Shown here: positions 1-38,021 of the stretch, piece after piece
Layout of the letters: the number at the start of each line of letters is the position of its first letter
Numbering within the stretch: position 1 is the stretch's first letter
NCBI RefSeq assembly: GCF_016804325.1
Contig: NZ_CP043629.1
Span: 1 to 38,021 of the forward strand
DNA: 38,021 nucleotides
Source of the DNA: Methylobacterium aquaticum
GTDB lineage: Bacteria > Pseudomonadota > Alphaproteobacteria > Rhizobiales > Beijerinckiaceae
Direction of reading: 5' to 3'
Program-made: the position numbers and the translations under genes
The notes under the pieces: generated by a model
What the model saw: only the letters and a program-made list of their open reading frames with translations
What the model was told of the DNA's origin: nothing
The model's database searches: none

Positions 1-64
1 AATCGTCGACGAGGACGAGTGCAAAATCGAGAGCGGGAGGGCGGACGTCACACAATCGGGATGA
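1..64 (+). CDS. Nu1-like HTH protein, 3' end only
   Basis: The window opens inside this gene. The last 20 or so codons and the TGA at 62-64 match the end of the complete gene at 18901-19482, where the product is described. Confidence 0.85.
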   Translation, partial: IVDEDECKIESGRADVTQSG

Positions 65-675
65 GTGTGGCGCGCCATGCTCGCAGGTGTGGCATCCAAT
101 TACTGATTATCATCAAGAGGTTAGGCATCCAAGCCACACCCGCCACACTTGCCACACCCTAAAATCGACGGGATGGCATAAATATGAAAAAGTGAGATTT
201 TGCGTAGGAATCAATATATTTCTCTGTAAATATATATATATATATAGATCAGGCACTTAGCATTTTCCTTCCAGTGCGCGCTAATTTTGCGATGTGACGG
301 TGTGAAAGTGTGACGCCAAGGCCAAGTCATTGGTTCGAAGGGGAAACGTCAAAAATCCCGCCACACTCGGATGTGGCAGAACACATGAGGCGTGTGGCGG
401 TCGCCGGGAGTGGGGGCGGCCTGAATGCAGCCCCTTGCGAGCTTCTCGGCCGCAATGCGACCTTGTGGGGAATATCCAGGTATGGATTGTTCCCTGGGGT
501 GGATCACGCGAGATCTGTTGCCGGTTCGCCACGTTGAAGCGCAAGCTGAGTACAGCCGCAGCCAACTGAAAGACCTTGTTAAGGCGCGCTTCGGCAGCCT
601 GGGATCTTCACCCGAACTCTCGCTGCGCCTCGTCGTAGTGCGTCCCTTCCACTGCCATCCGACGAGGTGACCGGC
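65..675. promoter_or_regulatory. Non-coding region with GTGTGGC heptamers around an AT-rich core; candidate packaging site, origin or operator
   Basis: About 610 bp without a convincing gene. GTGTGGC or its complement GCCACAC occurs at 65-71, 87-93, 133-139, 142-148, 151-157, 360-366 and 392-398, with a near copy at 371-377. Between the two groups lies an AT-rich stretch (about 180-260) holding a TA run at 231-246. A sequence at 209-221 is one mismatch from the IHF consensus WATCAANNNNTTR. Short ORFs from 281 to 670 overlap in several frames and look like chance. The layout of protein sites, IHF-type bend and more protein sites resembles lambda cosB, which gpNu1 binds, and a Nu1-like gene ends right next to it. 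An iteron origin or a simple operator cluster would look similar. Seen: the repeats. Inferred: the function. Confidence 0.55.
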
Positions 676-1502
676 ATGACCATCTCCCGCGAGGCGATCG
701 ACATCGAGGCGCTTCTCGTCCGTGCCTACCGCGAGCAGCGGGTCGACCAGTACGGCCGGGACGGCAAGGCCGCGGGCGCCGTGGCGCTTGGCCTCGGCTC
801 CGGCCCCCGGCGCCGGGATCGCAGCTCGGCGGCCCGGAGCGGGTCGACACGTCGAGCTATGCGGCCAACCAGGCAGCCCGGACCCGCCAGGCGTTCCAGC
901 AACTCGCCGCCACGCCCGACGGGCTCTTGGCCCTGCACGATGCGGTCCTCGCCCTCCCCGACATGTTCATCGAATACGGGGCCGGCGCCGACTTCGTGGT
1001 CTGGGACGCGGAGACGGCGGAACGCCGGGGCGAGGTCATCACGCTCGCGGGCGGGCGTGCGACGATCCAGGCCACGCGCCGCCGCGGGGGGCGAGGCGAG
1101 GGCCGCAACGACCGTGTGCCGGTCGGCCTGCCCCGCCCCCTCACGATCCTGCCGATGACCGTCCTCGTCATCACCCACGGTCGCGGCGATAGCCGGCCGG
1201 ACGTGACGGATGTGGCCTGGCGCCGCCGTCCGGTCTATCGCCATGGCACCCGGGACATCGCGAGCTACGAGTCCGTCCCGGACGCGCCCCTCGACATCGT
1301 CGCGTTCGAGCGCGCCCGCTACGTCGCTTGGCACGCAGTTCTCGGGATGCTGACGGCGGCGAGGGCCGAATGCTCCGAGTTCGCCGTCACGGGGCCGGCT
1401 GCGCCTCTGACGATTTGGGCCTCCGAGCCGGTCAAACAGGTGCCCGTGACCAGGCGCAAGGCACGGACACTAAAGGCAAATTTGGAGCGAGGGGCGGCCT
1501 AA
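676..1502 (+). pseudogene. Unknown protein gene, frame broken in this copy (likely sequencing error)
   Basis: Same gene as the intact 275-residue version at 20094-20921. Here the G run at 809-810 has two Gs instead of three, so the frame is lost after about 45 codons and hits a stop near 1158. The rest of the protein continues in another frame to the TAA ending at 1502. Since the other copy is open throughout, I read this as an assembly error and not a real mutation. Confidence 0.8.
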
Positions 1503-1566
1503 GCTGAGCAGCTTGACGGCCAGGGAAAGCTAGACTAGGGTCAGAGCACCCTCAGAAGGTTTGAAA

Positions 1567-1595
1567 ACGCCCGGCGCACTCCGCCGGGCGTTTTT
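1567..1595 (+). terminator. Rho-independent terminator
   Basis: A perfect 10-bp stem, ACGCCCGGCG at 1567-1576 and its complement at 1582-1591, with a five-base loop is followed by TTTTT to 1595. It lies about 65 bp after the stop of the unknown gene and ends that transcript. The Nu1-like gene downstream therefore needs its own promoter in the following 250 bp. An A run on the 5' side could let it act weakly on the minus strand too. Confidence 0.9.
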
Positions 1596-1814
1596 CGTTG
1601 TGGGCGCTGCCCCGGCCCGCCCCAGCGGCGAGGCCCATCTCTCTGCGCGACAGCGATCCCGCCCCGGACGGTCGCGCCTCGCAGCGCTGCGTCCTCGCCT
1701 GTCCCCGCCTCGCACTCCTGTCCGACCCTGCCCGCCCCACCCCCAATGGGTCCCTCTGAGGGGGGTGGACCCATGCGGGCGAAAAGCACCCGGGATTTCT
1801 CTAGTTGCTCTGTT

Positions 1815-1861
1815 CAAAAACCGATGCACAGGTGCACAAGTATGAGCACAGATTGCACAGA
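1815..1861 (+). promoter_or_regulatory. GCACA repeat cluster at the start of the second Nu1-like gene
   Basis: Around the likely start codon the pentamer GCACA occurs four times within about 40 bases (about 1825-1860), including the near-palindrome TGCACAGGTGCACA and two copies of GCACAGAT. Such spacing suggests an operator, possibly for autoregulation by the HTH protein encoded here. The stretch 1596-1770 before it holds no convincing gene. The inverted pair GGGTCC/GGACCC lies at about 1747-1772. Confidence 0.35.
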
Positions 1862-2408
1862 TCTAGTCTCAATCAGTGAGCTTCACAGAAAGCTGACTGC
1901 GGATGGGGTCGCGATCAATAGATCTAGCCTGTCTCGCTACATCACGCGCTACGCCGAAGACCTGAACCCAGTCGTGCAGGGACGCGATACGCTGGTTTCC
2001 TACGCCGCGGTGGTCCGCCACCGGGCGGAGAACACGAACCTCGACAGCGCGCTACCGGCCCGACGCTCCTCCTACGAGGGGCCGCGCCGCACCGGGGCGG
2101 CCAAGGCGCGCCGGGAGGAGGCGGACGCGAGCCTGCGCGAGATCGCGCTCGCCAAGGCCCGCGGCGAACTCACCCCGACCGCGGAGGTGGTCGAGGCCGC
2201 CCGCGAGGCGGTGAGCGCCATGACGCAAGCCTTCGACCTCGCGCTCGCCGATACGGCCGAGCGCATATCCGCGGAGACCGGACGCGATGCCCGGGTGATC
2301 CGCCCCCATCTGCGCAAGCTCAAGGATGCGGGTCTCGCGGCCTTTCGGGCCACCCTGACCAAGGCGCTCGCCGCGGAGCAAGGCTCGACGGCCGCGCCCG
2401 GCGCGTGA
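1842..2408 (+). CDS. Nu1/small-terminase-like HTH DNA-binding protein
   Basis: Predicted 188 residues. Residues about 8-36 form a helix-turn-helix (motif ISELHRKLTADG followed by INRSSLSRYITRY). Residues about 85-145 form a charged helical region with the pattern ALAKARGELTPTAEVVEAA. That combination is typical of phage DNA-packaging Nu1-type proteins, which bind the packaging site and recruit the large terminase. In-frame ATGs also exist at 1773 (good GAGGGG ribosome binding site) and 1824. I took 1842 because homology-like sequence begins there, but 1773 would add 23 residues and is a fair alternative. No large terminase gene is visible downstream, so the protein could also be a plain transcription or replication regulator. 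The gene is separated from the previous one by a terminator. Confidence 0.6.
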   Translation: MSTDCTDLVSISELHRKLTADGVAINRSSLSRYITRYAEDLNPVVQGRDTLVSYAAVVRHRAENTNLDSALPARRSSYEGPRRTGAAKARREEADASLREIALAKARGELTPTAEVVEAAREAVSAMTQAFDLALADTAERISAETGRDARVIRPHLRKLKDAGLAAFRATLTKALAAEQGSTAAPGA

Positions 2409-2648
2409 TCCCACGATGGCGCCCCCCAATCAGACGGGGGAGCCGTCGGTTTTCGGTTTGGCCGAGTCTCGGCCACCACCCCTTGGCGAGGGATCCTGAC
2501 GGCGTCGCGGCCCGTCGAACAACGGCAAGTTGACCTCTTGCCTCGCCATGCAGACATCAAGTCAAGGTCAACGCGGCCGCACCTTTTACCATCGAAAGTC
2601 ACGCAGCGCTCAAGGCGCGCGGGCAGTCGACACCCGAAAGACCACAGC
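2409..2648 (+). promoter_or_regulatory. 240-bp leader with an 8-bp inverted repeat
   Basis: Gap between the second Nu1-like gene and the repeat-bearing gene. GTTGACCT at 2529-2536 and AGGTCAAC at 2565-2572 form a perfect inverted repeat separated by 28 bases, and the first arm contains a TTGACC that could serve as a -35 box. This may be an operator-promoter for the structural block. No gene seen. Confidence 0.35.
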
Positions 2649-3197
2649 ATGACATTTGCCACCCAACCCACCAACCCGTGGGGCGTCAAGGTGCCGGCTG
2701 CGCGGCACGGCGCGCAGCAACTTCCCATTCCTGTGGCTGGCACCGCCGAGGAGGCCCGGAGCGTCGAGTTCCGCAACCGCCTCTTGGCTGCCTGTAGCGC
2801 GCAGCTTGCCGCCAACGGCGTCGCCTTCCGCGCGACCCACGGTGAGGCTGGCAAGACGCGCGAGGCGGCCCGCCGGGAGCAGCACGCCGCACTCGGCATC
2901 ATCCCTCGGGCGCAGGAAGCGCAACCGGTCGAGCCGCACGCGGCCGGCCTGGGCGCTGGTGACGCGCCGATCGCGAAGATGCTGTCGGCGGCGGACGAAA
3001 CGCGGCCCGGTCACGGCCTTCCCATGGAGAGCGCCGCTCCGGTGTCGGCCCCTGCCGCCGGTTCCACCGTGCTCGCCGATCGCATGCGGGCTCGCCACGG
3101 CCTTCCCGCCGCGAGCACTGGGCCGGTCCCGGCCCCGGCTGCCGTGACCGCGACGCTCGCCGATCGCATGCGGGCCCGCCACGGGCTCCCCGCCTGA
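2649..3197 (+). CDS. Unknown protein with C-terminal LADRMRARHGLPA repeats
   Basis: 182 residues from ATG 2649. I do not recognise the family. The N-terminal 110 residues are Ala/Arg-rich and probably helical. The C-terminal 60 residues carry two near-perfect copies of LADRMRARHGLPA separated by Ala/Pro linkers. A degenerate third copy (RPGHGLPM) precedes them. Repeated short basic motifs on flexible linkers resemble peptide tags that dock onto a partner, or scaffold-type tails, but nothing proves this. It is followed after 29 bp by the first coiled-coil paralogue and probably shares its transcript. An upstream in-frame start at 2538 would add 37 residues with no ribosome binding site that I can see. 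Confidence 0.65.
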   Translation: MTFATQPTNPWGVKVPAARHGAQQLPIPVAGTAEEARSVEFRNRLLAACSAQLAANGVAFRATHGEAGKTREAARREQHAALGIIPRAQEAQPVEPHAAGLGAGDAPIAKMLSAADETRPGHGLPMESAAPVSAPAAGSTVLADRMRARHGLPAASTGPVPAPAAVTATLADRMRARHGLPA

Positions 3198-3226
3198 TCC
3201 CCGTCCCTCCAGATCCTGAGGATCCC

Positions 3227-4129
3227 GTGAAGCACGATCTCGCCAGTCTCGTCGCCCTCTCCGCCGATACCGCAGCCTCGTCCGACGCCGTCGCCGACGG
3301 CCTATCCGCTGCCCAACGCCTTGCGGAGGCGGCGGCGACCGCTCTCAGCCAGGCCGAGACGGCCTATCGCGACTCGCTGCTCACCGCCGACGACAAGGCG
3401 ATGGGCCGCCTCGCCTCCGAACGCGGGACCGCCGAGATCCGGCGCGACCGTGTCGCACAGCTCGTCGTCGCGCTTGATGAGCGTCTGACTGCGGCCCGTG
3501 CTTCGGAAGATGCTGCTCGGAAGCGCGACGCCTACGCTGCCGCGCGCACCCTGCGGGACGCCGCAGTGGAGCGGGTGGAGCGGGAGTATCCCGCCCTGGC
3601 CCAGGAAGCGCTGGCGCTCCTGCGCGTCATCGCCGAGGCTGATCTCGCCGTCGCCCGGTCGAACGATGACCTGCCCGAGGGGGCCGAGCGCCTGTCCCGC
3701 GTCGAGATCATCGCCCGCGCCCACCCGGGCGCAGCGCGCGAGGTGCTCGACGAGCGCACGGTCGAGTTGTGGTGCCCCGAAGGTTCGGCCGAACCCATAC
3801 CGGCGGAGCGGCAGGCCCGGGTGATCCGCCAGGACGACCGGCGGGGCTATTCGTCGACGCCCCACGGGCAAAGCTTTTTCGAGCGCCGCGCCTTCCACCA
3901 GACGACCGCCTTGCCGGCTGTCCGGGCGCAGTACTCCGACCCGCTGGCGAGCGCACTGGTGCTGCCGCCCTTGCGTCCGGGCGAGCCCTTGGCCTGGGCG
4001 CTCGACGATCACGACCCTCATCCCGACCAGATCCTGCGCCGCCTCGACGCCATCGCGGCGGCGAGCGCGGTCAGCCGTCCGGCGCCGAAGCGCGTCCCGG
4101 AGATCAAGCACGAGCCGGTGGCCGGCTGA
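3227..4129 (+). CDS. Unknown coiled-coil protein, paralogue 1
   Basis: 300 residues from GTG 3227, preceded by GAGG five bases upstream. Residues about 1-130 are Ala/Glu/Arg-rich and predicted to be coiled coil. From about 130 on there is a globular part with the segment LLRVIAEADLAVARSNDDLP, then GAERLS and a WC pair near residue 183. The same order of features is found in the next gene, so the two arose by duplication. In the block between a small-terminase-like gene and tail genes one would expect head proteins, yet neither paralogue looks like a capsid or portal protein. Function unknown. Confidence 0.75.
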   Translation: MKHDLASLVALSADTAASSDAVADGLSAAQRLAEAAATALSQAETAYRDSLLTADDKAMGRLASERGTAEIRRDRVAQLVVALDERLTAARASEDAARKRDAYAAARTLRDAAVERVEREYPALAQEALALLRVIAEADLAVARSNDDLPEGAERLSRVEIIARAHPGAAREVLDERTVELWCPEGSAEPIPAERQARVIRQDDRRGYSSTPHGQSFFERRAFHQTTALPAVRAQYSDPLASALVLPPLRPGEPLAWALDDHDPHPDQILRRLDAIAAASAVSRPAPKRVPEIKHEPVAG

Positions 4130-4221
4130 CGCCTCCGAACCTCGCCGCCCGGCCCGTCGCGATCCACGCGCGACGGGCGGCGAGAGCCACCGCCCACCGC
4201 TCACCGTCCAACGAGACACCG

Positions 4222-5145
4222 ATGCTCAAGACCCTGAAATCACTGATCGGCGTGGTTCGTGCCCCCGACGCTCCGAGCTCTGAGCTGGAGTCCGCCCTTG
4301 CTTCCGCCGAGGCCCAAGTGACGGCGGCGGCCGGGGAGGTCTCCGAGGCGGAGGCCGCCTACCAGGCTGGTCTCCTGGACAGCGACGACGCCGGCTTGGC
4401 GCGGCTTCGATCGGCCCGCGAGGCGGCCAGCGTGAAGCAGGAGCGCGCCGCAGCGCTGGTGACCGCTCTGCGCCAGCGCATCGCCGCCGTGCAGGTCCAG
4501 GAGGACGAGGCCGGCCGCCGCGAGCGCTACGCCGCCGCGAAGCGCGCCTCCGCTGCCGCGGGGAAGGTTCTGGCGACCGAGTACCCACGCCTCGCCCGTG
4601 ACCTAGTGGCCGTCCTCCGCCAGGTCGCCGAGGCCGATCTCCTGGTGATCGCTGCGAACGAGGCGCTGCCGGCCGGCGCGGAGCGGCTGTTCCCCACCGA
4701 GGCGCTGGTGCGGCGCGAGCCGGACACGCCGGAGCGGGTTCTCAAGGACGAGATTTTCACCGCCTGGTGCGGCCCCCGCGGCCATCGGCTGGACCCCGAG
4801 GCTCAGGCTAAGGTCGAACCGAACCCGGACGGCGCCACCGGCATCTGGCGCGTCATCGGACAGCCGCCGGTGACGGTCACGCTGCGACGCTTCCGGCGGA
4901 TCACCCGCGTGCGTGAGATCCCCGGCCGCTCGCTTCCCGCGCTCGCCGCTACCCTCAACCTGCCGCCCCTCGCCGTGGGCCACGTGCCCTACTGGCGGGA
5001 GGACGTGGTGCGGCATCCGGCTAGCATCCTTGAGCACCTCGACCGGACGACGCCGCTGTGGGGCAAGGCCCTCGGCCCGGAGCCCGTCGCCTCGGCGCCG
5101 GAGGTCGAGATCGTGCCCCTCGACGAGGATGTCACTGCGGCCTGA
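4222..5145 (+). CDS. Unknown coiled-coil protein, paralogue 2
   Basis: 307 residues from ATG 4222, intact in this copy. Architecture follows paralogue 1: helical Ala/Glu-rich N-terminal 130 residues, then VLRQVAEADLLVIAANEALP, GAERLF and an AWCGP motif near residue 183. The C-terminal third (RRFRRITRVREIPGRSLP onwards) is better defined than in paralogue 1 and ends in an acidic tail. The 92-bp gap before it contains no gene, and the ribosome binding site is weak. Function not recognised. The gene sits directly upstream of the small gene leading into the tail chaperones. The second copy (23642-24564) is frameshifted at a C run. Confidence 0.75.
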   Translation: MLKTLKSLIGVVRAPDAPSSELESALASAEAQVTAAAGEVSEAEAAYQAGLLDSDDAGLARLRSAREAASVKQERAAALVTALRQRIAAVQVQEDEAGRRERYAAAKRASAAAGKVLATEYPRLARDLVAVLRQVAEADLLVIAANEALPAGAERLFPTEALVRREPDTPERVLKDEIFTAWCGPRGHRLDPEAQAKVEPNPDGATGIWRVIGQPPVTVTLRRFRRITRVREIPGRSLPALAATLNLPPLAVGHVPYWREDVVRHPASILEHLDRTTPLWGKALGPEPVASAPEVEIVPLDEDVTAA

Positions 5146-5213
5146 GCTGCGCACCAGTTTGGCCGGTATCCGGCCCACCTTATCTATTCTCAAGCAGAGA
5201 AAGTAATTATGCG

Positions 5214-5516
5214 ATGTCATCTGATAAATTCGATGCGAGCGCGGCATTTCGGGTGGCCCGCCAGGGCGAGGACAATTCTCGCCCGTGGGCCCAAGCTTTC
5301 TTCGCGCAGACGGAGACGCTCGGCCTCTCGCTCGCGACGCTGAACCGGATCGTCGCCGAGTGCGACACGCACGCTGCCGCGATGGCGCAGGTCGAGCAGA
5401 AGCTCGCGGCCGGCGAGGGCTCCACGGCTGTCCGAGGTGTGGCCCGGGAGGATACCGCGCGCCGGATCGGCGCGGCGCACGCCAAGGCTCATCAACCGAA
5501 GAAGATCGGTGCATAG
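5214..5516 (+). CDS. Small unknown protein in the phage-like block
   Basis: 100 residues from ATG 5214, with an AGAGAAAG ribosome binding site just upstream. An out-of-frame ATG lies at 5209, so the start could be modulated. The protein is charged and helical, with PWAQAFFAQTETLGLSLATLNRIVAECDTH as its most ordered part (given here only to locate it, residues about 24-53) and a basic C-terminus (HQPKKIGA). No family recognised. Its place immediately before the tail assembly chaperone gene would fit a small tail protein. Confidence 0.65.
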   Translation: MSSDKFDASAAFRVARQGEDNSRPWAQAFFAQTETLGLSLATLNRIVAECDTHAAAMAQVEQKLAAGEGSTAVRGVAREDTARRIGAAHAKAHQPKKIGA

Positions 5517-5556
5517 CGTAGGCTAATACCAACTCACATCTTGAAGAGGATCACCA

Positions 5557-6039
5557 GTGTCCATCGATTTCTCTAAATTCGAACCGGCTTCGAAGGCCGA
5601 TGCTGCCGCGGCAGGGCTCCTCTCGTCGCCGGCCGGCATGTATCCCGCGGAGGCCGCCGCCTCGTCGCCTGGGGGCGTGCCGGCCGCGGTGGCCGCTGCG
5701 CCGCCGCCGGCCGCTTCGGCGCCCGGTTGCATCGTCGCCTTCGCCGAGGGTGGGCCGGCGCGCCACGTGCCCGTAACGCTGGGCTTCCCGATCGTCGTCG
5801 ATGGCGTGCGGGTGGATACCGTCGTCGTGCGGCGCTTGCGGGTCGCCGAGGTCCGGGCCTACGTCGCTGCGGTCCAGGCCGGGCAGGAGGCGAGCCTGCC
5901 GATGTACGAGCGCCCCGACGGCGTGCCGCTGCCGCAAGCCGCCCTCGACGCGCTCGACTCGGACGACTTCGACAAGCTCGACGCGGCGGCCGTGGATTTT
6001 TTGCCCCTCGCCCTGCGGGGCGATCCGACCTCCGCCTGA
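5557..6039 (+). CDS. Tail assembly chaperone, short form
   Basis: 160 residues from GTG 5557, with AGAGGA seven bases upstream. After an Ala/Pro-rich N-terminal 65 residues comes a compact domain (VPVTLGFPIVVDG, then VVVRRLRVAEVRAYV) like the tail assembly chaperones of Mu-like and P2-like phages (gp41 and gpE type): a short beta unit followed by an Arg-Leu-Arg motif. These proteins coat the tape measure before tail tube polymerisation. Strong support comes from position (directly before the tape measure gene) and from the slippery site at 5997-6003 that gives an extended form. Confidence 0.8.
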   Translation: MSIDFSKFEPASKADAAAAGLLSSPAGMYPAEAAASSPGGVPAAVAAAPPPAASAPGCIVAFAEGGPARHVPVTLGFPIVVDGVRVDTVVVRRLRVAEVRAYVAAVQAGQEASLPMYERPDGVPLPQAALDALDSDDFDKLDAAAVDFLPLALRGDPTSA

Positions 6040-6173
6040 GGCCCGAGGGCTGGCGGTCCGCCGTCGCGCTGGTGACGGCGGTGTTCGGCCCGCACCTCGA
6101 TCGCTGGCTGTCCGAGGATTGGACCGAGCTGGCCGACTGGTGGGGCGAGGCGATGACCCTGCGGGGAGAGTAA
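5557..6173 (+). CDS. Tail assembly chaperone, -1 frameshift fusion form
   Basis: Ribosomes slipping back one base at T TTT TTG (5997-6003) leave the short frame after codon 149 and add 56 residues, ending at TAA 6171-6173, for a total of about 205. The added part is not random: it reads GWRSAVALVTAVFGPHLDRW and ends ELADWWGEAMTLRGE, like the tryptophan-rich small domain of gpE+/gpGT type extensions. No independent start with a ribosome binding site is evident for this second frame. Phages of many tailed families make such a pair in a fixed ratio. The fusion form links the tape measure to tail tube subunits. The stop is three bases before the tape measure ATG. Confidence 0.8.
5997..6003 (+). 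other. Slippery heptamer T TTT TTG for -1 frameshifting
   Basis: In the frame of the short chaperone the bases read as T, TTT, TTG, matching the X XXY YYZ rule exactly. After slipping, both codons re-pair as TTT. It lies 12 codons before the short-form stop, so the frames overlap just enough. Because this assembly has homopolymer errors, the six-T run should be confirmed. It is the same length in both copies. Confidence 0.8.
6008..6023 (+). promoter_or_regulatory. Stimulatory hairpin after the slippery site
   Basis: Bases 6008-6013 (TCGCCC) pair with 6018-6023 (GGGCGA) around a TGCG tetraloop, starting four bases after the slippery heptamer. Short GC stems at this distance commonly stall ribosomes and raise -1 frameshifting. 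Confidence 0.6.
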
Positions 6174-6176
6174 GCC

Positions 6177-9100
6177 ATGGGTACCGTTACGTCGTCCCTC
6201 GTCATCCGACTGCAAGATGACGTATCGGCCCGCGCCGCCAAGGCGGCCGGCGCCCTGAAGCAGCTCGGGGACTCGGGAAAGAACCTGAGCCGGCTCGGCG
6301 GGTCCACCGCCGGCCTCGACAAGGTCGCGCAGCGCCTCGACGCGCTGCGGGGCAAGCTCGAAGCCGTCTCGCGGTTCAAGGCGGCCGGGCGCGGGTTGAT
6401 CGACCTCGGCGTCGACCTGCGCAAGGCGCGCGCCGACCTCGCCGAGGCCGACGCGCTGCTGAAGAAGCGCCAGGACACGCTGGACCACTTCGCCCGGGTG
6501 AAGAAAACCGACCCGCGCCGTTACGCGACCTGGAAGGCGGACGGGCTCGTCGACCAGGTCGCAGCAAATTTCACAGCCGCCAAGGCGGCGCAGGCGCAGG
6601 CCGCGCGCGCGGCGGCCAGGGCGCAGCGCGCCTATGACGGTCAGCGCGCGACCGTGCAGGAGATGCGCGCGAAGTTGCTGCCGAACGGCGGCCCGGCCGC
6701 ACGCCTCACCGGGACGGAGGCGCGTCTGCGCGCCCTGATCGCGCAGACTGAGGGCGAGCAGCGGGCACAGGCTGCCGCGCAGGCCGCGGCCCGGGCGCGG
6801 ACCGCACAATCCCTCATCGAGCCCGGTCGCCGCACGGCGGCCGAGATCGATGCGCTGATGCCGAGGCCCGGCGGTCAATCATCCACCGCGGCTCCCGTCA
6901 GCCTGGCGCCGGCGACGCCGGACGGGGTGGGCCGGGCCGCCGGCACTGCCGCTTCGGCGGCGGCCGGACTCGGCAAAGTCGAGACCAAGGCGAGGGGCGC
7001 CGATGCGGCCGTGCGCCATCTCGCAGCCGCACCCCCGCCCCTCGCCGGGTTCTCGGACGCCCTGACCCGCGACCTCGCCGCGCTCGATCTGACGAAGGCC
7101 GAGACGCGGGCGCTCGCCCGCGAGGTCACGCGGATGCGCGCCGACCAGGTCAAGGCGCTCGGGCCGATCAACCCGCGGTATCACGCGCAGATCCTCGACG
7201 CCGATCGGGGCCAGATCGAGGACCGGGTCCGAGCGCGGGCCCGCGAGATGGCCGAGGAGCGGCGTACGGCGACCCTGCTCCGCCCGGCCCCGAAGGCCGA
7301 CGCCAAGCCCGCGGACGAGGTTACGTTCGATCCCGCGGCGGTGCGGGGCATGCGCGAGCGGATGGGGCTGGCCGCCCGGATGGAGCGCCAGCGGGCTTCC
7401 GAGACGGCCGCGGCGGCGGCGAGCGACGGGCAGGCCTTCCGCGAGCGGTTCACCTTCGCGAGCCGCATGGCGCGCCAGCGTGCGCAGGAGGAGCGGCGGG
7501 CGGGCTCCGAGGCGGCGCAGGCGGCCCGAGAAGCCGCTCGCGAGACGGCCCGCGTCGAGGCGCAGGCGGCCCGCGAGACGGCGCGGGTGGCCCGCGAGGC
7601 AGCCCGCGAGAAGATCCAGGCCGCCCGGGAAGCGGCGCGGGAGGCTCGGCGCCTCGAGCGCGACGGGAGCCGCGAGACCGCGCAGGCGGCGCGTGAGGCC
7701 GCCCGCGTTGCCCGTGAGGCGGCCCGCGAGCGCGTCGCAGCAGCCCGTGAGGCCGCCCGCGCTGCTCAGGAGTCGGCCCGCCAGGAAGCCACCGCTTTGC
7801 GCGCCGTCGCCCGTGAGCGGGCCCGGGCGGCCCGGGAGGCGGCGCGCCAGGACCGCGAGGGCGCTCGCGCCCGGCGTGAGGTCGGGCACCACGCCCGGAC
7901 CGCGGCCGGGTTCGTCGGGGCCGGCGGCGCCCTCTACGGCACCGAGCGCTTGGCCCGCACCGGCGCCCGCACGGCCGGACAGAGCGAGATGGAGACGGCC
8001 CGCGGGCGGGCGGTGGGCCTGACTCCGGAGGAGGACAAGATCGGGCTCGACCGCGCGAACGCGCTGTCGAAACAGTTCCCGTCCCTCAACCCGACCGAGT
8101 TGCGCGAGCTGTATCGGGCCCTGCACGTCAATCTCGGCGGCAACGCGAAGGCGGCGAGCGACACCCTTGAGCCGGTGGCGCGCTCGCAGGTCATGCTGCA
8201 GAACTTCCGCACCCGCGATGAAGCACAGAGCGACCTTGCGCGTATTATCCGCGGCGCCGAGAACATGGGGATCTCGGACGATCCGAAGAAATTCGAAGTA
8301 TACCTCCAGGGTGCCACCAAGGGCATGCAGCTCTTCGGTGACACCCTGCGCGGCGAGGACTATTATCAGTACGCCAAGACCGGCCGTCTCGCAGTGGCGG
8401 GCCTCAACCCCCGGTTCCTCGGCGCTATCGCGCCGTCGATCATCGACGACATGGGTGGTCCAAGCGCCGGCCAAGCGCATTACACCGCCTCCAACGCTGT
8501 CGTCGCCGGGCGGATGAAGAAGGAGTCGAAGGCGGCCGCGAAGTCATTCGGCCTGATGGGGAAAGATGGCCGGATGATCGGCCGCGACACCTTCCAGCAA
8601 GACCCGTTCGAATGGGCGCTCAAGGTGCTCGAACCCGCCCTGGCGAGGAAGGGTAAGGGGTTCGACCCCAATGACTCGGGCAAGTTCGTCGATACACTGA
8701 CGACGATCTTCAATGATCGCAACGCGGCCGAGTTCATCGGTAAGCTCGTCACCAAGCAGGGCGAGCTGAAGCGCAACGAGGAGCGCTTCACGAAGGTGCG
8801 GGGACTGGAAGACGCCGAGAAGGTACGTCGAGAGAACCCCGCCGTCGCTCTCGAAGGCGCCAAGACTCAGGGTGCGCAGCTTCTCGGCGAGGCCCTGGCT
8901 CCGGCGATCAATCCGGCGACGGTCGCCCTCAACGGGCTCGCCGATGCGGCGGCCTCGGCTTCCGCGAAGCTCCGGGAGAACCCGCAGGCCGTCGAGGGCG
9001 GCGGTGTGGTCGCGTCGATCCTCGGGGCCGTGCTCGGCCCCAAGGTCGCCGGGGCCCTCATGACGAAGCTCGCCGGCGACGGAACGGGCATCGTCGCCAA

Positions 9101-10154
9101 CGCCCTGCGGATGGGCGGGGCCGCGTCCTCGGCGGCCGGCAGCGCCCTCGGCTACGCTGGGGGAGTCGGCGTGCCGGCAGCGATCGGCGCGGCGGCGGGC
9201 GAGGCTGGGGCGGTCAACGAGCAGGCTCTCCCGAACCTGCTCGCCGGCCGGGAAAGTCCGACCGCCCGCATCGCCCGCGAGCTGGGCGAGGCTCGGCGCC
9301 AGCAGGCGACGGAGACGGGACAGCGCGACGAGCTGGACCGTCGTATCGGCGGGATGCGCGGGATCATCGATCGCCTCACCACCCATTACGGCGAGGCGCC
9401 GGCCGGTCGCGTTGGGCAGGCTCTTGCGGGGCATCGCAAGGTGCTCGGCGAGCTTGAGGGCCAGCGCGACGCGATCAACGAGCGCCTGCGCGAGGCGGCG
9501 CGCGGCCGGGCTCTTGGGCAAGAAGTGCCGATCGCGGCTCCGGTCGCGCCTCAGGCTCCCGTCGCGGCCACCGCACCACAGGCGGCGGTCGCCGCTCGGG
9601 CGCCGGTCGCGGCCACGGCTCCGACAGCGGCCCAGTCTCCGGTCGACGGCGCGGCGATTGCGCAGGCTGCCGCGGAGTTGGCCCGCTACCGGGCCGAGTT
9701 GGCAATTGTGAGCGAACGACAGGCCGCGACCGCCGCGCTCAGCTTGCCTGGGCTCGGTCGCGACCTCACGGCGAAGCGGGCGGAGATCGAAGGGCTGATC
9801 TCTGGCCTCGAGGCGCGTATCAAGGCGCTCGGAAGCGAGACGATCGCTCCGAACATCGACGCATCGCAGGTCGAAGGGCTCGGACAGAAGTCGGGCGAGG
9901 CGCACGACAAGCTGACGAGCCTCAACATGACGGTCGCGCCGCAAGTCGACACCTCGTCTCTCTCTGCGGCGATCGCTCTGGCGAGAAGCTTCAACGCCGA
10001 ACTCGCCAAGATCGGGCCGGCGATCGCGTCAGCCCGGGCACAGGCAGCGAGCCTCACGGTGCCGTCGGCCGGCCAGGGCGGCGGCGGGGACGGTGTCGGC
10101 CGGCAGGCCTCCACCGGCATGGTCCGGCGGGGGCTCGCCAACAACTTCGCCTGA
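6177..10154 (+). CDS. Phage tail tape measure protein
   Basis: 1325 residues from ATG 6177, with GGGGAGAG upstream. Order: N-terminal helical part with VIRLQDDVSARAAKAAGAL, typical of minor tail/tape measure starts. A long Ala/Arg/Glu helical stretch follows at about 444-568, built from repeats such as AREAARE. Residues about 570-930 are the ordered tape-measure core: LNPTELRELYRALHVN, the segment IIDDMGG, a DPFEWALKVLEPALA motif and FNDRNAAEFIGKL. Hydrophobic Gly/Ala segments follow near 943-1010, then an Ala/Pro/Val linker at about 1119-1160 and a helical C-terminus. The protein sets tail length and is ejected with the DNA. At about 0.15 nm per residue it would specify a tail near 200 nm. 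It directly follows the chaperone pair, as in tailed phages, but no tail tip or baseplate gene follows. Confidence 0.88.
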   Translation: MGTVTSSLVIRLQDDVSARAAKAAGALKQLGDSGKNLSRLGGSTAGLDKVAQRLDALRGKLEAVSRFKAAGRGLIDLGVDLRKARADLAEADALLKKRQDTLDHFARVKKTDPRRYATWKADGLVDQVAANFTAAKAAQAQAARAAARAQRAYDGQRATVQEMRAKLLPNGGPAARLTGTEARLRALIAQTEGEQRAQAAAQAAARARTAQSLIEPGRRTAAEIDALMPRPGGQSSTAAPVSLAPATPDGVGRAAGTAASAAAGLGKVETKARGADAAVRHLAAAPPPLAGFSDALTRDLAALDLTKAETRALAREVTRMRADQVKALGPINPRYHAQILDADRGQIEDRVRARAREMAEERRTATLLRPAPKADAKPADEVTFDPAAVRGMRERMGLAARMERQRASETAAAAASDGQAFRERFTFASRMARQRAQEERRAGSEAAQAAREAARETARVEAQAARETARVAREAAREKIQAAREAAREARRLERDGSRETAQAAREAARVAREAARERVAAAREAARAAQESARQEATALRAVARERARAAREAARQDREGARARREVGHHARTAAGFVGAGGALYGTERLARTGARTAGQSEMETARGRAVGLTPEEDKIGLDRANALSKQFPSLNPTELRELYRALHVNLGGNAKAASDTLEPVARSQVMLQNFRTRDEAQSDLARIIRGAENMGISDDPKKFEVYLQGATKGMQLFGDTLRGEDYYQYAKTGRLAVAGLNPRFLGAIAPSIIDDMGGPSAGQAHYTASNAVVAGRMKKESKAAAKSFGLMGKDGRMIGRDTFQQDPFEWALKVLEPALARKGKGFDPNDSGKFVDTLTTIFNDRNAAEFIGKLVTKQGELKRNEERFTKVRGLEDAEKVRRENPAVALEGAKTQGAQLLGEALAPAINPATVALNGLADAAASASAKLRENPQAVEGGGVVASILGAVLGPKVAGALMTKLAGDGTGIVANALRMGGAASSAAGSALGYAGGVGVPAAIGAAAGEAGAVNEQALPNLLAGRESPTARIARELGEARRQQATETGQRDELDRRIGGMRGIIDRLTTHYGEAPAGRVGQALAGHRKVLGELEGQRDAINERLREAARGRALGQEVPIAAPVAPQAPVAATAPQAAVAARAPVAATAPTAAQSPVDGAAIAQAAAELARYRAELAIVSERQAATAALSLPGLGRDLTAKRAEIEGLISGLEARIKALGSETIAPNIDASQVEGLGQKSGEAHDKLTSLNMTVAPQVDTSSLSAAIALARSFNAELAKIGPAIASARAQAASLTVPSAGQGGGGDGVGRQASTGMVRRGLANNFA

Positions 10155-10167
10155 TGCTGGCTGGCCC

Positions 10168-10270
10168 TGTCCGGAACCGACCGGTTTTGGACAGGGCGGA
10201 CCATCCTGTTCAAAATCTAGCCTTTATGAATTCCGGACATGTGTTCGGTTCCGGTCAGGGTTTTCGGACA
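10168..10270 (+). other. Candidate res site with three subsites
   Basis: The gap before the resolvase gene contains three segments that each begin TGTYC and end GGACA: 10168-10193 (26 bp), 10207-10239 (33 bp) and 10242-10270 (29 bp). The sizes and order echo the 28, 34 and 25 bp subsites I, II and III of Tn3/gamma-delta res, with the far subsite as the expected crossover site. Resolvases act at such sites to resolve plasmid dimers or cointegrates, and to repress their own gene. Subsite limits are from inspection only. Confidence 0.55.
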
Positions 10271-10280
10271 AAACTGCTTC

Positions 10281-10889
10281 ATGCCGCGCACCTTCGCCTA
10301 CCTCCGCGTCTCGACCCCCGGCCAGACCACCGACAACCAGCTCACCGAGATCCAGGCCGCCGGGTTCACCATCGAGCCGCGCCGCCTCGTGACCGAGACC
10401 GTCTCGGGATCCACCGCGGTCGCGCAGCGCCGCGGGTTCGCGCGCCTTCTCGACCGGCTCGAGGCGGGCGACGTTCTGGTGGTGACCAAGCTCGACCGGC
10501 TCGGCCGCAACGCCATGGACGTCGGCGCGACCGTCGCCAGGCTCGACGAGCTCGGGGTGCGGGTCCACTGCCTGGCCTTGGGTGGGGTCGACCTGACGAG
10601 TTCGACGGGCAAGCTGACGATGGCCGTGATCAACGCGGTCGCGGAGTTCGAGCGCGATCTCCTGATCGAGCGGACCCAGGCCGGGCTGAGCCGGGCGCGG
10701 GCGGAAGGCCGACGGCTCGGCCGGCCGGCCAGTCTCACCGGTGAGCAGCGCGCGGAGGTCGCGCGCCAGCTCGGGGAAGGTGCGAGCGTGTCGGCCCTGG
10801 CGCGGACCTTCAAGACCAGCCGGCAGACCATCCTGCGGATCAGGGACGCAACTGTCCCATCGAAAACCGAATTGGAGGTGGCATCATGA
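10281..10889 (+). CDS. Serine recombinase, resolvase/invertase family
   Basis: 202 residues from ATG 10281. The catalytic serine is S11 in YLRVSTPGQ. The TKLDRLGRN segment supplies the conserved arginines, [13 protein letters not shown] is the dimerisation helix, and RRLGRPASL leads into a C-terminal helix-turn-helix ([18 protein letters not shown]). It is the typical length of a small resolvase and has a candidate res site right upstream, so dimer resolution is its likely job. DNA inversion remains possible, but I see no inverted segment flanked by matching sites. It sits exactly where tail tip genes would follow in a phage, so it may mark the edge of an acquired phage block. The start of the next gene overlaps its stop. 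Confidence 0.92.
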
Positions 10890-11182
10890 AAGCTTCCGTC
10901 GCCGAGGGTAATATCGGACTTTTCGACAAGTCGGATCTCGTGGATTTGATTAGATCTCAGATCAAAAAGCTCGGCCTCACGCAGACCAAGGCGGCCGAGC
11001 GCATGGGCGTCACCCAATCCGAAGTGTCGAAGGTCTTAAGGGGCCAAACAAGAGGCTTTTCAAGCGAGCGGTTGCTTGCTTTTGCGGGCGCGCTTGGGGC
11101 TGACATCGAGATCAGCATCAAGGTCGCCCCTGGCGCGCGTCAGGGCCGGATGAGCCTGAAGGTGGAGATGGAGGCGGCGTGA
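10886..11182 (+). CDS. HigA-like XRE-family regulator, toxin not seen
   Basis: 98 residues. The ATG overlaps the resolvase stop (ATGA), with GGAGG seven bases upstream, so translation is coupled. Residues about 25-75 form a classic helix-turn-helix ([21 protein letters not shown]) followed by [21 protein letters not shown], the layout of HigA2-type antitoxins that pair with Gp49-like HigB toxins. No such toxin gene lies next to it. It may be an orphan antitoxin or a repressor of the resolvase promoter. GC content is lower than in the phage-like block, hinting at a separate origin. Confidence 0.8.
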
Positions 11183-11228
11183 TTGCACTTACAGCCGCTT
11201 CGCGCGTTAGTGCTCAGTCTCATTGAGA

Positions 11229-11555
11229 ATGGGTTGCATCGTGGATTACGCTTGGGAAAAGCTACACACTGCCGTGCTCGGCATAGCCCGTAGCGACGAT
11301 AGCCTGCAGGTTCGGCTTGCTTACGCCTACATCGGCGGCTTGATAAATATTCGTCCTGAGGAGACCCTGCCTGAGAACCTGCGCCCAAATATGGCTGAGA
11401 TCCATGCGGCGTTCAGGACGCACGAGGCCAAGGGCGACGAAGGTGGTGCTATGGCCTCCGCCCTTGCGATGTCCGATGAGGACGCTCGCGCTACAATCGA
11501 GAAGATAGTTATTCTTTACGACGAAATCGCTCAGCGCTCGCCATTCAGGCGCTGA
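11229..11555 (+). CDS. Small unknown protein after the HigA-like gene
   Basis: 108 residues from ATG 11229; TTG 11223 and GTG 11241 are in-frame alternatives. The core DYAWEKLHTAVLGIA followed by SLQVRLAYAY, PENLRPNMAEIHAAF and MSDEDARATIEKIV looks like a real all-helical protein and, from memory, resembles small uncharacterised proteins of many proteobacteria. It lies 46 bp after the XRE gene in the same direction, so it may be its partner. It does not look like a known HigB toxin. Confidence 0.65.
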   Translation: MGCIVDYAWEKLHTAVLGIARSDDSLQVRLAYAYIGGLINIRPEETLPENLRPNMAEIHAAFRTHEAKGDEGGAMASALAMSDEDARATIEKIVILYDEIAQRSPFRR

Positions 11556-11643
11556 TGCGCTCGTTAGATTTGCCACCGCTTGGATGCGCCTTTGCCTGGG
11601 CGGCTTGCGTGTCCAAACGGTGGCGGCGCGGAGTCCGCAGCTC

Positions 11644-11874
11644 TCAAGCGTGATCAAGCTGCGAGAGGCAGTCGGCGAATAGGCGTCGGCCGAGCTCAGG
11701 GTCATTGTTCAAGTAGGCTGAAATCGCATCCGCTTCACGACGATCAGGGCAGACCGCAACGATCCGCTGTGCGTTGGTGGCAGCGGAGATGTAGCCAGCA
11801 TCATGGACGGCCCATCCACCGTCGGCATGCGCCTGAACGCTGAACCGCCAGCCGGTATAGCTCGTCTTTGGCAT
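11644..11874 (-). CDS. Small unknown protein
   Basis: 76 residues on the minus strand, starting at 11874 with an AAGG-type site just upstream. The sequence is balanced (WRFSVQAHADGGWAVHDAGY, then VCPDRREADAISAYLN) and reads as a genuine small protein, with no low-complexity bias. Family not recognised. It is one of two neighbouring minus-strand genes between the resolvase and partition modules. Confidence 0.55.
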   Translation of the reverse strand: MPKTSYTGWRFSVQAHADGGWAVHDAGYISAATNAQRIVAVCPDRREADAISAYLNNDPELGRRLFADCLSQLDHA

Positions 11875-11879
11875 TCACC

Positions 11880-11897
11880 TTATCCATTTTATCCACG
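11880..11897 (+). other. Two DnaA-box-like nonamers in direct repeat
   Basis: TTATCCATT at 11880-11888 and TTATCCACG at 11889-11897 lie back to back. The second is one mismatch from TTATCCACA. They sit in an AT-richer gap (11875-11952) between two leftward genes. Only two weak boxes far from the Rep gene make this a poor origin candidate. They may simply be part of a promoter. Confidence 0.25.
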
Positions 11898-11952
11898 CCA
11901 GTTAGTCGTGGCCAGCATGGATTTTTGCCACTTATAGGACGTTTTTGTGACA

Positions 11953-12291
11953 CTAAATAAACGTGAATTGCAGGGCTTGATAAAGGCGGCGGCGCAGGTA
12001 TTTTTCGCAGCCCTGCTGAAAGCGCTGCCGGTTCTCATCACTCGTGAAGTGGAAGATGACGCCTGGATCCATCAGGTCCTCATCCAAGACGTCACGAAAG
12101 GCGCAGAACCCGTCCACGTGCTGTGCCTGCACGCGCAAATGGGCGGCGACGATGGCGGGGCTGCCAATGATGGGTAGATTGCCGCCCGGCGCGTAGACCA
12201 CCCGCACCTTGAAGGTGTGCTGGTCGCAGTCCTGCTCCTCCGTAAGCCCCTGGGCCCGCCTGAAGTCGCCCAGCACTTCCCTTGCCCGCAT
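11953..12291 (-). CDS. Small unknown protein
   Basis: 112 residues on the minus strand from ATG 12291, with GAGGAA seven bases upstream. A plausible globular protein with CDQHTFKVRVVYAPGGNLPI, GSPAIVAAHLRVQAQHVDGF and FHFTSDENRQRFQQ. I do not recognise it. A plus-strand reading of the same DNA (11947-12177) lacks a ribosome binding site and is less protein-like. Its promoter would lie in the 137-bp gap shared with the divergent parA. Confidence 0.6.
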   Translation of the reverse strand: MRAREVLGDFRRAQGLTEEQDCDQHTFKVRVVYAPGGNLPIIGSPAIVAAHLRVQAQHVDGFCAFRDVLDEDLMDPGVIFHFTSDENRQRFQQGCEKYLRRRLYQALQFTFI

Positions 12292-12428
12292 GATCCATTC
12301 CTCGCTTTGCCGTGCCTGGTATGTGGTGCTGCCTACCTGAAATCGGTAGCAGGAGGGATGGTGATGCGTTAACGGTTCTGTGGCGGTTTTGTACCACTAA
12401 TATGCCGCGACAAACACGGGCGGGTACC
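12292..12428. promoter_or_regulatory. Divergent control region before parA
   Basis: Gap between the leftward unknown gene and parA. It contains an inverted repeat (TGCTGCCTACC near 12330 against GGTAGCA near 12346) and two related GGTACC/TGTACCAC motifs close to the parA start. Small ParA systems are often autoregulated from such sites. No gene seen. Confidence 0.35.
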
Positions 12429-13079
12429 ATGGCGACGATCATCGGCTTGGCGCAGACCAAGGGCGGCGTCGGCAAGACTACCACGGCTCTCAACCTAGCG
12501 GCCGAGCTGCGGCGGCGCGGGCGCACGGTGGCCGTCCTTGACGCAGACCCGGCTGCGCATGCCGTTTCGATCGCGGAGAGCGGACGCCTCGGCTACCCGG
12601 TTGTCGCCCACCTTTTGGAGGCGGGCGACGAGATGTCTGTGTCCGCCTGGGTCAAGAGCGTCCAGGCCAGATCCGAAGCCTTCGTGCTGATCGATGCCCC
12701 TGGCGCTATGGGAGCGGCATTCGGTGCTACCATTGCGATCGCGCACCTGGTTCTCGTGCCGTCTGGGGCGACCGTGCTCGATGTTCGCGGTGCGGCCGAG
12801 ACGGTGAGTTCTATCCGCCGGAACCGCCGCGCCACGAAGCGGACCCGGCCCGACATCCTGGTCGTGCCGAGCCGCATCGATCGACGGACCTCGGCCGGTC
12901 GGGACGTGGTGGCGACCCTTGCGGCGCTTACTGAGCCGGTCGCCCCCGCAATTTCATACCGGGCTGTCGTGGCCGACAGCCTCGCTGGTGGCGAGGTCGT
13001 GCCTCCTGACGGCCCCTCCGCCCTCGAATTTGCCGCTCTGGCCGACGCGGTGTTGACGCGACTGGGAGACATGGAATGA
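12429..13079 (+). CDS. parA: ParA-family partition ATPase
   Basis: 216 residues from ATG 12429; an in-frame ATG at 12402 would add nine residues. Deviant Walker A KGGVGKTT at residues 11-18 with both signature lysines (K11 and K16), Walker A' VAVLDADP near 34-41, and Walker B-like FVLIDAPG near 80. There is no N-terminal DNA-binding extension, so it is a short type Ib ParA that relies on its partner for DNA contact. It segregates plasmid copies by forming gradients on the nucleoid. The partner gene overlaps its stop by four bases (ATGA). Confidence 0.9.
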   Translation: MATIIGLAQTKGGVGKTTTALNLAAELRRRGRTVAVLDADPAAHAVSIAESGRLGYPVVAHLLEAGDEMSVSAWVKSVQARSEAFVLIDAPGAMGAAFGATIAIAHLVLVPSGATVLDVRGAAETVSSIRRNRRATKRTRPDILVVPSRIDRRTSAGRDVVATLAALTEPVAPAISYRAVVADSLAGGEVVPPDGPSALEFAALADAVLTRLGDME

Positions 13080-13408
13080 AGCGGCGGAACGCCTCGACGA
13101 AGCTTGCCGATGCGGCTGCTGCCATCGCCTCCAGCTTGGTCGCTGAAGACGAAGAGATTGCCCAGACTGACGCCCCTGTCTCACCTGACGAGCCTGCTTC
13201 AGCCTCCCAAGCTGAGGCTACCCCTGGGCGCAGGGGGCGGCCTCGCGGGCGTCGACCCGTGGCCGCCCGCCAGACCGTCTATCTCGACGAGGCTCGTCAC
13301 GCTGCGCTCGTCAGGCTGGCTGAGGATCGCGGGCGGTCGGTGCATAGTCTGATCCTGGAGGGGATCGACGCTGTGATTGGGAAGCCATCTGCTACAGGAT
13401 GGCGTTAA
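13076..13408 (+). CDS. Putative partition partner (centromere-binding), with AT-hook-like linker
   Basis: 110 residues, translationally coupled to parA. The N-terminal half is flexible and acidic. A basic segment, RRGRPRGRRP, at about residues 58-67 resembles an AT-hook. The C-terminal 45 residues (QTVYLDEARHAALVRLAEDRGRSVHSLILEGI, residues about 72-103, quoted only to locate it) have the strand-helix-helix pattern of a ribbon-helix-helix domain. Small RHH partners with type Ib ParA proteins bind repeats at a centromere. TGGT repeats lie just after the gene. The call rests on operon position and pattern, not on recognised homology. Confidence 0.7.
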   Translation: MKRRNASTKLADAAAAIASSLVAEDEEIAQTDAPVSPDEPASASQAEATPGRRGRPRGRRPVAARQTVYLDEARHAALVRLAEDRGRSVHSLILEGIDAVIGKPSATGWR

Positions 13409-13415
13409 GGTTTTT

Positions 13416-13451
13416 TGGTATTTATGTGGTGTTATTTGAGTGGTTTTTATC
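13416..13451. other. TGGT-repeat tract, candidate centromere or terminator
   Basis: The AT-rich 64-bp gap between the convergent partition partner and the leftward gene holds three TGGT-starting units (13416, 13427 and 13441), each followed by a T-rich string such as ATTTAT or TTTTAT. GGTG and CACC ends could also pair across it. RHH partition proteins bind short tandem repeats, so a parS role is possible. Bidirectional termination is the plain alternative. Confidence 0.35.
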
Positions 13452-13472
13452 ACCGTAAAAATAGGGATGCAG

Positions 13473-13910
13473 TTATGCTGCTGAGGCGTAATCGGGCGGC
13501 TCGGCGTCGGCGCCGTCCTCGTCGTCCTCGCCCCACGCCTCCAGGTCCTCGACGGCCGCGCCCCAGACCATCAGGCGATCGAAGAGGACGGCATCGCAGG
13601 CGAAGCGGCACTCGATGGCGCCCGACGGCAACGGGCGGATGGTTTCCACCCGAGCCATGAGGGCAGGCAGCAGCCGCGCGGCTTCGCGCTGGGCCGCCTC
13701 GATGGGACAGGCCGAGATGGCTGTTGGGTCAGGCCGGGAGGCCAGCCAAGTCGCTAAGCGGTCGAAGGCGGGCGCGACCAGGATTGCCGTCAAGCTGAAG
13801 CCTCGCGGCTTCGTGCCGGGTGATGCACTGGCGAGCAGGCAGTCGAGGAGGCGCACGGCCTCCCGGTAGGCGGCCATTGCTGCATAGGGGGCAGGGAACG
13901 GGGAGGCCAT
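13473..13910 (-). CDS. Unknown protein, paralogue of the next leftward gene
   Basis: 145 residues on the minus strand. It is second in a two-gene leftward operon, 12 bp after its neighbour. Shared pattern: AQREAARLLPALM, then a threonine/isoleucine strand with PLPSG, then CDAVLFDRLMVWGAAVEDLE and an acidic tail. The neighbour has AQREAARLLVELF, HPSGG and AHDRLALWGASLDLL in the same order, so they share ancestry. No family recognised. The acidic C-terminus and alpha/beta pattern would fit a protein-binding role, but nothing fixes the function. Confidence 0.7.
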   Translation of the reverse strand: MASPFPAPYAAMAAYREAVRLLDCLLASASPGTKPRGFSLTAILVAPAFDRLATWLASRPDPTAISACPIEAAQREAARLLPALMARVETIRPLPSGAIECRFACDAVLFDRLMVWGAAVEDLEAWGEDDEDGADAEPPDYASAA

Positions 13911-13922
13911 AGGCTCAGGCCC

Positions 13923-14522
13923 TCAGGCTGCCGGCCGGGCGTCGGGGATCTCGGACGCGTTGCCCAAGGCCTCGCCGTAGAGGCCGAGGATCAGGCCTGC
14001 CATTTCCTGCGGCACCCCAGGCTCGAGCGCCGTGATGGGATCAGGATCCGGGCTATCGCCTGCGGGGGCGTCGAACAAGTCGGCGAGCAGGTCGAGGCTT
14101 GCGCCCCACAGCGCCAAGCGGTCGTGCGCCGCAAGGGGGCAAGCGATGACCATGCGATACCCCCCGCTCGGGTGAGGGGTGATCGTGTCGATGTCGATGA
14201 GGTCGAACAGCTCGACGAGGAGCCGTGCCGCCTCGCGCTGCGCCGGCAGCAGGACGCCCGACCACGCGCCGGAGGCGTCCGATATGGCGCCCCGGGGCGC
14301 GGCGCGGGGGGGCTGATAGGCCGCGATCCAGTCCATGTAGGCGTCCAGGAAGCCGTTCGGCACGGTCGACACGAGGCGGGCCGTGTCGCCCGTCACCTCG
14401 GGTACGTCCGCCCCGACCAGAAGGGTGGCGAGGAGGCGCGGCGCGCCCATGCCCTCACGACCCGCATTGGCAGGCCCGCCATCCGCCGGGCCGTGCGTCA
14501 TCGTCCCGCGACCACGTTCCAT
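13923..14522 (-). CDS. Unknown protein, first gene of a paralogous leftward pair
   Basis: 199 residues from ATG 14522, with GGGGAGAGG upstream. An internal ATG at residue 8 is an alternative. It differs from its 145-residue neighbour by an extra N-terminal part with FLDAYMDWIAAYQPP and an extra C-terminal helix (VPQEMAGLILGLYGEA). The core AQREAARLL, HPSGG and RLALWGASLDLL is shared. Codon use is as GC-rich as the rest. It diverges from the RHH-like gene across an operator-rich gap. Function unknown. Confidence 0.7.
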   Translation of the reverse strand: MERGRGTMTHGPADGGPANAGREGMGAPRLLATLLVGADVPEVTGDTARLVSTVPNGFLDAYMDWIAAYQPPRAAPRGAISDASGAWSGVLLPAQREAARLLVELFDLIDIDTITPHPSGGYRMVIACPLAAHDRLALWGASLDLLADLFDAPAGDSPDPDPITALEPGVPQEMAGLILGLYGEALGNASEIPDARPAA

Positions 14523-14651
14523 GGCGCGCCTCTCCCCGTTCTGTCGTGATGTGCTGGTGGAAGGCTGGAGGCGACGCCCGGACGGGCGCGCTTACCGGGC
14601 CGCCGGCATGCATACCCGCGGTGAGTCAATTTGTAGCGTCAGCAGGTGTCG

Positions 14652-14781
14652 TTCACCGATTTTTTCTGCTAGCACTGATATCCACTTCACCGACTCGCGC
14701 TGTCAATCGTGAAAGTGACATCAGAGTCGCCGCTCGCATCGGTGATGGAGGTGTATCATTTTGGACACGCATAGCGGTGAT
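14652..14781. promoter_or_regulatory. Operator cluster TTCACCGA/TCGGTGA
   Basis: The 295-bp divergent gap holds TTCACCGA at 14652-14659 and 14686-14693, its complement at 14739-14746 and a partial copy, GCGGTGATG, near 14774. TGTCA at 14701-14705 and TGACA at 14716-14720 form an inverted pair between them. Such evenly spread half-sites suit an RHH repressor like the one encoded immediately downstream, and could control both divergent transcripts. Confidence 0.45.
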
Positions 14782-14817
14782 GCTATCGACGCCTCTTTCC
14801 CGAGTCGGAGAGGGCGC

Positions 14818-15003
14818 GTGGGTCGCAAGCAGGAAATGGAGGCGCGCAAGGTGATCTCGCTGCAGCCTTGGCTGATCGAGGCGATCGCGAATTACCGCTT
14901 CAGCGCACGGATCTCGACGGAGTCGGAGGCAATCCGCCAGTTGATCATGAAGGGGCTGGCGGCCGAGGGGCAGCCTGTCGAGCCGCCCGCGAAGGCGACA
15001 TGA
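14818..15003 (+). CDS. Small ribbon-helix-helix-like regulator
   Basis: 61 residues if started at GTG 14818, which has GGAG seven bases upstream. TTG 14761 would give 80 residues but lies inside the operator-like sequence. KVISLQPWLIEAIANYRF followed by STESEAIRQLIMKGL has the strand, helix, turn, helix spacing of an Arc/MetJ or CopG-type domain. Its place just before the replication gene suggests copy number control of the CopG kind, but this is inferred from context. Confidence 0.65.
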   Translation: MGRKQEMEARKVISLQPWLIEAIANYRFSARISTESEAIRQLIMKGLAAEGQPVEPPAKAT

Positions 15004-15171
15004 TCGTGGTGCGGAAGTCACCCTCAGCGGGTTCGGGGCGTGACTCTGAAACAACACGTTTGACGACGGCGTGCGGTTTACGTCACGCTGGCAAACCCGG
15101 ACCGCGCTCCCGCGCGAGTCGCGGCCGGACATGGAGACCACCGCCGCTGCAGTGAGACCCTAGAACGCCAA

Positions 15172-15202
15172 ACGGCCCCACTCCTTGCCGGGAGGGGGCC
15201 GT
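15172..15202. promoter_or_regulatory. Strong hairpin upstream of rep
   Basis: ACGGCCCC at 15172-15179 pairs with GGGGCCGT at 15195-15202, and CTCC/GGAG extend the stem inward past a single bulged A. There is no T run on the plus strand. On the minus strand TTTGGCGTTCT follows, so it could end a leftward transcript. In a rep leader it could also be part of an attenuator or antisense RNA. The rest of 15004-15374 holds no convincing gene. Confidence 0.45.
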
Positions 15203-15275
15203 GGTGCCACCGAAGCGGCGACGTCGGGAAACGTAAGACAGTCCCGATATCGCCAGACGCTCCCTCGGGAGTCAA

Positions 15276-15295
15276 GTCAGAACGTCAGTTCTGAC
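15276..15295. promoter_or_regulatory. 20-bp palindrome upstream of rep
   Basis: GTCAGAAC, four bases, then GTTCTGAC: a perfect eight-base inverted repeat 80 bp before the Rep start. TCCCTCGGGA lies just before it at 15261-15270. This looks like an operator for a dimeric protein, most simply Rep autoregulation or the RHH protein. Confidence 0.5.
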
Positions 15296-15374
15296 GACGG
15301 TGGCGGCTTGTCTGGTAAACGGAGCGCTTGCCGGCGCCTCCGATCGATCTGCCGCGGCCCGAGAGGGCCGATTG

Positions 15375-16234
15375 ATGACGCACGCCATGAGGGCAGGGAC
15401 GACCCTGCTCGAGGACCAGATCCGCGCAGAGCTTGCGACGGCAACGCTCGCGCAGCTCGACCACCAGGCCGCGCGCCTCTGGAAGGAGCACGCCGCTGGC
15501 GCACTCGACGAGATGGCCGTCGACCGGCTGTCGCAGGAGATTTTCGCGCTCAAGACCGCGCGGCGGTCCTGGCGAGCGCCGGCAACCGTCTCTCTCGGAC
15601 AAGCCGTCGAGGCACCCCAGGCCGATCGGCCGGCACCGGGCACAGCCGCGAAGCCGCCGCGGACCTGGTCCCTTTTTCCCCCGAAGCGGCCCGCCCAGCG
15701 CCCACCGGACCGCGCCAAGGCCCGGGAGCGTGCGCGGACGCTCGCCGCAGCCTCCGGCCTCCCCCGGCACTCGCATGGCGGTTCACACCGGGCGAACAGG
15801 CCGCGCTCTTCGTCATCGCCGCGGAGTGCTACGCCCGCGGTCTATGCGACCGCTGCCACGACGAGATCGCCGCGCGTGCCGGCGTCTCGACCTCCACGGT
15901 CAAGCGGGCCCTGCGCCTCGCGAAGCGGCTCGGCCTCGTCCGGATCGAAGAGCGGCCGCAGGAGCGAGCCAAGCACTTGCCGAACGTGGTCCGGGTCGTC
16001 TCGCCAGAGTGGGCCGCCTGGATCGCGAAGCGGAAGCCGACTGGGGGTCAGGCTCGAACGGCCATGGGGAGAGAAGATTCTCAGAAGGGATTTTCTGGTC
16101 GCTTCGATCGGCCGGCGGCGTCTCACCGGTCGAAGCAGCGCCAGAATCCAGCAGGTGTCGACAGACCGGCTGAAATCTCAGCCGGTCCGCCCAGGCCCAA
16201 AGGTCACAAGGCTCCAGCGCGGGGCCTTCGATGA
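15375..16234 (+). pseudogene. Rep-like replication initiator, frame split in both copies
   Basis: ATG 15375 with GAGAGGG upstream opens a frame whose N-terminal 130 residues are helical and basic. At the C run 15761-15765 the sensible protein moves to another frame: WRFTPGEQAALFVIAAE, then DEIAARAGVSTSTVKRALRLAKRLGLVRI (winged helix, quoted to locate it) and VVSPEWAAWI. One more C would give a continuous protein of about 286 residues. This winged-helix type is common in Methylobacterium and rhizobial plasmid replication proteins (from memory). Three explanations fit: an error shared by both copies, a real mutation, or a -1 slip on CCC C. Since a plasmid needs its Rep, I favour error. Confidence 0.7.
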
Positions 16235-16451
16235 GCCACCGCATCATCTGAATCGTCGTATGGGCTGCCGATGGGCAGGGTCGGATCGCTCGCCGTGTTC
16301 TGGCGAGATTCCGCACGCCTGCCGTCACCCTTGTCGATTGATAGTCTTGGCTTGTTCCGCCAATGATTGACTAGTTCTGTCTAAACGCCATGGCGCGATA
16401 TTCATCAGTAGATGATCCGCGCAGTTCCACGGCAACACAAGGATCAGTTGC
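16235..16451. promoter_or_regulatory. Gap after rep with GATTGA direct repeats
   Basis: 217 bp without a convincing gene. GATTGATAGT at 16336-16345 and GATTGACTAGT at 16365-16375 form an imperfect direct repeat 29 bp apart in a segment with lower GC. It may hold the promoter of the DUF927 operon or part of the origin. I cannot place a clear -10/-35 pair. Confidence 0.3.
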
Positions 16452-18401
16452 GTGTCTGTGTCGCGTATCGAAGACACCTCTGCCCTCATCGTCGGTCTGA
16501 TCGATGGGTCCCCATCTGCCGCAAGCGAGGCGCCGCCCGAGCCCGCTCCTCAGAAGCGCGGGCGCGGTCGACCGCGGAAGGACCGGCCGGCTCCTCCGCC
16601 TCCCTCTCTACCGCCGGCCGAGGATCGTGCTCCCGTCCCGATCGGCGACCTTCCGCCCGTGGCGCGTCTCTCCCCGCAGGTAACCTGGCCTCCCGGCTTC
16701 CGGATGGACACTGTCGGGCTTGCCTACCAGCCGAGGCCCGATGGGCCGGCCGAGTACCTCTCCGGCCCCTTCGCGGTTCACGCGAAGGCGCGAGCGGATG
16801 ACGGCACGGGATGGTCCCTCGTCCTGTCATTCCGCGACAGTGACAACCGGATCCAGGTCGCTGTCATCGGCTACGGCGACCTCGCATCGGGTGAGGCCGG
16901 CGAGGTGCGCCGCGACCTGGCGAGTCGCGGTCTGTGGCTCGCGAGCAGGCGCGGGGCCAAGGAACGCTTCGCCGAGGCGCTCGCCGGGGTGCGGGTCGAC
17001 CTCCGGGCGGTCATCGTCAACAAGGCCGGATGGCACGGCGAGGGCGAGGTCTTTGCCGTTCCCTCCTTTACGGCGGCAGCTCCAAACCGGCAGGCCGAGC
17101 CCATTGTTTTTCAGTCGGGGCAGAGTGCAGCCCACTTCAGGATCGCGGGCGATCTTGCGACTTGGCGCGCAGAGGTAGCGGCCCTGGCGGAGGGGCAGAC
17201 GCGACTGGAATTTGCCCTCGGGCTCGGCTTCGCGGGGCCTTTGCTCGAGCCTCTCGGCGCCGAGGGCGGAGCCTTCAATTACGTGGGGGCCAGTTCTTCC
17301 GGCAAAACCACAGCGCTCCGCCTCGCAGGCAGTATTTGGGGCGGCGGCGGGCCTCTTGGCTTCGCCACGAGTTGGCGGACGACAGCAAACGCCATTGAAG
17401 GAACGGCGAGCGCCCATAATGATAGTCTGCTTTGTCTCGACGAATTAGGCCTGATTGAGCCACGTGACCTTGAGGCAGCGGCTTATGTCCTTACCGGAGG
17501 ATCGGGTAAGGGGCGATCTCGCGCGGACGGTGACCTTCGAGCGCGGACGCGCTGGAGGGTCTGCGTCCTCTCGACGGGTGAGATCGGGCTTGCCCAGCGC
17601 CTCGCCGAGGGTGGGGCGAACCGGCAGGCCAAGGCGGGCCAAGGGGTGAGGTTCGTCGACGTCGACGCCGATGCTGGCGCTGGACTCGGCTTATTCAACC
17701 ACGTCGGGCCCTTTGCCGGGCCAGGGGCTCTTGCCGATGCCTTGCGCGAGCGCACGGCGCACCAGCACGGGACTGCCGGCCCGGCCTTTGTCCAGAGGCT
17801 CCTGGAAGGGAAGGCGGAGGCGATCCGGACCGCCAGGGATCACATGGCGGCCTTCGTCTCCGAGCACGTGCCGGATGGCGCCTCGGGGCAGGTGGTCCGT
17901 GTCGCTCAGCGCTTCGGCCTCGTCGCAGCGGCGGGCGAGCTCGCCACAGCCTTCGACATCCTGCCCTTCTCGCCGGGCACGGTGACGGAGGCGGCCGGAG
18001 CCTTGTTCCGATCGTGGGTGCGCTCCCGGGGCGGCGTCGGGGCGAGCGAGGACCGCGACGCCGTTACGGCCGTGAGGCACTTCCTCCAGCAGCACGGCCC
18101 GGCACGCTTCATCTCGGCCGACAAGGCTCTTGATGAGAGCGCGTGGCGGGCGCAGCGGGTCGCCGGCTACCGCATGCGAGGGGAAACTACCGCTGAGGAT
18201 GGAGACTATCTCTTCCACTCGTCGGGGTTCGCTGAAGCTATCGCCGGTCTAGACCGTCGAGCAGCGGCCGATGCTCTCGCTGAGGCTGGCTTCCTGAAAA
18301 AAGATCCGACCGGTAAGCGTACTAGATCCGAGCGAGTCGGCGGCAAGTCAATGCGCGTCTATCGCGTGTCCTGCTCGATCCTTGAGGGAGACGAGGAATG
18401 A
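16452..18401 (+). CDS. DUF927-type helicase/primase-associated ATPase
   Basis: 649 residues from GTG 16452, with AAGGA eight bases upstream. Intact only in this copy. Residues about 37-44 (RGRGRPRK) form an AT-hook-like motif in a Pro-rich N-terminus. The DUF927 domain spans about 80-480: LVLSFRD, a GWHG motif, Walker A GASSSGKT at 279-286 (K285) and Walker B LLCLDEL (D330, E331), then RWRVCVLSTGEIGLA. The family is found in phages, plasmids and integrative elements, usually as the replicative helicase-like ATPase, often with a primase. Here no separate primase is seen. Position after Rep and AT-hook DNA contact fit a replication role. The next gene overlaps its stop. Confidence 0.85.
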   Translation: MSVSRIEDTSALIVGLIDGSPSAASEAPPEPAPQKRGRGRPRKDRPAPPPPSLPPAEDRAPVPIGDLPPVARLSPQVTWPPGFRMDTVGLAYQPRPDGPAEYLSGPFAVHAKARADDGTGWSLVLSFRDSDNRIQVAVIGYGDLASGEAGEVRRDLASRGLWLASRRGAKERFAEALAGVRVDLRAVIVNKAGWHGEGEVFAVPSFTAAAPNRQAEPIVFQSGQSAAHFRIAGDLATWRAEVAALAEGQTRLEFALGLGFAGPLLEPLGAEGGAFNYVGASSSGKTTALRLAGSIWGGGGPLGFATSWRTTANAIEGTASAHNDSLLCLDELGLIEPRDLEAAAYVLTGGSGKGRSRADGDLRARTRWRVCVLSTGEIGLAQRLAEGGANRQAKAGQGVRFVDVDADAGAGLGLFNHVGPFAGPGALADALRERTAHQHGTAGPAFVQRLLEGKAEAIRTARDHMAAFVSEHVPDGASGQVVRVAQRFGLVAAAGELATAFDILPFSPGTVTEAAGALFRSWVRSRGGVGASEDRDAVTAVRHFLQQHGPARFISADKALDESAWRAQRVAGYRMRGETTAEDGDYLFHSSGFAEAIAGLDRRAAADALAEAGFLKKDPTGKRTRSERVGGKSMRVYRVSCSILEGDEE

Positions 18402-18733
18402 CCGGCCCTGCCCGCCCCGATATCGCGGCCCGGTTCGCAGGGCTGCGTCGTTCCCCGACTCCCGTCCTCGCGCGCGCGGTGGGTGCCGGTGGCGGCGCGG
18501 CCCTTTTTTCCGCGAGCCCTGGTTCTGAGGCTTCGCCGTCCGACGATGGGATGGTGGAGGAGCGCGCCGCGATCCTGCAGCACGATGCCGGCTGGTCGCG
18601 CGAGGAGGCGGAGACGCTCGCGGTGCGGATGGCCGCGATGCGGGCGCGGCGGGCCGGGCCCGAGGAGTGGGCCGACCTCGACCGCGAGGTGATCGCCCGC
18701 GAGCGGAGCCGGGCGGGTCTCGCCGGCCCGTAG
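18398..18733 (+). CDS. Small protein coupled to the DUF927 ATPase
   Basis: 111 residues. The ATG overlaps the preceding stop (ATGA). The N-terminal half is flexible. The C-terminal part has EERAAILQHDAGWSREEAET, a short helical motif that I recall at the ends of primases and in small proteins next to replication genes of phages and plasmids. A translationally coupled accessory of the ATPase is the natural reading. Exact function unknown. Confidence 0.7.
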   Translation: MTGPARPDIAARFAGLRRSPTPVLARAVGAGGGAALFSASPGSEASPSDDGMVEERAAILQHDAGWSREEAETLAVRMAAMRARRAGPEEWADLDREVIARERSRAGLAGP

Positions 18734-18900
18734 ACCCCCACCCCGTCACGGGTCCTCCCTGGGAGGGGATAACCACGGGCGGAAAGCACGCGGAATTCCG
18801 GCAGTCTGAGCCTGATTTCAAAGCGTGAAGAGTGGAGCGACTTCATGAAGAGTGGTGAAGTCGCGAGTTCACAAAGCCTGAAATACAACTTGGAGTGACC
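18734..18900 (+). promoter_or_regulatory. Operator-like gap before the first Nu1-like gene
   Basis: TGAAGAGTGG is repeated at 18826-18835 and 18846-18855. GCGACTTCA (18837-18845) and TGAAGTCGC (18856-18864) form a perfect nine-base inverted repeat with a ten-base centre. The structure ends about 35 bp before the start codon and would cover a promoter. It is well suited to autoregulation by the HTH protein downstream. This region exists only once in the window. Confidence 0.45.
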
Positions 18901-19482
18901 ATGCGTATCATCAGCAAGAGCGCCTTCGCTCGCCTCTGTAATGTCCAGCCGTCCGCGGTCTCCAACTGGATCGCCAACGGGATCTTGAGCGGCGAAGCCA
19001 TCGTCGGTGAGGGGCGGACAGCGCGGATCAACGTCGACGTGGCCCGAGTCCAGGTGAACCAGCGGCGCGACATCGGCCAGGCACTGGGCAACGGCCTGAA
19101 GGTCCGGCTGCGGCCGGAGGCTACGGCACCCGCGCCATCCCCCGTGTCGGCCGAGGCGCCCACCCTCCCCAACGCGCGGGCCGCTCGCATCCTGTTCTTC
19201 GAGGGCGCGCTCGCGCTCGCGCGCGAGCTGCACATGGCCATCGCGCTCGTCGCTCACGACAGTGGCGCGACCCGGGAGGAAGCCAGGCGGGTCGAGGCGT
19301 TCGCGCGAGAGGGGGTCCGCCGCGAGATCGGCCTGCTGGCGAACCTGTTCGGGCACGAGGCCGGGGTGACGTTCGCCGATTTATACGACGAGTCCCGGTA
19401 TTTATCGACCGACTGGAAAATCGTCGACGAGGACGAGTGCAAAATCGAGAGCGGGAGGGCGGACGTCACACAATCGGGATGA
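18901..19482 (+). CDS. Nu1-like HTH DNA-binding protein (candidate small terminase)
   Basis: 193 residues from ATG 18901, with GGAG five bases upstream; GTG 18895 is an alternative. Residues about 3-35 form a winged helix-turn-helix of the MerR/Nu1 kind (ISKSAFARLCNVQPSAVSNW). VDVARVQVNQRRDIGQALGNG follows, the kind of segment that comes after the HTH in gpNu1-like proteins. The C-terminal half is helical (LFFEGALALARELHMAI, then REEARRVEAFAREGVRREI). In phages such proteins recognise the packaging site. The heptamer cluster begins at its stop codon, so this protein is the best candidate to bind it. A regulator role is the alternative. It spans the junction between the two copies. Confidence 0.6.
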   Translation: MRIISKSAFARLCNVQPSAVSNWIANGILSGEAIVGEGRTARINVDVARVQVNQRRDIGQALGNGLKVRLRPEATAPAPSPVSAEAPTLPNARAARILFFEGALALARELHMAIALVAHDSGATREEARRVEAFAREGVRREIGLLANLFGHEAGVTFADLYDESRYLSTDWKIVDEDECKIESGRADVTQSG

Positions 19483-20093
19483 GTGTGGCGCGCCATGCTC
19501 GCAGGTGTGGCATCCAATTACTGATTATCATCAAGAGGTTAGGCATCCAAGCCACACCGCCACACTTGCCACACCCTAAAATCGACGGGATGGCATAAAT
19601 ATGAAAAAGTGAGATTTTGCGTAGGAATCAATATATTTCTCTGTAAATATATATATATATATAGATCAGGCACTTAGCATTTTCCTTCCAGTGCGCGCTA
19701 ATTTTGCGATGTGACGGTGTGAAAGTGTGACGCCAAGGCCAAGTCATTGGTTTCGAAGGGGAAACGTCAAAAATCCCGCCACACTCGGATGTGGCAGAAC
19801 ACATGAGGCGTGTGGCGGTCGCCGGGAGTGGGGGCGGCCTGAATGCAGCCCCTTGCGAGCTTCTCGGCCGCAATGCGACCTTGTGGGGAATATCCAGGTA
19901 TGGATTGTTCCCTGGGGTGGATCACGCGAGATCTGTTGCCGGTTCGCCACGTTGAAGCGCAAGCTGAGTACAGCCGCAGCCAACTGAAAGACCTTGTTAA
20001 GGCGCGCTTCGGCAGCCTGGGATCTTCACCCGAACTCTCGCTGCGCCTCGTCGTAGTGCGTCCCTTCCACTGCCATCCGACGAGGTGACCGGC
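19483..20093. promoter_or_regulatory. Second copy of the GTGTGGC heptamer region
   Basis: Same as 65-675, here complete with the Nu1-like gene in front. It differs by one C fewer near 19556 and one T more at 19751-19753. Both are homopolymer length differences outside genes. Confidence 0.55.
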
Positions 20094-20921
20094 ATGACCA
20101 TCTCCCGCGAGGCGATCGACATCGAGGCGCTTCTCGTCCGTGCCTACCGCGAGCAGCGGGTCGACCAGTACGGCCGGGACGGCAAGGCCGCGGGCGCCGT
20201 GGCGCTTGGCCTCGGCTCCGGCCCCCGGGCGCCGGGATCGCAGCTCGGCGGCCCGGAGCGGGTCGACACGTCGAGCTATGCGGCCAACCAGGCAGCCCGG
20301 ACCCGCCAGGCGTTCCAGCAACTCGCCGCCACGCCCGACGGGCTCTTGGCCCTGCACGATGCGGTCCTCGCCCTCCCCGACATGTTCATCGAATACGGGG
20401 CCGGCGCCGACTTCGTGGTCTGGGACGCGGAGACGGCGGAACGCCGGGGCGAGGTCATCACGCTCGCGGGCGGGCGTGCGACGATCCAGGCCACGCGCCG
20501 CCGCGGGGGGCGAGGCGAGGGCCGCAACGACCGTGTGCCGGTCGGCCTGCCCCGCCCCCTCACGATCCTGCCGATGACCGTCCTCGTCATCACCCACGGT
20601 CGCGGCGATAGCCGGCCGGACGTGACGGATGTGGCCTGGCGCCGCCGTCCGGTCTATCGCCATGGCACCCGGGACATCGCGAGCTACGAGTCCGTCCCGG
20701 ACGCGCCCCTCGACATCGTCGCGTTCGAGCGCGCCCGCTACGTCGCTTGGCACGCAGTTCTCGGGATGCTGACGGCGGCGAGGGCCGAATGCTCCGAGTT
20801 CGCCGTCACGGGGCCGGCTGCGCCTCTGACGATTTGGGCCTCCGAGCCGGTCAAACAGGTGCCCGTGACCAGGCGCAAGGCACGGACACTAAAGGCAAAT
20901 TTGGAGCGAGGGGCGGCCTAA
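20094..20921 (+). CDS. Unknown protein next to the heptamer region (intact copy)
   Basis: 275 residues from ATG 20094, with GAGG nine bases upstream. The N-terminus TISREAIDIEALLVRAYREQ resembles, from memory, small uncharacterised proteins near terminase genes in alphaproteobacterial prophages. Then follow GADFVVWDAETAERRGEVI, a basic linker (RRRGGRGEGRND), a strand-rich part (ILPMTVLVITHGRGD) and a helical C-terminus with YVAWHAVLGMLTAAR. The last 30 residues are basic. Between a small-terminase-like gene and a terminator it forms its own transcription unit. Possibly a DNA-handling partner, but I cannot assign a function. Confidence 0.7.
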   Translation: MTISREAIDIEALLVRAYREQRVDQYGRDGKAAGAVALGLGSGPRAPGSQLGGPERVDTSSYAANQAARTRQAFQQLAATPDGLLALHDAVLALPDMFIEYGAGADFVVWDAETAERRGEVITLAGGRATIQATRRRGGRGEGRNDRVPVGLPRPLTILPMTVLVITHGRGDSRPDVTDVAWRRRPVYRHGTRDIASYESVPDAPLDIVAFERARYVAWHAVLGMLTAARAECSEFAVTGPAAPLTIWASEPVKQVPVTRRKARTLKANLERGAA

Positions 20922-20985
20922 GCTGAGCAGCTTGACGGCCAGGGAAAGCTAGACTAGGGTCAGAGCACCCTCAGAAGGTTTGAAA

Positions 20986-21014
20986 ACGCCCGGCGCACTC
21001 CGCCGGGCGTTTTT
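20986..21014 (+). terminator. Rho-independent terminator (copy 2)
   Basis: Identical 10-bp stem, five-base loop and T run as at 1567-1595. Confidence 0.9.
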
Positions 21015-21261
21015 CGTTGTGGGCGCTGCCCCGGCCCGCCCCAGCGGCGAGGCCCATCTCTCTGCGCGACAGCGATCCCGCCCCGGACGGTCGCGCCTCG
21101 CAGCGCTGCGTCCTCGCCTGTCCCCGCCTCGCACTCCTGTCCGACCCCTGCCCGCCCCACCCCCAATGGGTCCCTCTGAGGGGGGTGGACCCATGCGGGC
21201 GAAAAGCACCCGGGATTTCTCTAGTTGCTCTGTTCAAAAACCGATGCACAGGTGCACAAGT

Positions 21262-21828
21262 ATGAGCACAGATTGCACAGATCTAGTCTCAATCAGTGAG
21301 CTTCACAGAAAGCTGACTGCGGATGGGGTCGCGATCAATAGATCTAGCCTGTCTCGCTACATCACGCGCTACGCCGAAGACCTGAACCCAGTCGTGCAGG
21401 GACGCGATACGCTGGTTTCCTACGCCGCGGTGGTCCGCCACCGGGCGGAGAACACGAACCTCGACAGCGCGCTACCGGCCCGACGCTCCTCCTACGAGGG
21501 GCCGCGCCGCACCGGGGCGGCCAAGGCGCGCCGGGAGGAGGCGGACGCGAGCCTGCGCGAGATCGCGCTCGCCAAGGCCCGCGGCGAACTCACCCCGACC
21601 GCGGAGGTGGTCGAGGCCGCCCGCGAGGCGGTGAGCGCCATGACGCAAGCCTTCGACCTCGCGCTCGCCGATACGGCCGAGCGCATATCCGCGGAGACCG
21701 GACGCGATGCCCGGGTGATCCGCCCCCATCTGCGCAAGCTCAAGGATGCGGGTCTCGCGGCCTTTCGGGCCACCCTGACCAAGGCGCTCGCCGCGGAGCA
21801 AGGCTCGACGGCCGCGCCCGGCGCGTGA
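21262..21828 (+). CDS. Nu1/small-terminase-like HTH protein (copy 2)
   Basis: Translation identical to 1842-2408. Upstream, an extra C at 21145-21148 joins its frame to a longer open stretch back to 20980. That stretch crosses the terminator and is not a credible start. Confidence 0.6.
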   Translation: MSTDCTDLVSISELHRKLTADGVAINRSSLSRYITRYAEDLNPVVQGRDTLVSYAAVVRHRAENTNLDSALPARRSSYEGPRRTGAAKARREEADASLREIALAKARGELTPTAEVVEAAREAVSAMTQAFDLALADTAERISAETGRDARVIRPHLRKLKDAGLAAFRATLTKALAAEQGSTAAPGA

Positions 21829-22068
21829 TCCCACGATGGCGCCCCCCAATCAGACGGGGGAGCCGTCGGTTTTCGGTTTGGCCGAGTCTCGGCCACCACC
21901 CCTTGGCGAGGGATCCTGACGGCGTCGCGGCCCGTCGAACAACGGCAAGTTGACCTCTTGCCTCGCCATGCAGACATCAAGTCAAGGTCAACGCGGCCGC
22001 ACCTTTTACCATCGAAAGTCACGCAGCGCTCAAGGCGCGCGGGCAGTCGACACCCGAAAGACCACAGC

Positions 22069-22617
22069 ATGACATTTGCCACCCAACCCACCAACCCGTG
22101 GGGCGTCAAGGTGCCGGCTGCGCGGCACGGCGCGCAGCAACTTCCCATTCCTGTGGCTGGCACCGCCGAGGAGGCCCGGAGCGTCGAGTTCCGCAACCGC
22201 CTCTTGGCTGCCTGTAGCGCGCAGCTTGCCGCCAACGGCGTCGCCTTCCGCGCGACCCACGGTGAGGCTGGCAAGACGCGCGAGGCGGCCCGCCGGGAGC
22301 AGCACGCCGCACTCGGCATCATCCCTCGGGCGCAGGAAGCGCAACCGGTCGAGCCGCACGCGGCCGGCCTGGGCGCTGGTGACGCGCCGATCGCGAAGAT
22401 GCTGTCGGCGGCGGACGAAACGCGGCCCGGTCACGGCCTTCCCATGGAGAGCGCCGCTCCGGTGTCGGCCCCTGCCGCCGGTTCCACCGTGCTCGCCGAT
22501 CGCATGCGGGCTCGCCACGGCCTTCCCGCCGCGAGCACTGGGCCGGTCCCGGCCCCGGCTGCCGTGACCGCGACGCTCGCCGATCGCATGCGGGCCCGCC
22601 ACGGGCTCCCCGCCTGA
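22069..22617 (+). CDS. Unknown protein with LADRMRARHGLPA repeats (copy 2)
   Basis: Identical to 2649-3197. Confidence 0.65.
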   Translation: MTFATQPTNPWGVKVPAARHGAQQLPIPVAGTAEEARSVEFRNRLLAACSAQLAANGVAFRATHGEAGKTREAARREQHAALGIIPRAQEAQPVEPHAAGLGAGDAPIAKMLSAADETRPGHGLPMESAAPVSAPAAGSTVLADRMRARHGLPAASTGPVPAPAAVTATLADRMRARHGLPA

Positions 22618-22646
22618 TCCCCGTCCCTCCAGATCCTGAGGATCCC

Positions 22647-23549
22647 GTGAAGCACGATCTCGCCAGTCTCGTCGCCCTCTCCGCCGATACCGCAGCCTCG
22701 TCCGACGCCGTCGCCGACGGCCTATCCGCTGCCCAACGCCTTGCGGAGGCGGCGGCGACCGCTCTCAGCCAGGCCGAGACGGCCTATCGCGACTCGCTGC
22801 TCACCGCCGACGACAAGGCGATGGGCCGCCTCGCCTCCGAACGCGGGACCGCCGAGATCCGGCGCGACCGTGTCGCACAGCTCGTCGTCGCGCTTGATGA
22901 GCGTCTGACTGCGGCCCGTGCTTCGGAAGATGCTGCTCGGAAGCGCGACGCCTACGCTGCCGCGCGCACCCTGCGGGACGCCGCAGTGGAGCGGGTGGAG
23001 CGGGAGTATCCCGCCCTGGCCCAGGAAGCGCTGGCGCTCCTGCGCGTCATCGCCGAGGCTGATCTCGCCGTCGCCCGGTCGAACGATGACCTGCCCGAGG
23101 GGGCCGAGCGCCTGTCCCGCGTCGAGATCATCGCCCGCGCCCACCCGGGCGCAGCGCGCGAGGTGCTCGACGAGCGCACGGTCGAGTTGTGGTGCCCCGA
23201 AGGTTCGGCCGAACCCATACCGGCGGAGCGGCAGGCCCGGGTGATCCGCCAGGACGACCGGCGGGGCTATTCGTCGACGCCCCACGGGCAAAGCTTTTTC
23301 GAGCGCCGCGCCTTCCACCAGACGACCGCCTTGCCGGCTGTCCGGGCGCAGTACTCCGACCCGCTGGCGAGCGCACTGGTGCTGCCGCCCTTGCGTCCGG
23401 GCGAGCCCTTGGCCTGGGCGCTCGACGATCACGACCCTCATCCCGACCAGATCCTGCGCCGCCTCGACGCCATCGCGGCGGCGAGCGCGGTCAGCCGTCC
23501 GGCGCCGAAGCGCGTCCCGGAGATCAAGCACGAGCCGGTGGCCGGCTGA
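22647..23549 (+). CDS. Unknown coiled-coil paralogue 1 (copy 2)
   Basis: Identical to 3227-4129. Confidence 0.75.
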   Translation: MKHDLASLVALSADTAASSDAVADGLSAAQRLAEAAATALSQAETAYRDSLLTADDKAMGRLASERGTAEIRRDRVAQLVVALDERLTAARASEDAARKRDAYAAARTLRDAAVERVEREYPALAQEALALLRVIAEADLAVARSNDDLPEGAERLSRVEIIARAHPGAAREVLDERTVELWCPEGSAEPIPAERQARVIRQDDRRGYSSTPHGQSFFERRAFHQTTALPAVRAQYSDPLASALVLPPLRPGEPLAWALDDHDPHPDQILRRLDAIAAASAVSRPAPKRVPEIKHEPVAG

Positions 23550-23641
23550 CGCCTCCGAACCTCGCCGCCCGGCCCGTCGCGATCCACGCGCGACGGGCGG
23601 CGAGAGCCACCGCCCACCGCTCACCGTCCAACGAGACACCG

Positions 23642-24564
23642 ATGCTCAAGACCCTGAAATCACTGATCGGCGTGGTTCGTGCCCCCGACGCTCCGAGCTC
23701 TGAGCTGGAGTCCGCCCTTGCTTCCGCCGAGGCCCAAGTGACGGCGGCGGCCGGGGAGGTCTCCGAGGCGGAGGCCGCCTACCAGGCTGGTCTCCTGGAC
23801 AGCGACGACGCCGGCTTGGCGCGGCTTCGATCGGCCCGCGAGGCGGCCAGCGTGAAGCAGGAGCGCGCCGCAGCGCTGGTGACCGCTCTGCGCCAGCGCA
23901 TCGCCGCCGTGCAGGTCCAGGAGGACGAGGCCGGCCGCCGCGAGCGCTACGCCGCCGCGAAGCGCGCCTCCGCTGCCGCGGGGAAGGTTCTGGCGACCGA
24001 GTACCCACGCCTCGCCCGTGACCTAGTGGCCGTCCTCCGCCAGGTCGCCGAGGCCGATCTCCTGGTGATCGCTGCGAACGAGGCGCTGCCGGCCGGCGCG
24101 GAGCGGCTGTTCCCCACCGAGGCGCTGGTGCGGCGCGAGCCGGACACGCCGGAGCGGGTTCTCAAGGACGAGATTTTCACCGCCTGGTGCGGCCCCGCGG
24201 CCATCGGCTGGACCCCGAGGCTCAGGCTAAGGTCGAACCGAACCCGGACGGCGCCACCGGCATCTGGCGCGTCATCGGACAGCCGCCGGTGACGGTCACG
24301 CTGCGACGCTTCCGGCGGATCACCCGCGTGCGTGAGATCCCCGGCCGCTCGCTTCCCGCGCTCGCCGCTACCCTCAACCTGCCGCCCCTCGCCGTGGGCC
24401 ACGTGCCCTACTGGCGGGAGGACGTGGTGCGGCATCCGGCTAGCATCCTTGAGCACCTCGACCGGACGACGCCGCTGTGGGGCAAGGCCCTCGGCCCGGA
24501 GCCCGTCGCCTCGGCGCCGGAGGTCGAGATCGTGCCCCTCGACGAGGATGTCACTGCGGCCTGA
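23642..24564 (+). pseudogene. Unknown coiled-coil paralogue 2, frameshifted copy
   Basis: Same gene as 4222-5145, but the C run at 24193-24196 has four Cs instead of five. The frame is lost just after the AWCGP motif (about residue 185) and stops at 24292. The C-terminal part continues in another frame to 24564. Probably an assembly error. Confidence 0.8.
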
Positions 24565-24632
24565 GCTGCGCACCAGTTTGGCCGGTATCCGGCCCACCTT
24601 ATCTATTCTCAAGCAGAGAAAGTAATTATGCG

Positions 24633-24935
24633 ATGTCATCTGATAAATTCGATGCGAGCGCGGCATTTCGGGTGGCCCGCCAGGGCGAGGACAATTCTCG
24701 CCCGTGGGCCCAAGCTTTCTTCGCGCAGACGGAGACGCTCGGCCTCTCGCTCGCGACGCTGAACCGGATCGTCGCCGAGTGCGACACGCACGCTGCCGCG
24801 ATGGCGCAGGTCGAGCAGAAGCTCGCGGCCGGCGAGGGCTCCACGGCTGTCCGAGGTGTGGCCCGGGAGGATACCGCGCGCCGGATCGGCGCGGCGCACG
24901 CCAAGGCTCATCAACCGAAGAAGATCGGTGCATAG
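24633..24935 (+). CDS. Small unknown protein of the phage-like block (copy 2)
   Basis: Identical to 5214-5516. Confidence 0.65.
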   Translation: MSSDKFDASAAFRVARQGEDNSRPWAQAFFAQTETLGLSLATLNRIVAECDTHAAAMAQVEQKLAAGEGSTAVRGVAREDTARRIGAAHAKAHQPKKIGA

Positions 24936-24975
24936 CGTAGGCTAATACCAACTCACATCTTGAAGAGGATCACCA

Positions 24976-25458
24976 GTGTCCATCGATTTCTCTAAATTCG
25001 AACCGGCTTCGAAGGCCGATGCTGCCGCGGCAGGGCTCCTCTCGTCGCCGGCCGGCATGTATCCCGCGGAGGCCGCCGCCTCGTCGCCTGGGGGCGTGCC
25101 GGCCGCGGTGGCCGCTGCGCCGCCGCCGGCCGCTTCGGCGCCCGGTTGCATCGTCGCCTTCGCCGAGGGTGGGCCGGCGCGCCACGTGCCCGTAACGCTG
25201 GGCTTCCCGATCGTCGTCGATGGCGTGCGGGTGGATACCGTCGTCGTGCGGCGCTTGCGGGTCGCCGAGGTCCGGGCCTACGTCGCTGCGGTCCAGGCCG
25301 GGCAGGAGGCGAGCCTGCCGATGTACGAGCGCCCCGACGGCGTGCCGCTGCCGCAAGCCGCCCTCGACGCGCTCGACTCGGACGACTTCGACAAGCTCGA
25401 CGCGGCGGCCGTGGATTTTTTGCCCCTCGCCCTGCGGGGCGATCCGACCTCCGCCTGA
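24976..25458 (+). CDS. Tail assembly chaperone, short form (copy 2)
   Basis: Identical to 5557-6039, including start and ribosome binding site. Confidence 0.8.
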   Translation: MSIDFSKFEPASKADAAAAGLLSSPAGMYPAEAAASSPGGVPAAVAAAPPPAASAPGCIVAFAEGGPARHVPVTLGFPIVVDGVRVDTVVVRRLRVAEVRAYVAAVQAGQEASLPMYERPDGVPLPQAALDALDSDDFDKLDAAAVDFLPLALRGDPTSA

Positions 25459-25592
25459 GGCCCGAGGGCTGGCGGTCCGCCGTCGCGCTGGTGACGGCGG
25501 TGTTCGGCCCGCACCTCGATCGCTGGCTGTCCGAGGATTGGACCGAGCTGGCCGACTGGTGGGGCGAGGCGATGACCCTGCGGGGAGAGTAA
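24976..25592 (+). CDS. Tail assembly chaperone, -1 frameshift fusion form (copy 2)
   Basis: Identical to 5557-6173. The slippery T TTT TTG lies at 25416-25422 and the hairpin at 25427-25442. Confidence 0.8.
25416..25422 (+). other. Slippery heptamer T TTT TTG (copy 2)
   Basis: Same six-T run as at 5997-6003, so both copies agree on the length. Confidence 0.8.
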
Positions 25593-25595
25593 GCC

Positions 25596-28500
25596 ATGGG
25601 TACCGTTACGTCGTCCCTCGTCATCCGACTGCAAGATGACGTATCGGCCCGCGCCGCCAAGGCGGCCGGCGCCCTGAAGCAGCTCGGGGACTCGGGAAAG
25701 AACCTGAGCCGGCTCGGCGGGTCCACCGCCGGCCTCGACAAGGTCGCGCAGCGCCTCGACGCGCTGCGGGGCAAGCTCGAAGCCGTCTCGCGGTTCAAGG
25801 CGGCCGGGCGCGGGTTGATCGACCTCGGCGTCGACCTGCGCAAGGCGCGCGCCGACCTCGCCGAGGCCGACGCGCTGCTGAAGAAGCGCCAGGACACGCT
25901 GGACCACTTCGCCCGGGTGAAGAAAACCGACCCGCGCCGTTACGCGACCTGGAAGGCGGACGGGCTCGTCGACCAGGTCGCAGCAAATTTCACAGCCGCC
26001 AAGGCGGCGCAGGCGCAGGCCGCGCGCGCGGCGGCCAGGGCGCAGCGCGCCTATGACGGTCAGCGCGCGACCGTGCAGGAGATGCGCGCGAAGTTGCTGC
26101 CGAACGGCGGCCCGGCCGCACGCCTCACCGGGACGGAGGCGCGTCTGCGCGCCCTGATCGCGCAGACTGAGGGCGAGCAGCGGGCACAGGCTGCCGCGCA
26201 GGCCGCGGCCCGGGCGCGGACCGCACAATCCCTCATCGAGCCCGGTCGCCGCACGGCGGCCGAGATCGATGCGCTGATGCCGAGGCCCGGCGGTCAATCA
26301 TCCACCGCGGCTCCCGTCAGCCTGGCGCCGGCGACGCCGGACGGGGTGGGCCGGGCCGCCGGCACTGCCGCTTCGGCGGCGGCCGGACTCGGCAAAGTCG
26401 AGACCAAGGCGAGGGGCGCCGATGCGGCCGTGCGCCATCTCGCAGCCGCACCCCCGCCCCTCGCCGGGTTCTCGGACGCCCTGACCCGCGACCTCGCCGC
26501 GCTCGATCTGACGAAGGCCGAGACGCGGGCGCTCGCCCGCGAGGTCACGCGGATGCGCGCCGACCAGGTCAAGGCGCTCGGGCCGATCAACCCGCGGTAT
26601 CACGCGCAGATCCTCGACGCCGATCGGGGCCAGATCGAGGACCGGGTCCGAGCGCGGGCCCGCGAGATGGCCGAGGAGCGGCGTACGGCGACCCTGCTCC
26701 GCCCGGCCCCGAAGGCCGACGCCAAGCCCGCGGACGAGGTTACGTTCGATCCCGCGGCGGTGCGGGGCATGCGCGAGCGGATGGGGCTGGCCGCCCGGAT
26801 GGAGCGCCAGCGGGCTTCCGAGACGGCCGCGGCGGCGGCGAGCGACGGGCAGGCCTTCCGCGAGCGGTTCACCTTCGCGAGCCGCATGGCGCGCCAGCGT
26901 GCGCAGGAGGAGCGGCGGGCGGGCTCCGAGGCGGCGCAGGCGGCCCGAGAAGCCGCTCGCGAGACGGCCCGCGTCGAGGCGCAGGCGGCCCGCGAGACGG
27001 CGCGGGTGGCCCGCGAGGCAGCCCGCGAGAAGATCCAGGCCGCCCGGGAAGCGGCGCGGGAGGCTCGGCGCCTCGAGCGCGACGGGAGCCGCGAGACCGC
27101 GCAGGCGGCGCGTGAGGCCGCCCGCGTTGCCCGTGAGGCGGCCCGCGAGCGCGTCGCAGCAGCCCGTGAGGCCGCCCGCGCTGCTCAGGAGTCGGCCCGC
27201 CAGGAAGCCACCGCTTTGCGCGCCGTCGCCCGTGAGCGGGCCCGGGCGGCCCGGGAGGCGGCGCGCCAGGACCGCGAGGGCGCTCGCGCCCGGCGTGAGG
27301 TCGGGCACCACGCCCGGACCGCGGCCGGGTTCGTCGGGGCCGGCGGCGCCCTCTACGGCACCGAGCGCTTGGCCCGCACCGGCGCCCGCACGGCCGGACA
27401 GAGCGAGATGGAGACGGCCCGCGGGCGGGCGGTGGGCCTGACTCCGGAGGAGGACAAGATCGGGCTCGACCGCGCGAACGCGCTGTCGAAACAGTTCCCG
27501 TCCCTCAACCCGACCGAGTTGCGCGAGCTGTATCGGGCCCTGCACGTCAATCTCGGCGGCAACGCGAAGGCGGCGAGCGACACCCTTGAGCCGGTGGCGC
27601 GCTCGCAGGTCATGCTGCAGAACTTCCGCACCCGCGATGAAGCACAGAGCGACCTTGCGCGTATTATCCGCGGCGCCGAGAACATGGGGATCTCGGACGA
27701 TCCGAAGAAATTCGAAGTATACCTCCAGGGTGCCACCAAGGGCATGCAGCTCTTCGGTGACACCCTGCGCGGCGAGGACTATTATCAGTACGCCAAGACC
27801 GGCCGTCTCGCAGTGGCGGGCCTCAACCCCCGGTTCCTCGGCGCTATCGCGCCGTCGATCATCGACGACATGGGTGGTCCAAGCGCCGGCCAAGCGCATT
27901 ACACCGCCTCCAACGCTGTCGTCGCCGGGCGGATGAAGAAGGAGTCGAAGGCGGCCGCGAAGTCATTCGGCCTGATGGGGAAAGATGGCCGGATGATCGG
28001 CCGCGACACCTTCCAGCAAGACCCGTTCGAATGGGCGCTCAAGGTGCTCGAACCCGCCCTGGCGAGGAAGGGTAAGGGGTTCGACCCCAATGACTCGGGC
28101 AAGTTCGTCGATACACTGACGACGATCTTCAATGATCGCAACGCGGCCGAGTTCATCGGTAAGCTCGTCACCAAGCAGGGCGAGCTGAAGCGCAACGAGG
28201 AGCGCTTCACGAAGGTGCGGGGACTGGAAGACGCCGAGAAGGTACGTCGAGAGAACCCCGCCGTCGCTCTCGAAGGCGCCAAGACTCAGGGTGCGCAGCT
28301 TCTCGGCGAGGCCCTGGCTCCGGCGATCAATCCGGCGACGGTCGCCCTCAACGGGCTCGCCGATGCGGCGGCCTCGGCTTCCGCGAAGCTCCGGGAGAAC
28401 CCGCAGGCCGTCGAGGGCGGCGGTGTGGTCGCGTCGATCCTCGGGGCCGTGCTCGGCCCCAAGGTCGCCGGGGCCCTCATGACGAAGCTCGCCGGCGACG

Positions 28501-29573
28501 GAACGGGCATCGTCGCCAACGCCCTGCGGATGGGCGGGGCCGCGTCCTCGGCGGCCGGCAGCGCCCTCGGCTACGCTGGGGGAGTCGGCGTGCCGGCAGC
28601 GATCGGCGCGGCGGCGGGCGAGGCTGGGGCGGTCAACGAGCAGGCTCTCCCGAACCTGCTCGCCGGCCGGGAAAGTCCGACCGCCCGCATCGCCCGCGAG
28701 CTGGGCGAGGCTCGGCGCCAGCAGGCGACGGAGACGGGACAGCGCGACGAGCTGGACCGTCGTATCGGCGGGATGCGCGGGATCATCGATCGCCTCACCA
28801 CCCATTACGGCGAGGCGCCGGCCGGTCGCGTTGGGCAGGCTCTTGCGGGGCATCGCAAGGTGCTCGGCGAGCTTGAGGGCCAGCGCGACGCGATCAACGA
28901 GCGCCTGCGCGAGGCGGCGCGCGGCCGGGCTCTTGGGCAAGAAGTGCCGATCGCGGCTCCGGTCGCGCCTCAGGCTCCCGTCGCGGCCACCGCACCACAG
29001 GCGGCGGTCGCCGCTCGGGCGCCGGTCGCGGCCACGGCTCCGACAGCGGCCCAGTCTCCGGTCGACGGCGCGGCGATTGCGCAGGCTGCCGCGGAGTTGG
29101 CCCGCTACCGGGCCGAGTTGGCAATTGTGAGCGAACGACAGGCCGCGACCGCCGCGCTCAGCTTGCCTGGGCTCGGTCGCGACCTCACGGCGAAGCGGGC
29201 GGAGATCGAAGGGCTGATCTCTGGCCTCGAGGCGCGTATCAAGGCGCTCGGAAGCGAGACGATCGCTCCGAACATCGACGCATCGCAGGTCGAAGGGCTC
29301 GGACAGAAGTCGGGCGAGGCGCACGACAAGCTGACGAGCCTCAACATGACGGTCGCGCCGCAAGTCGACACCTCGTCTCTCTCTGCGGCGATCGCTCTGG
29401 CGAGAAGCTTCAACGCCGAACTCGCCAAGATCGGGCCGGCGATCGCGTCAGCCCGGGCACAGGCAGCGAGCCTCACGGTGCCGTCGGCCGGCCAGGGCGG
29501 CGGCGGGGACGGTGTCGGCCGGCAGGCCTCCACCGGCATGGTCCGGCGGGGGCTCGCCAACAACTTCGCCTGA
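25596..29573 (+). CDS. Phage tail tape measure protein (copy 2)
   Basis: Translation of all 1325 residues identical to 6177-10154. That there is no error in nearly 4 kb shows how rare the homopolymer errors are. Confidence 0.88.
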   Translation: MGTVTSSLVIRLQDDVSARAAKAAGALKQLGDSGKNLSRLGGSTAGLDKVAQRLDALRGKLEAVSRFKAAGRGLIDLGVDLRKARADLAEADALLKKRQDTLDHFARVKKTDPRRYATWKADGLVDQVAANFTAAKAAQAQAARAAARAQRAYDGQRATVQEMRAKLLPNGGPAARLTGTEARLRALIAQTEGEQRAQAAAQAAARARTAQSLIEPGRRTAAEIDALMPRPGGQSSTAAPVSLAPATPDGVGRAAGTAASAAAGLGKVETKARGADAAVRHLAAAPPPLAGFSDALTRDLAALDLTKAETRALAREVTRMRADQVKALGPINPRYHAQILDADRGQIEDRVRARAREMAEERRTATLLRPAPKADAKPADEVTFDPAAVRGMRERMGLAARMERQRASETAAAAASDGQAFRERFTFASRMARQRAQEERRAGSEAAQAAREAARETARVEAQAARETARVAREAAREKIQAAREAAREARRLERDGSRETAQAAREAARVAREAARERVAAAREAARAAQESARQEATALRAVARERARAAREAARQDREGARARREVGHHARTAAGFVGAGGALYGTERLARTGARTAGQSEMETARGRAVGLTPEEDKIGLDRANALSKQFPSLNPTELRELYRALHVNLGGNAKAASDTLEPVARSQVMLQNFRTRDEAQSDLARIIRGAENMGISDDPKKFEVYLQGATKGMQLFGDTLRGEDYYQYAKTGRLAVAGLNPRFLGAIAPSIIDDMGGPSAGQAHYTASNAVVAGRMKKESKAAAKSFGLMGKDGRMIGRDTFQQDPFEWALKVLEPALARKGKGFDPNDSGKFVDTLTTIFNDRNAAEFIGKLVTKQGELKRNEERFTKVRGLEDAEKVRRENPAVALEGAKTQGAQLLGEALAPAINPATVALNGLADAAASASAKLRENPQAVEGGGVVASILGAVLGPKVAGALMTKLAGDGTGIVANALRMGGAASSAAGSALGYAGGVGVPAAIGAAAGEAGAVNEQALPNLLAGRESPTARIARELGEARRQQATETGQRDELDRRIGGMRGIIDRLTTHYGEAPAGRVGQALAGHRKVLGELEGQRDAINERLREAARGRALGQEVPIAAPVAPQAPVAATAPQAAVAARAPVAATAPTAAQSPVDGAAIAQAAAELARYRAELAIVSERQAATAALSLPGLGRDLTAKRAEIEGLISGLEARIKALGSETIAPNIDASQVEGLGQKSGEAHDKLTSLNMTVAPQVDTSSLSAAIALARSFNAELAKIGPAIASARAQAASLTVPSAGQGGGGDGVGRQASTGMVRRGLANNFA

Positions 29574-29586
29574 TGCTGGCTGGCCC

Positions 29587-29689
29587 TGTCCGGAACCGAC
29601 CGGTTTTGGACAGGGCGGACCATCCTGTTCAAAATCTAGCCTTTATGAATTCCGGACATGTGTTCGGTTCCGGTCAGGGTTTTCGGACA
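29587..29689 (+). other. Candidate res site (copy 2)
   Basis: Same three TGTYC...GGACA segments as at 10168-10270. Two directly repeated res sites 19.4 kb apart would be the substrate for resolving a dimer. Confidence 0.55.
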
Positions 29690-29699
29690 AAACTGCTTC

Positions 29700-30308
29700 A
29701 TGCCGCGCACCTTCGCCTACCTCCGCGTCTCGACCCCCGGCCAGACCACCGACAACCAGCTCACCGAGATCCAGGCCGCCGGGTTCACCATCGAGCCGCG
29801 CCGCCTCGTGACCGAGACCGTCTCGGGATCCACCGCGGTCGCGCAGCGCCGCGGGTTCGCGCGCCTTCTCGACCGGCTCGAGGCGGGCGACGTTCTGGTG
29901 GTGACCAAGCTCGACCGGCTCGGCCGCAACGCCATGGACGTCGGCGCGACCGTCGCCAGGCTCGACGAGCTCGGGGTGCGGGTCCACTGCCTGGCCTTGG
30001 GTGGGGTCGACCTGACGAGTTCGACGGGCAAGCTGACGATGGCCGTGATCAACGCGGTCGCGGAGTTCGAGCGCGATCTCCTGATCGAGCGGACCCAGGC
30101 CGGGCTGAGCCGGGCGCGGGCGGAAGGCCGACGGCTCGGCCGGCCGGCCAGTCTCACCGGTGAGCAGCGCGCGGAGGTCGCGCGCCAGCTCGGGGAAGGT
30201 GCGAGCGTGTCGGCCCTGGCGCGGACCTTCAAGACCAGCCGGCAGACCATCCTGCGGATCAGGGACGCAACTGTCCCATCGAAAACCGAATTGGAGGTGG
30301 CATCATGA
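29700..30308 (+). CDS. Serine resolvase/invertase (copy 2)
   Basis: Identical to 10281-10889. Confidence 0.92.
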
Positions 30309-30601
30309 AAGCTTCCGTCGCCGAGGGTAATATCGGACTTTTCGACAAGTCGGATCTCGTGGATTTGATTAGATCTCAGATCAAAAAGCTCGGCCTCACG
30401 CAGACCAAGGCGGCCGAGCGCATGGGCGTCACCCAATCCGAAGTGTCGAAGGTCTTAAGGGGCCAAACAAGAGGCTTTTCAAGCGAGCGGTTGCTTGCTT
30501 TTGCGGGCGCGCTTGGGGCTGACATCGAGATCAGCATCAAGGTCGCCCCTGGCGCGCGTCAGGGCCGGATGAGCCTGAAGGTGGAGATGGAGGCGGCGTG
30601 A
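30305..30601 (+). CDS. HigA-like XRE regulator (copy 2)
   Basis: Identical to 10886-11182, with the same ATGA overlap. Confidence 0.8.
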
Positions 30602-30647
30602 TTGCACTTACAGCCGCTTCGCGCGTTAGTGCTCAGTCTCATTGAGA

Positions 30648-30974
30648 ATGGGTTGCATCGTGGATTACGCTTGGGAAAAGCTACACACTGCCGTGCTCGG
30701 CATAGCCCGTAGCGACGATAGCCTGCAGGTTCGGCTTGCTTACGCCTACATCGGCGGCTTGATAAATATTCGTCCTGAGGAGACCCTGCCTGAGAACCTG
30801 CGCCCAAATATGGCTGAGATCCATGCGGCGTTCAGGACGCACGAGGCCAAGGGCGACGAAGGTGGTGCTATGGCCTCCGCCCTTGCGATGTCCGATGAGG
30901 ACGCTCGCGCTACAATCGAGAAGATAGTTATTCTTTACGACGAAATCGCTCAGCGCTCGCCATTCAGGCGCTGA
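30648..30974 (+). CDS. Small unknown protein after the HigA-like gene (copy 2)
   Basis: Identical to 11229-11555. Confidence 0.65.
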   Translation: MGCIVDYAWEKLHTAVLGIARSDDSLQVRLAYAYIGGLINIRPEETLPENLRPNMAEIHAAFRTHEAKGDEGGAMASALAMSDEDARATIEKIVILYDEIAQRSPFRR

Positions 30975-31062
30975 TGCGCTCGTTAGATTTGCCACCGCTT
31001 GGATGCGCCTTTGCCTGGGCGGCTTGCGTGTCCAAACGGTGGCGGCGCGGAGTCCGCAGCTC

Positions 31063-31293
31063 TCAAGCGTGATCAAGCTGCGAGAGGCAGTCGGCGAATA
31101 GGCGTCGGCCGAGCTCAGGGTCATTGTTCAAGTAGGCTGAAATCGCATCCGCTTCACGACGATCAGGGCAGACCGCAACGATCCGCTGTGCGTTGGTGGC
31201 AGCGGAGATGTAGCCAGCATCATGGACGGCCCATCCACCGTCGGCATGCGCCTGAACGCTGAACCGCCAGCCGGTATAGCTCGTCTTTGGCAT
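31063..31293 (-). CDS. Small unknown protein (copy 2)
   Basis: Identical to 11644-11874. The two DnaA-box-like nonamers follow at 31299-31316. Confidence 0.55.
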   Translation of the reverse strand: MPKTSYTGWRFSVQAHADGGWAVHDAGYISAATNAQRIVAVCPDRREADAISAYLNNDPELGRRLFADCLSQLDHA

Positions 31294-31371
31294 TCACCTT
31301 ATCCATTTTATCCACGCCAGTTAGTCGTGGCCAGCATGGATTTTTGCCACTTATAGGACGTTTTTGTGACA

Positions 31372-31710
31372 CTAAATAAACGTGAATTGCAGGGCTTGAT
31401 AAAGGCGGCGGCGCAGGTATTTTTCGCAGCCCTGCTGAAAGCGCTGCCGGTTCTCATCACTCGTGAAGTGGAAGATGACGCCTGGATCCATCAGGTCCTC
31501 ATCCAAGACGTCACGAAAGGCGCAGAACCCGTCCACGTGCTGTGCCTGCACGCGCAAATGGGCGGCGACGATGGCGGGGCTGCCAATGATGGGTAGATTG
31601 CCGCCCGGCGCGTAGACCACCCGCACCTTGAAGGTGTGCTGGTCGCAGTCCTGCTCCTCCGTAAGCCCCTGGGCCCGCCTGAAGTCGCCCAGCACTTCCC
31701 TTGCCCGCAT
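31372..31710 (-). CDS. Small unknown protein (copy 2)
   Basis: Identical to 11953-12291. Confidence 0.6.
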   Translation of the reverse strand: MRAREVLGDFRRAQGLTEEQDCDQHTFKVRVVYAPGGNLPIIGSPAIVAAHLRVQAQHVDGFCAFRDVLDEDLMDPGVIFHFTSDENRQRFQQGCEKYLRRRLYQALQFTFI

Positions 31711-31847
31711 GATCCATTCCTCGCTTTGCCGTGCCTGGTATGTGGTGCTGCCTACCTGAAATCGGTAGCAGGAGGGATGGTGATGCGTTAACGGTTCTGT
31801 GGCGGTTTTGTACCACTAATATGCCGCGACAAACACGGGCGGGTACC

Positions 31848-32498
31848 ATGGCGACGATCATCGGCTTGGCGCAGACCAAGGGCGGCGTCGGCAAGACTAC
31901 CACGGCTCTCAACCTAGCGGCCGAGCTGCGGCGGCGCGGGCGCACGGTGGCCGTCCTTGACGCAGACCCGGCTGCGCATGCCGTTTCGATCGCGGAGAGC
32001 GGACGCCTCGGCTACCCGGTTGTCGCCCACCTTTTGGAGGCGGGCGACGAGATGTCTGTGTCCGCCTGGGTCAAGAGCGTCCAGGCCAGATCCGAAGCCT
32101 TCGTGCTGATCGATGCCCCTGGCGCTATGGGAGCGGCATTCGGTGCTACCATTGCGATCGCGCACCTGGTTCTCGTGCCGTCTGGGGCGACCGTGCTCGA
32201 TGTTCGCGGTGCGGCCGAGACGGTGAGTTCTATCCGCCGGAACCGCCGCGCCACGAAGCGGACCCGGCCCGACATCCTGGTCGTGCCGAGCCGCATCGAT
32301 CGACGGACCTCGGCCGGTCGGGACGTGGTGGCGACCCTTGCGGCGCTTACTGAGCCGGTCGCCCCCGCAATTTCATACCGGGCTGTCGTGGCCGACAGCC
32401 TCGCTGGTGGCGAGGTCGTGCCTCCTGACGGCCCCTCCGCCCTCGAATTTGCCGCTCTGGCCGACGCGGTGTTGACGCGACTGGGAGACATGGAATGA
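31848..32498 (+). CDS. parA: ParA-family partition ATPase (copy 2)
   Basis: Identical to 12429-13079. Confidence 0.9.
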   Translation: MATIIGLAQTKGGVGKTTTALNLAAELRRRGRTVAVLDADPAAHAVSIAESGRLGYPVVAHLLEAGDEMSVSAWVKSVQARSEAFVLIDAPGAMGAAFGATIAIAHLVLVPSGATVLDVRGAAETVSSIRRNRRATKRTRPDILVVPSRIDRRTSAGRDVVATLAALTEPVAPAISYRAVVADSLAGGEVVPPDGPSALEFAALADAVLTRLGDME

Positions 32499-32827
32499 AG
32501 CGGCGGAACGCCTCGACGAAGCTTGCCGATGCGGCTGCTGCCATCGCCTCCAGCTTGGTCGCTGAAGACGAAGAGATTGCCCAGACTGACGCCCCTGTCT
32601 CACCTGACGAGCCTGCTTCAGCCTCCCAAGCTGAGGCTACCCCTGGGCGCAGGGGGCGGCCTCGCGGGCGTCGACCCGTGGCCGCCCGCCAGACCGTCTA
32701 TCTCGACGAGGCTCGTCACGCTGCGCTCGTCAGGCTGGCTGAGGATCGCGGGCGGTCGGTGCATAGTCTGATCCTGGAGGGGATCGACGCTGTGATTGGG
32801 AAGCCATCTGCTACAGGATGGCGTTAA
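32495..32827 (+). CDS. Putative partition partner (copy 2)
   Basis: Identical to 13076-13408. The TGGT-repeat tract follows at 32835-32870. Confidence 0.7.
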   Translation: MKRRNASTKLADAAAAIASSLVAEDEEIAQTDAPVSPDEPASASQAEATPGRRGRPRGRRPVAARQTVYLDEARHAALVRLAEDRGRSVHSLILEGIDAVIGKPSATGWR

Positions 32828-32891
32828 GGTTTTTTGGTATTTATGTGGTGTTATTTGAGTGGTTTTTATCACCGTAAAAATAGGGATGCAG

Positions 32892-33329
32892 TTATGCTGC
32901 TGAGGCGTAATCGGGCGGCTCGGCGTCGGCGCCGTCCTCGTCGTCCTCGCCCCACGCCTCCAGGTCCTCGACGGCCGCGCCCCAGACCATCAGGCGATCG
33001 AAGAGGACGGCATCGCAGGCGAAGCGGCACTCGATGGCGCCCGACGGCAACGGGCGGATGGTTTCCACCCGAGCCATGAGGGCAGGCAGCAGCCGCGCGG
33101 CTTCGCGCTGGGCCGCCTCGATGGGACAGGCCGAGATGGCTGTTGGGTCAGGCCGGGAGGCCAGCCAAGTCGCTAAGCGGTCGAAGGCGGGCGCGACCAG
33201 GATTGCCGTCAAGCTGAAGCCTCGCGGCTTCGTGCCGGGTGATGCACTGGCGAGCAGGCAGTCGAGGAGGCGCACGGCCTCCCGGTAGGCGGCCATTGCT
33301 GCATAGGGGGCAGGGAACGGGGAGGCCAT
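32892..33329 (-). CDS. Unknown leftward paralogue, 145 residues (copy 2)
   Basis: Identical to 13473-13910. Confidence 0.7.
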   Translation of the reverse strand: MASPFPAPYAAMAAYREAVRLLDCLLASASPGTKPRGFSLTAILVAPAFDRLATWLASRPDPTAISACPIEAAQREAARLLPALMARVETIRPLPSGAIECRFACDAVLFDRLMVWGAAVEDLEAWGEDDEDGADAEPPDYASAA

Positions 33330-33341
33330 AGGCTCAGGCCC

Positions 33342-33941
33342 TCAGGCTGCCGGCCGGGCGTCGGGGATCTCGGACGCGTTGCCCAAGGCCTCGCCGTAGA
33401 GGCCGAGGATCAGGCCTGCCATTTCCTGCGGCACCCCAGGCTCGAGCGCCGTGATGGGATCAGGATCCGGGCTATCGCCTGCGGGGGCGTCGAACAAGTC
33501 GGCGAGCAGGTCGAGGCTTGCGCCCCACAGCGCCAAGCGGTCGTGCGCCGCAAGGGGGCAAGCGATGACCATGCGATACCCCCCGCTCGGGTGAGGGGTG
33601 ATCGTGTCGATGTCGATGAGGTCGAACAGCTCGACGAGGAGCCGTGCCGCCTCGCGCTGCGCCGGCAGCAGGACGCCCGACCACGCGCCGGAGGCGTCCG
33701 ATATGGCGCCCCGGGGCGCGGCGCGGGGGGGCTGATAGGCCGCGATCCAGTCCATGTAGGCGTCCAGGAAGCCGTTCGGCACGGTCGACACGAGGCGGGC
33801 CGTGTCGCCCGTCACCTCGGGTACGTCCGCCCCGACCAGAAGGGTGGCGAGGAGGCGCGGCGCGCCCATGCCCTCACGACCCGCATTGGCAGGCCCGCCA
33901 TCCGCCGGGCCGTGCGTCATCGTCCCGCGACCACGTTCCAT
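33342..33941 (-). CDS. Unknown leftward paralogue, 199 residues (copy 2)
   Basis: Identical to 13923-14522. Confidence 0.7.
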   Translation of the reverse strand: MERGRGTMTHGPADGGPANAGREGMGAPRLLATLLVGADVPEVTGDTARLVSTVPNGFLDAYMDWIAAYQPPRAAPRGAISDASGAWSGVLLPAQREAARLLVELFDLIDIDTITPHPSGGYRMVIACPLAAHDRLALWGASLDLLADLFDAPAGDSPDPDPITALEPGVPQEMAGLILGLYGEALGNASEIPDARPAA

Positions 33942-34070
33942 GGCGCGCCTCTCCCCGTTCTGTCGTGATGTGCTGGTGGAAGGCTGGAGGCGACGCCCGG
34001 ACGGGCGCGCTTACCGGGCCGCCGGCATGCATACCCGCGGTGAGTCAATTTGTAGCGTCAGCAGGTGTCG

Positions 34071-34200
34071 TTCACCGATTTTTTCTGCTAGCACTGATAT
34101 CCACTTCACCGACTCGCGCTGTCAATCGTGAAAGTGACATCAGAGTCGCCGCTCGCATCGGTGATGGAGGTGTATCATTTTGGACACGCATAGCGGTGAT
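34071..34200. promoter_or_regulatory. Operator cluster TTCACCGA/TCGGTGA (copy 2)
   Basis: Same motif set as at 14652-14781. Confidence 0.45.
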
Positions 34201-34236
34201 GCTATCGACGCCTCTTTCCCGAGTCGGAGAGGGCGC

Positions 34237-34422
34237 GTGGGTCGCAAGCAGGAAATGGAGGCGCGCAAGGTGATCTCGCTGCAGCCTTGGCTGATCGAGG
34301 CGATCGCGAATTACCGCTTCAGCGCACGGATCTCGACGGAGTCGGAGGCAATCCGCCAGTTGATCATGAAGGGGCTGGCGGCCGAGGGGCAGCCTGTCGA
34401 GCCGCCCGCGAAGGCGACATGA
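34237..34422 (+). CDS. Small ribbon-helix-helix-like regulator (copy 2)
   Basis: Identical to 14818-15003, with the same GTG start choice. Confidence 0.65.
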   Translation: MGRKQEMEARKVISLQPWLIEAIANYRFSARISTESEAIRQLIMKGLAAEGQPVEPPAKAT

Positions 34423-34590
34423 TCGTGGTGCGGAAGTCACCCTCAGCGGGTTCGGGGCGTGACTCTGAAACAACACGTTTGACGACGGCGTGCGGTTTAC
34501 GTCACGCTGGCAAACCCGGACCGCGCTCCCGCGCGAGTCGCGGCCGGACATGGAGACCACCGCCGCTGCAGTGAGACCCTAGAACGCCAA

Positions 34591-34714
34591 ACGGCCCCAC
34601 TCCTTGCCGGGAGGGGGCCGTGGTGCCACCGAAGCGGCGACGTCGGGAAACGTAAGACAGTCCCGATATCGCCAGACGCTCCCTCGGGAGTCAAGTCAGA
34701 ACGTCAGTTCTGAC
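34591..34714. promoter_or_regulatory. Rep leader: hairpin and palindrome (copy 2)
   Basis: The hairpin at 34591-34621 and the perfect palindrome at 34695-34714 match 15172-15202 and 15276-15295. Confidence 0.45.
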
Positions 34715-34793
34715 GACGGTGGCGGCTTGTCTGGTAAACGGAGCGCTTGCCGGCGCCTCCGATCGATCTGCCGCGGCCCGAGAGGGCCGATTG

Positions 34794-35653
34794 ATGACGC
34801 ACGCCATGAGGGCAGGGACGACCCTGCTCGAGGACCAGATCCGCGCAGAGCTTGCGACGGCAACGCTCGCGCAGCTCGACCACCAGGCCGCGCGCCTCTG
34901 GAAGGAGCACGCCGCTGGCGCACTCGACGAGATGGCCGTCGACCGGCTGTCGCAGGAGATTTTCGCGCTCAAGACCGCGCGGCGGTCCTGGCGAGCGCCG
35001 GCAACCGTCTCTCTCGGACAAGCCGTCGAGGCACCCCAGGCCGATCGGCCGGCACCGGGCACAGCCGCGAAGCCGCCGCGGACCTGGTCCCTTTTTCCCC
35101 CGAAGCGGCCCGCCCAGCGCCCACCGGACCGCGCCAAGGCCCGGGAGCGTGCGCGGACGCTCGCCGCAGCCTCCGGCCTCCCCCGGCACTCGCATGGCGG
35201 TTCACACCGGGCGAACAGGCCGCGCTCTTCGTCATCGCCGCGGAGTGCTACGCCCGCGGTCTATGCGACCGCTGCCACGACGAGATCGCCGCGCGTGCCG
35301 GCGTCTCGACCTCCACGGTCAAGCGGGCCCTGCGCCTCGCGAAGCGGCTCGGCCTCGTCCGGATCGAAGAGCGGCCGCAGGAGCGAGCCAAGCACTTGCC
35401 GAACGTGGTCCGGGTCGTCTCGCCAGAGTGGGCCGCCTGGATCGCGAAGCGGAAGCCGACTGGGGGTCAGGCTCGAACGGCCATGGGGAGAGAAGATTCT
35501 CAGAAGGGATTTTCTGGTCGCTTCGATCGGCCGGCGGCGTCTCACCGGTCGAAGCAGCGCCAGAATCCAGCAGGTGTCGACAGACCGGCTGAAATCTCAG
35601 CCGGTCCGCCCAGGCCCAAAGGTCACAAGGCTCCAGCGCGGGGCCTTCGATGA
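34794..35653 (+). pseudogene. Rep-like replication initiator, same split frame (copy 2)
   Basis: Same sequence as 15375-16234, including the five-C run (35180-35184) where the frame must change. Agreement between copies argues for either a systematic base-calling error or a genuine feature, not a random slip. Confidence 0.7.
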
Positions 35654-35870
35654 GCCACCGCATCATCTGAATCGTCGTATGGGCTGCCGATGGGCAGGGT
35701 CGGATCGCTCGCCGTGTTCTGGCGAGATTCCGCACGCCTGCCGTCACCCTTGTCGATTGATAGTCTTGGCTTGTTCCGCCAATGATTGACTAGTTCTGTC
35801 TAAACGCCATGGCGCGATATTCATCAGTAGATGATCCGCGCAGTTCCACGGCAACACAAGGATCAGTTGC

Positions 35871-37818
35871 GTGTCTGTGTCGCGTATCGAAGACACCTCT
35901 GCCCTCATCGTCGGTCTGATCGATGGGTCCCCATCTGCCGCAAGCGAGGCGCCGCCCGAGCCCGCTCCTCAGAAGCGCGGGCGCGGTCGACCGCGGAAGG
36001 ACCGGCCGGCTCCTCCGCCTCCCTCTCTACCGCCGGCCGAGGATCGTGCTCCCGTCCCGATCGGCGACCTTCCGCCCGTGGCGCGTCTCTCCCGCAGGTA
36101 ACCTGGCCTCCCGGCTTCCGGATGGACACTGTCGGGCTTGCCTACCAGCCGAGGCCCGATGGGCCGGCCGAGTACCTCTCCGGCCCCTTCGCGGTTCACG
36201 CGAAGGCGCGAGCGGATGACGGCACGGGATGGTCCCTCGTCCTGTCATTCCGCGACAGTGACAACCGGATCCAGGTCGCTGTCATCGGCTACGGCGACCT
36301 CGCATCGGGTGAGGCCGGCGAGGTGCGCCGCGACCTGGCGAGTCGCGGTCTGTGGCTCGCGAGCAGGCGCGGGGCCAAGGAACGCTTCGCCGAGGCGCTC
36401 GCCGGGGTGCGGGTCGACCTCCGGGCGGTCATCGTCAACAAGGCCGGATGGCACGGCGAGGGCGAGGTCTTTGCCGTTCCCTCCTTTACGGCGGCAGCTC
36501 CAAACCGGCAGGCCGAGCCCATTGTTTTTCAGTCGGGGCAGAGTGCAGCCCACTTCAGGATCGCGGGCGATCTTGCGACTTGGCGCGCAGAGGTAGCGGC
36601 CCTGGCGGAGGGGCAGACGCGACTGGAATTTGCCCTCGGGCTCGGCTTCGCGGGGCCTTTGCTCGAGCCTCTCGGCGCCGAGGGCGGAGCCTTCAATTAC
36701 GTGGGGGCCAGTTCTTCCGGCAAAACCACAGCGCTCCGCCTCGCAGGCAGTATTTGGGGCGGCGGCGGGCCTCTTGGCTTCGCCACGAGTTGGCGGACGA
36801 CAGCAAACGCCATTGAAGGAACGGCGAGCGCCCATAATGATAGTCTGCTTTGTCTCGACGAATTAGGCCTGATTGAGCCACGTGACCTTGAGGCAGCGGC
36901 TTATGTCCTTACCGGAGGATCGGGTAAGGGGCGATCTCGCGCGGACGGTGACCTTCGAGCGCGGACGCGCTGGAGGGTCTGCGTCCTCTCGACGGGTGAG
37001 ATCGGGCTTGCCCAGCGCCTCGCCGAGGGTGGGGCGAACCGGCAGGCCAAGGCGGGCCAAGGGGTGAGGTTCGTCGACGTCGACGCCGATGCTGGCGCTG
37101 GACTCGGCTTATTCAACCACGTCGGGCCCTTTGCCGGGCCAGGGGCTCTTGCCGATGCCTTGCGCGAGCGCACGGCGCACCAGCACGGGACTGCCGGCCC
37201 GGCCTTTGTCCAGAGGCTCCTGGAAGGGAAGGCGGAGGCGATCCGGACCGCCAGGGATCACATGGCGGCCTTCGTCTCCGAGCACGTGCCGGATGGCGCC
37301 TCGGGGCAGGTGGTCCGTGTCGCTCAGCGCTTCGGCCTCGTCGCAGCGGCGGCGAGCTCGCCACAGCCTTCGACATCCTGCCCTTCTCGCCGGGCACGGT
37401 GACGGAGGCGGCCGGAGCCTTGTTCCGATCGTGGGTGCGCTCCCGGGGCGGCGTCGGGGCGAGCGAGGACCGCGACGCCGTTACGGCCGTGAGGCACTTC
37501 CTCCAGCAGCACGGCCCGGCACGCTTCATCTCGGCCGACAAGGCTCTTGATGAGAGCGCGTGGCGGGCGCAGCGGGTCGCCGGCTACCGCATGCGAGGGG
37601 AAACTACCGCTGAGGATGGAGACTATCTCTTCCACTCGTCGGGGTTCGCTGAAGCTATCGCCGGTCTAGACCGTCGAGCAGCGGCCGATGCTCTCGCTGA
37701 GGCTGGCTTCCTGAAAAAAGATCCGACCGGTAAGCGTACTAGATCCGAGCGAGTCGGCGGCAAGTCAATGCGCGTCTATCGCGTGTCCTGCTCGATCCTT
37801 GAGGGAGACGAGGAATGA
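35871..37818 (+). pseudogene. DUF927-type ATPase, copy with two frameshifts
   Basis: Same gene as 16452-18401 but one C short at 36091-36093 and one G short at 37351-37352. The protein is cut into three frames: the N-terminal AT-hook part, the ATPase core with Walker A and B, and the C-terminal 139 residues. Copy 1 is open throughout, so these are most likely sequence errors. Confidence 0.85.
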
Positions 37819-38021
37819 CCGGCCCTGCCCGCCCCGATATCGCGGCCCGGTTCGCAGGGCTGCGTCGTTCCCCGACTCCCGTCCTCGCGCGCGCGGTGGG
37901 TGCCGGTGGCGGCGCGGCCCTTTTTTCCGCGAGCCCTGGTTCTGAGGCTTCGCCGTCCGACGATGGGATGGTGGAGGAGCGCGCCGCGATCCTGCAGCAC
38001 GATGCCGGCTGGTCGCGCGAG
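37815..38021 (+). CDS. Small DUF927-coupled protein, 5' part (copy 2)
   Basis: First 69 codons of the gene at 18398-18733. The window ends inside the EERAAILQHDAG motif. Confidence 0.7.
   Translation, partial: MTGPARPDIAARFAGLRRSPTPVLARAVGAGGGAALFSASPGSEASPSDDGMVEERAAILQHDAGWSRE

Follow-up and report, generated by a model that had tools for sequence, protein, structure and literature searches.

A Methylobacterium plasmid with a lambda-type cos candidate, small terminase and tail-length genes is probably a phage satellite that builds chimeric tails

Introduction

What does a plasmid do with a small terminase (TerS), a tail assembly chaperone (TAC) and a tape measure protein (TMP) when no head gene can be recognised on it? 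The question is raised by the window analysed here, which is the whole of contig C3 (38,021 bases) of a five-contig Methylobacterium genome of 7.28 Mb. Among phage satellites, P4 uses its helper's particles, and cf-PICIs form capsids of their own and borrow tails. An earlier note on this DNA had proposed a satellite that supplies its own tape measure and chaperones to alter a helper's tail, and had called this a new satellite strategy. The tail strategy is not new, because PLE satellites of Vibrio cholerae, which carry a TAC, a TMP and in some cases a hub (BhuB), build chimeric tails, as described in passages of a March 2026 report (PMC12987554). According to the same passages, PLE11 virions carry the PLE11 TMP and hub instead of those of the helper, deletion of tmp cuts transduction, and putative tmp genes occur in PLE-like elements and cf-PICIs (PMC12987554).

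Results

A plasmid unit without recognisable head genes

A 19,419-bp unit is present 1.96 times in the window, and its two copies differ by seven one-base indels and zero substitutions (Table 1). The window looks like a circular element of 19,419 bp that was read almost twice, with read errors; a natural dimer is a conceivable alternative. The long frames of the phage-like module are open, as the earlier note had said, with the exception of g1, which is open in copy 2 and whose copy 1 equivalent (about 667-1502) is shifted by a one-base indel at 811, probably a read error. The DUF927 gene is frame-shifted in copy 2.

Plasmid-type replication and partition, also claimed earlier, were borne out by a ParA, an initiator-like protein and a DUF927 primase/helicase. 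The ParA is 84% identical to that of a plasmid in another genome (G017:C46), whose partner protein also matches the one in the window (8e-34). The initiator matches phrog_15967 (5.5e-37, function unknown) and, as replication initiation, phrog_4617 (6.6e-6), and is 86% identical over 131 aa to that of the G071:C4 plasmid. The DUF927 protein is 62% identical to a relative on plasmid pMNOD05, where g21 adjoins it too. The recombinase gene, judged from its sequence to be of the serine-resolvase type, has 92.7-93.8% DNA identity to genes annotated 'recombinase family protein' on four Methylobacterium plasmids. Plasmid matches of this sort, together with relatives among the genus genomes, are the basis for placing the window in Methylobacterium.

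Table 1. Features of the window, with positions counted from its first base; values are E-values unless marked otherwise.
Feature	Position	Strand	Basis or remark
Lambda-type cos candidate	1748-1864	+	cosQ-like GGGTCC at 1748, cosN-like GGGCG at 1777
TerS A, Nu1-like small terminase, 188 aa	1842-2408	+	phrog_57, 3.3e-13
g3, 181 aa	2652-3197	+	no Pfam/PHROGs family
g4, 300 aa	3227-4129	+	paralogue of g5 (35%)
g5, 307 aa	4222-5145	+	marker of the element family
g6, 100 aa	5214-5516	+	no family below E 0.01 (Pfam, PHROGs)
TAC, 160 aa	5557-6039	+	PF10109 (TAC_7), 5e-7, above cut-off
-1 slip site T TTT TTG	5997-6003	+	in-frame inside TAC
-1 frame extension of TAC, 56 codons	6003-6173	+	no Pfam/PHROGs family alone
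TMP, 1325 aa	6177-10154	+	phrog_28, 3.1e-6
Recombinase	10281-10889	+	DNA similarity to plasmid genes
XRE-type HTH gene	10886-11182		Pfam/PHROGs
ParA	12429-13079	+	PF01656, 4e-17; phrog_164, 4e-35
Small ParB-like/RHH partner	13076-13408	+	function by position; Pfam matches sub-threshold
Replication initiator, C-terminal HTH part	15185-16234	+	start not fixed
DUF927 primase/helicase	16452-18401	+	PF06048, 4.6e-57; phrog_1139 DNA primase, 5.4e-66
g21, 111 aa	18398-18733	+	58% over 52 aa to pMNOD05 relative
Degenerate second cos-like site	18750-18797	+	nhmmer E 0.014; best reversed-control E 4.4
TerS-like B	18895-19482	+	phrog_57, 1.4e-8, first 96 residues only
Copy 2 of the circular unit	19419-38021	+	repeats 1-18604 at 99.96% identity
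g1, 278 aa	20085-20921	+	open in copy 2; phrog_9306, 2.6e-7

Pfam and PHROGs scans covered 20 of the 23 proteins, the recombinase and the minus-strand proteins at 11644-11874 and 11953-12291 standing outside them, and found no head, portal, large-terminase (TerL), sheath, tube, baseplate or lysis family. The earlier statement that no portal, major capsid, large terminase, tail tube, baseplate or lysis gene is recognisable holds for these 20 proteins, and none of the unknown genes among them gave the capsid, portal or TerL that the note had named as telling against its own reading. The complete virion gene set of a phage-plasmid was not found with Pfam and PHROGs. Among the same 20 of 23 proteins there was no capsid, portal or TerL of the element's own, as a cf-PICI would have, no Sid or Psu family, and no integrase family of the kind found in PICIs, the recombinase again lying outside the scan. 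With regard to AlpA/Stl-type control, as in PICIs, the scans showed a single XRE-type HTH gene (10886-11182).

A candidate cos site joined to a full small terminase

The DNA upstream of TerS A holds a candidate cos site of the lambda type, in which TGCACAG-type direct repeats (about 1825-1864) run into TerS A. Its noncoding part (1748-1841) is 79% identical to the corresponding DNA of a prophage in genome G031 and 74% identical to that of a prophage in G029, with long invariant runs. A blastn alignment of 678 columns, with 78% identity, joins window positions 1748-2420, upstream noncoding DNA included, to the G031 prophage. The start of GGGTCC lies 29 bases before that of GGGCG in the element and 28 before it in three phages; the corresponding distance in lambda, from the start of GGGTCC to the cohesive end GGGCGGCGACCT, is 30 bases. 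Order and spacing of the two motifs agree with lambda cos.

Searching the 111 genus genomes for a 22-mer core of the site with at most two mismatches gave nine places in seven genomes and none in the reversed control. Four of the nine (both window copies, G031 and G029) had supplied the pattern; the five new ones are in G017 (twice), G026, G049 and G069. A regular expression for the site, written after the sites were known, matched 16 places in 0.98 Mb of loci (one counted twice through the L088/L089 overlap) and none in reversed sequence; five loci with TerL (G031, G029, G017:C23, G020 and G049:C4) have one such site each. The gene g1 belongs to the same piece of DNA as the site: in the G017 phage (1e-57), G049 (5e-50) and G026 (2e-45), a homologue of g1 flanks the cos-like site on its left.

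TerS A is 78% identical to the TerS of the G031 prophage and 71% to that of the G029 prophage, and a TerS A profile matched in three of 111 genus genomes, namely the host, G029 and G031. Taken with the site, this cos-TerS unit appears to be that of a contractile Methylobacterium phage with a lambda-type terminase. The earlier note had counted two Nu1-like proteins. TerS A is indeed a full TerS. TerS-like B, which lies outside the range 676-10154 in which both had been placed, matches in its DNA-binding end only. Its residues 5-72 are 59% identical to the TerS of a G020 phage, itself a full phrog_57 TerS encoded next to TerL; the similarity does not reach past about residue 86. Judged by this alignment, TerS-like B shares only the N-terminal DNA-binding end with phage TerS. 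A degenerate cos-like site lies upstream of it, followed by a 10-nt direct repeat and then by the gene itself. This pair is reminiscent of enteric PICIs, whose Rpp proteins are encoded beside cos and, in the passages of PMC9026076 that treat them, are argued to be without the TerL-binding end. A helper-like cos with an adjoining TerS or Rpp gene, as in PICIs, is present as far as sequence goes.

Cos-like arrays in related plasmids

Several related plasmids carry more than one cos-like site. The G017:C46 plasmid (L103) has five, at positions 30-531 and 10401-10515, with a common core, different repeats and nhmmer E-values of 2.5e-15 to 6e-6, two of the five being part of the nhmmer model. G069:C32 (L106) has two sites and G046:C16 (L138/L139) three. 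In G071:C4 (L029), six sites led by GGGTCC(C/T)TCC lie at 10.9-12.2 kb; their cosN core is not conserved, and CCAGT stands at the spacing of the regular expression in four of the six. The motif GGGTCCCTCC was seen seven times in this locus, where 0.12 are expected (0 of 200 shuffles). A weak cos-like site was also observed on pMNOD05, at 1408 on the minus strand.

These sites might be replication origins common to plasmids and phages instead of packaging sites. They lie just downstream of the primase or DUF927 gene in L103, L106, L138 and pMNOD05 (there with g21 between), and three of these four have several copies, as that account would expect. We nevertheless regard it as very unlikely, since a site stands directly upstream of terS-terL in all four site-bearing phage stretches with TerL and portal (G031, G029, G017:C23 and G020), the layout agrees with lambda cos, and the repeats vary between copies within one plasmid, as sites of one initiator should not. 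We read the arrays as putative collections of packaging addresses, although repeats are not clear at some of the sites and the loose pattern does not reach significance by itself.

A tail chaperone with a frameshift and a tape measure

The frameshift pair of the tail assembly chaperone and the tape measure protein were both identified as the earlier note had described them. The TAC also matches phrog_166 (2.6e-6) and, over 90 aa, shares 40% identity with its counterpart in the G031 prophage. Its slip site and -1 extension have counterparts in all ten TAC genes compared, which were hand-picked and come from phages as well as from elements with no recognised head; each has an in-frame TTTTTT(G/C/T) and an extension of 51-64 aa. 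The element's TAC carries the frameshift of a contractile phage with a lambda-type terminase.

The TMP gave no match in Pfam. Compared with the G031 prophage TMP, it shows 36% identity across the N-terminal 161 aa (2e-18). Relatives of its core turned up at 15 further places, spread over 12 other genomes of the genus, and a TMP 91% identical over the core sits on a contig of 18,792 bases. The element has, like PLEs, its own TAC and TMP without a complete tail.

Candidate helper phages

The contig with the G031 prophage has 28,468 bases, and an equally long viral contig carries the same cos core. Its TerS is followed by TerL (phrog_15, 5e-173), portal (1e-133), protease (3e-105), major head protein (3e-64) and sheath (1e-34), then by a TAC-like gene that itself has no PHROG match and by a TMP (phrog_167, 7e-15) cut by the contig end. 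TAC and TMP stand in the same order in this prophage and in the element. An L035-type contractile prophage of G029 (L035, L082), with TerL and sheath, has no such cos site. In genome G017, a phage with this cos-like site is found alongside an 18.5-kb ParA/primase plasmid that has several of them.

The host genome was searched, as the earlier note had suggested, for a prophage sharing the tape measure; it gave no second TMP of this kind, no sheath and no match to a helper-type TerL, the only terminase type covered by the search. Because of these absences, a helper would have to be an outside phage, like the ICP1 on which PLEs depend.

A family of elements marked by g5

Between TerS A and the TAC lie g3 to g6. 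Within g3 there is an imperfect DNA repeat (3012-3110/3096-3194). The product of g5 is predicted to be a long helical hairpin with a small beta part. Neither g4 nor g5 gave a significant fold match or a known function family, and comparison of g5 with Psu by hhalign gave a probability of 0.04%.

A search with g5 found 11 proteins, one from the window, several of them on contigs of 18,240, 19,347, 19,786 and 20,056 bases, and a g5 profile matched in 15 of 298 family genomes, host included. We read 12 loci found through g5 (L048, L049 and L072-L081, the last ten being ten of the 17 profile places outside the host genome, of which the other seven are weaker matches). Nine have a TMP within about 10 kb, among them L074, whose TMP is cut by the contig end, and L080, whose TMP stands beside a weak g5 match. 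Of the others, L078 has a TMP fragment, L077 is on a contig that ends too soon, and L048 has no TMP. Outside these 12, the loci L028, L038 and L045, found through TMP, also have g5, and pMNOD05 of M. nodulans (L004), found through DUF927, has relatives of g5, DUF927 and g21 and no TMP. In other elements, g5 recurs beside different TMPs. It had no match by tblastn or phmmer in the phage stretches read.

An all-against-all phmmer comparison found no match between proteins of the g5/TMP loci and the TerL, major head protein or sheath of L035/L036 and L088-L091. Helper-type TerL matches in G017, G081, G083 and G089 are on contigs other than the g5/TMP loci. Additional phage genes among the 20 proteins scanned from g5 loci are a primase (L049, L079) and a baseplate hub (L079). 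A lone head-maturation protease was also seen in L072 and L081, with homologues in L080 and L046, and a neck protein in L072/L075.

The TMP module occurs without a g5 match as well: on M. indicum pVL1_6 (L001; TMP and at least two TACs), on M. currus unnamed4 (L002; TMP and TAC) and on G071:C4 (a TMP by similarity, a hub and a TAC-like gene). No capsid family came up in the annotated proteins scanned, which were 11 of 39 for pVL1_6 and 7 of 46 for M. currus unnamed4. Both are plasmids typed as non-mobilizable, yet carry a tape measure and chaperone(s).

Selection on the module, and decay as an alternative

We estimated dN/dS by the NG86 method, the TMP and g5 values coming from relatives and not from the TMP of the window. 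TerS gave 0.19 (element-G031), 0.22 (element-G029) and 0.16 (G031-G029), and TMP pairs gave 0.07 (L072/L075), 0.12 (L045/L046) and 0.11 (L073/L074, partial). Values were 0.23 for TAC (L045/L046), 0.17 for g5 (L072/L075), 0.10 for ParA and 0.23 for DUF927. Less constrained were g5 in L049/L074 (0.40), TMP in L081/L049 (0.51) and TAC between element and G031 (0.65); dS is 1.0 or more in distant pairs. The close-pair values argue against free decay of such modules.

These values bear on the possibility that a complete phage with plasmid replication lost its TerL-to-sheath block and became an ordinary plasmid. The order g1-cos-TerS ... TAC-TMP does resemble the phages minus their middle, and G049:C4, where ParA, TerS, TerL and a cos-like site were seen and the 20 kb read gave no match to a portal, could be a partial remnant (this 56-kb contig, L105, also has a g1 homologue). 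Against decay, g3-g6 occupy the gap; g5 accompanies different TMPs in other elements and is unmatched in the phage stretches read; the long frames are open, with dN/dS of 0.07-0.23 for TMP, TAC, g5 and TerS among close relatives; and the TMP module also sits on plasmids with other replication genes (pVL1_6, M. currus unnamed4). We consider decay unlikely. A satellite, which the earlier note had put first with a decayed phage-plasmid as its sober alternative, is favoured because prophages that have complete head operons carry a similar cos-TerS unit, the g5-TAC-TMP block is found again in relatives, and close pairs show purifying selection.

Discussion

We think it likely that the element is a phage satellite living as a plasmid, with a cos-TerS unit, TAC and TMP for packaging by a helper and for chimeric tails. 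As a cos satellite in plasmid form, it probably builds such tails; all its packaging and tail functions are inferred from sequence. Infection by a contractile phage, or induction of a prophage, would start packaging of the element. The phage's large terminase with the element's TerS A would cut the element's cos, and the DNA would be packaged into phage heads. The element's TMP and TAC would replace those of the phage, giving a chimeric tail whose length is set by the element. The products of g4 and g5 may serve such elements as factors of their own for assembly or interference, and TerS-like B with the degenerate second site may be an adaptor to another phage type, either an additional one or one no longer in use.

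The same genes might instead act as a decoy, with TMP/TAC and cos spoiling assembly and packaging of an incoming phage so that the host is protected and transfer is beside the point. Satellite proteins that block tail assembly are described in parts of two reports (Tai, PMC11364771; Rta, PMC12987554), which lends this account some precedent. It does not obviously need a cos and TerS of the element's own, however, and PADLOC, run on 10 window proteins, matched only the XRE-type HTH gene (PDC-M64C, 1.6e-6) and gave no match for the two minus-strand proteins; we judge defence by decoy to be improbable.

A satellite in plasmid form would differ from each of the known systems. It resembles PLEs, as far as the passages of PMC12987554 describe them, in encoding TAC and TMP and leaving tube, sheath and head to a helper. 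PLEs depend on ICP1, whereas the element is a ParA/DUF927 Methylobacterium plasmid with a lambda-type cos and its own TerS; of the PLE gene list it has the TAC-TMP part only, on an unrelated backbone, and the likeness is one of gene content. Unlike P4, it has no Sid/Psu family, and its replication and partition genes are unlike the P4 record. With phage-plasmids it shares the presence of phage and plasmid genes on one circle, but not recognised head, motor, tail-tube or lysis genes. It differs from cf-PICIs in having no recognised capsid gene and resembles some of them in the putative tmp noted in part of PMC12987554. Among Gram-negative PICIs, the sections of PMC6092414 drawn on here describe EcCICFT073, with two cos sites that both function, as being packaged into capsids of full size and having no capsid-size genes. 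The element has a comparable cosQ-cosN like that of lambda helpers and a TerS-like gene beside cos (parts of PMC6092414 and PMC9026076). It differs from PICIs in lacking a recognised integrase family, in having a full TerS, helper-like repeats after cosN and TAC-TMP, and in that related Methylobacterium plasmids have more, and more varied, cos-like sites.

That related plasmids carry up to five or six cos-like sites with different repeats suggests several helpers. These Methylobacterium plasmids may be generalist satellites, with several cos-like sites, packaged by phages with different terminases, a reading we hold tentatively and at a little short of an even chance. To such a scheme the window element would add two adaptors, a full TerS and a DNA-binding-only TerS-like protein for another phage, and its own tail ruler. 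Among the literature matches listed, neither chimeric-tail TAC-TMP modules nor multiple cos sites were described for Methylobacterium plasmids. The novelty lies in the host group, in the existence as a plasmid, in the TerS pair or TerS-cos set-up and in the cos-like arrays of relatives.

If the satellite reading is true, chimeric-tail satellites would extend from the PLEs of Vibrio to an unrelated plasmid lineage in Hyphomicrobiales, and g5 would be a marker protein for finding such satellites. The cos-like arrays would make the use of several helpers by satellites directly testable, and plasmids typed as non-mobilizable could travel between cells inside phage particles.
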